From a virus: a DNA stretch of 42,957 bases. The stretch spans positions 1 to 42,957 of the IMG/VR virus record IMGVR_UViG_3300032205_000007; one strand, given 5' to 3'. The position numbers were made by a program, and so were the translations under genes. The notes beneath the pieces were generated by a model. The model made no database searches and had not been told where the DNA came from. It worked only from the letters and a program-made list of their open reading frames with translations. Of this stretch, positions 1 to 42,957 are shown in pieces; position 1 is the stretch's first letter, and each line of letters starts with the position of its first letter.

Positions 1-2
1 TG

Positions 3-662
3 GCCACCGCGCTAGGACTAAAACGCGAAAAATTTTTGCTGCTAATTCTGGATGGCAAGCCGATTGGTGAGGCTTATCAATCAGTTAGCCCTAAGCCGAT
101 GTCACTTGCGGTAGCTGCGGCTTGTGGGTCGCGCTTGCTACATTCAGCTAAAAGCAAAATTCGATTGGCCGAAATGCAGGCCGATAGGGCAGTCGCGGCC
201 CATGTTTCCGTCGAATTTTTGACCAAGGAATTGCTGTCAGATGCAAGACTTGCAAGGTCTTTGGGGCAGGCTAGCGCAAGCGTTCAAGCTCTTATGGGCA
301 TTGCGAAAATGCACGGTTTCCTAATCGAGCGACACCAAGTCGACGCTGTTATTCGCAAGCCATCCCAGAGCCCTGATAGTCCAGACGATATGCCTGAAAG
401 CTTGTGGTTGAACCAACACGGCATCATCGATTTGGAGCCCGAGATAGTTAGCAGGCTAACTAATCCAGAGCCTTCGGAGCCCGAGATGGTTAGCAGGCTA
501 ACCAATCCAGAGCCTTCGGAGCCCGAGATGGTTAGCATGCCAACCAATTCCAAGGCTCCGGGCATAGATCAAAAGAGCTATGCCGAAAGAGCCTTGCCCG
601 AAACACAACCTGAAAGCGAGGAGCCTTCGGGCGATGAGAGCCTTACCGTACTAGGGGAGTAG
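3..662 (+). CDS. terS: Terminase small subunit (5' end cut by window edge)
   Basis: The frame is open from base 3 to the TAG at 660-662. The first visible residues (ATALGLKREKF, then LDGKPIGEAYQSV, then SRLLHSAKSKIRLAEMQA) match the N-terminal helix-turn-helix of phage small terminases, which bind the packaging site and recruit TerL. A TTG at 36 would cut off the start of this domain, so the true start lies upstream. If the window ends are joined over the shared 7 bases, an in-frame ATG at 42950 becomes the start. Residues about 140-185 are a 14-residue tandem repeat (see 435-560), and the tail is acidic and rich in Pro, Glu and Ser. TerL follows, as expected for a packaging module. The family call rests on the N-terminal pattern and context. 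Confidence 0.75.
   Translation, partial: ATALGLKREKFLLLILDGKPIGEAYQSVSPKPMSLAVAAACGSRLLHSAKSKIRLAEMQADRAVAAHVSVEFLTKELLSDARLARSLGQASASVQALMGIAKMHGFLIERHQVDAVIRKPSQSPDSPDDMPESLWLNQHGIIDLEPEIVSRLTNPEPSEPEMVSRLTNPEPSEPEMVSMPTNSKAPGIDQKSYAERALPETQPESEEPSGDESLTVLGE
435..560 (+). repeat. Three 42-bp tandem repeats inside terS, each with a dyad
   Basis: Copies start at 435, 477 and 519. The unit encodes roughly EPEMVSRLTNPEPS. Each copy contains a near-perfect dyad: copy 1 AGTTAGC-AG-GCTAACT, copy 2 GGTTAGC-AG-GCTAACC, copy 3 GGTTAGC-AT-GCCAACC. Between copies 1 and 2 both members of the outer pair change together. In some headful-packaging phages the pac site lies in the small terminase gene, so a terminase-binding role is possible but inferred. 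Confidence 0.85.
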
Positions 663-666
663 TTAA

Positions 667-801
667 GTGCTTGATATCATTACGTTTTTCGCGCTAGTTG
701 TAGTCTACAGCGATGGGTACGGCCGGTGGGGTCCGACCCGGAAAGTGGGGTACAACCGGGGGTTGAACCGCCCCCTCTCATTTACACCAAAGGGTTTGTG
801 A
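667..801 (+). CDS. Small hypothetical protein, 44 aa
   Basis: GTG start, stop TGA at 799-801. A strong GGGGAG ribosome site sits 8 bases upstream, overlapping the end of terS. The product begins with a hydrophobic stretch (DIITFFALVVVY) and continues as a basic, Gly/Arg-rich tail. I do not recognise a family. It fills most of the gap between terS and the KTSC gene. Support is the ribosome site and position only. Confidence 0.45.
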   Translation: MLDIITFFALVVVYSDGYGRWGPTRKVGYNRGLNRPLSFTPKGL

Positions 802-804
802 AAA

Positions 805-835
805 GTTGAATAGTTCAACATCAGAGCCTTGATAT
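805..835 (+). promoter_or_regulatory. Putative promoter/operator before the terminase block
   Basis: A perfect dyad GTTGAA-TAG-TTCAAC (805-819) overlaps a -35-like TTGAAT (806-811). TGATAT (830-835), 18 bases on, could be the -10. The same dyad and the AGAGCC word before the -10 recur at 37492, 39149, 40861 and 41837. The -10 overlaps the ATG of the next gene at 834. Confidence 0.55.
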
Positions 836-1043
836 GTTTACGGTTTCCCTGAATTCGTCCTGCTTCGTCGATGTCGAGTATGACGAGATCAATATGGAAC
901 TGACCATGACCTTCCATCGAGGAGGGGATGTAACCTATGTCTATGTAGGCGTCCCCATCGAGATTTACCAAGGCTTCCTGCAGGCCGGTTCCCATGGGGC
1001 CTACTACAACAGCAACATCAGGAACGAGTATGATTTCCGCTAG
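834..1043 (+). CDS. KTSC-domain protein, 69 aa
   Basis: The protein has the KTSC pattern: a serine pair near the N-terminus, VEYD, ELTMTFHRGG, VTYVYVGVP, IYQGFLQAGSHGAYYNSNIRNEY. KTSC domains are small beta-rich folds common in phages and bacteria; some are fused to or next to RNA- or replication-related proteins, but no precise role is known. The ATG at 834 is the only usable start in frame because a stop lies at 807. Its ribosome site is weak and a candidate promoter -10 overlaps the ATG, so expression may depend on upstream transcripts. The end overlaps the terL start by 14 bases. Confidence 0.7.
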   Translation: MFTVSLNSSCFVDVEYDEINMELTMTFHRGGDVTYVYVGVPIEIYQGFLQAGSHGAYYNSNIRNEYDFR

Positions 1044-2469
1044 GCAGCGTACCGTTGTCATCGGCTTCAAGCCGCAGAAAGGCCCGCAGGTCGCCTTTCT
1101 GCAGGCCCCCTTCGACATAGTCGTCTACGGCGGCGCGCGTGGCGGCGGCAAGAGTTTCGCCAGCCTCGGCGAGTTCTGGCTCCACGCGGAGAAACACGGG
1201 CAGGCCGCTCGTGGCCTCATGGTTCGCAAGACGCGCGAGGATTTGAAGGACACAATCGACACGGCCCTGCAGATGTACGGCAGTGCCGCCCTCTGGAACG
1301 ACCAGAAGAAATTCTTCCGCTTCGCGAACGGTGCCACGCTTCATATGGCCTACCTAGAGAAGGATGCGGATGCAGCGAATTATCAGGGTTGGTCCTTGAC
1401 GAGGGTCTATGTCGAGGAACTCACCCAGTATGCCGAAAGCCGCGCCATCTTCAAGCTGTTCGCCACCCTCAGGTCATCCGTCAAGGGCATCAAGTGCCAG
1501 TTCCGCGCAACTTGCAACCCCGGGGGTCCCGGACATCACTGGGTCAAGCAGTGGATCATCGACCTCGGCCCGATGCGGCCTTACAAGGACCCCGATACGC
1601 TGCTGACCCGTGTCTTCATCCCCGCCAAGGTTTCCGACAACCCCGCGCTCCTCGATGCCGATCCCGGCTACATCAACCGCCTCAGGGCGTCAGGCTCCCC
1701 GGAGCTTGTCCGCGCATGGCTGGAAGGCGACTGGGACATCGTCGAGGGAGCCTTCTTCCCCGAATTCGACAGGAAACGCCACGGGATCGACCCCTTCCCC
1801 GTGCCACGCGGATGGACGCGGTTCCGCTCGATGGACTGGGGTTCCGCCCGGCCCTTCAGCGTCGGCTGGTGGGCCATCGTTCAGGACGACTTCCAGACCC
1901 TTCCCCAGTCCATCGACAACCTCCCCCGCGTCCTCCCCAGAGGTGCCATCGTCCGCTACCGCGAGTGGTACGGAGCCCAAAAGCCCAACGAAGGCCTCAA
2001 AATCCCGGCGGAGCGCGTCGCCGGAGGCATCGTGCAGCGCGAACAGGGCGAAGAGATCGCCTATGGCGTCTTGGACCCCGCCGCCTTCGCCGTCATCAGC
2101 GGCCCAAGCATCGGCGAGACCCTCGCCCGCAAGGGCGCTGTCTTCCGGCGTGCCGATAATTCCCGCACCGGCGTCGCCAAAAGGTTCGGCGGATGGGACC
2201 AAGTCAGAGCCCGCCTCGTCGGCGACCAAGACGGACGGCCGATGATCTTCTTCTTCACCACTTGCCACGCCATCCTCCGCACGCTGCCGATGATGCAGCA
2301 TTCGGAAGTCAACCCCGAGGACCTCGACACCGACGGCGAAGACCATGCGGTGGACGAAGTCAGGTACGCATGCATGTCGCGGCCCTACCTCCGACGCCAC
2401 GATCCCAACCCGGAGGACAAGAACCCCCTCCTCGTCCGCAACGCCTTCAAGCTCGACGATCTCGACTGA
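1030..2469 (+). CDS. terL: Terminase large subunit (packaging ATPase/nuclease), 479 aa
   Basis: This is the motor that translocates DNA into the prohead and cuts the concatemer. Walker A is GGARGGGKS (residues 35-42 region), Walker B is VYVEEL, and the end of the ATPase domain is the typical EGDWDIVEGAFF. The RNase H-like nuclease follows with SMDWGSA, YGVLDP and a final GEDHAVDEVRY motif supplying acidic metal ligands. I chose the ATG at 1030 because AGGAA lies 6 bases upstream and residue 1 then falls just before the conserved core; an ATG at 994 in the same frame would add 12 residues unlike the family. Its length is normal for TerL. Confidence 0.95.
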   Translation: MISARQRTVVIGFKPQKGPQVAFLQAPFDIVVYGGARGGGKSFASLGEFWLHAEKHGQAARGLMVRKTREDLKDTIDTALQMYGSAALWNDQKKFFRFANGATLHMAYLEKDADAANYQGWSLTRVYVEELTQYAESRAIFKLFATLRSSVKGIKCQFRATCNPGGPGHHWVKQWIIDLGPMRPYKDPDTLLTRVFIPAKVSDNPALLDADPGYINRLRASGSPELVRAWLEGDWDIVEGAFFPEFDRKRHGIDPFPVPRGWTRFRSMDWGSARPFSVGWWAIVQDDFQTLPQSIDNLPRVLPRGAIVRYREWYGAQKPNEGLKIPAERVAGGIVQREQGEEIAYGVLDPAAFAVISGPSIGETLARKGAVFRRADNSRTGVAKRFGGWDQVRARLVGDQDGRPMIFFFTTCHAILRTLPMMQHSEVNPEDLDTDGEDHAVDEVRYACMSRPYLRRHDPNPEDKNPLLVRNAFKLDDLD

Positions 2470-2470
2470 C

Positions 2471-2680
2471 ATGGCCCGACGCCTCCTCCCCCATGAGCGC
2501 AAGGAACGTTTCGAGCAACCCCTCGAAGACCTTGATGTCGTATCGGATTTTGCCGATCCCGTCGAAGGCCGAGGCCCATGGTTGTCAGCGAGCGGCATCC
2601 TGTACTACCATGACCTCCACGGAATTTCCCTACCGGTGGTAAAAGGCTACGCCGATGCCGGTGACGACAAAGCCTCCTGA
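2471..2680 (+). CDS. Hypothetical protein between terL and portal, 69 aa
   Basis: ATG one base after the terL stop; ends inside the portal gene (26-base overlap). The sequence is charged at the N-terminus (MARRLLPHERKERFEQ) and then mixed (SASGILYYHDLHGISLPVVKGYADAGDD), which reads like a real protein rather than a shadow. Translational coupling to terL is likely because no strong ribosome site is seen. I do not recognise the family. Small genes at this spot are common in podoviruses. Confidence 0.6.
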   Translation: MARRLLPHERKERFEQPLEDLDVVSDFADPVEGRGPWLSASGILYYHDLHGISLPVVKGYADAGDDKAS

Positions 2681-5105
2681 CAAGCCTCCGATTGCCACCG
2701 ATGTCGAGGGCTCCGACCCCTCGCGCCAAAAGAACGCCCTCAACGCCCAAGGCGATGCCGCCGATCCCGTCGACGAGATTGATCGCGATTATTGGGAGCA
2801 ATGCCTGACCGACGGCGAGCGCGCCGAAGGCGACTGGCGAAAGCGTGGCCGCGAGATCATCCGCATCTACCGCAACGACGGCAAGCAGACCGCCAGCGGC
2901 GCGACGCAGAAGAACTCAGAAGTCGTCTTCAACATCCTCTTCTCCAACACCGAAGTGATGCTGCCGAACGTCTATTCCAAGCCGCCGCAGCCGGTCGTCC
3001 GCTCCCGTTTCGTCAAGAAGTCGCAACCGCCGCAACCGATGCCGCTTCCCATGCCGCAGCCGCCCATGCTGCAGGGGCCTGTACCCCCGATGCCGCCCGG
3101 TGCTGGCGCGGCAGGACCGCCGCCCGGACTACCCCCTGACCCACAGGCCGCACCGGGTGGCGCGATGCCGCCGCCGCCGATGATGGACGCCTCGGCGGCG
3201 GCGGTTCCGCCGCTGGATAGCTTGTCGGTCAACGGTGCAGCGCCGCCTCCCGGTCTCAACGGCGGGCCTCCCGGCCCCGGCGGCATGCCGATGAACGGCC
3301 CCCTCCCGCCGGAGCCTCCGCCTCCGGTCGCCGGAGCCATGGGGCCTGTACCGGCCATCGCCGAAGGCCAGCCGATGCCGATGATGCCGCCGCAACCCTC
3401 GCCGATGCCCGCAGGGATGCCAGCGCAAACCGACATCGAGACCGCCGCCAGCGTCATGGAGAAGGCGCTTGAGGTTGTCCTCGACGACGACACCAGCCAC
3501 GAAGCCATCAAGGCCGCCGTCAAGGACCTCCTCCTGCCCGGAAGAGGCACCTGCCGCGTCCGCTGGAAGCCGCAGATGGAGACACGCCCCGTTGCCGATC
3601 CCGTGATGGGCGGCAACCTCAGCCTCCCCGGCGAGCCTCCTCCCATCGACGGGGAGGCTCCGCCGCTGACCGAGGACGTGAAAATCTGGGAGACCGTCAA
3701 CGACGAATATGTCTACTGGGAAGACATCCTCTACGATCCCGTGCGGCAGTTCGCCGATGGTAGCTGGATCGCCTTCCGCCACCTTTTCGACAGGCAGGCC
3801 CTCCTCGACGAGTTCAGCGACAGCGAGCAGCTTGACGCCCTCAATGCCGCAGGCAAGCTCGAGGAAATCCTGAAATGGACCGACGAGAGCGCCGCCAAGG
3901 ATGCCGTCGGCGGCGGTTCCGCCATGAAGACCGCCAACAAGCTCGGCAACGTCATCAAGAAGGCGATGATCTGGGAAATCTGGGCGAGGAACCTGAAGAA
4001 AATCATCTGGTTCATCCGCGAAGCCGACGGCATCGTGCTGCGCGTCGACCCCGATGTCCTCGGCCTGACCGGTTTCTACCCCGTCCCCAAGCCTCTCCTC
4101 GCCGTCACCACCACCGACAGCATGTTGCCGAAGCCCTACTACGACCTCTACGCCAAGCTGGCCTCCGACCTCGATGAGACCTCCGCCCGCATCTCCGACC
4201 TGATCAAGAAGATCAAGGTTCGCGGCGGCTACAACGCCGCCAACAAGGACATCGCCAACATCCTCCTCGCCGAGGACGGCAAGATGCTGCCGGTCGACGG
4301 CGTCGACCTCATCAGCGGCGGCCTGCAGAACCACATCTGGCTGGTCCCCATCGTCGAATGGATGAACGCCCTCAAGGAACTCTACCTCGCCCGCGAGCAG
4401 ACCAAGCAGGCGATCTACGAGATCATGGGCATATCCGACATCATGCGCGGTTCGTCGTCGCCGTACGAGACCGCCACGGCACAGCGCATCAAGGGCACGA
4501 TGGGCACCAACCGGCTGGAGGAGCAGAAGCAGACCGCCGCCAATTTCGCCCGCGAATTGCTGCGCATGAAGGCCGAGATCATCGCCAAGAACTTCGACGC
4601 CTCGACCTTGACCCGGATGACCGGCGAAGAAGTCACCCCCGCCGTCGAGGCCATCCTCCGCGACGACTTCCAGCGCACCTGCTCAATCGACATCGAGACC
4701 GACAGCACCGTCAGCGTCGACGAGCAGGACGAGCAGGAGGGCAACGCCAAGATACTGATGACCGTGCAGGGCATCATGAGCGGCGCTGCGGGCCTCCTGC
4801 AGCTTGGCATCCTGCCGCCGCCGATGCTGATCCAGTTCACCCTCGAACTGATCAAGATGATGCTGCATCCGCTGCGCAATTCGAGGGGCGTCGTCGAACT
4901 GATCAACGATTTCCAAGAGCAGTTGCAGGCCCAGATCATGAACCCGACGATGCCGATGATGATACCCGGCCAACCGCCGGGAGCCGGACCCCCAACCGGC
5001 CCGGCGTCAGGACCGCCCGGAGGCCCGTCGGCCAACCCCTCACCGCCTAAGCCTCCGGGCGGCCCGCCCGTCGCCCAAGGCATGAACGGAGGCATGCATC
5101 CATGA
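2655..5105 (+). CDS. Portal protein with a long Pro/Gly/Met-rich insertion, 816 aa
   Basis: The portal is the ring at the capsid vertex through which DNA enters and leaves. Portal-like segments include NSEVVFNILFSNTEVMLPNVYSK (about residues 85-110), SVMEKALEVVLDD and LLLPGRGTCRVRW after residue 260, the long helical stretch YYDLYAKLASDLDETSARI, and MGISDIMRGSSSPYETATAQ. Between residues 124 and 258 lies about 135 residues of low-complexity Pro, Gly, Met and Ala that splits the clip-side N-terminal part from the core. The last 45 residues are also Pro/Gly-rich. Position directly after terL supports the call. The insertion makes it longer than typical podoviral portals. Confidence 0.85.
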   Translation: MPVTTKPPDKPPIATDVEGSDPSRQKNALNAQGDAADPVDEIDRDYWEQCLTDGERAEGDWRKRGREIIRIYRNDGKQTASGATQKNSEVVFNILFSNTEVMLPNVYSKPPQPVVRSRFVKKSQPPQPMPLPMPQPPMLQGPVPPMPPGAGAAGPPPGLPPDPQAAPGGAMPPPPMMDASAAAVPPLDSLSVNGAAPPPGLNGGPPGPGGMPMNGPLPPEPPPPVAGAMGPVPAIAEGQPMPMMPPQPSPMPAGMPAQTDIETAASVMEKALEVVLDDDTSHEAIKAAVKDLLLPGRGTCRVRWKPQMETRPVADPVMGGNLSLPGEPPPIDGEAPPLTEDVKIWETVNDEYVYWEDILYDPVRQFADGSWIAFRHLFDRQALLDEFSDSEQLDALNAAGKLEEILKWTDESAAKDAVGGGSAMKTANKLGNVIKKAMIWEIWARNLKKIIWFIREADGIVLRVDPDVLGLTGFYPVPKPLLAVTTTDSMLPKPYYDLYAKLASDLDETSARISDLIKKIKVRGGYNAANKDIANILLAEDGKMLPVDGVDLISGGLQNHIWLVPIVEWMNALKELYLAREQTKQAIYEIMGISDIMRGSSSPYETATAQRIKGTMGTNRLEEQKQTAANFARELLRMKAEIIAKNFDASTLTRMTGEEVTPAVEAILRDDFQRTCSIDIETDSTVSVDEQDEQEGNAKILMTVQGIMSGAAGLLQLGILPPPMLIQFTLELIKMMLHPLRNSRGVVELINDFQEQLQAQIMNPTMPMMIPGQPPGAGPPTGPASGPPGGPSANPSPPKPPGGPPVAQGMNGGMHP

Positions 5106-5311
5106 CCAGACTGTTCCAGCGCCGTGGCGACACGGTCATCCTCGACCGCATCGACCCGCATGCCTTCGACGGCAAGTGCGAACTGTGCGGCAAGGAGGAC
5201 GAGCTTCGTCCCTTTGGCCCCAACAACGAGAACATCTGCTACGACTGCGGCATGAAAGACGAGGCGACGACGAGCCGCAAGTTCGAGGAAATGCTGCGGG
5301 GCCAGCAATGA
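5102..5311 (+). CDS. Small zinc-ribbon protein, 69 aa
   Basis: ATGA overlap with the portal stop implies coupled translation. Two Cys pairs (CELC and CYDC) about 20 residues apart predict a treble-clef or ribbon zinc site. The N-terminus is basic (MTRLFQRRGD) and the C-terminus helical and charged. No specific family is recognised. It sits between portal and the head genes, so a virion or assembly role is possible. Confidence 0.75.
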   Translation: MTRLFQRRGDTVILDRIDPHAFDGKCELCGKEDELRPFGPNNENICYDCGMKDEATTSRKFEEMLRGQQ

Positions 5312-5350
5312 TCGTCATGCGCCATTTCGGCATCAACACGGGAGAGAAAA

Positions 5351-5509
5351 ATGCCATCGAAAACCCCGAAGCAGCACCGCGCCATGGCGGCGGCGGCGTC
5401 CGGCAAGTCGAGCCTCGGCATCCCGCAGAAAGTCGGCAAGGATTTCCTGCGCGCCGACAAGGGAAAGAAGGTATTCAAGGCTCCGAAGCCGAAAAGCGGC
5501 AAGCGATAA
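5351..5509 (+). CDS. Small basic phage protein, 52 aa
   Basis: ATG at 5351 with GGGAGAGAAAA just upstream; TAA at 5507-5509. The product (start [20 protein letters not shown], then [11 protein letters not shown], then Lys-rich) belongs to a widespread class of very small basic phage proteins with the same order: SKKQ-type start, Ala-rich middle, IPxxVGKEF motif, Lys-rich end. Their function is unknown. A longer overlapping frame (5176-5571) lacks such similarity and was rejected. Confidence 0.7.
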
Positions 5510-5567
5510 TCGACGAACGCCTGACCCGGATGGAATACCTCCTCCACAAGATACTGGAGAGGGTCAG

Positions 5568-5654
5568 GTGAACGGCGACAGATGGAAAGTCGTCGTCTGG
5601 GTCGTCGTCATCGTCGTCCTGCTGTGGATACTGGTGCGCATGGTGACCCATTGA
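5568..5654 (+). CDS. Tiny membrane protein, 28 aa
   Basis: GTG start at 5568. The sequence is five polar residues, then one hydrophobic helix (VVVWVVVIVVLLWILV), then RMVTH. This is a single-pass membrane peptide by inspection. Expression is uncertain because it is so short. A short open frame with a coiled-coil-like end closes at 5571, giving a GTGA overlap. It could be a lysis-related or accessory membrane peptide, but nothing shows which. Confidence 0.45.
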   Translation: MNGDRWKVVVWVVVIVVLLWILVRMVTH

Positions 5655-5669
5655 CGAAAGGAAACGATC

Positions 5670-6395
5670 ATGGCCGCAGTGAAACCGGAAATGCTGGGCC
5701 GCAGGCCCCACTCGATGAGCGACAGGGATGCCGCATCGCGCGACACCGTCTACCAGCCGAAGCAGCAGCAGAACGCCCAGCCGAGGTCGAGACCATCCGG
5801 CGGTGGGGGCTCGAAGCCTGCCCGTGGTGGGAGCCGTGGCGGCGGGAGCAAGAACCCCCATCTGCCGATGAAGGCCCCGATCCCGACCCCGAACCCGAAC
5901 GCCATGGGCAACCCCGCAGCCGTCCTCGCAGGCTCCTCGGGAGCCTTTACCGGCGCTGCGCAGCCCGCTGGCGGCCCTGTCGGCTCGTCCGGCCCTTTCA
6001 CCATGGCGGACAACGTCCAGTCGACGTTCCCGATGCGGCCGGAGGCTCCGCACATGCCGGGGATGCCAGCAGCGCTGCCCGGCCTGCCCATTGAACTGCA
6101 GGACCAGACCCCGATGCCGAACGCTGCGTTGGCGGGTCCGCCGCCGATGGCAGGGCCGCCGATGAGCCCTCCGCAGGTGGGTTACAACCCCGCCGCCGCG
6201 CTGGCTGGAGCCTCAGGCCCTTACACGGGTGCAGCGCAGCCTCCCGGCGGCATGGTCGGTTCCACCGGGCGCGGCACCCTCGCGTCGATGATGAAGCCTC
6301 CGGCTGGCGGCAGTCCCGCCGATGCGCTGAAGATGGATTTGAACTACAAGACCCCGGCCTATCATTTGCCGTGGTGGCTTGGCGGCACCGGATGA
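5670..6395 (+). CDS. Low-complexity Gly/Pro/Ala-rich protein, 241 aa
   Basis: ATG at 5670 after AAAGGAAACGATC. The N-terminal 30 residues are ordinary; the rest is disordered and rich in Gly, Pro, Ala and Met. A duplicated block is visible: NPAAVLAGSSGAFTGAAQP around residue 80 and NPAAALAGASGPYTGAAQP around residue 172. The end (YHLPWWLGGTG) is distinct. No family is recognised. Its place between portal and endolysin and its resemblance to the portal insertion suggest a virion-associated disordered protein, which is an inference. Confidence 0.65.
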   Translation: MAAVKPEMLGRRPHSMSDRDAASRDTVYQPKQQQNAQPRSRPSGGGGSKPARGGSRGGGSKNPHLPMKAPIPTPNPNAMGNPAAVLAGSSGAFTGAAQPAGGPVGSSGPFTMADNVQSTFPMRPEAPHMPGMPAALPGLPIELQDQTPMPNAALAGPPPMAGPPMSPPQVGYNPAAALAGASGPYTGAAQPPGGMVGSTGRGTLASMMKPPAGGSPADALKMDLNYKTPAYHLPWWLGGTG

Positions 6396-6577
6396 ACCTC
6401 CTCGTCGTCGTCGCCTGTGCCGCGCAGGTTTGCGCCTACAGCGCCATCGCCGGGCCGATGCCGATAGTCCAGTGCATGTTCATGGCGCAGCCGATGGCGG
6501 CGCGCTGGGAGGTGCTGCATCCCGGCGTCCACATCGTCGACATCCTTTGCATCGCCCAAGGGGAGAGGCTCCTGTGA
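6392..6577 (+). CDS. Small secreted or membrane protein, 61 aa
   Basis: ATGA overlap with the preceding gene. It starts MNLLVVVACAAQVCAYSAIAG, a short hydrophobic segment resembling a signal peptide, followed by a neutral region with Cys residues. It overlaps the endolysin start by 4 bases, so the three genes are coupled. Position beside the endolysin allows a lysis role, but no spanin or holin signature is visible. Confidence 0.55.
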   Translation: MNLLVVVACAAQVCAYSAIAGPMPIVQCMFMAQPMAARWEVLHPGVHIVDILCIAQGERLL

Positions 6578-7296
6578 TCACCATAGACCGCACCAAGTAT
6601 TTCGACAGCGTCCGCAAGAGCCTTTTCGGCGGAGCCCTGACGCAACAGCAGGTCGACGGCCAGAACGCCATCCTCGCAGTGTGGGAGGGCACCTATGCCG
6701 CCAAGTTCGACGATCTCAGGTGGCTGGCCTACCCGCTGGCCACCACCCTGCATGAGACCGCATCGACGATGTGGCCGATAGAGGAGTATGGCAAGGGCGC
6801 TGGCATGTCCTACGGCGTCAAGGACCCTGAGACCGGCCAGACCTATTACGGGCGCGGCTTCGTCCAGTTGACGTGGCGCGACAACTACAAGCGCGCCACC
6901 AAGGAACTGGAATTGACCGGCGACGACGACCTCGAATGGCATGCCGCCAAGGCGCTCGACCCGTTCATCGCCGGTCACACGATGTTCAGGGGAATGATCG
7001 AGGGGTGGTTTCGCTCCGACAGTCAGGGCGCGCAGATACTGGCGCGCTATTTCGACGACGACACCAACGACGCCTATGGAGCCCGCGAGATCATCAACGG
7101 CGACAAGAAGACCGTGCCAAGCTGGAGCAACGGCGTGTCCATCGGCAACCTCATCCGTGGCTACCACGACAAGTTCCTCGAGGCTCTGGGGCTCTCCGTC
7201 ACCGAGGCTCCGGAGCCCTCCGAAACGGTCGAGGTTGCCATAACCGCCCCCGAGGGAGTAAATGTAGCCGTCAAAGTGAACGGCAAGGAGGTTTGA
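6574..7296 (+). CDS. Endolysin, GH19 chitinase/lysozyme-like, 240 aa
   Basis: This is a cell-wall hydrolase expected to cut peptidoglycan glycan strands at lysis. It carries the GH19-like signature: ATTLHETASTMWPIEEYG (Glu61 the likely general acid), GMSYG, then TGQTYYGRGFVQLTW and NY. The catalytic domain fills about residues 1-200; the last 40 are an acidic linker ending in VAVKVNGKEV, perhaps a small beta element. The GTG at 6574 overlaps the previous stop (GTGA) and is the start; the longer frame from 6379 lacks similarity. No signal peptide is present, so it needs a holin. Confidence 0.9.
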   Translation: MITIDRTKYFDSVRKSLFGGALTQQQVDGQNAILAVWEGTYAAKFDDLRWLAYPLATTLHETASTMWPIEEYGKGAGMSYGVKDPETGQTYYGRGFVQLTWRDNYKRATKELELTGDDDLEWHAAKALDPFIAGHTMFRGMIEGWFRSDSQGAQILARYFDDDTNDAYGAREIINGDKKTVPSWSNGVSIGNLIRGYHDKFLEALGLSVTEAPEPSETVEVAITAPEGVNVAVKVNGKEV

Positions 7297-7297
7297 C

Positions 7298-7432
7298 ATG
7301 GCCACGAACACGCCTAAGACCCCTGCTCCGGCCCCCGAGCCGGAAACCCCGGCCCCCGCCCCGATGAAGCCCGACGACTACAAGCGCGAGCAGGAGAAAG
7401 AGGGCGGCAACAAGACTATTTCCGGCGGCTGA
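7298..7432 (+). CDS. Small Pro/Ala-rich protein, 44 aa
   Basis: ATG two bases after the endolysin stop, with AAGGAGG just upstream. It starts MATNTPKTPAPAPEPE, then becomes charged (KPDDYKREQEKEGG). The product is disordered by composition and no family is recognised. The good ribosome site and tight spacing support it. Confidence 0.6.
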   Translation: MATNTPKTPAPAPEPETPAPAPMKPDDYKREQEKEGGNKTISGG

Positions 7433-7445
7433 AGGAGAGATCGCC

Positions 7446-7658
7446 ATGGTCGAAACTGTAGACCCGCAGGCCATTGCCACAGGCACTTGGCCATCCCCCA
7501 TAGACGGCTTCCGCGCCGCCGTTGCCGGTCAGGCCGTCACCGTCGTCAATCCGAGCCCCGGAGATGCCGCCCTGCCCTACCCGACAGGGACCCCGCTGGC
7601 CGTCGGCTCGCGCTTCTGGCTGCAGAACGGCTACTACAAGTCGGCGACGCCGACGTAA
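7446..7658 (+). CDS. Hypothetical protein, 70 aa
   Basis: ATG preceded by AAGGAGAGATCGCC. The sequence has beta-type segments (AAVAGQAVTVVNPS, GSRFWLQNGYYKS). No family is recognised. It lies in a run of small head-region genes upstream of the scaffold and capsid genes, each with a clear ribosome site. Confidence 0.65.
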   Translation: MVETVDPQAIATGTWPSPIDGFRAAVAGQAVTVVNPSPGDAALPYPTGTPLAVGSRFWLQNGYYKSATPT

Positions 7659-7668
7659 GGAGGCCAGC

Positions 7669-8361
7669 ATGGCTTCGTTTTCCGTCCTCCGCGAGCAGGA
7701 CCCCGCAGGCCCGCTGCGCAAGCTTGTCGAGATCGCGCCGAAGAACTGGCACCGCTTCCCCGGCGGCGTCCTCACCGCCGATGTCGCCCCGATCAACACC
7801 AACGACCTCAAGCCGCGCTATCTCGGCGCTGGAGCCGCCTCCGACTGGACGGGTGCCGTCAAGGGCGGCGAGGACCCCGGCCTGCCGACCTCTGCCAACA
7901 TGCCGTTCAACACCGCCAACTACGCCATCGCCAACTCGTCGGGCGGTGCCAACGACGCCGACTATGCGCCGCGCACCCAGTACGCCAAGGCACAGGCCCT
8001 TGGAGGGGGTGGCGTCACCGATGTCGGCCGCCCGAGGGGGCCGATACCTCCCGGAACGGCCTACAACACGGGCGGCGGCAGCCTTGCGGCACCGACCGTC
8101 ACCTCCGTCGCCCCCAATACGGCCGCCGCAGGCTCCGGCCCGCTCCTCGTCACCATCACCGGCACCAATTTCTTCCCGCAGAGCCGCGTGATCACCGGAG
8201 GCGGCATCGGCAGCCCTTGGGATGCTGCGGCCAAGTTCATCGACACCACGCACATGAGCGTCGTCATCGACCCTCGCGGGGCCGTCGCCGGGGCGATCTC
8301 GATTGCCGTCGAAGACCACAGCGTCCTGTCCAACACAGACAAGGTGTTCACGTTCACATGA
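7669..8361 (+). CDS. Head-region protein with C-terminal IPT/TIG-like domain, 230 aa
   Basis: ATG at 7669 follows TAAGGAGGCCAGC, a near-perfect ribosome site; the longer frame from 7522 overlaps the previous gene and is rejected. Residues 1-140 are mixed with structural-protein character. Residues about 143-230 look like an immunoglobulin-type IPT/TIG domain: APTVTSVAPNTAAAGSG, LLVTITGTNFFPQSRV, then alternating beta strands to FTFT. Ig-like domains often decorate phage capsids and tails. Its position upstream of scaffold and capsid makes a head decoration protein the best guess. Confidence 0.7.
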   Translation: MASFSVLREQDPAGPLRKLVEIAPKNWHRFPGGVLTADVAPINTNDLKPRYLGAGAASDWTGAVKGGEDPGLPTSANMPFNTANYAIANSSGGANDADYAPRTQYAKAQALGGGGVTDVGRPRGPIPPGTAYNTGGGSLAAPTVTSVAPNTAAAGSGPLLVTITGTNFFPQSRVITGGGIGSPWDAAAKFIDTTHMSVVIDPRGAVAGAISIAVEDHSVLSNTDKVFTFT

Positions 8362-8381
8362 TGGGGAAGGAGGATGCCTAG

Positions 8382-8588
8382 ATGGCCCGTACCGATGTTA
8401 CTGTCGCCAAGGACGAACCTTACCCCACGGGGTCTCCGCCTGATAATTCACTTGTTCCGGCACGTTGCGTCAGGATGCCATACGAACTTGTCAACGGCAC
8501 GCCGGACTGGCAGACGCAGAGCGCCGCCAACCTCAAGGCCGGTGGCCTGACCGCCGGAGGTGCCGTAGCGGCGGGGTTGACGCCGTGA
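8382..8588 (+). CDS. Hypothetical protein, 68 aa
   Basis: ATG at 8382 after GGAAGGAGGATGCCTAG. The product (MARTDVTVAKDEPYPTGSPP, then SLVPARCVRMPYELVNG, then an Ala/Gly-rich end) has no family I recognise. It overlaps the next gene by 4 bases (GTGA). It belongs to the run of small head-region genes. Confidence 0.6.
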   Translation: MARTDVTVAKDEPYPTGSPPDNSLVPARCVRMPYELVNGTPDWQTQSAANLKAGGLTAGGAVAAGLTP

Positions 8589-8857
8589 CCGTCTACGTCC
8601 TCCGGGACGGGAAACTGGTCGAGAAGACCGAGTCGCTGCGGGCCGAAGGCTCCTACGTGTCGCGGTTCGAGGGTTACGAGAGCCCCATAGACGGGGCTTG
8701 GATAAGTTCAGACCGCCAGAGGGAGCGGGACCTGCAGGGGTCGAATTCCTTCGACACAAGGGATTTGCCCGCCGACCACAAATGGCGTCGCGGGAGGGAA
8801 GTGCAGAAAGCCGAAGCGAATGCAGCCAGACCCAGACAACTCGATTTCTGGCGGTGA
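8585..8857 (+). CDS. Hypothetical protein, 90 aa
   Basis: GTG start overlapping the previous stop. N-terminus TVYVLRDGKLVEKTE is a beta-hairpin-like opening; later comes SPIDGAWISSDRQRERDLQ and a basic segment, ending ARPRQLDFWR. Phages often place a protein with this kind of 'regulatory-style' beta start between portal and scaffold genes, but no function is established. It overlaps the scaffold gene by 38 bases. Confidence 0.55.
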   Translation: MTVYVLRDGKLVEKTESLRAEGSYVSRFEGYESPIDGAWISSDRQRERDLQGSNSFDTRDLPADHKWRRGREVQKAEANAARPRQLDFWR

Positions 8858-9980
8858 CGACGGCCCCAGCGAGGCTCCGAGCCTTCGCGAGGTCGCTGAA
8901 GCTGCCTACAACGATGCCGAAAGCGGCGTCGACAGTTCGGCTGACACGGGTGGTCCAACCCGCGACAGCCGTGGAAGGTTCGCTGCGAAGGATGCAGCGG
9001 AAACGGGTGAAGCAGAGCCCTCAAAGTCTCCCAGCCCCGACCAACGTACCCCAGACACCCAGAGCAAGCCTGCCGAGCCAGCCCCTGCGGGGAGTAGCAC
9101 TCGTCCGACGGAACACTGGAGCGCCGAGGATCGCGCCGCCTTCTCCCGCATGCCGCAGGAAGCCCAAGACCTGTTCATGCGGCGTTACAACGAGATGGAA
9201 GCCGATTACACGCGCAAAACTCAGGCCAACGCTGGCGCAGTCAATGCCGTCAATGCCCTGACGCCGATCTTCAACGACCCGGACATCGCCGCATCGTTGC
9301 GGGAACAGGAAATGCACCCCATGCAAGCCATCCACCAGTGGGCTGGCTTCCACAAGAGGGCCGTTTCCCAGAACCCGCGCGACCGCGCTGCCCTACTCTA
9401 TGAATTGGCGGAGCGCATGGGGTTTGACCCAGCCCGGTTGTTTGCCACCGCCCGTCAGCCGGAGCCCCCTGTCAACCTGTCCGAACAGGACAAGCAGGAC
9501 CCGGTCTACCGCTACATCGCCGACCAGTTCGGCAGGCAAACCAACGATCTTCAGGCCCTTCGCAGCGAATTGAACACGATGCGCGAGGCCGAGAGGCAGA
9601 AGTACGAGCAAAGCACCCTGCAGGTCACCCGGCAGGGCATCGACCACTACGCCGACGAGAAAGGCCCCGACGGCAAGCCGTTGAGGCCGTATTTCGACCG
9701 CGTGGTCAACCACGTCATCGAGTTGTACAAGGCAAACCCGCAGCGCGACCTCAACGAGGCCTACGAGCGGGCTTGCTGGATGGACCCCGACGTGCGCAAG
9801 GAAATGCTCGATGCAGAGCGCAACCGCCAACAGGCGCAGGTCTCCAACGACCGCGCCCGGCAGGCCGTCCGTGGCAACACAAGGGGCATCACCAGCCCGG
9901 TGTCGAAGCCAACGGAGCGCAAAGGCAACGGAAGCCTCAGGGATGTGCTGGAGGCGTCTGCGGACGAGGTCGGCTACTAA
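8820..9980 (+). CDS. Probable capsid scaffolding protein, 386 aa
   Basis: It sits directly upstream of the major capsid gene, the usual scaffold position. Residues 1-105 are acidic, polar and disordered. The middle has HWSAEDRAAFSRMPQEAQDLFMRRYNEMEADYTRK, a pattern seen in podoviral scaffold-like proteins. From about residue 220 it is helical and coiled-coil-like (RSELNTMREAERQKYEQS), with a basic C-terminus (KPTERKGNGSLRDVLE) such as binds coat protein. Scaffold proteins template prohead assembly and then leave or are degraded. Confidence 0.75.
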   Translation: MQPDPDNSISGGDDGPSEAPSLREVAEAAYNDAESGVDSSADTGGPTRDSRGRFAAKDAAETGEAEPSKSPSPDQRTPDTQSKPAEPAPAGSSTRPTEHWSAEDRAAFSRMPQEAQDLFMRRYNEMEADYTRKTQANAGAVNAVNALTPIFNDPDIAASLREQEMHPMQAIHQWAGFHKRAVSQNPRDRAALLYELAERMGFDPARLFATARQPEPPVNLSEQDKQDPVYRYIADQFGRQTNDLQALRSELNTMREAERQKYEQSTLQVTRQGIDHYADEKGPDGKPLRPYFDRVVNHVIELYKANPQRDLNEAYERACWMDPDVRKEMLDAERNRQQAQVSNDRARQAVRGNTRGITSPVSKPTERKGNGSLRDVLEASADEVGY

Positions 9981-9992
9981 CAGGAGCCGATC

Positions 9993-10946
9993 ATGGCAGA
10001 ACCTACCGTCAACCAACTGGTTGCGACCACGCTTGCGAACTACCACAAGCAGTTCGCCGACAACGTCAGCAATTCGAACGCGGTGACGGCCCTCCTGCGC
10101 GAGGGCAACCGCATCCGCACTGTCGACGGCGGCCGCAGCATCGCCTGCCCCCTGACCTATGCCGAGGAAACCTTCTCTTGGTACATGGGCACGGAGCTTC
10201 TCTCCCGCGCGGTGAAGGAAACCATCTCGGAGGCTGACTACGAGCCTTCGAACGCGGTCACGTCCGTCACCCTGTCGGGTCCCGATCTCGCCAAGAACAA
10301 GGGCAAGGAGCGCATCCTCAACCTGCTCGAAGGCAAGATGGAAAATGCCCAGACGACGATGAACAATAATATCACGAAGGCCATCTACGGCGACGGCACC
10401 GTGGCGAAATCGTTTGCTGGCCTCAAGGCGATGGTCACCGACGCCGGAACCGGCACCGTCGGCGGCATCGACAGCGCGACATGGACCTTCTGGAAGAACC
10501 AGACGACCTCCATCGCGAGAGCCACAGGGCTCCAGTACCCGGCCCTCAAGGCCGGTCTCAATGCGCTCTGGATCAAGCTGATCCGTGGCACAGAGCATCC
10601 CGACCTGCTGCTGACCGACGCGGAAATCTACACCACCTACGAAGGCGGCCTGCAGGAAAACCAGCGCTATGCCGACGCAAAGCTCGGAGCCCTCGGTTTC
10701 GAGACCCTGAAATACAAGTCGGCGGCGATGGTCTTCGACGGTGCTGCGACCGGCTTGGTGGGCGGCTACATGCTCAACACCAAGTATTTCAAGTTCGAGG
10801 TCTACGACGGAAGGAACTTCGAGGCTCTCGACCTTCCCGACAGCAGCCCCGACATGGACGCCATCACCAAGCATATCGGTTTCATGGGGTGTCTCACCAT
10901 GAGCAACCGCTCGATGCAGGGCCGTGTCCTGCTGACGGGCACCTGA
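9993..10946 (+). CDS. Major capsid protein, 317 aa
   Basis: Forms the icosahedral shell. ATG follows AACAGGAGCCGATC. Its features fit an HK97-fold coat protein: an N-terminal helix (NQLVATTLANYHKQFADNV), the extended loop GGRSIACPLTYAEETFSWY, a spine-helix segment KGKERILNLLEGKMENAQTT, and a C-terminal beta region ending with GCLTMSNRSMQGRVLLTGT. Length and position right after the scaffold gene are as expected. The call rests on recognition of the podoviral coat pattern and context. Confidence 0.85.
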   Translation: MAEPTVNQLVATTLANYHKQFADNVSNSNAVTALLREGNRIRTVDGGRSIACPLTYAEETFSWYMGTELLSRAVKETISEADYEPSNAVTSVTLSGPDLAKNKGKERILNLLEGKMENAQTTMNNNITKAIYGDGTVAKSFAGLKAMVTDAGTGTVGGIDSATWTFWKNQTTSIARATGLQYPALKAGLNALWIKLIRGTEHPDLLLTDAEIYTTYEGGLQENQRYADAKLGALGFETLKYKSAAMVFDGAATGLVGGYMLNTKYFKFEVYDGRNFEALDLPDSSPDMDAITKHIGFMGCLTMSNRSMQGRVLLTGT

Positions 10947-10949
10947 GAG

Positions 10950-11168
10950 CTATTTGCGGGTGCCTTTCAGGGCGGTTGTTTCCCGCCGCAGGCACCCGCA
11001 GGACTTGGTGGCACCGGAGCGAAGGTGGAGGCTGCTGACTTCGCGTTCGGTGCCGCAGGTACAACGGCAGATGTATTTCGAGCAGCCGCAGTCATCGTCG
11101 TAGCCGACGAATTGCAGGACGGTCCAGCGGTTGAACGTCAAGCCGGTAATGTCGATGCGCTGGTTCAT
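10950..11168 (-). CDS. Antisense zinc-ribbon protein of the HNH-associated type, 72 aa
   Basis: This is the only minus-strand gene inside the late block. The sequence has the order DITGLTFNRWTVLQF, GCSKYICRCTCGTEREV, LRSGATKSCGCL, typical of a small zinc-binding protein or domain found with HNH homing endonucleases and in many phages. The Cys pairs should bind zinc. No HNH catalytic part is present. The minus-strand ATG at 11168 has AGGGGG just upstream. It reads against the capsid transcript and begins only 50 bases before the next plus gene, so it looks like an inserted mobile or 'moron' gene. Confidence 0.75.
   Translation of the reverse strand: MNQRIDITGLTFNRWTVLQFVGYDDDCGCSKYICRCTCGTEREVSSLHLRSGATKSCGCLRRETTALKGTRK
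10955..11000. other. Stem-loop just after the capsid gene
   Basis: An 11-bp perfect stem pairs 10955-10965 with 10990-11000 (TGCGGGTGCCT and its complement), enclosing a smaller GGCGG/CCGCC stem. It starts 9 bases after the capsid stop and lies inside the 3' end of the antisense gene. No U-run follows, so it is not a classic terminator; it could block or stabilise the capsid mRNA 3' end. Confidence 0.6.
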
Positions 11169-11221
11169 GGAGCCCCCTAGTTATTTGTACAAGACATAAC
11201 ACGACCGGCAGGAGGAAGTAA

Positions 11222-11752
11222 ATGTCCGAAACACCCACTTTAGTCCGCTTCTATTCCGGCTGGGAGCCCGGCGGCACGGCCTCCGACGGCATGCCGCTGT
11301 ACCGCGAAAACATCATGATCCGGCTGGACAGGCCCCCGTACCTTTCGGTCCAGAGGGTAGCAGAGCAGGAGGATTTCGCCAACCATCCCGGCCCCTTCGA
11401 AATGTTCCAGAAGGAGCAGGCGGGCCGCAAGGGCTCCTACTCCGAGGGCTACCCGCTGGCGCTGTGGCCAGCCTGCGGCGAAGCCGAGTTCAAGATGCTC
11501 GCCGACCGCGACATCACCACCGTGGACCAGCTTGCGAAAGCGAAGAAGGCGTCCATGCCCGCCGAACTGCAGGAGCTTTGCGACCGCGCCGCCGCGCTGG
11601 TCAAGCTGCAGGGCGGTGCCGCGAAGTTCGAGGAGCTTCTCCGTGACCGCGACGGCAAGATCGCCGCCTATGAGGAGGCCCTCGACGACGCCCGCAAGAC
11701 CATCGCGTCGCAGAAGACGCTGATCGACACCCTCAAGATCAGGACAGGCTGA
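11222..11752 (+). CDS. Hypothetical structural-region protein, 176 aa
   Basis: ATG preceded by AGGAGGAAGTAA. Residues 1-95 are mixed (VRFYSGWEPGGTASDGMPLYRENIMIRLDRPPYLSV), followed by a helical hairpin-like stretch (MLADRDITTVDQLAKAKKASMP) and a coiled coil in the last 50 residues. No family is recognised. It lies between capsid and the neck proteins, so a head or connector accessory role is likely. It shares a single base with the next start. Confidence 0.6.
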   Translation: MSETPTLVRFYSGWEPGGTASDGMPLYRENIMIRLDRPPYLSVQRVAEQEDFANHPGPFEMFQKEQAGRKGSYSEGYPLALWPACGEAEFKMLADRDITTVDQLAKAKKASMPAELQELCDRAAALVKLQGGAAKFEELLRDRDGKIAAYEEALDDARKTIASQKTLIDTLKIRTG

Positions 11753-12174
11753 TGGCGGCACTGATCTCCGTCCTGCAGGCCGTGCGCGATGCCTCGATGG
11801 AAATCGGCATCATGCAGACCCCGACCAGTCAGGCCCTCGGGAGCCTCGACGAGGATATCGTCCAGATGACGGCGCTGCTCACCGCCGTCGCCGACGAAGT
11901 CCTCTTGGAGGAGCCCTACGAACACATCCTCGGCGACGGCAACTGGCTGCTGACCGGTGGCAACAAGCCGGTCTCGCGGCCGCAGACCGACGCTGACCTG
12001 ATCCTATTCGATGGCCGCGTCGCCGTCCTCGGCCTCAAGTATCGCTTCCTCAAAGCCAAGGGCCTCGAGTTCGGCGAGGACATGAGGGATTTCCTTACCC
12101 GGCTAAATAAACTCGCCGTCCGCGCCAACAACCGCGTGCTTGACCTCAACGTCGAGGAGGGCCGCCAAGCATGA
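11752..12174 (+). CDS. Head-tail connector/adaptor-like protein (P22 gp4-like), 140 aa
   Basis: Overlaps the preceding stop. It is mostly helical, with the segment LILFDGRVAVLGLKYRFLKAKGLEFGEDMRDFLTRL, a pattern I associate with podoviral neck adaptors and stabilising proteins of the P22 gp4 type. It is followed directly by the gp10-like gene, matching neck gene order. The adaptor extends the portal channel and closes the head after packaging. Evidence is pattern and context. Confidence 0.6.
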   Translation: MAALISVLQAVRDASMEIGIMQTPTSQALGSLDEDIVQMTALLTAVADEVLLEEPYEHILGDGNWLLTGGNKPVSRPQTDADLILFDGRVAVLGLKYRFLKAKGLEFGEDMRDFLTRLNKLAVRANNRVLDLNVEEGRQA

Positions 12175-14003
12175 GGATGCTGCCGAACAGGTTCTGGAAG
12201 GCCGACGCCCGCGTCATCAAGAAGCAGCGGGCCGAACTGGCGCACCTTTCGCCGCCGGTCAAGGGGCTCTTCGTTCAGGCGAGGTCGGCGGTATCGGACG
12301 CCCAGACGGCGAGCATCGTCACCAATTTCTATGTTGACGACGACCGGCTTTCCGTCCGCGCGGGGTTCCGCAAGGTCGCCACCCAGTCCGGCGGCGGCCC
12401 GGTGGCCCACCTCATCCCCCACTATGGCCCGCCGGACGCGATGCTGTCGGCCGGAGGCGACAAGGTCTACAACGCCTCCACCGGAGCCTTGCTGGGGTCC
12501 GGCTTCAGCAGCGACGCATGGCACTGGACGGCCTTCGCCAACCTCGCACAGGACAAGTACACCGTCATGGTCAATGGCGGCGACGGCGTCATCTCTTGGG
12601 ACGGCGGCTTCGTCAGCAAGGGACCCAGTGCCGCGATCACCGCGATCACGAAGGCCAATCCGGCGGTCTGCACGGTGGCTGCAGCGGACATCGCCAAGTT
12701 CCACAACGGCGACTACATCTTCCTGTCCGGCTTCACGGGCGATTTTGCCAAGGTCAACGGCACCCGCCTGATCGCCTCCGTCAACAGCCCCGTCAACACC
12801 TTCCAGCTTGTCGGCGTCGACACCTCGACGGCGACGAGTTCCTACACTTCCGGCGCGAGCGCCTACGTACAGGGGTCGTTCATCAAGGAGAACGTCACCG
12901 CCCCGGTCGGCAACACATGGCTGGACCCCAACGACCTCGCCATCGTCGTCGCCCACCAGAACCGCCTGTTCTTCGCCGATGAGAGCAAGCTGGCGGTCTA
13001 CTACCTGCCGCTGCAGCAAAAGGCCGGTGAACTCGGCGTCCTGCCGCTCAACGCGATCTTCAAGAAGGGCGGCACCATCAAGGCCATGGCGACGTGGTCC
13101 GTCGACGGCGGCATGGGCATGGACGACCAGCTTGTCATCTTCACCTCGAACGGCGAGGCGGCGATCTATTCCGGCGTCGATCCTGCATCGGACTTCACGC
13201 TGGTCGGGGCCTACCGCTTCAGCCCGCCGATGTCGAAATGGTGCACGGCCCAGTACGGCGGCGAACTCTACGTCCAGATCGCCACCGGGGTGACGCCGAT
13301 GACGACGATGATCAAGGCGGGCCGCGAGAACCGCGAGGTCGTCGACGAGAGCGTCGTCTCGATCTTCCGCGACGCCAGCGTCTCCTACCTCGCCAACCCC
13401 GGCTGGGAACTGTTCTTCAACCCCAATTCGGGAAGGCTCTTCGCCAACATCCCCAAGGGCGGCGGCGTCTACGACCAGATGGTCCGCAACATGCCGAAAC
13501 CGGTATGGAGCGTCTTCAAGGACGTTCCTGCGCGGTGCTGGGGCTGGTCGGAGCCCTACGTCTACTTCGGCGACGACCTCGGCAACATCTACCAGATGCA
13601 CCCGCTGATCCAGAGCGACGACGGCAGGCCGATCAACGTCGATGTCCAGTTGATGTGGAGCCAGTTCAAGACCGTGGCGCAGAAGCAGTTCAAGATGCTC
13701 CTGCCCTACATCGTCACCAACGGCTACCCCCGGCCGAAGGTCGACATCATCGTCGACTACGAAGATAAGCTTCCGCTCAACCAGCCGGAGATCACCGTCG
13801 GGAGCCTCGGCGACGCCACATGGGACATCGCCCCTTGGGACACCTCCGACTGGGTCACGGCGTCGCGCGCCTACAACAACTGGACCGGCATCGCCGCCCT
13901 CGGCCGCGTCGGCGCGGTAAGGCTGACCTGCGCGGTGCAGGATTGCACCTTCGCCGTCACCGGCTTCGATGTCCTCTTCGAGCAGGGGAGCGTCTTCGGA
14001 TGA
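12171..14003 (+). CDS. Packaged-DNA stabilisation/tail hub protein (P22 gp10-like), 610 aa
   Basis: ATGA overlap with the adaptor gene. The long protein is beta-rich throughout, with repeated blade-like stretches (MVNGGDGVISWDGGF, NRLFFADESKLAVYYL, DQLVIFTSNGEAAIYSG, PYVYFGDDLGNIYQM), consistent with the beta-propeller hub of gp10-type proteins that plug the portal and hold packaged DNA. Segments such as ENREVVDESVVSIFRD and TWDIAPWDTSDW are typical of this family. Length is a little above P22 gp10. Confidence 0.75.
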   Translation: MRMLPNRFWKADARVIKKQRAELAHLSPPVKGLFVQARSAVSDAQTASIVTNFYVDDDRLSVRAGFRKVATQSGGGPVAHLIPHYGPPDAMLSAGGDKVYNASTGALLGSGFSSDAWHWTAFANLAQDKYTVMVNGGDGVISWDGGFVSKGPSAAITAITKANPAVCTVAAADIAKFHNGDYIFLSGFTGDFAKVNGTRLIASVNSPVNTFQLVGVDTSTATSSYTSGASAYVQGSFIKENVTAPVGNTWLDPNDLAIVVAHQNRLFFADESKLAVYYLPLQQKAGELGVLPLNAIFKKGGTIKAMATWSVDGGMGMDDQLVIFTSNGEAAIYSGVDPASDFTLVGAYRFSPPMSKWCTAQYGGELYVQIATGVTPMTTMIKAGRENREVVDESVVSIFRDASVSYLANPGWELFFNPNSGRLFANIPKGGGVYDQMVRNMPKPVWSVFKDVPARCWGWSEPYVYFGDDLGNIYQMHPLIQSDDGRPINVDVQLMWSQFKTVAQKQFKMLLPYIVTNGYPRPKVDIIVDYEDKLPLNQPEITVGSLGDATWDIAPWDTSDWVTASRAYNNWTGIAALGRVGAVRLTCAVQDCTFAVTGFDVLFEQGSVFG

Positions 14004-14494
14004 TGGTCTCCTTCCGCCCCCTGTACCCCGACGCCGTCGACTTCCTGTCGGATCGCACCCGGATCGACTTCCGGCACACCGACTTCCGTGACCCCGAACA
14101 GTGGCTGTGCTGCACCGTGCGCGACGATGAGGGCTCCGTCGAGGTGGTTACGGTCTTCGAGTTCAAAGAGTGGTTCAACGCCCACATGACGGTCGCCAGC
14201 GCCAATCCGAGGGCCATCACCCGCAGGCTGGTCCATGCCCTGATGTTCACCGTTTTCCAGCGCGCCACCCGCATCACCGCGCTGATCCCGACCGACAACG
14301 TCGCCGCCCTCAAGCAGGTCGCGCAACTCGGCTTCCGGCAGGAAGGCTTCATGCGCAATGCCGTCGAGGGCTCCACCGATGCCCATCTGTTCGGCCTCGT
14401 CGCCGAAGACTGCCCCTACCTCGCGTCCAGCAGGTCCTTTCGCACCAAGGTTCCCCCGCTAACGCATGAGGCTCCGCATGGGCTCGTCTCCTAA
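14000..14494 (+). CDS. GNAT acetyltransferase-like protein, 164 aa
   Basis: ATGA overlap with the gp10-like gene. Residues about 65-140 resemble a GNAT fold: a strand (VVTVFEFKEWFNAHMTVA), the helix ITRRLVHALMFTVFQ, then the motif LIPTDNVAALKQVAQLGFRQEGFMRNA, which matches the acetyl-CoA fold's closing part. GNAT-like proteins are frequent beside tail and internal-virion genes in podoviruses. Whether it acetylates anything is unknown. The last 25 residues look like an extra tail overlapping the next gene. Confidence 0.7.
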   Translation: MMVSFRPLYPDAVDFLSDRTRIDFRHTDFRDPEQWLCCTVRDDEGSVEVVTVFEFKEWFNAHMTVASANPRAITRRLVHALMFTVFQRATRITALIPTDNVAALKQVAQLGFRQEGFMRNAVEGSTDAHLFGLVAEDCPYLASSRSFRTKVPPLTHEAPHGLVS

Positions 14495-15446
14495 GCCTCC
14501 TGACCCCTACAAGCAGGCCGACGCGCAAAACCAGCAGAACTATTACGCTGCGATGATGAACAGCTACATGGGCAACGCCAATCAGGTGAACCCGTACGGC
14601 TCCGTCTCCAGCAACGTCACCAGCCAGAACCCGATCTACGGCAAGGGCGGCAAGGTGGAAGGCTACGCGCCGCAGTTCACCCAGACGACGACGCTCAGTC
14701 CGGCACAGCAAGCCATCTTCGACAAGGAAAACGCCGCCAAGCTCGGTTTCGCCGACCTCGCCACCCGCCAGATAGGGCAACTGACCTCCACCCTCGGGAA
14801 ACCCTTCGACACTTCGGGGCTCCAAGCATGGGGCACCTACGGCAAAGGGCCGGACCTGCGCTACGAGACCGGCGACACCAACCGCACCGCCATCGAGGAC
14901 GCGATGATGGCCAGCTACCGGCGCGGCACCGCCCCCGGACAGGCGGCGGAGGACGCCCAGCTTGCCGCCAGAGGCATGGGGGCTCCGGGTTCCGACTACG
15001 GCTACAAGGTACAGCAGGGCCGCGAGGATGCCGCAGGGGAGGCCGCCCGGCAGGCATACCTCGCGTCCGGCGGCGAGAGCCGCGCCGCCACCGAGGCGGC
15101 CAACAAGGCGATCCAGCAAAACTGGCTCAACGCCAACACTCGCGTCGATCAGGGCAACCAGCTACGGCAGGCCCAGTTCGGCGAGCGCCAGCAACTGCGC
15201 AACCAGATCGTCAACGAGGCCGCCGCGCTCATGGGCGGCGGTCAGGCGACGGTGCCGCAGGGTCAGGCGTGGTCCGGCGGGCAGGTCAACCCCTTCGATA
15301 TTTCAGGCGCGATGGACCGCAACTACCAGTACCAGCAACAGAACTACGGGAACAAGATGGCGGGCATATTCGGCCTCGCTGGCAACGCCCTGAAGATGGT
15401 CAACCCGTTCTCGATGTTCGGCAAGGGCACCGGGATGATTGGGTAA
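14478..15446 (+). CDS. Probable virion/DNA-ejection protein, 322 aa
   Basis: The ATG at 14478 has GAGG upstream; an ATG at 14466 in the same frame would add four residues. The start is rich in Pro, Gln and Asn (SSPKPPDPYKQADAQNQQNYY), then TTTLSPAQQAIFDKENAAKLGFADLATRQIGQL, an Ala/Gln-rich helical centre, and a Gln-rich end with a short hydrophobic segment (MAGIFGLAGNALKMVNPF). Similar proteins occur in tail regions of many podoviruses of proteobacteria and are usually left unnamed. Position before a tail lysozyme suggests an ejection or internal-virion role. Confidence 0.65.
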   Translation: MGSSPKPPDPYKQADAQNQQNYYAAMMNSYMGNANQVNPYGSVSSNVTSQNPIYGKGGKVEGYAPQFTQTTTLSPAQQAIFDKENAAKLGFADLATRQIGQLTSTLGKPFDTSGLQAWGTYGKGPDLRYETGDTNRTAIEDAMMASYRRGTAPGQAAEDAQLAARGMGAPGSDYGYKVQQGREDAAGEAARQAYLASGGESRAATEAANKAIQQNWLNANTRVDQGNQLRQAQFGERQQLRNQIVNEAAALMGGGQATVPQGQAWSGGQVNPFDISGAMDRNYQYQQQNYGNKMAGIFGLAGNALKMVNPFSMFGKGTGMIG

Positions 15447-15456
15447 GGAGGCTCCG

Positions 15457-15732
15457 ATGGGATCGAGCAGCGGTGGCGGAAGGTTCAGGGGCGATGCCGG
15501 TTTGCCGCAATCAGGCGGCACCGTCGGCACGGGTCCGATACCGATACGGATGCAGGCAGCGCCGGTCGCTGGGCCAGCCCTGCCGGTGCCGCACCCTGAA
15601 CTGCAGCAGCAGGTTGCCGATCCCCGCCGCCAGATGCTGGCCATGATGCTGGCGCAGGCGCAGACGCCGCAGATGGGATACAACGCCCCGCACAACCGCT
15701 GGGGCGGCGGACAGAGAGGAGGCGGATGGTAA
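15457..15732 (+). CDS. Small Gly/Pro-rich protein, 91 aa
   Basis: ATG at 15457 follows TAAGGAGGCTCCG, an excellent ribosome site; a start at 15439 would overlap the preceding gene. Gly-rich ends flank a helical middle (PELQQQVADPRRQMLAMMLAQAQ). No family is recognised. It overlaps the tail lysozyme start by 7 bases. Confidence 0.6.
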   Translation: MGSSSGGGRFRGDAGLPQSGGTVGTGPIPIRMQAAPVAGPALPVPHPELQQQVADPRRQMLAMMLAQAQTPQMGYNAPHNRWGGGQRGGGW

Positions 15733-16490
15733 TGCCACAGGTGCCGCCGAAACAGGTTGTCGATGCCCTCGTCGCCCGTGGCGTGCCCCTGCACGTCGCG
15801 CAGGGCGTCGCCGCGAACTTCATGGACGAGAGCGGCCTCGACACCGGCATTCAGGAACTGCATCCCTATTCGGGTCGCGGCGGCTACGGCCTCGCGCAGT
15901 GGACAGGCCCTCGCCGCATCGCGCTCGAGGACTTCGCCAAGGCGCAGGGCAAGCCGATCAACGACCTCGATACCCAACTCGATTTCTTCATGAACGAGAA
16001 CCAGACCACCGAGGCTCCGGCGTGGCGTTCGGTGATGGCGACCACCAACCCGCAGGATGCAGCGACGGCCTTCGTCAACAAGTGGGAGCGTCCCGCCTCG
16101 AAATACGCCGCCGAGCGGTCGGCCCGCTACGGCGGTGCCGACGTTGCGGGCCTGACCAGTTCGGACCAGCTTCACGTAAGGCATCCACCGAACCCGCAGG
16201 CGGGCGCTGGAGGCTATTCCGCTCCGGGGGCTGATATGACGCCCGTGACCCCTGAAAACGCTCCAGCGGCCTCGCCTGAGGCGGAGAGCGGCGGTCTGGC
16301 GGACAATCTGGCGGCCTTGGCGGGTGTCGGAGGCGGAAGCAGCGCCGCAAGGATGGCTCCAAGGGTGCCGATGACGGCTCCGACGCCGATGCCTGCAACG
16401 CCGCTCGCCGTCGCCATGCAGTCGCAGGGCGGCCGTCAGGACCTCGCCACCGTCATGCAGCGCCTCAATTCGGGGAGATTGTGGGTATGA
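15726..16490 (+). CDS. Tail-associated lysozyme, 254 aa
   Basis: Residues 1-140 match the phage tail lysozyme domain: VAQGVAANFMDESGLDTG with Glu35 the likely catalytic acid, GGYGLAQWTGPRR, LDTQLDFFMNE and FVNKWERPA. Such virion enzymes open the cell wall during DNA entry. Residues 150-254 are a Pro/Ala/Met-rich, probably disordered tail. This is the second wall hydrolase of the genome; the soluble endolysin is encoded earlier. Its place among ejection proteins supports a particle-bound role. Confidence 0.85.
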   Translation: MVMPQVPPKQVVDALVARGVPLHVAQGVAANFMDESGLDTGIQELHPYSGRGGYGLAQWTGPRRIALEDFAKAQGKPINDLDTQLDFFMNENQTTEAPAWRSVMATTNPQDAATAFVNKWERPASKYAAERSARYGGADVAGLTSSDQLHVRHPPNPQAGAGGYSAPGADMTPVTPENAPAASPEAESGGLADNLAALAGVGGGSSAARMAPRVPMTAPTPMPATPLAVAMQSQGGRQDLATVMQRLNSGRLWV

Positions 16491-17812
16491 GCATCTTCCA
16501 GTCGACGACCACCGGATACCGCGATCCGCTCAAGGCGATGACGATCAAGGCCCTGCAGGACCGCCAGAAGGAGGCGGCGCTGGCCTCGGCCAAGGCTGCG
16601 GAGGTGCCGCAGATCGCGAGCCCTTGGCAGGGCCTCGCCCACCTCTCCGACATCGCGGCGACCGGCATGCAGGAGGGCCGCATCGCCAGCGCCGAAGCCG
16701 ACGCCCGTGGCCGTCTGGCCGAGATCATGCGCGGCGTCGGCCCCGAAGGTCCGACGCAACAGCAGCTTGCCGACATGAGCGCCTTGGACCCCGACCGCAG
16801 CAACAAGATGTACGACGACCTGCAGCGCATCAGGCAGGAGAACGCCAGCCGCGAGGACACGCAGGCAGAGGCGAGGGCTGCCGCCGCCACCGCTGCCGAC
16901 GTGGCTGCGGGGGTTGCCACCACCGCCAACGAACGTCAGGTCACCGAGAAGCAGCGCGAGGAGGGCGTCAGCGCAGGGGTCGCCACCACCCTCAACGAGC
17001 GTCAGGTGGCCGAGAAGAAGCGTGAGGAGGAAGCCGCCGCCGCCCAGAAGACGGTCGAGGACCAAGCCAAGATCGACGCCATCGGCAGGGAGACGGATGC
17101 CCGCAGGGCCGAGGCCGAGAAGCAGGGCCTCAAGCCGGGGACCCCGGAATACGACGCCTATGTCCTGCGTGGCGCTGCGCCGCCAATCGATCCGATGGGC
17201 GGCAGGCAGGCGATGAAGGATGTCAAGGACATGCAACTCGAGGCGAGCCACTACGACAGCACCCTCGACGCCCTCAACCTCGCCAAGGAACTGGCTCCCA
17301 ACGTCCCCACCGGCACCGGCAACTACGTGGCGATCACCACCGGCATGAAGGCCGGAGCCCTCGGCAGGCAGGCCCTGAAGGCGGCTGGCTACACCGACGC
17401 CCAGATCGACGCGACGATGCGCTTCGACCAGATCATGGGCGCAGAGGCTGTCCAGCGGATGAGCGCCACCCTGAAGGGTCAGACCTCCAACTACGAGATG
17501 GCGACCTTCACCCGCATCATGAACAACCCCGACAGCAGCCCGCAACAGCGGCTGGACGCCATCACGCAGATGGAGAACGCCGTCAAGAAGGACCGCAGCG
17601 TCATCAGCAACAGCCTGTTCCAGTATGGTTCCGACCCGCTGCCGGACTACGCCTACGACCGTGGCAGGGTGGTCGCAGGGCCAGCGCCAGCGCCATCGCA
17701 GAGCCCTGCGGCGGTTGCAGGGACCGGAGCCCCGGCCGCCCCCGACATACCGCAGGGAGAGACGCCGGAGCAGAAGGAAAAGCGCCTTCGCGAGAAATAC
17801 GGAAAGAGGTGA
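16487..17812 (+). CDS. Coiled-coil ejection/internal virion protein, 441 aa
   Basis: The ATG at 16487 overlaps the previous stop (ATGA); a GTG at 16481 is also in frame. The protein is Ala/Glu/Gln/Arg-rich and helical. Around residues 135-185 a 22-residue unit is duplicated (GVATTANERQVTEKQREE and GVATTLNERQVAEKKREE), clearly coiled coil. The second half has a more globular part (NVPTGTGNYVAITTGMKAG, AEAVQRMSATLKGQTSNYEM, NNPDSSPQQRLDAI) of a kind seen in phage DNA-transfer proteins. Role inferred from pattern and neighbours. Confidence 0.65.
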   Translation: MSIFQSTTTGYRDPLKAMTIKALQDRQKEAALASAKAAEVPQIASPWQGLAHLSDIAATGMQEGRIASAEADARGRLAEIMRGVGPEGPTQQQLADMSALDPDRSNKMYDDLQRIRQENASREDTQAEARAAAATAADVAAGVATTANERQVTEKQREEGVSAGVATTLNERQVAEKKREEEAAAAQKTVEDQAKIDAIGRETDARRAEAEKQGLKPGTPEYDAYVLRGAAPPIDPMGGRQAMKDVKDMQLEASHYDSTLDALNLAKELAPNVPTGTGNYVAITTGMKAGALGRQALKAAGYTDAQIDATMRFDQIMGAEAVQRMSATLKGQTSNYEMATFTRIMNNPDSSPQQRLDAITQMENAVKKDRSVISNSLFQYGSDPLPDYAYDRGRVVAGPAPAPSQSPAAVAGTGAPAAPDIPQGETPEQKEKRLREKYGKR

Positions 17813-17815
17813 ACC

Positions 17816-18628
17816 ATGCCTTTTACCCGACAGGAACTCCTCGACATAGCCGACAAGGCTGGCAAGGCAGGCAACGACGCCGATGCCGCCGACGCCATGA
17901 AGATGCTGGACGAACTCGACGCCAGCAACAAGCAGAAGAACCTCACCGCCTTCAAGAACGCCTCCGCGATGTCGAGGGTCGGGACGACGCTCGGCGACTT
18001 GTTGGGCACCGCCACCCACGGCATCAGCCTCGGCATGGACGACAGGGCGGCGGCCGGGCTGCACGCCATGTTCAGCGGGGATGTTGACTACGATCAGGCG
18101 CTGGCGGAGGAACAGGCCAACACGAAGGCCCGGAACGAACGCATGGAGTTCGTCAATCCGGGCTCGACGACGGCCATCGAGGCCCTCAGTTCCTTCGCGG
18201 CTCCGGGCGGTGTCCTCAAGGCCGGGGCGACGAAGGCGGTTCCATGGGCCGGGAGGGGCGGGCGCATCGTCGCCGACATGCTGGAGAACGCCGGGTACGG
18301 AGCGACATCGGCCTACGGCCATGGTCAGGATGTCGGCACAGGGGCGGCCGTAGGAGCCGCAGGCACCTTGGCGGCTCCGTTGCTGAGGTATGTCACGCCA
18401 GCCGCCGCGAAGTATGGGCTGGCTTCCGCTGCGGCGTCTGCCGGAGGCTCCGTGGGCGGCTTCCCCGGCGCATGGCTGGCGGGGGATGCCGGAAGGACGG
18501 TGGGTGGTGCTGTCGCCAAGGGTGCCGCGAACACGATGGACACCGCCCCCGGACGCGGCATTCTGGCCACCATCGCCAGAGCCCCCGGCAGGCTGTATGG
18601 TTGGGCAGCCGGTGGTGGCAGCCAGTAA
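17816..18628 (+). CDS. Ala/Gly-rich putative pore or ejection protein, 270 aa
   Basis: ATG three bases after the previous stop, with AAAGAGGTGAACC upstream. Residues 1-110 are charged and helical; from about 120 on there are repeated Gly/Ala-rich hydrophobic segments (AIEALSSFAAPGGVLKAG, GAAVGAAGTLAAPLL, GLASAAASAGGSVGGFPG). Such amphiphilic Gly/Ala runs are typical of internal virion proteins thought to line the DNA conduit across the envelope. No sequence family is certain. Confidence 0.6.
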   Translation: MPFTRQELLDIADKAGKAGNDADAADAMKMLDELDASNKQKNLTAFKNASAMSRVGTTLGDLLGTATHGISLGMDDRAAAGLHAMFSGDVDYDQALAEEQANTKARNERMEFVNPGSTTAIEALSSFAAPGGVLKAGATKAVPWAGRGGRIVADMLENAGYGATSAYGHGQDVGTGAAVGAAGTLAAPLLRYVTPAAAKYGLASAAASAGGSVGGFPGAWLAGDAGRTVGGAVAKGAANTMDTAPGRGILATIARAPGRLYGWAAGGGSQ

Positions 18629-18643
18629 GGACAGGAGGCTCCC

Positions 18644-20191
18644 ATGCCCTTTGACAGCAACGGCACGTTCAACCGGGTCAGGAACTGGGTCAGCGACGCA
18701 GCCGCCGGGATCAAGATCAAGTCGGACCTCCACGACAGCGAGGACAACGGCTTCGCGGCGGGGCTCTCGACCTGCATCACCAAGGACGGCCGCACCCAGC
18801 CGACGGCCGACCTGCCATTCAACGCGAAGCGGCTCATCAACGTCGGCGAGCCGACCGATCCCCACGATGCAGCGACCAAGAACTACGTCGACAACTTCAA
18901 GACCTTCACCACAGGGGCGGTGATCAGCGGCGCTGGCAACCCCAACGGCCTGCTCTCCTTCACCTCGATGACCGGCAGCAACGGCCTGTCGTGGACGGGG
19001 GCCGACTTCGCATGGATCGCCAAACTCGCGGAGGCGAGCAAGTGGCGCAACCGCCTCGTGCTGAACGACAAGGCGGACGGCACAGGGGTGGATGCTTTCA
19101 CGATTGATGAAGGCGGCTACGTCAACTCGGTGTCGGGCCAGTTCGCCAACAACCTCTCCTACGACGGCTCCAAGTGGCGTACCGACAAGGCGGGCACCGG
19201 CACCCTGATGACGCTCGCCGCCGGAGCCCTGACGCTGCAGTCGAACGACACCGCCACCCTCGTCGACAATCAGGAAGGCATCCTGACGCCCTTCCTTGTC
19301 GTCAACCAGACTGCGATGACCTTCGACAGCAACAGCAGCGCCTCGCTCCTCCTCGACAAGAAGGCGTCGGCCCAGACCAGCAACATCGTAGGCCGCATGG
19401 GCACCTCGCTGCGCTGGAACATGGAGCTTGGCGATGCCCTCGCCGAAAGCGCCACCCGCACCGGCTCGCGCTTCGTGCTGACCGCCTACGACAACAACGG
19501 CGCGAACGCCCAGACGGCGGTGGTGATCACGCGCGACAACACGCTGGCGCAGTTCACCGCCCCGCTCTCCAGCGCCGGGGGCGCGTTCTTCTCGACCACC
19601 GCCACCGTCATCCTCGCGGCGACCGGCGCTGGCCAGCTATATCTGCGGCCCAACGGCGTCGGCAGCGGCAGCGGGCAGGCTTTCATCCAGACCGATGGCT
19701 CCTTCCACCTCAACGGCAGTTTCAACATCGACCCGCACACCACCTTCGGCTCCTTCCTCGGCATGGGCCAGCGCGGCAAGAACACCGCTCTGGGGGCCTA
19801 TTCGGCGAACTGGCACAACTGGCTCTACAGCGCGGGGCTCCTCTACGCCTGCGTCGACGGCACCAACATCGGAGCGGTCTCGATAACCTGCGACTATCGC
19901 ACCAAGCGCAACGTCACGCCGCTGCCGTCGATGTGGGCGAAGGTCAAGGCGCTGTCGCCGATCTCGTACAACCTCAAGAAATACGGGAACCTGTTCGAGG
20001 ATGACGACAAGGAGCGTTGGGGCTTCATCGCCCACGAACTGCAGGGCACCCTGACGCCGACGGCGGCCACCGGCAGCAAGGACGAGAAGGACATGCTGCA
20101 GAGCCCCAATTTGATGGCCGTCGTGGCGGCGCTGGCCAAGGCCCTGCAGGAGGCTATGGCGAGGATCGAGACTCTGGAGGCGCGGTTGTGA
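18644..20191 (+). CDS. Tail fibre/spike with S74-type C-terminal chaperone, 515 aa
   Basis: ATG follows ACAGGAGGCTCCC. The first 90 residues are a classic particle-attachment region: NWVSDAAAGIKIKSDLHDSEDNGFAAGLS, then LINVGEPTDPHDAATKNYVD. The middle is a long beta-structured shaft. The last about 95 residues match the intramolecular chaperone of S74 peptidases (CDYRTKRNVTPL, then VKALSPISYNL, WGFIAHEL), ending in a coiled coil that drives trimerisation. In the S74 motif the catalytic Ser normally stands before the Asp; here that residue is Cys416, with Lys421 kept. This is probably the main receptor-binding fibre. Confidence 0.85.
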   Translation: MPFDSNGTFNRVRNWVSDAAAGIKIKSDLHDSEDNGFAAGLSTCITKDGRTQPTADLPFNAKRLINVGEPTDPHDAATKNYVDNFKTFTTGAVISGAGNPNGLLSFTSMTGSNGLSWTGADFAWIAKLAEASKWRNRLVLNDKADGTGVDAFTIDEGGYVNSVSGQFANNLSYDGSKWRTDKAGTGTLMTLAAGALTLQSNDTATLVDNQEGILTPFLVVNQTAMTFDSNSSASLLLDKKASAQTSNIVGRMGTSLRWNMELGDALAESATRTGSRFVLTAYDNNGANAQTAVVITRDNTLAQFTAPLSSAGGAFFSTTATVILAATGAGQLYLRPNGVGSGSGQAFIQTDGSFHLNGSFNIDPHTTFGSFLGMGQRGKNTALGAYSANWHNWLYSAGLLYACVDGTNIGAVSITCDYRTKRNVTPLPSMWAKVKALSPISYNLKKYGNLFEDDDKERWGFIAHELQGTLTPTAATGSKDEKDMLQSPNLMAVVAALAKALQEAMARIETLEARL

Positions 20192-21204
20192 CGACGATAG
20201 CTCGAACGATCTACCTCGATCCGGCGCAGGCCGCCCTGCTGTCGATGAAGTTGACCAGCGGCATCGACAACCGCGTGAATTTTACTTTCCTGCGGCAGGG
20301 CGGAGCCCCGTACAACACCGACCCTGCGGCGCAGCTTTACCTGCAGGAGAGGTCGACCGGGCGCAATTTGATGTACTTCGCTCCGACCACCGACATCGCC
20401 AACGGCAAGGCGCAGGCGTTCATCCCGGCGGCCGACATCGCCGACCCGAACGGCTACAATCTGCAGGTCCTCGGCACCATTGACGGCGAGCCGACCGTGA
20501 TCGCCAAGGGCTCCGCATCGACGCTGATGTCGGAGGCGATGAGCATGGTGCCCGCAGACTTCATCGACCAGATCGACCTCACCCTCGAGCGCGGCGACCC
20601 CGCCGACCTGATCGTGAACCTGTGGACCGACACGATGAAGGGCCAGCCCTACGACCTGACCGACACCGGCACCTCGGTCAGTGCTGCGATCTACGACCAG
20701 CGCGGGGGCTCCATGATCCAGCCGTTCTCCGTCACCGTCATCGGCGAGAACGAACTCCGCATGTCGCTGACCGAGGCGCAGGTCGACGCCCTGCCCGACG
20801 GATGCTGGTGGAGCCTCATCGCCGCAAAGGGCGGGAGCCTTACGACGCTGGCCGAAGGTAACGTCACCGTGATCGACCCGACATCGGCACCGCTGCCGGA
20901 CACCGACATCGCCATGAGCTACCTCAAGCAGGACAGCCTTGTCGCTCCTGCGACCGGACAGATCGTCCATGCCAACTACGCGCTCGACATACTGAGGGTC
21001 TCGGCATACTCGACCGGCACCACCCCCGTCGACTACACCTCGGTCTGGAGCCTCGTCCGGCCCGCTGACCAGATCACCGTCGGGGCGACGACGTGGGCCG
21101 TCGTCGGCATCACCAACACCGGCTCCTACTACGATGTCACCGTGACCCCGGCGACGCAGTCGGCATCGAGCGGAGCCGTGACGCTGCACCTGCACAGGCC
21201 ATGA
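20188..21204 (+). CDS. Tail fibre-associated protein, 338 aa
   Basis: The GTG at 20188 overlaps the fibre stop (GTGA); the longer frame from 20017 lies in the fibre gene and is rejected. The protein is beta-rich with no catalytic motif I recognise ([31 protein letters not shown]-like strands, [16 protein letters not shown]). It resembles baseplate/fibre partner proteins in layout: repeated strands, Asp/Thr-rich, few Cys. Flanked on both sides by fibre genes with coupled starts, so it is very likely a component of the fibre complex. Confidence 0.6.
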
Positions 21205-22739
21205 CCAAGGTAACCATATCGCGCCCCGGAGGCTCCAAGGATGTCGTCGTCCAGACGGCGAGGACGACCGCGCCCGCCGGGGCTCCGCCAGTGCCCATCG
21301 GACTCGTCGAGGTCACCGAGGTGCGGCCGGTCGAGAACATCCCCGGACCTCCCGGCCCGCAGGGGCCGCCGGGTGCGAACGGCGAGAACGGTGCCGACAG
21401 CACGGTGCCGGGGCCTCAGGGTCCGCAAGGGGTGCCGGGAACCCCCGGAGCCACAGGGCCTCAGGGAGCGACCGGGGCGACCGGGGCACAGGGTCCCAAG
21501 GGCGACACCGGGGCAACCGGCAACACCGGGGCGCAAGGCCCTCAGGGAGCGACCGGCGCGCAGGGTCCGACCGGCAACACCGGGGCGCAAGGCCCTCCGG
21601 GAACGACCGGCGCACAGGGTCCCAAGGGTGACACCGGGGCGACCGGGGCTCCCGGCACCACCGACTGGAACGCGCTGACCAACAAGCCAGCGACCTTCCC
21701 GCCGACATTGCCGATCCCCGAGAGCGGCGTCACCAACCTCGTCACTGACCTCGCCGCGAGGGTGATGGATACCGGCGACACCATGACCGGCGACCTGACC
21801 ATCTCGAAGGCGACGCCGGGCCTGATACTGGACAAGGCCGCCGCAGGGCAGGCCAACGTCATCGCCGGGCGCAAGGGTGGCGTCGCCCGATGGGACATGC
21901 AGTTCGGCAATACTTCCGCAGAAAGCGGCAGCAACGCCGGTTCCGATTTCGCCCTCAATGCCTACAGCGATGCCGGTGCCTACATCTTCAGCCCGCTCAT
22001 CGGCGAGCGGAAGACCGGCCTGATGACGGTTGCCGGAGACCCGACGGTGGCGCTCGGCATCGTCACCAAGCAGTATGCCGACAGCAAGATTTCCAGCATC
22101 GTCCAGACGCTCGCCACCTCGTCCGGCAGCTACTCCAAGCGTGCCGGGCTGAAGTACCTCTCGGTCGAGGGCGTCGGGCCGGGAGGCGGCGGTGCGCAGG
22201 CGGTCACGCCAGCGGCAAACCAGTTTGCGGTGGCGTCCGGGGCCGGGGCAGGAGCTTATGGCTTCAGGCTGTTTACAGCGGCGGAACTGGCAGCATCCAC
22301 GCCATACACCATCGGCGCGGCCGGGACAGGCGGCGTCGTGGCGACAGGCGGCACGGGCGGCACGTCCGAGTTCGGCAGCGGCATCAACTGCACATTGGGT
22401 GGCGGTGTTGGCGCAACGCGGTCGGCCAGCACCGCCACAGTGTTGAGCGTGTCCGGTGGCGTTGGCGGCACTGCCGGAACCGGCTGGACAATCGGTGTCA
22501 ACGGGGAAAACGGTCACGTTTCTGTTGCTGGTATTTCGTCACCGATCAATCTGCGCGGTTGTGGAGGTGCCACCCGTTTCGGATGGGTAGTTGGAGACAG
22601 CTACTTCGGCAATGCGGGCGGTACCGGACCGGGCGGATATGGCTGCGGCGCGGGCGGGCAAGTCACCTACAACAGCACCGCCGGGTCTTCTGCTCCTGCT
22701 GGCGGACCGGCCATGTTCCTGTTCACGGAGTTCTTCTGA
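21201..22739 (+). CDS. Collagen-repeat tail fibre, 512 aa
   Basis: ATGA overlap with the preceding gene. Residues about 48-152 are uninterrupted Gly-X-Y triplets ([26 protein letters not shown]), expected to form a collagen-like triple helix. Next come fibre segments ([23 protein letters not shown]) and a shaft. The C-terminus from about residue 330 is Gly-rich ([24 protein letters not shown]), like Gly-rich adhesin tips. It is the second fibre of the cluster and may carry a separate receptor specificity. Repetitive codons make this gene prone to length change. Confidence 0.8.
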
Positions 22740-22939
22740 TGGCGCGCTATGCAATGATCGACAACGCATCCGGCATCGTCGTCAACGTCATCGAGTGGGA
22801 CGGCAACGAGGCGACATGGAGAGCCCCGAGCGGCTACACGATGGTCGAGGATGTCAACGGCGAGGCCGGTCCCGGCTTCAGTTATGACGGCTCGACCTTC
22901 ACGCCGCCACCCGGCGGCGAGGCGGGGGAGCCTGCATGA
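22739..22939 (+). CDS. Small fibre-region protein, 66 aa
   Basis: The ATG overlaps the last base of the fibre gene stop. [23 protein letters not shown] followed by WRAPSGYTMVEDVNG is a common pattern for roughly 70-residue proteins located next to tail fibres. It is likely a fibre accessory or assembly factor; a direct role has not been shown. Confidence 0.6.
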   Translation: MARYAMIDNASGIVVNVIEWDGNEATWRAPSGYTMVEDVNGEAGPGFSYDGSTFTPPPGGEAGEPA

Positions 22940-23166
22940 CCGTCCTCGCCGCCATCGACCTGCTGACCCTGCACATGGTCGACGGCCGCGTGGTGCAGGC
23001 CAACCCTGCGCAGATCACGCAACTGATCCACCCGAGAGCCCCCGGCAAGCCGAACAAGCAGTTGCCGGACAAGGTCCAGTGCCTCGTCCGCTTCGCCGAC
23101 GGCACCTACCTGTCGGTGGTCGAGGACTGCGAGGCGGTGCGCGACGCGATGAAGAAGGCTCCATGA
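22936..23166 (+). CDS. Hypothetical protein, 76 aa
   Basis: ATGA overlap with the previous gene. It contains a beta-type segment (LHMVDGRVVQANPAQITQLI), a basic linker, then VQCLVRFADGTYLSVVEDCEAV. No family is recognised. It is coupled to fibre genes upstream and to the putative holin downstream. Confidence 0.55.
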   Translation: MTVLAAIDLLTLHMVDGRVVQANPAQITQLIHPRAPGKPNKQLPDKVQCLVRFADGTYLSVVEDCEAVRDAMKKAP

Positions 23167-23378
23167 ACGAGAACCTGACCCGGTCGCTGATCGCGGTGCT
23201 GGTCATCGCAGGGTTCTTCGGACTGGTCGCCGTCGTGCTTCTGGGGTTCGTCGACATCCAGAGCCCCGAGATCGCCAAGCTGGTCGGGCTCTTGGTCGGT
23301 TATGTCGTGGCGATGATGAACCCGATCATCATGAGGTACTTCAGGGAGCCTTCACAGAAAGCCGAAAACGAGGAGTAG
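23163..23378 (+). CDS. Two-helix membrane protein, holin candidate, 71 aa
   Basis: ATGA overlap. Two hydrophobic segments (LIAVLVIAGFFGLVAVVLLGF and IAKLVGLLVGYVVAMM) are separated by a short polar turn (VDIQSPE); the C-terminus is charged (YFREPSQKAENEE). Size, two membrane helices and a polar tail fit a class II holin, which would release the endolysin encoded at 6574. No sequence family is certain and the endolysin is not adjacent. Confidence 0.55.
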   Translation: MNENLTRSLIAVLVIAGFFGLVAVVLLGFVDIQSPEIAKLVGLLVGYVVAMMNPIIMRYFREPSQKAENEE

Positions 23379-23382
23379 GACA

Positions 23383-23607
23383 ATGATCGCCGCAATCGTC
23401 AGCCTGATCGTATGGATATTGGTCATCGGCGTCCTCCTGTGGCTGGTCCGCTGGGTGATGACGCAGGTTCCCCTGCCTGACCCGATAGGCCGCATCGTCA
23501 ACGTCGTGGCGACGGTTCTGGCGGTGGTCGTCATCATCCTTGTGCTGCTGAACCTGTTCGGCGTGGTGGTCGGGGGGTTGAACGTCCCGAAAATACCCCT
23601 CCAATGA
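23383..23607 (+). CDS. Two-helix membrane protein, 74 aa
   Basis: ATG follows the previous stop by 4 bases, with GAGGAGTAGGACA upstream. Two hydrophobic helices: IVSLIVWILVIGVLLWLVRWV and IVNVVATVLAVVVIILVLLNLFGVVV, linked by QVPLPDPIGR. This is a frequent small phage and bacterial membrane protein of unknown function. It may work with the preceding protein in lysis. It is the last gene of the late block. Confidence 0.55.
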   Translation: MIAAIVSLIVWILVIGVLLWLVRWVMTQVPLPDPIGRIVNVVATVLAVVVIILVLLNLFGVVVGGLNVPKIPLQ

Positions 23608-23631
23608 GGCAGGCAGGCCCGCCAGACGCGA

Positions 23632-23662
23632 TTTGGGCCTCGGAGGGTATCCGAGGCCCAAA
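23632..23662. terminator. Strong hairpin between convergent gene blocks
   Basis: A 13-bp perfect stem (TTTGGGCCTCGGA, loop GGGTA, complement) lies 24 bases after the last late gene and before the convergent minus-strand genes. It is flanked by short A and T runs but lacks a real U-tract on either strand, so bidirectional termination is likely from position rather than proved by form. Confidence 0.6.
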
Positions 23663-23689
23663 AACTCACAAAACGCTTGTACGGCCCTC

Positions 23690-23848
23690 CTAGGCCGCCT
23701 GCCGCTCCACGGCCCGCTTTTCGGCTACGGAACGGAAGTGGCTGATCCAGATCGTCAGCCTGTCATAGGCGTCGACGGCCTGAGGGTCGTCATGGTACTT
23801 CAGCAGTGCCTTGCGGACGACCTCATGGACTTTCTCGATGCTTTCCAA
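23690..23848 (-). CDS. Small helical protein, 52 aa
   Basis: The TTG start at 23848 has GGAG 8 bases upstream; TAG at 23690. The product (LESIEKVHEVVRKALLKYHD, then DPQAVDAYDRLTIWISHF, then a basic end RAVERQAA) is helical and looks coded. No family is recognised. It is the last gene of the minus-strand unit, 12 bases after the upstream stop. Confidence 0.5.
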   Translation of the reverse strand: MESIEKVHEVVRKALLKYHDDPQAVDAYDRLTIWISHFRSVAEKRAVERQAA

Positions 23849-23860
23849 TGTCTTTTCTCC

Positions 23861-24358
23861 TTAGCGCTTCTTGGTGCCGCCGAGGCCACCCTGACGGATG
23901 GTCGCCTTGATCAGCGGGTGGTTGTACCAGAGGACCTCGATGGCCTGCTTCTTCATGCCGTAGCGGTAAAGCTGCTCCGCCAGCGCGCGGCTCTCGCACG
24001 CCTTTTCGAGGTAGGTGGTGCCGAGCCCGACGCCGCCGCCGTAGAACGACACGCCGCCGGAGATCGAGCCGAGGCAGGTGATCGCGCCTGCAGCGAGGCC
24101 GGGAGCGCCGATGGCTCCGGGAACGCGGTTCCTGTAGCTGTTCGAGACGCTGTTGCCGGTGGCCTGTCCACCCTGACCGCCCGTGCCGCCGCCACCCCCG
24201 ACGCCCCCGGTGCCGCCTTGGCCGCCGTTGCCGTTGGAGTTGAAGTTGCCGTTCATGAAGCCGACATTGCCGTTGCCGACGTTGTCGTTCTGGGCGAGGG
24301 CAGGTATCGTCGTGGATGCGGCGAGGCAAAGCGTCGCCAAGATCAATTTCAGTTTCAT
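23861..24358 (-). CDS. Secreted Asn/Gly-repeat protein with C-terminal domain, 165 aa
   Basis: ATG at 24358 with GGAGATAACCC upstream. Signal peptide MKLKLILATLCLAASTTIPALA ends at an AxA site, so export by Sec is expected. Residues 23-70 are Asn/Gly-rich (NVGNGNVGFMNGNFNSNGN, then Gly-rich). Residues 80-165 are a distinct domain with two Cys (ITCLGSISGGVSFYGGGVGLG, then KACESRALAEQLYRYGMKKQAIEVLWYNHPL). It is the only one of the four Asn/Gly genes here with such a domain. No function is known to me. Fourth and last gene of the cluster in transcription order. Confidence 0.75.
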   Translation of the reverse strand: MKLKLILATLCLAASTTIPALAQNDNVGNGNVGFMNGNFNSNGNGGQGGTGGVGGGGGTGGQGGQATGNSVSNSYRNRVPGAIGAPGLAAGAITCLGSISGGVSFYGGGVGLGTTYLEKACESRALAEQLYRYGMKKQAIEVLWYNHPLIKATIRQGGLGGTKKR

Positions 24359-24431
24359 GGGTTATCTCCATAGATTGGGTTGGTCGTTGCTCTCCGGGGC
24401 TCCCCTTCGCACAGGGAGCCCCGGTCTGATT

Positions 24432-24767
24432 TCAGAGCCACTTCAGCCACGAAGGCGCATGGTACGCGGGACCGTTTCCCGAGCCGTTGCCGTGGTGTCC
24501 GTTGCCCTGTCCGTTGCCGGTGTTGGCGTTGCCGTTGCCGTCGCCGACATTGTTGTTGCCGTTGTCGTTGCCGGTGTTCCCGTTTCCGTTCCCATCGCCA
24601 ACGTTGTTATTGCCGTTGCCGTTTCCGAGGCCGGAGCCGACACCATTTCCGTTGTTGTTCCCGTTCCCGTTTCCTGAGTTCCCGTTTCCGTTGCCGTTGC
24701 CAGCGCCAGTCGCGCCAAGGGCGGCGGTGGAGAGGCACAGGACCGCGAGCAGGAGCGGCATCCTCAT
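24432..24767 (-). CDS. Secreted Asn/Gly-repeat protein, 111 aa
   Basis: ATGA overlap with the upstream cluster gene, so coupled. The N-terminus MRMPLLLAVLCLSTAALGATG is a short signal peptide. The rest is almost wholly Gly and Asn with scattered Val, Asp, Ser and Thr (VGSGLGNGNGNNNVGDGNGN), ending YHAPSWLKWL. The short aromatic C-terminus could be an anchoring or assembly motif; this is an inference. Confidence 0.7.
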   Translation of the reverse strand: MRMPLLLAVLCLSTAALGATGAGNGNGNGNSGNGNGNNNGNGVGSGLGNGNGNNNVGDGNGNGNTGNDNGNNNVGDGNGNANTGNGQGNGHHGNGSGNGPAYHAPSWLKWL

Positions 24768-25135
24768 GGCGTGTTCCCATTGCCATTGTTGTTCCCGTTG
24801 AAGGAACCGACATTGCCGTTGCCGTTGAACATGCCGCCGTTGTGGTTGCCGTTGAACGAGCCGACATTGCCGTTGCCGCTGGTCGGGGAGGTATTGCCCC
24901 GGCCGTTGAAGGCTCCGATGTTCCCTGAGGAGCCGTTGAAGGAACCGATGTTGCCGGTGCCCGTGTTGCGATAGCCGATGTTGCCGTTCGCATCAGGGGT
25001 GCCGTTGCCGTTGGCGTTGCCGTTGCCGACGCCGACGTTGCCGTTGCCGTTTCCGTTGCCGGAACCGATGGACCACGCCAGAGCCTGCCCTGCAAGGAGC
25101 GACAGCACGGCGGTAAGCACGATGAGCCTGTTCAT
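24764..25135 (-). CDS. Secreted Asn/Gly-repeat protein, 123 aa
   Basis: The ATG at 25135 follows GGAGGCCACC; an ATG at 25156 would put seven residues before the signal peptide and is less likely. Signal peptide MNRLIVLTAVLSLLAGQALA. The mature part alternates NGN with hydrophobic or aromatic steps (NIGYRNTGTGN, IGSFNGSSGN, IGAFNGRGN, VGSFNGNHNG, MFNGNGN). The NxGxxN spacing recalls Asn-Gly solenoid repeats such as those of mycobacterial PPE-MPTR proteins, but this is only a resemblance in composition. Confidence 0.7.
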   Translation of the reverse strand: MNRLIVLTAVLSLLAGQALAWSIGSGNGNGNGNVGVGNGNANGNGTPDANGNIGYRNTGTGNIGSFNGSSGNIGAFNGRGNTSPTSGNGNVGSFNGNHNGGMFNGNGNVGSFNGNNNGNGNTP

Positions 25136-25204
25136 GGTGGCCTCCGTCAGTACCAAGGTGAAGCAGACCGGGGCCGCTTTCAGGGCGACCCCGGAGAGCA
25201 GTCC

Positions 25205-25618
25205 TTAGTGGTTGCCGTTGCCGTTGCCGTTGCCCGAACCGACGCCAGCGTTGCCGTTGCCGTTGACGTTACCGTTGCCGATGCCGCCATTGACGTTGCC
25301 GTTGCCGTTGCCGTTGCCGAAGCCCCAGTTTCCGTTCCCGTTCACGTTGCCGTTGCCGAGGCCGAAGTTCCCGTTACCGTTCCCGTTGCCGTTCCCGATG
25401 CCGTGGTTGAGGTTGCCGTTCAGGTTGCCGTTGCCGAGGCCCCAGTTCCCGTTGCCGTTCCCGTTACCGTTGCCGATGCCGGAGTTGCCATTGCCGTTGC
25501 CGTTGCCGTTGAAGGCACCGACGTTGCCATTGCCGTTTCCGTTGCCGGAACCGATGGCGGCGAAGGCAGGGGCAACAGCCATGGACAGAACGGCTGCGAG
25601 TGCTACGATCTTCTTCAT
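25205..25618 (-). CDS. Secreted Asn/Gly 13-residue repeat protein, 137 aa
   Basis: ATG at 25618 with GAGGAAACGAACC upstream. Signal peptide MKKIVALAAVLSMAVAPAFA. The mature chain is about nine repeats of a 13-residue unit of the form GNGNxNGNxNxG followed by Ile, Leu, Phe or Val; units include GNGNGNGNGNWGL and GNGNVNGNGNWGF. Regular spacing of one buried-type residue per unit suggests a solenoid or amyloid-like fold. No other residues that could be catalytic are present. First of the four cluster genes in transcription order. Confidence 0.75.
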   Translation of the reverse strand: MKKIVALAAVLSMAVAPAFAAIGSGNGNGNGNVGAFNGNGNGNGNSGIGNGNGNGNGNWGLGNGNLNGNLNHGIGNGNGNGNGNFGLGNGNVNGNGNWGFGNGNGNGNVNGGIGNGNVNGNGNAGVGSGNGNGNGNH

Positions 25619-25690
25619 GGTTCGTTTCCTCTATCAAGTGCAAGAGGGACCATCCCCCCTGCCGTACATTCCCGTCTGACCGGGAATTCG

Positions 25691-26236
25691 TTAGAACATG
25701 CTGTCTTCGCTGTCGTCGACCTCGCCGTCGTCGAACGCCGACGATGCGGGAGCGCGGCCGTCGATGCGCGGCGTGTCCGTCTTTATGATCTGGATGTGGT
25801 TGAGGGCAAAGCTGACACCCTTCTTCCCCGAGTTCATCCAAGCATACGGGGTGATGTTGAGGCGGACAAGCTGCCCGGCCCAAACTTCTTCCGGCAGAAG
25901 GATGTCCTGCCGCTGGGCGTTGACGATGCCGGGCTTCGACTTGGTCCAAGGGTTGATGAACATGTCCCCGGCGTTGAAGCCGTTGTACTTGCCGGACTTC
26001 TCACCGGCATCGCGGAACGGCATGCGCACGTCCTTGAGGAGGACCTTCTCGCCCCACTCGTCGCGGGCGGCCTTCATGCAGGCGTCCTGCATGGCCTTGT
26101 AGGCGGGGTTCTGCTGCTGGGCGGGATTGAAGATGCCCGTCGCCGAGTAGACCGCTTCGCCGCCTTCGGCGCGCGGCCGTGGCTGGAAGACGTGGGGGAA
26201 GGCGAGGGTGCAGTAAGGGGTATTGATCGTAGGCAT
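25691..26236 (-). CDS. ssDNA-binding protein, gp2.5/DUF2815-like, 181 aa
   Basis: Coats single-stranded DNA during replication and recombination. The N-terminus MPTINTPYCTLAFPHVFQPRPRAEGGEAVYSATGIF matches the DUF2815 pattern, as do GKYNGFNAGDMFIN and VWAGQLVRLNITPYAWMNSGKKGVSFALNHIQII (OB-fold strands). The C-terminus is strongly acidic and ends in Phe (DDGEVDDSEDSMF), the hallmark tail by which T7 gp2.5-type proteins contact their polymerase. ATG follows CAGGAGAAGTCAA. It sits near the Cas4-like nuclease as in other phages. Confidence 0.8.
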   Translation of the reverse strand: MPTINTPYCTLAFPHVFQPRPRAEGGEAVYSATGIFNPAQQQNPAYKAMQDACMKAARDEWGEKVLLKDVRMPFRDAGEKSGKYNGFNAGDMFINPWTKSKPGIVNAQRQDILLPEEVWAGQLVRLNITPYAWMNSGKKGVSFALNHIQIIKTDTPRIDGRAPASSAFDDGEVDDSEDSMF

Positions 26237-26285
26237 TTGACTTCTCCTGTTTCAATGTTTCCGGTGTTGCAATGCGTAGCGGTGG

Positions 26286-26360
26286 TGGCTCCCCGAGCCG
26301 GTTTCGAACCAGCAACCCCCCGGTTAACAGCCGGATGCTCTACCGTTGAGCTATCGAGGA
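26286..26360 (-). tRNA. tRNA-Asn (anticodon GTT)
   Basis: Read on the minus strand from 26360: acceptor TCCTCGA pairs with TCGGGGA; D-arm GCTC/GAGC; anticodon stem TCCGG/CCGGG with loop CTGTTAA; T-arm GCTGG-TTCGAAA-CCGGC. Discriminator G is followed by an encoded CCA (26286-26288). All stems close with only G-T wobbles. Asn is the most used residue, with Gly, of the four repeat proteins transcribed just downstream, so the tRNA may serve them; this is inference. Confidence 0.93.
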
Positions 26361-26376
26361 ATTTCACCGTGTCGTC

Positions 26377-26405
26377 AAGGTAGGTTCAAGTATTCAAAGT
26401 GTCAA
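26377..26405 (-). promoter_or_regulatory. Putative promoter for tRNA-Asn, SSB and Asn/Gly genes
   Basis: On the minus strand TTGACA (26405-26400), 17-base spacer containing TTGAA, then TACCTT (26382-26377). A perfect -35 and correct spacing make it the best promoter inside the minus unit. It overlaps the 3' end of the nuclease gene and would start transcription just before the tRNA. Confidence 0.55.
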
Positions 26406-27120
26406 CCCCATCGTCAAAAATATCCGCCGCCATCGAATTCTTGTACGATTTGAAGGTCTTGCACTCCGACTTCCGTACGCACCAGCGGCAATAGGTGCCG
26501 GTCTTTTCGGTCTCATCGCCTTGGCGGATGCGAAGGATCGCAGGCTTCAGTTCCCCATCGCGCCAGTCGGCAAGCTCCCTCGCCGTCACCGTATGGGTCT
26601 TGGGCATGGGGTCGATGCGCGGCTGGTGGACGGTCAGGTAGACCCTCTCGAAGCCGCGACCCGGCCACAGCGTCGTCGCCGCAGAGACGGCGTAGATTTT
26701 AAGCTGGTTGCTGTCGGGGCTGACCGGCACCCCCATGCCGTATTTCAGGTCGATGATGCGAAGGTTGTTGTGGAAGCGGGCGGCGCAGTCGGTGGTGCCC
26801 CAGACCTCGTTGTTGAAGGCGACCCTCTTCTCGATGTGGACCTCGGCCCCGAGCCCCTGCAGGTCCTGCACCTGCGCGATGTAGGGGTTCAGCGCCCTCA
26901 GCATCGGCAGGCCGACGATGAACTCCTGCCCCTCGACGGTGATCTTGCCGGGAGGGAACATGTCGCCGTTGATGATCTTCTCGGCGATGGCGTGCGCTGC
27001 GGTGCCCTCGCGGGCGTAGACCGACGACGGCCGCGTCCGCCCTGCGGCCTTGGTGATCGAGGCAGGGCAGTTCATCCACATCTCTGCAGAGGATGGGGCC
27101 ATGGCGGCATGGTCGGACAT
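26386..27120 (-). CDS. Cas4/RecB-like nuclease (DUF2800), 244 aa
   Basis: PD-(D/E)XK nuclease pattern: GTAAHAIAEKII with His43, EVWGTTDCAARF with Asp111, then IIDLKYGMG with Asp124-x-Lys126, and the following SNQLKIYAV. Cys18 near the N-terminus plus Cys211, Cys214 and Cys220 form the four-Cys set that binds an iron-sulphur cluster in Cas4/AddB-type nucleases. It probably resects DNA ends for recombination. ATG follows TAGGAGCCCCG. Expected partners are the neighbouring ssDNA-binding protein and helicase. Confidence 0.82.
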   Translation of the reverse strand: MSDHAAMAPSSAEMWMNCPASITKAAGRTRPSSVYAREGTAAHAIAEKIINGDMFPPGKITVEGQEFIVGLPMLRALNPYIAQVQDLQGLGAEVHIEKRVAFNNEVWGTTDCAARFHNNLRIIDLKYGMGVPVSPDSNQLKIYAVSAATTLWPGRGFERVYLTVHQPRIDPMPKTHTVTARELADWRDGELKPAILRIRQGDETEKTGTYCRWCVRKSECKTFKSYKNSMAADIFDDGVDTLNT

Positions 27121-27128
27121 CGGGGCTC

Positions 27129-27569
27129 CTAGAATTTGAGATTGAGCAGGTTGCTGAGTTCGAACTCGGCGTCGAGGATGTTGGCGCGGCGCGCACGGCG
27201 TTCCCCGGCATCCACCAGCATCGAGTATTTATGCTGCATCGACACCGACCGCAGGGCGTCGATGGCCGCGCGGTCGGCCATCTCCCCAGAGCGCACGCGG
27301 TTGGCGCGGCGGTAGTGGGCGTCGTGGTCGTCGACCTTGCCGGTGATCAGGTCGCGAAGGCTCTGGATGCGGCTGGCGTGCCAACTGATGTCATTTGCCG
27401 GAGCCCCGGATTGGGCGTAGTCCGCCAGCGGCCCCTGCCCCTGCGTCAGGTAGTTGGCCTTATGCGCCCACACGTTGCTGGCGGACAGTTTCGACGCCGT
27501 CTCGGCGGCGATGGACGGCCCCGCGACGGCGGTGCCGCCGAGGAGCCCGAGGAAGTTGCGCCGCTTCAT
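27129..27569 (-). CDS. Tat-signal protein of unknown function, 146 aa
   Basis: Starts MKRRNFLGLLGGTAVAGPSIAAE, a clear twin-arginine export signal: RRNFL, hydrophobic core, and a Ser-Ile-Ala-Ala cleavage region. The mature part is helical and rich in Arg, Ala and Asp (DAHYRRANRVRSGEMADRAAIDALRSVSMQHKYSM, ILDAEFELSNLLNL). No family is recognised. ATGA overlap with the upstream gene shows it is expressed with DNA-metabolism genes, an odd setting for an exported folded protein. Confidence 0.7.
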   Translation of the reverse strand: MKRRNFLGLLGGTAVAGPSIAAETASKLSASNVWAHKANYLTQGQGPLADYAQSGAPANDISWHASRIQSLRDLITGKVDDHDAHYRRANRVRSGEMADRAAIDALRSVSMQHKYSMLVDAGERRARRANILDAEFELSNLLNLKF

Positions 27570-28057
27570 GCCGCAATCGCCTTCTTGATCTCGGCGAAGT
27601 GCTTGGCTTCGACCTCAGGGAAGGACTTCGCGCCGTGGCCGTACTTGGTCAGGATTTCGCGGATGCGCTTGACGTTCCCGGCGAGGAACATGGTGTGAAG
27701 GCTGGCCAGCACCTCCTCCTTCAGCTTGAGGTCGGCGAGGCTGTCCTGCGGCCCTGCGTCGGGCTGCTCCTCCTCGACGATCTCCACCTCAAAGACCTCC
27801 TCCGGCTCGGCGGGGCCGGTGGCTTCTTCGACCGGAGCCTCGGCGGGTTCCTCCTTGGCCTTGCCGTTGCCGACAGGGTTGACGCGGCGGTGGGCGCGGC
27901 GTGGTTTCGCCTCCACTTCCGGACGCGCGTCCGGAAGTGGGGCCTCCTCGACGCGGGTGGGGATGATCTCCATCGGCGGCTGCTGGCTGACGATGACTTG
28001 CATCTGGAAGAAAATGTCTTGAAAGGTCTCACCGGTAAGGGTCAGGGTTGCGGTCAT
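27566..28057 (-). CDS. Acidic hypothetical protein, 163 aa
   Basis: The ATG at 28057 follows GAAGGAGTATCGACC, a variant of the shared leader; a start at 28111 is rejected. N-terminal 30 residues are hydrophobic-mixed (TLTLTGETFQDIFFQMQVIV). Residues 45-105 are a very acidic Pro/Glu-rich linker. Residues 110-163 form a helical module (LKEEVLASLHTMFLAGNVKRIREILTKYGHGAKSF) of a type seen in phage proteins next to recombination genes. No function is assigned. Confidence 0.65.
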   Translation of the reverse strand: MTATLTLTGETFQDIFFQMQVIVSQQPPMEIIPTRVEEAPLPDARPEVEAKPRRAHRRVNPVGNGKAKEEPAEAPVEEATGPAEPEEVFEVEIVEEEQPDAGPQDSLADLKLKEEVLASLHTMFLAGNVKRIREILTKYGHGAKSFPEVEAKHFAEIKKAIAA

Positions 28058-28070
28058 GGTCGATACTCCT

Positions 28071-29417
28071 TCAATTGAACAGATCATGGAAGTCCTTGGC
28101 CTTGCGGGCAAGGATCGATTGGATGCGGTCGTCTATGGTGCCATGCGCCGTCAGGAAGCGGGCGACGACGCCTTCGTACTGGCCTATTCGGTGAACCCTC
28201 GCGGCGGCCTGCACGTTGTCGCCCACCGCGTAGGACGCCTCGACGAAGATCACGTCGGAGCAGCGGCAGTTGGGGCCGACCAAGGTGAGGCCGGTGCCCA
28301 TGGCTTGGATGTTGCCGACCATCAGGCGGCAGCGCGGCTCCATCAGGAAGTCGTCGATGGCCTTGGCCCTCTCAACTGTCGTGGTCGAGCCGGTGATCAG
28401 CGTCGGGTGGTGGTCGCGGAGCCTCGCATGGAGCCCCTCGACGACATCCTTGTGGTGGGCGAAGACGAGAACTTTCTTGTGGGGGTTCAGGTTCTGCAGG
28501 AAGTCGTCGATGTACTCGACGGCGGGCTGCAGCTTGGCCAACCCCAACAGGTGGCGGAGCCTCATGACGTGGACATCGCCAGCGGCTCCGGCGAGATACT
28601 TCAGGAACTCCTCGTCGGAGGCGAAGGCCGGTAGCTGCGGCAGGTTGCCGATGACGTTGGGCGTCGGGGCGATGGGCACCACGTCATAGCGGATGTCGGG
28701 AAGCTCATCGAGTACATCTTCCTTCCGCACCCTCAGCATGAAGCCGTTCATCTTCTCCCGCAATCCGGCGAGGTTCTTGGAGCCCTCGATGACGCGCACC
28801 GATGGTCCTTGCCCGAACCGCTTCTGGACCACCTTGCAGTAGGCGTCCTCGAACTGCCACTGGTTCATGACGACGCCGGAGCCGTCCGTGATGGCCGCAG
28901 GGTGGAGAGCCTTCAGGATCGGGTACAGTTCCCCTGCGTGGTTCGGGGCGGGGGTGCCGGACATCGGCAGGACATAGCCGAGGTGCCCGAGCAGCTTGCC
29001 GAGGATGGCGCGGGTCCGGTTCGAGCCGGGGTTCTTGACGAAGGCTGCCTCGTCGATGACGGCCATGTCGAACTTCGGCGTCTTCAGCAGGCCCGAAACG
29101 AAAGGACCCTCCTTGATCGACAGCAGGCCATAGGTCAGGACGATGACGCCGGGGTTGCGGAGGAAGCCGAGGTCGGCGGGGCCACGGATGACGGTGACCG
29201 GCATGTCCGGCCACCACTTCTTCATCTCCGAGGCCCAGACGTAGCGGCCCGACGCAGGGCATACGACGAGCATGCGCCTGACCTTGCGGCGCTTCGCCGT
29301 CTCGATGGCGGTGCGCGACTTTCCGAGCCCCGGATCGAAGCCGAGGTAGACTTGCTGCCCGGTGGCGGCGCTGGCTGCGGCCGCCTCCTGAAACGGGTAG
29401 AGTGGATCAGTGGACAC
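28071..29417 (-). CDS. SNF2-type SF2 helicase, 448 aa
   Basis: ATP-dependent DNA translocase. Motifs: GFDPGLGKS (Walker A, 27-34), DEAA (122-125), SGTPAPN (motif III), then VLVFAHHKDVVEGL (IV), GNIQAMGTGLTL (V) and QAAARVHRIGQ (VI), the last typical of SNF2/SWI2-like enzymes. It is minimal in length, with no added domains. The GTG at 29417 has GGAGGG 5 bases upstream and overlaps the previous stop; an ATG at 29435 lies upstream in frame. It likely remodels replication or recombination intermediates with the RuvC-like and Cas4-like enzymes of this unit. Confidence 0.9.
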   Translation of the reverse strand: MSTDPLYPFQEAAAASAATGQQVYLGFDPGLGKSRTAIETAKRRKVRRMLVVCPASGRYVWASEMKKWWPDMPVTVIRGPADLGFLRNPGVIVLTYGLLSIKEGPFVSGLLKTPKFDMAVIDEAAFVKNPGSNRTRAILGKLLGHLGYVLPMSGTPAPNHAGELYPILKALHPAAITDGSGVVMNQWQFEDAYCKVVQKRFGQGPSVRVIEGSKNLAGLREKMNGFMLRVRKEDVLDELPDIRYDVVPIAPTPNVIGNLPQLPAFASDEEFLKYLAGAAGDVHVMRLRHLLGLAKLQPAVEYIDDFLQNLNPHKKVLVFAHHKDVVEGLHARLRDHHPTLITGSTTTVERAKAIDDFLMEPRCRLMVGNIQAMGTGLTLVGPNCRCSDVIFVEASYAVGDNVQAAARVHRIGQYEGVVARFLTAHGTIDDRIQSILARKAKDFHDLFN

Positions 29418-29805
29418 TGCCGCCCTCCATATCATCGCCGAACATCCCCTTGACGATTTCGCTGACTTCCTCGCCCGTCATGACCTTGGCGTCGGCATCG
29501 GTGATGGCGGTCATGGCGGCGACCATCCTGAGGACCATCTGCATGAACATGGCGACAAGCAGGGCCTGCTTGGTGCCCCTGAAGGGAGCCTCGACGACCC
29601 AGTCGGCGACGTAGACGGCCAGCGCCATGCCACTTGTCATCGGCGTCGCACCACCCTCCGCGTCGAGGGCCGCGCCGAGGCGGTCGATGAGGGCGTTGAT
29701 CTGCTCGCATATTTCCGGGGTCAGCGGCAGGCCGATGATGTCGGTGTCGATGCCGAGGACCCCGAAGAATGTCTTCTCCTTTGCCTTTTCCTTGCTGTCG
29801 GTCAT
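29407..29805 (-). CDS. Hypothetical protein, 132 aa
   Basis: Starts MTDSKEKAKEKTFFGVLGIDTD and contains a helical, Met/Ala-rich middle (RGTKQALLVAMFMQMVLRMVAAMTAITDADAKV) that could lie on a membrane but is not a clear transmembrane segment. It overlaps the helicase start by 11 bases and the upstream gene by 4. No family is recognised. Confidence 0.6.
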   Translation of the reverse strand: MTDSKEKAKEKTFFGVLGIDTDIIGLPLTPEICEQINALIDRLGAALDAEGGATPMTSGMALAVYVADWVVEAPFRGTKQALLVAMFMQMVLRMVAAMTAITDADAKVMTGEEVSEIVKGMFGDDMEGGSVH

Positions 29806-29990
29806 TGCTTGGTTTCCTTGTTGTCGTACTGTCGGCGCATGCGCGCCGAGAGGATGTCGCCGAGCTTGATGACATGCTCGGCGAGGTCTTTGAGATGGCC
29901 GACCTGCAGGTTTATGGTGGCCTGCTGGATAAGCACGATGACGACCAGACCGGCGATGCAGAGGCTCTGGATGAGGTCGGTGCTGTTCAC
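29802..29990 (-). CDS. Small single-pass membrane protein, 62 aa
   Basis: The GTG at 29990 overlaps the upstream stop. One hydrophobic helix (SLCIAGLVVIVLIQQATI) near the N-terminus, then an amphipathic helix (GHLKDLAEHVIKLGDILSARMRRQYDNKETKQ). The layout resembles small inner-membrane accessory proteins, including short i-spanin-like forms, but there is no embedded partner gene to support a spanin call. Confidence 0.55.
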   Translation of the reverse strand: MNSTDLIQSLCIAGLVVIVLIQQATINLQVGHLKDLAEHVIKLGDILSARMRRQYDNKETKQ

Positions 29991-30199
29991 AGCTTGAGCC
30001 CTCCGCAGATGATGAAGACGATGCCGACGATCACCAGCATCGGCAGTGCCGCGACGGCGGCGAACAGCCCCGCCGTGGCGAAGAAGTCGGAAAAGGTCGG
30101 AGGGCTCCAGCCGTTGAGTATTCCCCTCGCGGAGAAGAAGGCTCCCGTCAGCATCGTGGTGCAGAACCACCAGCGGACGTATTCGGTCAGGGCGTTCAT
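29987..30199 (-). CDS. Small membrane protein, 70 aa
   Basis: ATG preceded by the shared leader (GGAGAAACGACC). One weak hydrophobic stretch near residue 15 and a strong one at 42-66 (LFAAVAALPMLVIVGIVFIICGG). No family is recognised. It is coupled to another small membrane protein downstream, so the pair may form one membrane complex. Confidence 0.6.
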   Translation of the reverse strand: MNALTEYVRWWFCTTMLTGAFFSARGILNGWSPPTFSDFFATAGLFAAVAALPMLVIVGIVFIICGGLKL

Positions 30200-30489
30200 G
30201 GTCGTTTCTCCTTCTTGATTGCCCAGACAACCGCTCTGCGGCCGCTGGGGGTAAGGCGGGTATGCCCGCTGTCGATGACGAAGCCGCCTTCGACGAGTTC
30301 GATGCGGCGGGGACGCTGGGTGCTGGGGTTCATCCGCAGCAGGTTCTGCATCTCATGGTCGGTCAGGCCGCCGCGAGGATACTGGCGGAGGAGGTCGAGG
30401 ACAAACCTCCGCTGGCTGTTGGCCGCAGGTTCGTTCTGCAGCCATGCGTCGCGGCTGGTCGGGCTGCCGCGAACGTACTTGTCGGTCAT
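30196..30489 (-). CDS. Winged-helix DNA-binding protein, 97 aa
   Basis: Residues 25-90 have a winged-helix pattern: SQRRFVLDLLRQYPRGGLTDHEMQNLL (helices 1-2), STQRPRRIELVEGGFVIDS (recognition helix and strand) and HTRLTPSGRRAVVWAI (wing). This arrangement is frequent in phage proteins that bind DNA or act as small regulators. It overlaps neighbours by 4 bases on both sides. Confidence 0.7.
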   Translation of the reverse strand: MTDKYVRGSPTSRDAWLQNEPAANSQRRFVLDLLRQYPRGGLTDHEMQNLLRMNPSTQRPRRIELVEGGFVIDSGHTRLTPSGRRAVVWAIKKEKRP

Positions 30490-30728
30490 TGCGGCACCTC
30501 GTTCTCATCGACGGCCACCATGTTGATCGTCGGAGGCTCCGACACCTCGATGTCGTCGGCGACGCGGCGGAGCAGCGCCGGGATTTTCGCGATCACGCTC
30601 TGGTCCTTCGTCATCACCGAGAAGCCGCTGCCTTCGTTGCCGTCGAGGACGATCAGCAGCACGGTCTCTGCCTTGGTGACCTTGCGGGCGAGATCGCAGG
30701 CGAGGTCGTATTTTCCGAATGCACTCAT
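30486..30728 (-). CDS. Hypothetical protein, 80 aa
   Basis: The ATG at 30728 follows AAAGGACAACGACC (shared leader); a start at 30761 would overlap upstream coding and lacks a ribosome site. The protein (ETVLLIVLDGNEGSGFSVMTKD, then IAKIPALLRRVADDIEV) looks like a small alpha/beta fold. No family is recognised. Confidence 0.6.
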   Translation of the reverse strand: MSAFGKYDLACDLARKVTKAETVLLIVLDGNEGSGFSVMTKDQSVIAKIPALLRRVADDIEVSEPPTINMVAVDENEVPQ

Positions 30729-31195
30729 GGTCGTTGTCCTTTGTTGGTGGCCAGAAACCACTCCCCGAGGAGCAAGGCCTCGGCGCGGTTCTGGTGCTTC
30801 TTCAGTCCGAGGCTCTCGGCCAGCGCGGGGTAACGCTGCAGGGCCAGAGCCCTCGACTTCTCCTTGTCCGGGCCGATGAGGCCGAAATGCTTCTTCCAGA
30901 CGGTGGGGGCGACGTAGTAGAGCGGCACGCCATAGGCGACGAGGACGCCCCTGATGATACCCACGGCGACGCCGAACTTGAAGGTCGAGGAGACCCCCTG
31001 CTTCGGCATCGAGTGGACATCCTCGACGATGGCGACGCAGGGCGCAGCGAGCCGCACCATGCGCGAAAGGGCTGCGGCGTCGACCTGCCCGTTGACGATG
31101 GCGAGGTCGCCGACGCTCTGACCGCCAGCGCCGAAGAAGACGGCGATGGCACCCGACACCGCTCCGGGGTCGATGGCTATGACGTTGTGGCTCAT
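30725..31195 (-). CDS. RuvC-like Holliday junction resolvase, 156 aa
   Basis: RNase H-fold endonuclease expected to cut branched DNA before packaging. Acidic motifs: IAIDPGAVSGAIAVF with Asp9, VAIVEDVHSMPKQG with Glu58, and HQNRAEALLLGEW near the C-terminus. The region GVPLYYVAPTVWKKHFGL and KEKSRALALQRYP is typical of phage RuvC-like enzymes. The start at 31195 gives the family N-terminus; the longer frame from 31339 is upstream coding in another frame. ATGA overlap with the upstream gene. Confidence 0.85.
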   Translation of the reverse strand: MSHNVIAIDPGAVSGAIAVFFGAGGQSVGDLAIVNGQVDAAALSRMVRLAAPCVAIVEDVHSMPKQGVSSTFKFGVAVGIIRGVLVAYGVPLYYVAPTVWKKHFGLIGPDKEKSRALALQRYPALAESLGLKKHQNRAEALLLGEWFLATNKGQRP

Positions 31196-31821
31196 GATAC
31201 TATCGGCCTCACCCCGATGGCGTAGTCGATGCCTGCCGTGCCGTGCTTGAAGATCGTCCGGTGGAGGTCGATGGCTTCCTCCTCGAGCGGCTTCAGGTCG
31301 ACGCCGATGGTCTCGGCGGCATGCACGATGTTCTCCCACGTCCGTTGGTACGGCCCCTTGATGTCGAAGCCACCGGCCGCGACATAGGCCGGGAAGTCGG
31401 CGTGCCGGACTATCGCCGCGATGGTGACCTGCCGGATGACCTGATAGACGCTCGCATGGCTCCCGGCGACGGGGTACCGCATGTGATGCTGTCGAAGTCG
31501 GCGGCGGAGCGCAGTGCGGTCGAGGCCGTTAGCGAACTGAGCCGCCGGTCCAGCAAGTGGAAACGGGTGGGCCTCCGGCACGACCGGGGGCTCCCCTTTC
31601 TGTTCGTCGTCGAAAGCCTCGGCGGCAGGGCTGGGTTCGCCGCCGTTCATCGCATCCGTCACGGCGGCAATGGCCGTCGAATAGCGCACGGCGTCGGCGC
31701 GGGCCTGCTCCGCCTTCTCGGTATACTGGCGTATTTTATCGAGGTAGTGGACGCGGGCCTTGGTGGCGTCGGCTTCCTTCTGCCTGAAGGTCCTAAGCAG
31801 TTCTTCTACGCTGGTTGTCAT
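31192..31821 (-). CDS. Hypothetical protein with N-terminal coiled coil, 209 aa
   Basis: The ATG at 31821 follows CGGAGAACGACC. Residues 1-60 are coiled coil (ELLRTFRQKEADATKARVHYLDKIRQYTEKAEQARADA). After an acidic linker, residues 105-209 form a second domain (ALRRRLRQHHMRYPVAGSHASVYQVIRQVTIAAIVRHADF). No catalytic motif is visible. It overlaps the upstream gene by 29 bases. Position between regulators and the resolvase suggests a DNA-transaction accessory role. Confidence 0.6.
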   Translation of the reverse strand: MTTSVEELLRTFRQKEADATKARVHYLDKIRQYTEKAEQARADAVRYSTAIAAVTDAMNGGEPSPAAEAFDDEQKGEPPVVPEAHPFPLAGPAAQFANGLDRTALRRRLRQHHMRYPVAGSHASVYQVIRQVTIAAIVRHADFPAYVAAGGFDIKGPYQRTWENIVHAAETIGVDLKPLEEEAIDLHRTIFKHGTAGIDYAIGVRPIVS

Positions 31822-32119
31822 GGTCGTTCTCCGTTGGTCGTTTCCCGACGACGCGAAGGTCGTCGATACGGTTGATGATCTTCTCGTCGAGCGCCAGTTG
31901 GACCAGCGCCGGAAGCCAGAAGACGGGGACTGAGTTGCGCATCCGCCATCCCGCGATGCTGCTGAGAGGCAGGCGGGGGTAGCCCCGCTCGACCAGTTTC
32001 TGGGCGATGCTCCTCGATGATCCAAGACCGAAGAGCATCTCATCGAAGCGCCACTGCGGCGGCGGATAGGTGTGCTTGCCCCAGCCACCGCGAGGGTAAT
32101 GTCCGCTGCCGTTGCTCAT
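31793..32119 (-). CDS. Helix-turn-helix-like protein, 108 aa
   Basis: The region RFDEMLFGLGSSRSIAQKLVERGYPRLPLSSIAGWRMRNSVPVFWLPALV has the spacing of a small helix-turn-helix unit: a helix, a short turn, a 'PLSSIAGWR' recognition helix and a follow-up helix. Similar Cro-like proteins in phages choose 'start codes' by the phrase IxxWRxRNxVP. The C-terminus is basic. It is the second gene of the minus unit, a fitting place for a transcription regulator. Confidence 0.6.
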   Translation of the reverse strand: MSNGSGHYPRGGWGKHTYPPPQWRFDEMLFGLGSSRSIAQKLVERGYPRLPLSSIAGWRMRNSVPVFWLPALVQLALDEKIINRIDDLRVVGKRPTENDHDNQRRRTA

Positions 32120-32122
32120 TGG

Positions 32123-32404
32123 TCACTCCTGTGATTTGGCCGCCAGCTTGAGCGACTTGACTTCACTATGCTTGATGAAGGGTTCGACGACCTCACGGCC
32201 GAGGGCGGCGATCAGCGACGCCTTGTCGATGGTCTCGCGGTTCGACACCTGCACGTAGGCGGTATACTGGCGGCCTTCGCGCTCCTCGGCGGAACCGTTC
32301 ATGAGGGCGCTGCGGAGGATTTCCTCGCGCTCCTGCATGATCTTGATTTCCTCGCGGAGGGCAGCAAGCTCATCGGCGGGGTGGATGTTGATCTCGTCGT
32401 TCAT
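32123..32404 (-). CDS. Hypothetical protein, first gene of minus unit, 93 aa
   Basis: ATG at 32404 with ACGGAGAAACGACC upstream, and a promoter at 32432-32460. Residues 1-40 are coiled coil (ADELAALREEIKIMQEREEILRSALM), followed by a beta/alpha part (YTAYVQVSNRETIDKASLIAALGREVVEPF). No family is recognised. As the first gene after an early-type promoter it may be made first after infection. Confidence 0.65.
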   Translation of the reverse strand: MNDEINIHPADELAALREEIKIMQEREEILRSALMNGSAEEREGRQYTAYVQVSNRETIDKASLIAALGREVVEPFIKHSEVKSLKLAAKSQE

Positions 32405-32431
32405 GGTCGTTTCTCCGTTTGCGATTTCGAC

Positions 32432-32460
32432 AACATAGGGCTTGCGTATCGAAACTTCAA
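32432..32460 (-). promoter_or_regulatory. Putative leftward promoter of the minus unit
   Basis: On the minus strand TTGAAG (32460-32455), 17-base spacer ending AAGCCC, then TATGTT (32437-32432). This matches the plus-strand copies at 39149 and 37492 closely, including the AGCCC word before the -10. It overlaps the rightward promoter at 32442-32470. Confidence 0.65.
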
Positions 32461-32470
32461 CCCCTATTTT
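32442..32470 (+). promoter_or_regulatory. Putative rightward promoter of the replication unit
   Basis: TTGCGT (32442-32447), 17-base spacer containing TTCAAC, then TATTTT (32465-32470). A GTTGAA half-site lies just downstream (32478-32483). Transcription would begin near 32477, 30 bases before the first gene. The two promoters share the CTTCAAC element. Confidence 0.5.
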
Positions 32471-32507
32471 ACCGAAAGTTGAAACTTTTCCGAAGGGGTG
32501 AAAACCA

Positions 32508-32666
32508 ATGTTCTGGCTCTGGCTACTCTGCCGTAGGTCCGACTGCCGTCCTTACCAGCACCGTCCAAAACGCAAGGGGCAGGACAGCAGGAAGGCGATG
32601 GTATTCATCTTCGCCATCTTCGTCGCATCCCTCTGGACCGTGCTCTCCCAGATGGTGAAGCCATGA
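32508..32666 (+). CDS. Small membrane protein, 52 aa
   Basis: ATG follows CCGAAGGGGTGAAAACCA; stop overlaps the polymerase start (ATGA). The N-terminus MFWLWLLCRRSDCRPYQ is aromatic and then basic, and the C-terminal half has one membrane helix (AMVFIFAIFVASLWTVL). No family is recognised. It is the first gene of the rightward unit. Confidence 0.6.
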   Translation: MFWLWLLCRRSDCRPYQHRPKRKGQDSRKAMVFIFAIFVASLWTVLSQMVKP

Positions 32667-34576
32667 CCAACCGCATCCTGCACCTCGACCTCGAAACCTT
32701 CGGCAGCCTCGACCTGAAGACGGTCGGGGTCGAGAACTATGTCGAGGACCCGATGTTCGATGTCACCGTGGTGGCATGGGCGTTCGACAACGACAAGGTG
32801 TCTTCGGTGTCGTGGCCCAATACGCGAAGGCTGCCGAACCATCTCATCGCGCACATAGAGAACGGCGGCGAGGTGAGGGCGTGGGTGAAGGCGTTCGAAT
32901 GGAACGTGCTGCGGCGGTTCTACCGGCTCGATGTCGCCCCCGAGCAGATGGTCTGCACGATGCAGAAGGCTCTGGCCTACGGCCTGCCGGGGAAGCTGCT
33001 CGATGCAGGCAAGGCGCTGAATGCTGCGGTCATAAAGGACGAGACGGCCCGGCGGCTGATGCTCGACATGTCGAAGCCGAGGAAGGATGGATCATCGTGG
33101 CATGCACAGGCGGCGCTGGGCAACGCCGCTGCAGTCCTCAAGCTCGATAGTCTGGCGGCCTACTGTCGCGGCGATGTCGAAGCCGAACGCTGCATCGACG
33201 GCATGGTGCCGGACCTCTCGTCGAAGGAGGCTGCGCTGTCGGTCTTGGACGCCAAGATGAACGAGAAGGGGCTCTTGGTCGACAAGCTGTCCGTGATGGC
33301 GCTGCTGAAGGCGGCGACGATAGCGCGGTCGAACCTGTGCATGGAGGCGAACAAGCTGACATCCGGCAAGGTGACGAACCCCGGCACGGAGAGCGGAAGG
33401 GTGCTGGTCTGGCTCGGCGACGCAGGGCTGATGCTGCCGGACCTGACGAAGGACACGGTGGCTACGGCTCTGGCGCAGGGGAGCCTCGACCCTAGGGTGC
33501 GGAGGCTCCTGCAGATCAGGCAGGCGCTGGCGAGGACATCGCTGGCGAAGCTCGATGCGATGATGGCGGTGGCCTCCAGCATCGACGGCCGGGCGAGGAA
33601 CATGCTGCAGTTCAATGGGGCAGGACGGACGCTGCGGTGGGCGGGTCGGCTGATCCAGCCGCAGAACCTTCCGCGGCCGGTCAAGGGGCTAGACCCCGCC
33701 AAGGTCATCGCGAAGGCGGTCCACGGGCCGGAGGACATGGGGCTCCTGTCGGCCGATGTGCTGCACGACCTCTCCAAGTGCCTCAGGGCGATGTTCACGG
33801 CGGTTCAGGGCATGGTGTTGGTGTCGGTCGACTTCAGTCAGATCGAAGCTCGCGTGCTGGCGTGGCTGGCGGGGCAGGTGGATGTTCTGGAAACCTTCAG
33901 GAAGGGCGAGGATGTCTATGTGCTGCAGGCCTCGAAGGTGGGGTCAGCCGACCGGCAGCTTGGCAAGGTGCTGGTGCTTGCATGCGGCTTCGGCATGGGA
34001 GGATCGAAGTTTCTGGATACTGCGGCAACCTACGGGGTGGTGCTGACGGGCTATGAGGCGCAGGCCTTCGTCGATGCATGGCGCAAGGGCAATCCGAGGA
34101 TCGTGTCGTATTGGTACGATGTCGAGAAGGCGGTCAAGGCGGCGGTGCTGCGGCAGGGCGTGGTGACGACGGCGGGTCGGCTGTCGTTCCGCATGACGAA
34201 GGGGGTGCTGCAGATGAAGAAGCCGAACGGCGAGAAGCTCAACTACCACAACATGCGCTTCGACCGCGACGGCGGCCTGATCTTCGACGGCGTCAACGGC
34301 ACGACGAAGAAGTGGGGGGTCGAGAGGACCTATGGCGGTCGTCTGGTGGAGAACGCGGTCCAGTCGGTGGCTCGGGACATCATGGCGGAGGCGATGCTCA
34401 GGGTCGAGCGGCAGTTCCGCATGGTGCCGGTGCTGACGGTCCACGATGAACTGGTCTGGGAAACGTACGAAGTCAGTGAAAGCGGGCTGAAGTTTCTGGT
34501 CGATGGGGTGCCGCCGTGGGCCTCGGGCCTGCCGGTGGCTTCGGAACTGCACATAGGTTTCCGATACGGAAAGTGA
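32663..34576 (+). CDS. Family A DNA polymerase, 637 aa
   Basis: Replicative polymerase. The N-terminal 3'-5' exonuclease domain has Asp9 and Glu11 in HLDLETFG and a late motif AAYCRGDVEAE. Polymerase motif A is SVDFSQIEAR (Asp390), motif B is Arg431-x3-Lys435 with Phe443-Gly444, and motif C is VHDELVWE (Asp595, Glu596). Phe in motif B, as in E. coli Pol I rather than T7 (Tyr), predicts discrimination against dideoxynucleotides. Length is close to compact phage enzymes. It is followed by the primase-helicase, forming a replication cluster. Confidence 0.95.
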   Translation: MTNRILHLDLETFGSLDLKTVGVENYVEDPMFDVTVVAWAFDNDKVSSVSWPNTRRLPNHLIAHIENGGEVRAWVKAFEWNVLRRFYRLDVAPEQMVCTMQKALAYGLPGKLLDAGKALNAAVIKDETARRLMLDMSKPRKDGSSWHAQAALGNAAAVLKLDSLAAYCRGDVEAERCIDGMVPDLSSKEAALSVLDAKMNEKGLLVDKLSVMALLKAATIARSNLCMEANKLTSGKVTNPGTESGRVLVWLGDAGLMLPDLTKDTVATALAQGSLDPRVRRLLQIRQALARTSLAKLDAMMAVASSIDGRARNMLQFNGAGRTLRWAGRLIQPQNLPRPVKGLDPAKVIAKAVHGPEDMGLLSADVLHDLSKCLRAMFTAVQGMVLVSVDFSQIEARVLAWLAGQVDVLETFRKGEDVYVLQASKVGSADRQLGKVLVLACGFGMGGSKFLDTAATYGVVLTGYEAQAFVDAWRKGNPRIVSYWYDVEKAVKAAVLRQGVVTTAGRLSFRMTKGVLQMKKPNGEKLNYHNMRFDRDGGLIFDGVNGTTKKWGVERTYGGRLVENAVQSVARDIMAEAMLRVERQFRMVPVLTVHDELVWETYEVSESGLKFLVDGVPPWASGLPVASELHIGFRYGK

Positions 34577-34603
34577 AACGGCCAAAAGGGAAAGGGCGCG
34601 AAA

Positions 34604-34843
34604 ATGAGCACCAACAGGAACATCAGGGAAGTCAGGAACTACCTCGACGCCTTAGGCGTCGAGGTGCTGTCGATGCGGCACAACAGGCACATCGTAATGC
34701 GCTGCAGGGTGCATGGGAAGGAGTTCTCGATGACGATGTCGGTGACGCCGAAACATGGGGAGGCCGCCATGCACTGCATGCGGCGGCAGATACGCGACCT
34801 CGTCGCCAAGGCGAAGGAAGATGTGGTGGGGAATAGGCGCTGA
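34604..34843 (+). CDS. HicA-like small basic protein, 79 aa
   Basis: The fold pattern (RNYLDALGVEVLSMRHNRHIVMRCRVHGKEFSMTMSVTP, then RRQIRDLVAKAKED) resembles the small double-stranded-RNA-binding-like fold of HicA toxins; the catalytic His is plausible in RHNRHIV. Phages carry many such proteins without an antitoxin. No HicB gene is next to it, so a toxin role is not supported. An RNA-binding role is possible. Confidence 0.6.
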   Translation: MSTNRNIREVRNYLDALGVEVLSMRHNRHIVMRCRVHGKEFSMTMSVTPKHGEAAMHCMRRQIRDLVAKAKEDVVGNRR

Positions 34844-34888
34844 GGGGGCCAGATGTTGTGGCTCGACAGATCGTAGTCGGCTGAATAA

Positions 34889-34949
34889 ATTAGGCGGCAC
34901 TGATGAACTGGGCGGGGGGCGCACGAAGGTTCATCAAGTGCCGCCTAAT
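34889..34949. other. Long stem-loop upstream of the primase gene
   Basis: Arms 34889-34908 and 34929-34949 pair over 20 bp with one bulged A (34937); the 20-base loop is G-rich. A -35/-10 pair (TCGACA at 34863, TAAATT at 34886, 17 bases apart) lies at its left foot. A 20-codon frame (ATG 34903 to TAA 34965) overlaps it. It could be a regulatory RNA leader, a terminator-like block for the polymerase transcript or a replication structure. The rest of 34844-35054 has no gene I can support. Confidence 0.6.
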
Positions 34950-35054
34950 AGACCCTGAGGAGTAACGACCAAGAAACAACCCAAGGGAGCCGGGTAGAGT
35001 TCCGAGACGGAGACGCAGCCGGTTCTGCGTCATAGATAGCGAAAGACTTCAACT

Positions 35055-37289
35055 ATGACAATAGGCGCGATGGACTTTCTCAATCGCCTTTTCGACAACA
35101 ATCTGCGGGGAATATACGTCTGTTCGAGCGATGGGTGGTCGCCCATCCTAGGCGGCAGCGTCGACAGCCTCCACCACAAGGATGGGCACTATTTCTGCCC
35201 TGCGAGGCTGAAGGGCCTGAAGGACGGAAGGCGCATCGCAGAGATGGTCGAGAGGGTGCATGCGGTGGTGGTGGACGATGTCGGCACGAAGATAGCTTGG
35301 GCCGACGTGTTCCAGACCGACGTTCCGCAGCCTTCATGGGTGATCGAGACATCGAAGGGGAACTTTCAGGTCGGATGGGCATGCCGCGAAGGCTGGGGCC
35401 TCATGGGGTGGACGGCATGGCGCTCGCGGCTGCGGTGGGTGTCGGATGGACCCGATGCGGTTCACTGGTTCAGGCTGCCTTCGGGAATGAACCCCAAGAA
35501 CGGGTTCCGCACGAGGCTGGTGTCGACGGGGCCGGTGTACGCCAAGGCGGCGGAGTTGTCGGCGCTGGCGACGGGGGCTCCGGCCGTCGTGACGCCCGGC
35601 GTCATGGGGCATGATGTCGAGGCTCCGGCGTGGATGGTCGAGGCGGTCTTGGGGCTGATGCCGAACGACGATGCGGCGGGGTACGACTACGATGCTTGGA
35701 TCGCGATAGGGCATGCCGTCAAGGCGGCATGCGGCGAAGCAGGGAGGGAGCCATGGAAGGACTGGTCTTCGCTGCAGCCTCAGGGGGTCGATCTGGACGA
35801 CAAGTGGGACAGTTTCGACCCGAGGTCGTCGTCGGGGTTCCGCAAGCTGGAGCGAGAGGCCGTAGCCCGGTCGGGGTTGGGGAAGGTGGCGGGAGCGGTG
35901 TTCGACGACGGTTACTTGGAGCCCGCCGAGGCCGAGGCTCCGGCGGCTGGACTGCCGAGGTCGAAGCAACTGGACTATGCGACGTACATCACCTCGATGC
36001 ATGGAGGGCGGCTGCGCTTCAACCTCGACAGGAGGGCGTGGCATGAGTTCGATGGGGTCATATGGCGGCCGTGCACGGCTGGGGTGCAGCGCGCTGCGGA
36101 GCTTTCGCAGGCGATATCGCTTCTGGCCCCACCGAAGGGGAGGGGGGAGGCCGACAACACGGTGCTGTCGTTCCACCGTGGGGTCGAGGGTTTGTGCCGC
36201 GACCGCCCTGCGCTGCAGGCTCTGGAGAAGGATTTCGATGCAGACCCTTGGCTTCTGGGGACGCCGGGAGGGGTGGTCGACCTGCGGACGGGGGTGCTTC
36301 GCGCGGCCGTGGCGGGGGACATGATTTCGAAGTCGACGGCGGTGGCACCCGCGGCGGTGGAGGATTGTCCACGGTGGAAACGGTTCGTAGGGGAAGTGAC
36401 GCAGGGCGACATCGAGAGCGCTGTGTTCCTGCAGCAATATGCTGGCTACTGCCTGACGGGGGTGACGACGGAGCAGATGCTGCTGTTCCTGTGGGGGTCC
36501 GGCGGCAACGGCAAGTCGGTGTTCTGCGACACTCTGGCGGGGGTTCTGGGGGACTACCACGTCAAGCCTGCGGCGGACGTATTCATCAAGAAGGCGCACG
36601 GCATGGGGCACCGCTCGGTGCTGGCTGCATTGGCGGGGGCAAGGCTGTGCACGATCTCCGAGGTGCCGCATGGGGCCTCATGGGATGAGACGCTGATCAA
36701 GGATGTGACCGGAGGGGGGTCGATCACGGCGAACTTCATGCACCAGAACCCGTTCACGTTTTCTCCGGCGTTCAAGCTTCTGGCGTACGGCAACCACCAA
36801 CCGTCGTTTCCCGGAGGGATAGACGATGCGATCAAGCGGAGGTTCCGCATGATGGAATTCCTGTTCCGGCCGAAGGTGGCCGACAAGGGGTTGATGAAGG
36901 GGCTGGAGAAGGAGTGGGGAGGGATATTGCGGTGGGCGATTGTGGGAGGGCTGTCGTGGGCAAAGGTGGGGTTCATGCTGCCGGATCGCGTGGAGAAGGC
37001 GACGGACAGGTTCTTCGATGAGCAGGACCTTTTCGGGCAGTGGGCTGGGGCGTGCATCGCCAAGGCGTCGGGGTCGAAGGCAAAGGCGTCGGACCTTTTC
37101 AGGTCGTGGACAGAGTGGCGGAATGCGCAGGGCGACCACGCATCGCTCGATAACGCCACGGCTTTCGGAAGGGCTCTGATCGAAAAATTGGGGCTGAAGA
37201 GGCGAAAATCGATGGGTTTAGCCGTGTATGAAGATATCAAAATTCTGTCGCGAGCCCCTGATGCGTTTGATGATATCAACGAAGGCTGA
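35055..37289 (+). CDS. Primase-helicase (D5-like), 744 aa
   Basis: Unwinds DNA and probably makes primers. N-terminal 230 residues resemble RepB/AEP-type primase regions (VVVDDVGTKIAW, SWVIETSKGNFQVGWA at about 95). Residues 200-275 look like a PriCT_2 linker (YDYDAWIAIGHAVKAA, WKDWSSLQPQGVDLDDKWDSF). The C-terminal SF3 helicase has LWGSGGNGKS (481-488), LCTISEVPHG, LLAYGNHQPSF and KRRFRMMEF. The ATG at 35055 has a poor ribosome site; ATG 35070 is an alternative. Typical D5-family length. A large inverted repeat begins one base after its stop. Confidence 0.9.
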   Translation: MTIGAMDFLNRLFDNNLRGIYVCSSDGWSPILGGSVDSLHHKDGHYFCPARLKGLKDGRRIAEMVERVHAVVVDDVGTKIAWADVFQTDVPQPSWVIETSKGNFQVGWACREGWGLMGWTAWRSRLRWVSDGPDAVHWFRLPSGMNPKNGFRTRLVSTGPVYAKAAELSALATGAPAVVTPGVMGHDVEAPAWMVEAVLGLMPNDDAAGYDYDAWIAIGHAVKAACGEAGREPWKDWSSLQPQGVDLDDKWDSFDPRSSSGFRKLEREAVARSGLGKVAGAVFDDGYLEPAEAEAPAAGLPRSKQLDYATYITSMHGGRLRFNLDRRAWHEFDGVIWRPCTAGVQRAAELSQAISLLAPPKGRGEADNTVLSFHRGVEGLCRDRPALQALEKDFDADPWLLGTPGGVVDLRTGVLRAAVAGDMISKSTAVAPAAVEDCPRWKRFVGEVTQGDIESAVFLQQYAGYCLTGVTTEQMLLFLWGSGGNGKSVFCDTLAGVLGDYHVKPAADVFIKKAHGMGHRSVLAALAGARLCTISEVPHGASWDETLIKDVTGGGSITANFMHQNPFTFSPAFKLLAYGNHQPSFPGGIDDAIKRRFRMMEFLFRPKVADKGLMKGLEKEWGGILRWAIVGGLSWAKVGFMLPDRVEKATDRFFDEQDLFGQWAGACIAKASGSKAKASDLFRSWTEWRNAQGDHASLDNATAFGRALIEKLGLKRRKSMGLAVYEDIKILSRAPDAFDDINEG

Positions 37290-37432
37290 AACCCTTGTGG
37301 CGCAAGGGTTGGGGGGGGTTAGAGACGGTCTCCCGTTAATCGCTATAAAGCGTTTTTGATATCCTCGCGCGCGCTATGGGGAATAACGGGAAACAGTCTC
37401 TAACCCCCCCCAACCCTTGCGCCATAAGGGTT
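37290..37432. repeat. 37-bp inverted repeat around an AT-rich core; candidate origin
   Basis: Arm 37290-37326 is the complement of 37396-37432 with one mismatch in 37. Each arm is itself able to fold (AACCCTTG, short loop, CAAGGGTT) and includes eight consecutive G or C. Inside, CCCGTTA and TAACGGG pair, flanking an AT-rich stretch (37336-37362). It starts directly behind the primase-helicase stop. A replication origin is the leading idea; the right arm followed by T-runs could also end primase transcripts. Confidence 0.8.
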
Positions 37433-37491
37433 TTGGCTTTTGCCGCAGGAAGGGGGGCTCAAAAAAGTTTGAAAAATTCACTTTTGGAGCC

Positions 37492-37520
37492 TTGACTTGA
37501 AGAATTCAGAGCCTTATGTT
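37492..37520 (+). promoter_or_regulatory. Putative promoter of the AAA+ ATPase gene
   Basis: TTGACT (37492-37497), 17-base spacer with TTGAA-GAA-TTCA and AGAGCC, then TATGTT (37515-37520). The transcript start would be near 37527, about 42 bases before the ATG at 37569. The 130 bases between the inverted repeat and this gene hold no other coding sequence. Confidence 0.65.
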
Positions 37521-37568
37521 GGGTCCATCGAAACGGGGCCGAGGCCTCACCCAGCAGGAGTAACGACC

Positions 37569-39143
37569 ATGACGAACATCGCCATCCCGACCGCCGCCCG
37601 TGCCAAGGTCCGGGCCTACATCAAGGGCCAGTCCGGCTTCACGAAGTTCTGCGCCGTGCGCGGCATCGACAGCCGCGAGGCGAAGAACAAGGACCTCATC
37701 GACTTTGCAGAGAGGTTCGGCATCCTCGGCAAGGTCATGGAGATCATTGCAGCCGAGACCAGCAAGCCTGTCCTCCTCCCTTCCACTGCCGCTGTTGCTG
37801 CGGCGATCAAGCCCATCACGCCAGTGGCGAAGGCTGCGATCCTGAAGCAGGTCGAGGTCCTCGTCCCGCTGGACAACAGCGAGGTGGTCGAGGTGCCGCA
37901 GGCAGAGGCTCCGAAGGCGAGGGAAGTCTGGGACGTTTCGGATGTGCTGTCGGAGGTCGAACCCCTGCTGAGCCCGATGGTCCGCAAGGCCATCGAGAAG
38001 GCTCTCGCCCCGGTGGTCGAGAAGGCCAACAGGCCTGCGGAGGTCATCGAGCGCATCGTCACGGTCCATGCCGAGGCTGCCCCCGTCGCGCCGCAGGGTG
38101 CTGCGCCTTATGCCGAGAAGACCGGCAAGGCCATCGAGGTCGGGAAGCTGTTCGGGATGAAGGACAAGAGCCCCTTCACGCAGCGTCAGGTCAGCCTGTG
38201 GAATGCGCATGGAGCCGCTCCTGCGGTCGATCCGTTCTACGTCGTCGACGATGTCAACATGGGGTTGCTCGCCACCGCCATGGAGCATGGCACCAACGTC
38301 TGGCTGGTGGGTCCCGCAGGCTCCGGCAAGACGAGCATGCCGGAACAGGCCTGCGCCTATACGGGGAGGCCTTTCGCCAAGATCGGCTTTACGCGGCAGA
38401 CCGAGGTGGCCGACCTCGTGGGCGGCGATGGCTTCCGCAAGGGTGAGACCGAGTGGCAGGACGGAGCCCTGATCGCAGCGATGCGCAGGCCCGGGACCGT
38501 CATCCTCTTCGATGAGCCGACCATTGCCCCTGCAGGTGTGCAGGCGGTCATTCAGGCGGTCGCAGACGATCATCGTTCCTACACCATCCATGCCACCGGG
38601 GAGGTGGTGAAGGCTGCCCCCGGCGTCGTCTTCGTCATCGCCGACAACACCAACGGCGCAGGCGATGAGACCGGCCAGTATGCTGGCACCAATCAGGCGA
38701 ACGCCGCCTTGGTGAACAGGTTCAAGCGCATGATCCAAGTGAGCTACATGGACCGCGAGGAGGAGGCTGCGGCGCTGGTCAACCATACTTCCATCCCGAA
38801 GCCCGCCGCCCTGCATGTGGTGGACTTCTTCGCCAGAGCCCGCAAGCTGCCGGAGATGGAAGGCGCAGTGCTGAGCCTTCGCCAGATGACCGGCTTCGTC
38901 AACACGGTCAAGGATGGTTTCGGCTCGGCCCTTGCCTTCAGCGTGGCTGTCCTGAACAAGATGCCCGGCACGGAGCGCGCCGCAGTGCAGGCCCTCGCCA
39001 CGCTGGAGTGGAACGCCAAGTTCGAGGCCCTGATGCTGGGCAAGGACCAGCAGGAGGCCGCGAAGCCTGCGACCGCCGATGCAAGCGACAGCCGCGCGGC
39101 GAAGGCGTTCGACGATGATGTCTCATCGAGCCTAAATCGTTAG
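37569..39143 (+). CDS. MoxR/CobS-like AAA+ ATPase, 524 aa
   Basis: The ATG at 37569 follows GCAGGAGTAACGACC; the earlier ATG (37497) lies within the promoter. Residues 1-220 are a helical and Ala/Val/Glu-rich region without a known domain. The AAA+ core has VGPAGSGKT (Walker A, 248-255), VILFDEPT (Walker B, Asp315), and FVIADNTNGAG, NRFKRMIQV (sensor/arginine finger region). Such AAA+ proteins act with a VWA partner, as CobS does with CobT in cobaltochelatase or MoxR with its VWA co-factor. The next gene encodes that partner type. Confidence 0.88.
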   Translation: MTNIAIPTAARAKVRAYIKGQSGFTKFCAVRGIDSREAKNKDLIDFAERFGILGKVMEIIAAETSKPVLLPSTAAVAAAIKPITPVAKAAILKQVEVLVPLDNSEVVEVPQAEAPKAREVWDVSDVLSEVEPLLSPMVRKAIEKALAPVVEKANRPAEVIERIVTVHAEAAPVAPQGAAPYAEKTGKAIEVGKLFGMKDKSPFTQRQVSLWNAHGAAPAVDPFYVVDDVNMGLLATAMEHGTNVWLVGPAGSGKTSMPEQACAYTGRPFAKIGFTRQTEVADLVGGDGFRKGETEWQDGALIAAMRRPGTVILFDEPTIAPAGVQAVIQAVADDHRSYTIHATGEVVKAAPGVVFVIADNTNGAGDETGQYAGTNQANAALVNRFKRMIQVSYMDREEEAAALVNHTSIPKPAALHVVDFFARARKLPEMEGAVLSLRQMTGFVNTVKDGFGSALAFSVAVLNKMPGTERAAVQALATLEWNAKFEALMLGKDQQEAAKPATADASDSRAAKAFDDDVSSSLNR

Positions 39144-39148
39144 AGCTA

Positions 39149-39178
39149 GTTGATATCTTCAACGAGAGCCCCTATGTT
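39149..39178 (+). promoter_or_regulatory. Putative promoter of the VWA gene with nested inverted repeat
   Basis: Dyad GTTGA-TATCT-TCAAC at 39149-39163; -35 TTGATA (39150-39155), 17-base spacer, -10 TATGTT (39173-39178). The -10 is exactly the loop of an 8-bp inverted repeat AGAGCCCC...GGGGCTCT (39165-39186). The arrangement could hold the -10 open or closed depending on a bound factor. Confidence 0.7.
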
Positions 39179-39216
39179 GGGGCTCTCGACCAACCAACCA
39201 ACCGGAGAAACGACCG

Positions 39217-40842
39217 ATGTTCACCTACCCCGAAGCCCTGAACGCCATGCAGAAGCTGGCGAAGGACTATTTCCGCAAGGCCCTGCCCGGCAAGGATGTC
39301 ACCGTCTCGGTGGTGCCCGATGCGATAGGGGGCACGGCGAGCGTAAGCTGGACCGGCAGGCCGACCGATGCTGACATGGCCGTCACCATCAACATGCCGG
39401 TGCGTCCAGCCACCTACCGCATGGGGGCAGGGGAGTTCGACCATTGGGCGGCGTACATGCTGCATGAGGTTGGCCATCCGCTGCATACGGAGCAGTTCGT
39501 ATGGTACGAGGCTGTCAAGGCGAGGCAGCATCGATTGCTGAATGCGCTGGAGGATGTCCGCGAGGAGAAGGCGACCATCGACATGGGCCTCGCCCTCAAC
39601 GCCAAGAAAGCTTTCTCCGCGCTCGTCGACAGCCTTGGGGCGAAGGCCGAGAGCGATGGCTTCGATCCGAATGAGTTCGGCAGCATTGGCTGGACGATGT
39701 CGAGCCTCGGCCGCAAGGCCAACGGCTATGACATGGATGTGGGCTACATCACGCGAAAGCTGGACCCTAACGGCGTCGTCGCGAAGATGCTGGAATGGGC
39801 GATGCCGGAGCTTGCGGCATGCAAGTCGACGGTTGACGCCTTTGAACTCACGAAGAAAATCAGCGCCCATCTCGGTGCGAACAGGCGGCATGACCCACGC
39901 AACAAGAAGCCCGGCCAGCCCGGCCTGCCCGGCGAAAGCAAGGCCATGGGCTCCGGCTTCGGCTCCGGCCCGCTGACCAATGCGGACGTGGATGACACCA
40001 GCCTGAAGCCGAACAGCAAGGACGACATGGTGCATGGTCCCGAAGCCAACGTGCAGGCGAGCCTGACAGAGGCCCTTCGCCGCGAGGCCAAGGACAGCGC
40101 CAAGAAAAAGGCCATGACCATGGCTTCGAGCAACGATCATGCGTGGGTGAGGGAGAATGCCGCCCGCATGGGGTTGCAGCGTGCGCTCCTCGCCAGAGCC
40201 CTGAAGCGCAATGAGCAGGACAGCTACGAAGGCAACCGCGCCCATGGGAGGCTCGACCGAAAGGTCCTGTCCAAGGCTGCCACCGGCAACCCGAACATCT
40301 TCGGCAAGCGTACTCTGGTCGAAGGCTACGATACGGATGTGCATGTGCTGGTCGATGGCTCAGGCAGCATGAGTGGCACGAAGATGCTGGCTTCGGCGAT
40401 CCTTGCGCTGGTCATCGCGCAGGCGGCGAAGCAGGTCGGCGTGGATTGCACCGTGGATGTCTTCACGGACCATGGGCTGCATCGTGCGACCAAGGGCAAG
40501 GACAAGCCGGAGGCGCGGAGGTTCGCGGGGATGCCCGGCTGCGTGACGGGTGGGACGCCGCTGACGAGGAACCTCATCCGTGTGGCGCATGAGCAGGCGG
40601 GCCGTGCGAGGGGCAAGCGAAAGGTGCTGTTCACGATCACCGATGGTGGCTGCAATCTGGGCACGAAGGCGGTCGAGGCCGCAGGGCAGTACATCGAAAG
40701 CGAGATGGGCATCGAGATTGCGAACCTGCACATAGGCAGCGAGGTGCTGGGGCAGTTCCGCAATGAGGTGGCCGTCGACATCAACAACGTTTCCGGCGTG
40801 GGACTGCGCAAGCTGACGCAGGTCCTTGAGAAGGGGAGGTGA
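39217..40842 (+). CDS. CobT-like VWA protein with HEVGH motif, 541 aa
   Basis: Residues 1-140 contain MLHEVGHPLHTE (HEVGH at 83-87) and NALEDVREEK (about 110), the pair of signatures of metallopeptidase-like domains found in CobT/DUF2201-type VWA proteins. The middle (160-330) is charged linker. The VWA domain from about 373 has the MIDAS DGSGS (380-384), TGGTPLT and TDGG. It likely works with the ATPase encoded upstream to remodel a protein or load a metal. The ATG follows ACCGGAGAAACGACCG. Whether the zinc site cleaves anything is unknown. Confidence 0.85.
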   Translation: MFTYPEALNAMQKLAKDYFRKALPGKDVTVSVVPDAIGGTASVSWTGRPTDADMAVTINMPVRPATYRMGAGEFDHWAAYMLHEVGHPLHTEQFVWYEAVKARQHRLLNALEDVREEKATIDMGLALNAKKAFSALVDSLGAKAESDGFDPNEFGSIGWTMSSLGRKANGYDMDVGYITRKLDPNGVVAKMLEWAMPELAACKSTVDAFELTKKISAHLGANRRHDPRNKKPGQPGLPGESKAMGSGFGSGPLTNADVDDTSLKPNSKDDMVHGPEANVQASLTEALRREAKDSAKKKAMTMASSNDHAWVRENAARMGLQRALLARALKRNEQDSYEGNRAHGRLDRKVLSKAATGNPNIFGKRTLVEGYDTDVHVLVDGSGSMSGTKMLASAILALVIAQAAKQVGVDCTVDVFTDHGLHRATKGKDKPEARRFAGMPGCVTGGTPLTRNLIRVAHEQAGRARGKRKVLFTITDGGCNLGTKAVEAAGQYIESEMGIEIANLHIGSEVLGQFRNEVAVDINNVSGVGLRKLTQVLEKGR

Positions 40843-40860
40843 AAAAGTTCGGGAGCCCTA

Positions 40861-40889
40861 TTGAACTCTTCAACAGGGTGGTTTAGATA
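40861..40889 (+). promoter_or_regulatory. Putative promoter of the coiled-coil gene
   Basis: TTGAAC (40861-40866), 17-base spacer with CTTCAAC, -10 TAGATA (40884-40889). The dyad TTGAA-CTC-TTCAA is complete. It lies 18 bases after the VWA stop. Confidence 0.65.
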
Positions 40890-40892
40890 CAG

Positions 40893-40916
40893 GGCTCCGG
40901 CAATCACGCCGGGGCC
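40893..40916 (+). other. 5'-terminal hairpin of the coiled-coil gene mRNA
   Basis: GGCTCCGGC pairs with GCCGGGGCC around loop AATCAC, starting at about +1 of the predicted transcript. No U-run follows (AAAACACT). It could shield the mRNA 5' end. Confidence 0.55.
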
Positions 40917-40938
40917 AAAACACTCGGAGTTAACGACC

Positions 40939-41562
40939 ATGACTACTCGTACCGTTTCTGAAGTCACTGCAGCCATCACCATGTGCGAGAAGGCTCTCGC
41001 CAACACCGAAGGCCATATGGCCGAACTGCGCAACGCCGACCGCCTGAACCTCGGCTGGTATGTGGTCGGATGGCCGAATGGGCTTTTCGTCAATGGCACC
41101 ATGTCCAACCACAGCGTAGGTGGATTGTTCTTCGCCACGAAGCTCGGGAACCGTGCGTGGATGTACGCCCGTGACCTCCGCAATGGTGCGGGGGAGCGTG
41201 CGCAGGCCTATACGTGGCATCAGGCCTGCCATATCGCCCTCGGCGTGCAGGAGGAGGCCAAGCAGGAGTATCTCCGGTGCTTGGACATGCTGCAGGATGA
41301 ACTGCGGGAGGCAAACCGTGCGGCTGAGGTCGTGCAGTTGCGTGCGGAGGCCGTGCAGTTGCGTGCGGAGCTTCTCGCACGTGCGGCCGAGCAGGCGAAG
41401 CTCGAACGCGAACTGAAGCGCCATCGTGCGGCCGTTGCCGTCGCAGAGGAGTATTTCGATGATCGTGCGGATGCCGATTGCGACAGCGAGGGATGGCATG
41501 GCAACGCCGAAATGCGTGCGGTTTCGCATATGCGTGCGATCCTCGAGGGGTATGTGTCATGA
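40939..41562 (+). CDS. Coiled-coil protein of unknown function, 207 aa
   Basis: The ATG follows TCGGAGTTAACGACC. Residues 1-110 are mixed (CEKALANTEGHMAELRNADRLNLGWYVVGWPNGLFVNG, GNRAWMYARDLRNGAGERAQAYT). Residues 125-180 are coiled coil with duplicated VVQLRAE-AVQLRAE steps. The C-terminus is acidic then ends SHMRAILEGYVS. No family is recognised. It has its own promoter. Confidence 0.65.
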   Translation: MTTRTVSEVTAAITMCEKALANTEGHMAELRNADRLNLGWYVVGWPNGLFVNGTMSNHSVGGLFFATKLGNRAWMYARDLRNGAGERAQAYTWHQACHIALGVQEEAKQEYLRCLDMLQDELREANRAAEVVQLRAEAVQLRAELLARAAEQAKLERELKRHRAAVAVAEEYFDDRADADCDSEGWHGNAEMRAVSHMRAILEGYVS

Positions 41563-41840
41563 GCCACTTTGACCGTGCGACTGGCGAATGCGTGTACGTG
41601 GCAAGCATTGAAACCGATGCAGGAACCTATGTGCATGGTTTCCACCTTGGGACCGAGCTTGAAGCGGCCAAATGGTCATGTGCGGATTTGTTCAAGCGCA
41701 AGCGCCTTAAGCTTGGCAAGCGCATCGTTACCGTAGGGCTGATTTTCGATGGCCGATTGGTTGACGTTTTCGATGGTAGGGATTGGTTCGAAGATATCGG
41801 CTTTTGGGACGATTGCGAGAAATCTGAGCAAGGTGCTTGA
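41559..41840 (+). CDS. Hypothetical protein, 93 aa
   Basis: ATGA overlap with the coiled-coil gene, so translated with it. It contains beta strands (CVYVASIETDAGTYVHGFHLG, RIVTVGLIFDGRLVDVFDG) and a basic segment (LFKRKRLKLGK), with an acidic end. The gene's stop overlaps the -35 of the next promoter. No family is recognised. Confidence 0.6.
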   Translation: MSHFDRATGECVYVASIETDAGTYVHGFHLGTELEAAKWSCADLFKRKRLKLGKRIVTVGLIFDGRLVDVFDGRDWFEDIGFWDDCEKSEQGA

Positions 41841-41865
41841 AGTTTTCAACAAAGGGCTCTATATC
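41837..41865 (+). promoter_or_regulatory. Putative promoter of the HhH-protein gene
   Basis: TTGAAG (41837-41842), 17-base spacer with TTTTCAAC, -10 TATATC (41860-41865). The dyad TTGAA-GTT-TTCAA is complete. The -35 overlaps the previous gene's stop codon. Confidence 0.7.
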
Positions 41866-41899
41866 AGGGCTCCCGGCAATCGCGCCGGGAGCCCTTTTT
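41866..41899 (+). terminator. Intrinsic terminator-type hairpin between promoter and gene
   Basis: A 12-bp stem (41866-41877 with 41884-41895: AGGGCTCCCGGC and complement), loop AATCGC, then TTTTT. It would end read-through from upstream genes. It also occupies the first bases of the transcript from the promoter at 41837, before the ribosome site at 41904-41916. Confidence 0.8.
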
Positions 41900-41916
41900 G
41901 TTTCGGAGAAACGACC

Positions 41917-42558
41917 ATGACTGCCACTGCCACTGCCACCATGTACTACCGCGATATGCCGAAGATGCGTGACCATGGGCTGGCCAGCCCTGAAGGTTTT
42001 GTCGACATCGTCGCATTTGTCCTTGCCACTATCCGCCAGCCTTTCCAGCGCGTGAACCTTGCAATGGCCGATATTCGCGCCAATGGCGAAAATGCCGCCA
42101 GCCTGTTCGGTTCGAAAAGGGATGGCTACCGCTATGCCGTAGCGCATGCGCATGTCCTGCTGGCTGGGATGCGCGCTGCAATCGAGACTGACGATGTGGT
42201 CGGCGCTGTCGACATGTTGACTAACATTCCCGGCTTGGGCGTGGTCAAGGCCTCTTTCGTTGCGCAGATTTTCGGCTTGGAAGTGGCGTGTCTTGACAGC
42301 CATAATCTCGATAGGCTCGGCTTGGCCGAAAGCGCCTTCAAGCTTGCCAAGTCGGTCAAGCCGGAAACGAAGCGGGCAAAAATTGCTGCCTATGTTGAGG
42401 CCTGCAGGGCAGGAGCCCCTGCATCGCAGCGCAAGACTTTCGCTGCCTATTGGTGGGATAGTTGGTGCGAGTACGTGGCAGGCAATCGGGCGAACAAGGC
42501 TCTGGCCACTGGCGATGCCGTTTCCGCTTTCCACTACGATTGCTTGATGGGAGCATGA
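41917..42558 (+). CDS. Helix-hairpin-helix protein, DNA-glycosylase-like, 213 aa
   Basis: The ATG follows TTCGGAGAAACGACC. Residues 85-130 contain MLTNIPGLGVVKASFVAQIFGLEVACLDSHN, the order of a helix-hairpin-helix plus the 'DxHN' strand seen in HhH-GPD base-excision enzymes (PGLG hairpin, then cysteine and Asp). The usual catalytic Lys/Asp pair and an iron-sulphur motif are not evident, so activity is uncertain. Helical flanks carry no other known domain. A role in DNA repair, modification or discrimination of host DNA is possible. Confidence 0.6.
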   Translation: MTATATATMYYRDMPKMRDHGLASPEGFVDIVAFVLATIRQPFQRVNLAMADIRANGENAASLFGSKRDGYRYAVAHAHVLLAGMRAAIETDDVVGAVDMLTNIPGLGVVKASFVAQIFGLEVACLDSHNLDRLGLAESAFKLAKSVKPETKRAKIAAYVEACRAGAPASQRKTFAAYWWDSWCEYVAGNRANKALATGDAVSAFHYDCLMGA

Positions 42559-42707
42559 CCATGAGGGCTTTCGCTGTCACCTTCCGCGCCATTGGTGGCG
42601 ATGTCTATTGCTGCGATGCGGTGTATGCCCGCTCGCAGCATGCCGCGACTATCCGTTTCATCCACATGGTCGGCTACCTTCGCGCCGATGTCATCGTTTG
42701 CGCCTAG
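42555..42707 (+). CDS. Hypothetical protein, 50 aa
   Basis: ATGA overlap with the HhH gene (second ATG at 42561). The product MTMRAFAVTFRAIGGDVYCCDAVYARSQHAATIRF is short with two adjacent Cys. No family is recognised. It is the last gene before the non-coding right end. Confidence 0.5.
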   Translation: MTMRAFAVTFRAIGGDVYCCDAVYARSQHAATIRFIHMVGYLRADVIVCA

Positions 42708-42710
42708 CGC

Positions 42711-42743
42711 GGCCATAGAGGCACCATAGAAGCGTTTTGAGGG
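42711..42743 (+). repeat. Direct repeat, copy 1, at the right end
   Basis: A 33-base element beginning GGCCATAGAGGCACCATA and ending AAGCGTTTTGAGG, repeated at 42848 with four differences. It is followed directly by a terminator hairpin. Confidence 0.8.
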
Positions 42744-42770
42744 CTACCGGGTAATCCGGTAGCCCTTTTT
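42741..42770 (+). terminator. Intrinsic terminator
   Basis: Stem GGGCTACCGG / CCGGTAGCCC (10 bp), loop GTAAT, then TTTTT. It ends the rightward unit after the last gene. Confidence 0.85.
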
Positions 42771-42786
42771 CTTTGTCGCGCTGTAG

Positions 42787-42816
42787 AGGCCCGCAAGCCG
42801 TCCTTGCGGGCCTTTT
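42787..42816 (+). terminator. Second intrinsic terminator
   Basis: Stem AGGCCCGCAAG / CTTGCGGGCCT (11 bp), loop CCGTC, followed by TTTG. Confidence 0.75.
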
Positions 42817-42847
42817 GCTTGGTTGCCCCGTGGATAGGTGTTTGCGG

Positions 42848-42880
42848 GGCCGTAGAGGCACCATACAAGCGTTTTGTGGC
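42848..42880 (+). repeat. Direct repeat, copy 2, at the right end
   Basis: Second copy of the 42711 element (GGCCGTAGAGGCACCATA, then AAGCGTTTTGTGG), again followed by a hairpin with a T-run (next entry). From 42708 to the end of the window there is no gene I can support apart from the terS start noted at the junction. Confidence 0.8.
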
Positions 42881-42906
42881 TTGGCAGGTATCCTACAGCC
42901 ACTTTT
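42876..42906 (+). terminator. Weak third terminator-like hairpin
   Basis: GTGGCT (42876-42881) pairs with AGCCAC (42897-42902) with an inner AGG-TAT-CCT, then TTTT. The stem is short, so termination would be weak. Confidence 0.45.
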
Positions 42907-42957
42907 CGCTGTTGCCCCTGTACGGCCTTCTGTGGCAGTTTGCGCGGCCATGGCCAC

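Follow-up and report, generated by a model that had tools for sequence, protein, structure and literature searches.

Phage morons that change the host envelope and block superinfection include Llp of T5 and Cor of phi80, which are single proteins acting on receptors. Among bacterial secreted systems, curli (CsgA and CsgB, exported via CsgG) are built from small Sec-exported Asn/Gly-rich repeat proteins with a predicted solenoid fold and more than one subunit, and the curli amyloid, a fibre coat, blocks phages T7 and T5 (PMC8346279). Pumps of the MacB family take small Sec-delivered proteins out of the periplasm, among them the enterotoxin STII and the ~10 kDa dispersins (PMC8277102). Here we describe a cassette of four genes for secreted proteins, P1 to P4, carried on an IMG/VR viral record of 42,957 bases (the window), and compare it with these systems and with its nearest relatives in bacteria and phages.

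By sequence, the closest true relatives of P1–P3 are the products of an operon in Hyphomicrobiales, and those of P4 are the proteins of phrog_20531. The likeness to curli is one of outline, as the curli repeat is ~22 residues long whereas that of P1 is 13. The Pfam curlin profile matches none of the window proteins or P2 relatives scanned, and CsgG (PF03783) was found in one of eight carrier genomes, on another contig, with positive controls detected; membership of the curli system was rejected on the 13-residue period, the lack of a curlin match, and the lack of CsgG in the other seven genomes. PPE-MPTR / Pentapeptide_2 (PF01469) was also rejected, as a single P2 relative from a bacterium matched it, with E 0.013 and 15.8 bits, short of the cut-off of 26.4. 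Like the MacB cargoes STII and dispersin, the cassette proteins are small and, judging by their signal peptides, probably Sec-delivered to the periplasm, and a MacB-family pump gene is adjacent in several bacteria; however, profile searches reveal no family relation to these cargoes, and next to the phage cassettes we saw no gene for a pump. If the model proposed below is right, P1–P4 would resemble T5 Llp and phi80 Cor as small exported phage proteins acting at the cell surface, but as the products of several genes in an operon for repeat proteins that came from bacteria, rather than as single proteins.

The cassette and its setting in the phage genome

The window encodes a terminase, an Mx8-like portal and a major head protein, together with a DNA polymerase, a primase, a SNF2-like helicase, an exonuclease and an ssDNA-binding protein. 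No close DNA relative of positions 22000–34000 was found in the phage collection, and PADLOC returned no match. As replication genes are present and no integrase was found among the window genes covered by a partial scan, the phage is probably lytic; its host is probably a rhizobium-like bacterium, judging only by the habitat of the cassette's relatives. On the minus strand, one module begins with genes for replication and recombination, continues with the ssDNA-binding gene and ends with P1–P4, where it meets the structural module of the plus strand. A repeat search identified a perfect 13-bp hairpin (23632–23662) at this junction, between the plus-strand genes ending at 23607 and the minus-strand genes. 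Lying between two converging operons, this hairpin is likely a bidirectional terminator. Elsewhere on the plus strand there is a long open reading frame with collagen-like GXY repeats adjoining the tail fibre genes (21093–22739), and a cobaltochelatase-like pair formed by a CobS-like ATPase gene (37497–39143; phrog_249 'porphyrin biosynthesis', E 4e-52) and a CobT-like gene (39217–40842).

All four cassette genes are on the minus strand. P1 (25205–25618; 137 aa) has a Sec signal peptide followed by 13-residue repeats of the form [GF]-NGNxNGNxNxG-h, and P2 (24764–25135; 123 aa) a Sec signal peptide, an IGSGNGNGNGN start and then GNIGxFNG-type repeats. P3 (24432–24767; 111 aa), whose start overlaps P2 by 4 nt, has a Sec signal peptide and an Asn/Gly-rich chain with an aromatic C-terminus (PAYHAPSWLKWL), and P4 (23861–24358; 165 aa) a Sec signal peptide, a Gly/Asn-rich linker and a C-terminal phrog_20531 domain. 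An earlier note on this DNA described four consecutive genes with Sec-type signal peptides, each start having its own ribosome site or overlap, and both observations hold on reading the sequence: each N-terminus has a basic segment, a hydrophobic segment and an Ala-X-Ala-like site, and each start a GGAG/GAGG-type site or, at P2/P3, a gene overlap. The upstream genes are likewise as the note placed them on the cassette strand, with an ssDNA-binding/annealing protein gene (25691–26236, minus strand; Enc34_ssDNA-bd E 5e-26, phrog_112 E 2e-32) and, beyond it, the only tRNA gene of the window, a tRNA-Asn (GTT) predicted by ARAGORN (26286–26360, minus strand).

The note's further claim that the mature chains are almost entirely Asn and Gly applies to P1–P3, where these residues account for 79%, 58% and 69% of the chain after residue 22 (the P2 share computed from a slightly longer start), but not to P4. 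In the latter Asn makes up 8% of codons, Asn/Gly richness is limited to the N-terminal linker, and residues ~75–157 form a non-repetitive domain with two conserved cysteines that matches phrog_20531 (E 1.4e-5). The period of P1 is strictly 13/26 residues, with a lag-13 identity of 0.72 compared with 0.31 +/- 0.04 in parity-preserving shuffles, none of 500 of which scored as high. Between P3 and P4 the repeat search identified an 11-bp perfect hairpin (24394–24424) that was not flagged by terminator prediction and is possibly an attenuator or processing site; expression of P4 may differ in level from that of P1–P3.

Relatives in Hyphomicrobiales and in other viruses

A repeat scan covered 84,980 species genomes, and among the matches listed are many Hyphomicrobiales with P1 and P2 adjacent and in the window order. 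A P3-like gene follows the pair in bacterial loci L164 and L317, lying tightly 3' of P2 in L164, as it does in viral contigs L053 and L305, and downstream of P2 in L317. Carriers of P1-P2(-P3) belong to Mesorhizobium, Methylobacterium, Aureimonas, Roseiarcus and Beijerinckiaceae. Of 99 genomes of the Mesorhizobium genus, 29 carry P1, most of them with a copy of the same length, and the gene is under purifying selection in Mesorhizobium (pN/pS 0.16 among 19 copies). The operon is patchily distributed, since the P2 profile, which has limited sensitivity for such low-complexity sequences, matches 4/150 genomes of the order and 5/149 of a family. Pfam and NCBIfam searches gave no significant match for the bacterial operon proteins, and we found no description of the P1–P3 family in the literature, nor an assay of export, fibre formation or exclusion for any of its members.

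The bacterial operons share with the window their gene order (P1 then P2 on one strand, with P3 after P2 where present), signal peptides, 13-residue GNGNxNGNxNxGh repeats after the P1 signal peptide, GNIGxFNG repeats and, in some, P2–P3 coupling. They differ in being chromosomal, in lacking a nearby tRNA-Asn (the fetched bacterial loci contain no tRNA gene except one tRNA-Pro), in that P4 is a neighbour in some of them only (three loci have a P4-domain gene close to the P1–P2 pair), and in their flanks. In 16 of the examined loci the neighbours are divergent genes for a sensor kinase, a LuxR-type regulator or both, and in five they are MacA-ABC-MacB, two of these being incomplete at a locus or contig end; most have a two-component system rather than MacAB as neighbour, and some have neither. 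Neither arrangement occurs beside the window cassette, where the minus-strand neighbours are the SSB and exonuclease genes and the small genes nearby gave no match in profile searches; of the bacterial locus, the phage has just the part that encodes the secreted proteins. P1–P3 very probably originate from the bacterial operon, although the chromosomal copies may include some in prophages.

The search of phage and host genomes that the earlier note proposed recovers, besides the Hyphomicrobiales operon, the full cassette in one further viral contig and P1-P2-P3 in another. The first of these, L053 (IMGVR_UViG_3300048939_000043), was found by a pattern scan of viral contigs and has the window gene order, all on the minus strand: P1 (8402–8776), a tRNA-Asn (8273–8347), P2 (7783–8250), P3 (7469–7768) and P4 (6901–7395). 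Window P1 is 63–73% identical to the L053 and Hyphomicrobiales chromosomal copies, P2 shows 49–66% identity in an alignment with the L053 and bacterial copies, and P4 is 54% identical between window and L053. The phrog_20531 profile does not match the L053 relative. Low-complexity-filtered tblastn of the window open reading frames against L053 gives matches only for P4 and a weak tail-fibre segment, and the contig nearest to the window by its SSB (L002; 61% over the SSB) is without the cassette. On these comparisons the cassette is transferred as a unit among phages that otherwise differ, because the window and L053 share little else and L002 does not carry it. L053 also encodes a fifth secreted protein (4674–5243, minus strand), with a P1-type repeat at its end and GGGGTPP linkers.

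The second contig, L305 (5.6 kb), carries P1-P2-P3 directly upstream of the head-closure, neck and tail-terminator (head-tail connector) genes; a small lipoprotein-like gene without a PHROG match (3226–3588, minus strand) is situated between P3 and the head-closure gene. The suggestion that the cassette is expressed with non-structural genes thus fits its location in the window but is not general, and as the L305 copy lies beside structural genes the timing during infection is not fixed. The earlier note had also named as refuting the case that these are common host proteins of known role carried by chance. P1-P2-P3 is indeed a chromosomal operon of Hyphomicrobiales, which goes halfway towards that case, but the operon is uncharacterised, and chance carriage is unlikely because unrelated viral contigs keep the gene order and two pair it with a tRNA-Asn. 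Similarly, the claim of a new kind of phage system stands in that we found no described one, and is weakened in that P1-P2-P3 is also a bacterial operon. The cassette genes, as read from the sequences, are more than a low-complexity accident, given the P1 period, the same-order cassette in a second viral contig and the pN/pS of P1.

Other Asn/Gly-rich proteins occur in the viral contigs. An identical 90-aa secreted protein stands alone in two ~40-kb contigs, L032 (6635–6907, minus strand) and L309 (4921–5193, plus strand), in which no tRNA genes were found. A frequent family in L007, L011–L013, L034, L040 and many others starts with a Cys-containing KCPPGQYYCYTDKKCKPIPxG segment followed by an NG linker, and has both short and long members. 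Most viral matches to GNGNGNGNGN were rejected as unrelated NG linkers within longer proteins, and in one set of matching contigs that included L053 the others have no secreted NG protein, their repeats being in other frames or unrelated open reading frames.

For P4, tblastn of the window and L053 proteins (and of P1) against known phages returned nothing, for which low-complexity masking is partly responsible, and a Methylobacterium P4 relative used as query found distant phage relatives. Three P4 relatives match phrog_20531 with E values of 2e-11 to 9e-14. This family includes Agrobacterium phage JP1_110 and, from Pelagibacter phages, HTVC033P gp46, HTVC115P gp54 and Mosig 202, which share with P4 the C-terminal domain, signal peptide and low-complexity linker. 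These phages differ from the window in that no NG cassette is annotated alongside in the records viewed.

The tRNA-Asn gene

Both contigs with the full cassette have as their sole tRNA gene a tRNA-Asn(GUU) on the cassette strand, located upstream of P1 in the window and between P1 and P2 in L053. The two have their loops in common but quite different acceptor stems, which suggests that the two were acquired separately, with long divergence as the alternative. In an approximate gene set the cassette accounts for ~5% of codons and ~22% of Asn codons. The pairing is suggestive of a tRNA matched to the Asn demand of the cassette; this link comes from two phages, and we count against it both that number and the absence of tRNA genes from the two contigs with one NG protein each. 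The fetched viral loci are too small a sample for a base rate of tRNA carriage.

These observations bear on whether the cassette is a passenger, that is, a selfish or host-beneficial locus of the kind associated with lysogeny (biofilm, adhesion, desiccation), giving no benefit in lytic growth and accompanied by a tRNA through coincidence or for general translation support. Its patchy occurrence as an accessory operon in bacteria and the moron-like position of the L305 copy are in keeping with such a role. We regard it as unlikely, as the window phage is probably lytic and two phages each retain one tRNA only, the one that fits. That at least one unrelated phage also pairs the operon with a sole tRNA-Asn suggests a use of the operon by phages in remodelling the surface of the infected cell.

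A candidate coat on the infected cell

AlphaFold2 predicts P1 to be a beta-solenoid to which each 13-residue repeat contributes two short strands, a fold of moderate confidence (pLDDT 76–81 in the central repeats, pLDDT 70 for the predicted monomer, pTM 0.55). As regards functional amyloids in general, which are defined by dye-binding cross-beta fibres, the observation is this predicted monomer. Foldseek with this model matches no solved structure (best E 0.98); the top match is an RTX block, and an RTX beta-roll was rejected at that E value and a TM of 0.15. The P4 model (pLDDT 45) was too poor for use and was set aside.

In the explanation that we tentatively favour, though as a whole it falls somewhat short of probable, the phage carries a copy of the Hyphomicrobiales operon P1-P2-P3 joined to P4, a secreted phrog_20531 protein. 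P1–P4 would pass through Sec and then leave the periplasm via a host MacAB-type pump, and would assemble, one beta-solenoid upon another, into fibres or a coat covering the infected cell, with P1 as the main subunit, P2 and P3 as minor or anchoring subunits and P4 as an accessory. The phage would benefit from an envelope that is altered while infection proceeds, most likely in that competing phages would adsorb less well, and its tRNA-Asn would add Asn-decoding capacity for a burst of Asn-rich protein. The coat or fibres and the protection from competitors are drawn from the P1 solenoid model, the MacB cargoes and the blocking of phages by curli. Against the coat we count the tendency of AlphaFold2 to render repeats as solenoids, the pTM and the absence of a solved-structure match, as well as our seeing no pump gene near the phage cassettes and the two-component system being the commoner bacterial neighbour. 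A surface structural role is slightly on the probable side, superinfection exclusion as the benefit to the phage is doubtful, and the full sequence in which unrelated Hyphomicrobiales phages captured the operon, each independently adding a tRNA-Asn, and build a competitor-excluding coat is rather unlikely.

That none of the phage cassettes has a visible pump gene at its side also fits retention in the periplasm, where the proteins might have a part in envelope stress, in blocking the entry of DNA or in the timing of lysis, and where the two conserved cysteines of the P4 domain could make a disulphide. We consider retention quite improbable, since repetitive hydrophilic chains resemble surface or matrix proteins and an export pump is adjacent in several bacteria. 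A secreted coat could alternatively assist release and dispersal by reducing the stickiness of cells and debris, thereby sparing progeny from debris or biofilm. Dispersin lowers stickiness for enteroaggregative E. coli. Small Sec-type proteins are encoded beside pumps of the MacB family, which count dispersins among their cargo (PMC8277102), and a Pelagibacter phage has its P4 relatives close to a lysozyme gene, but the window cassette is situated among SSB and exonuclease genes, away from lysis genes, and an aid to release is distinctly unlikely.

We infer that in this cassette a phage carries an envelope trait derived from its hosts and centred on a family of proteins not described before. 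If the favoured reading of a captured operon forming a coat is true, a multigene operon of secreted repeat proteins would join the host-altering traits carried by phages, as a phage-made extracellular coat with a composition-matched tRNA. It would also be a rare case of a single phage tRNA gene matched to one identifiable demand, which would make the purpose of phage tRNAs directly testable. The bacterial operon itself is frequent in Mesorhizobium; its products are probably secreted, and in some genomes a MacB-family pump is adjacent.
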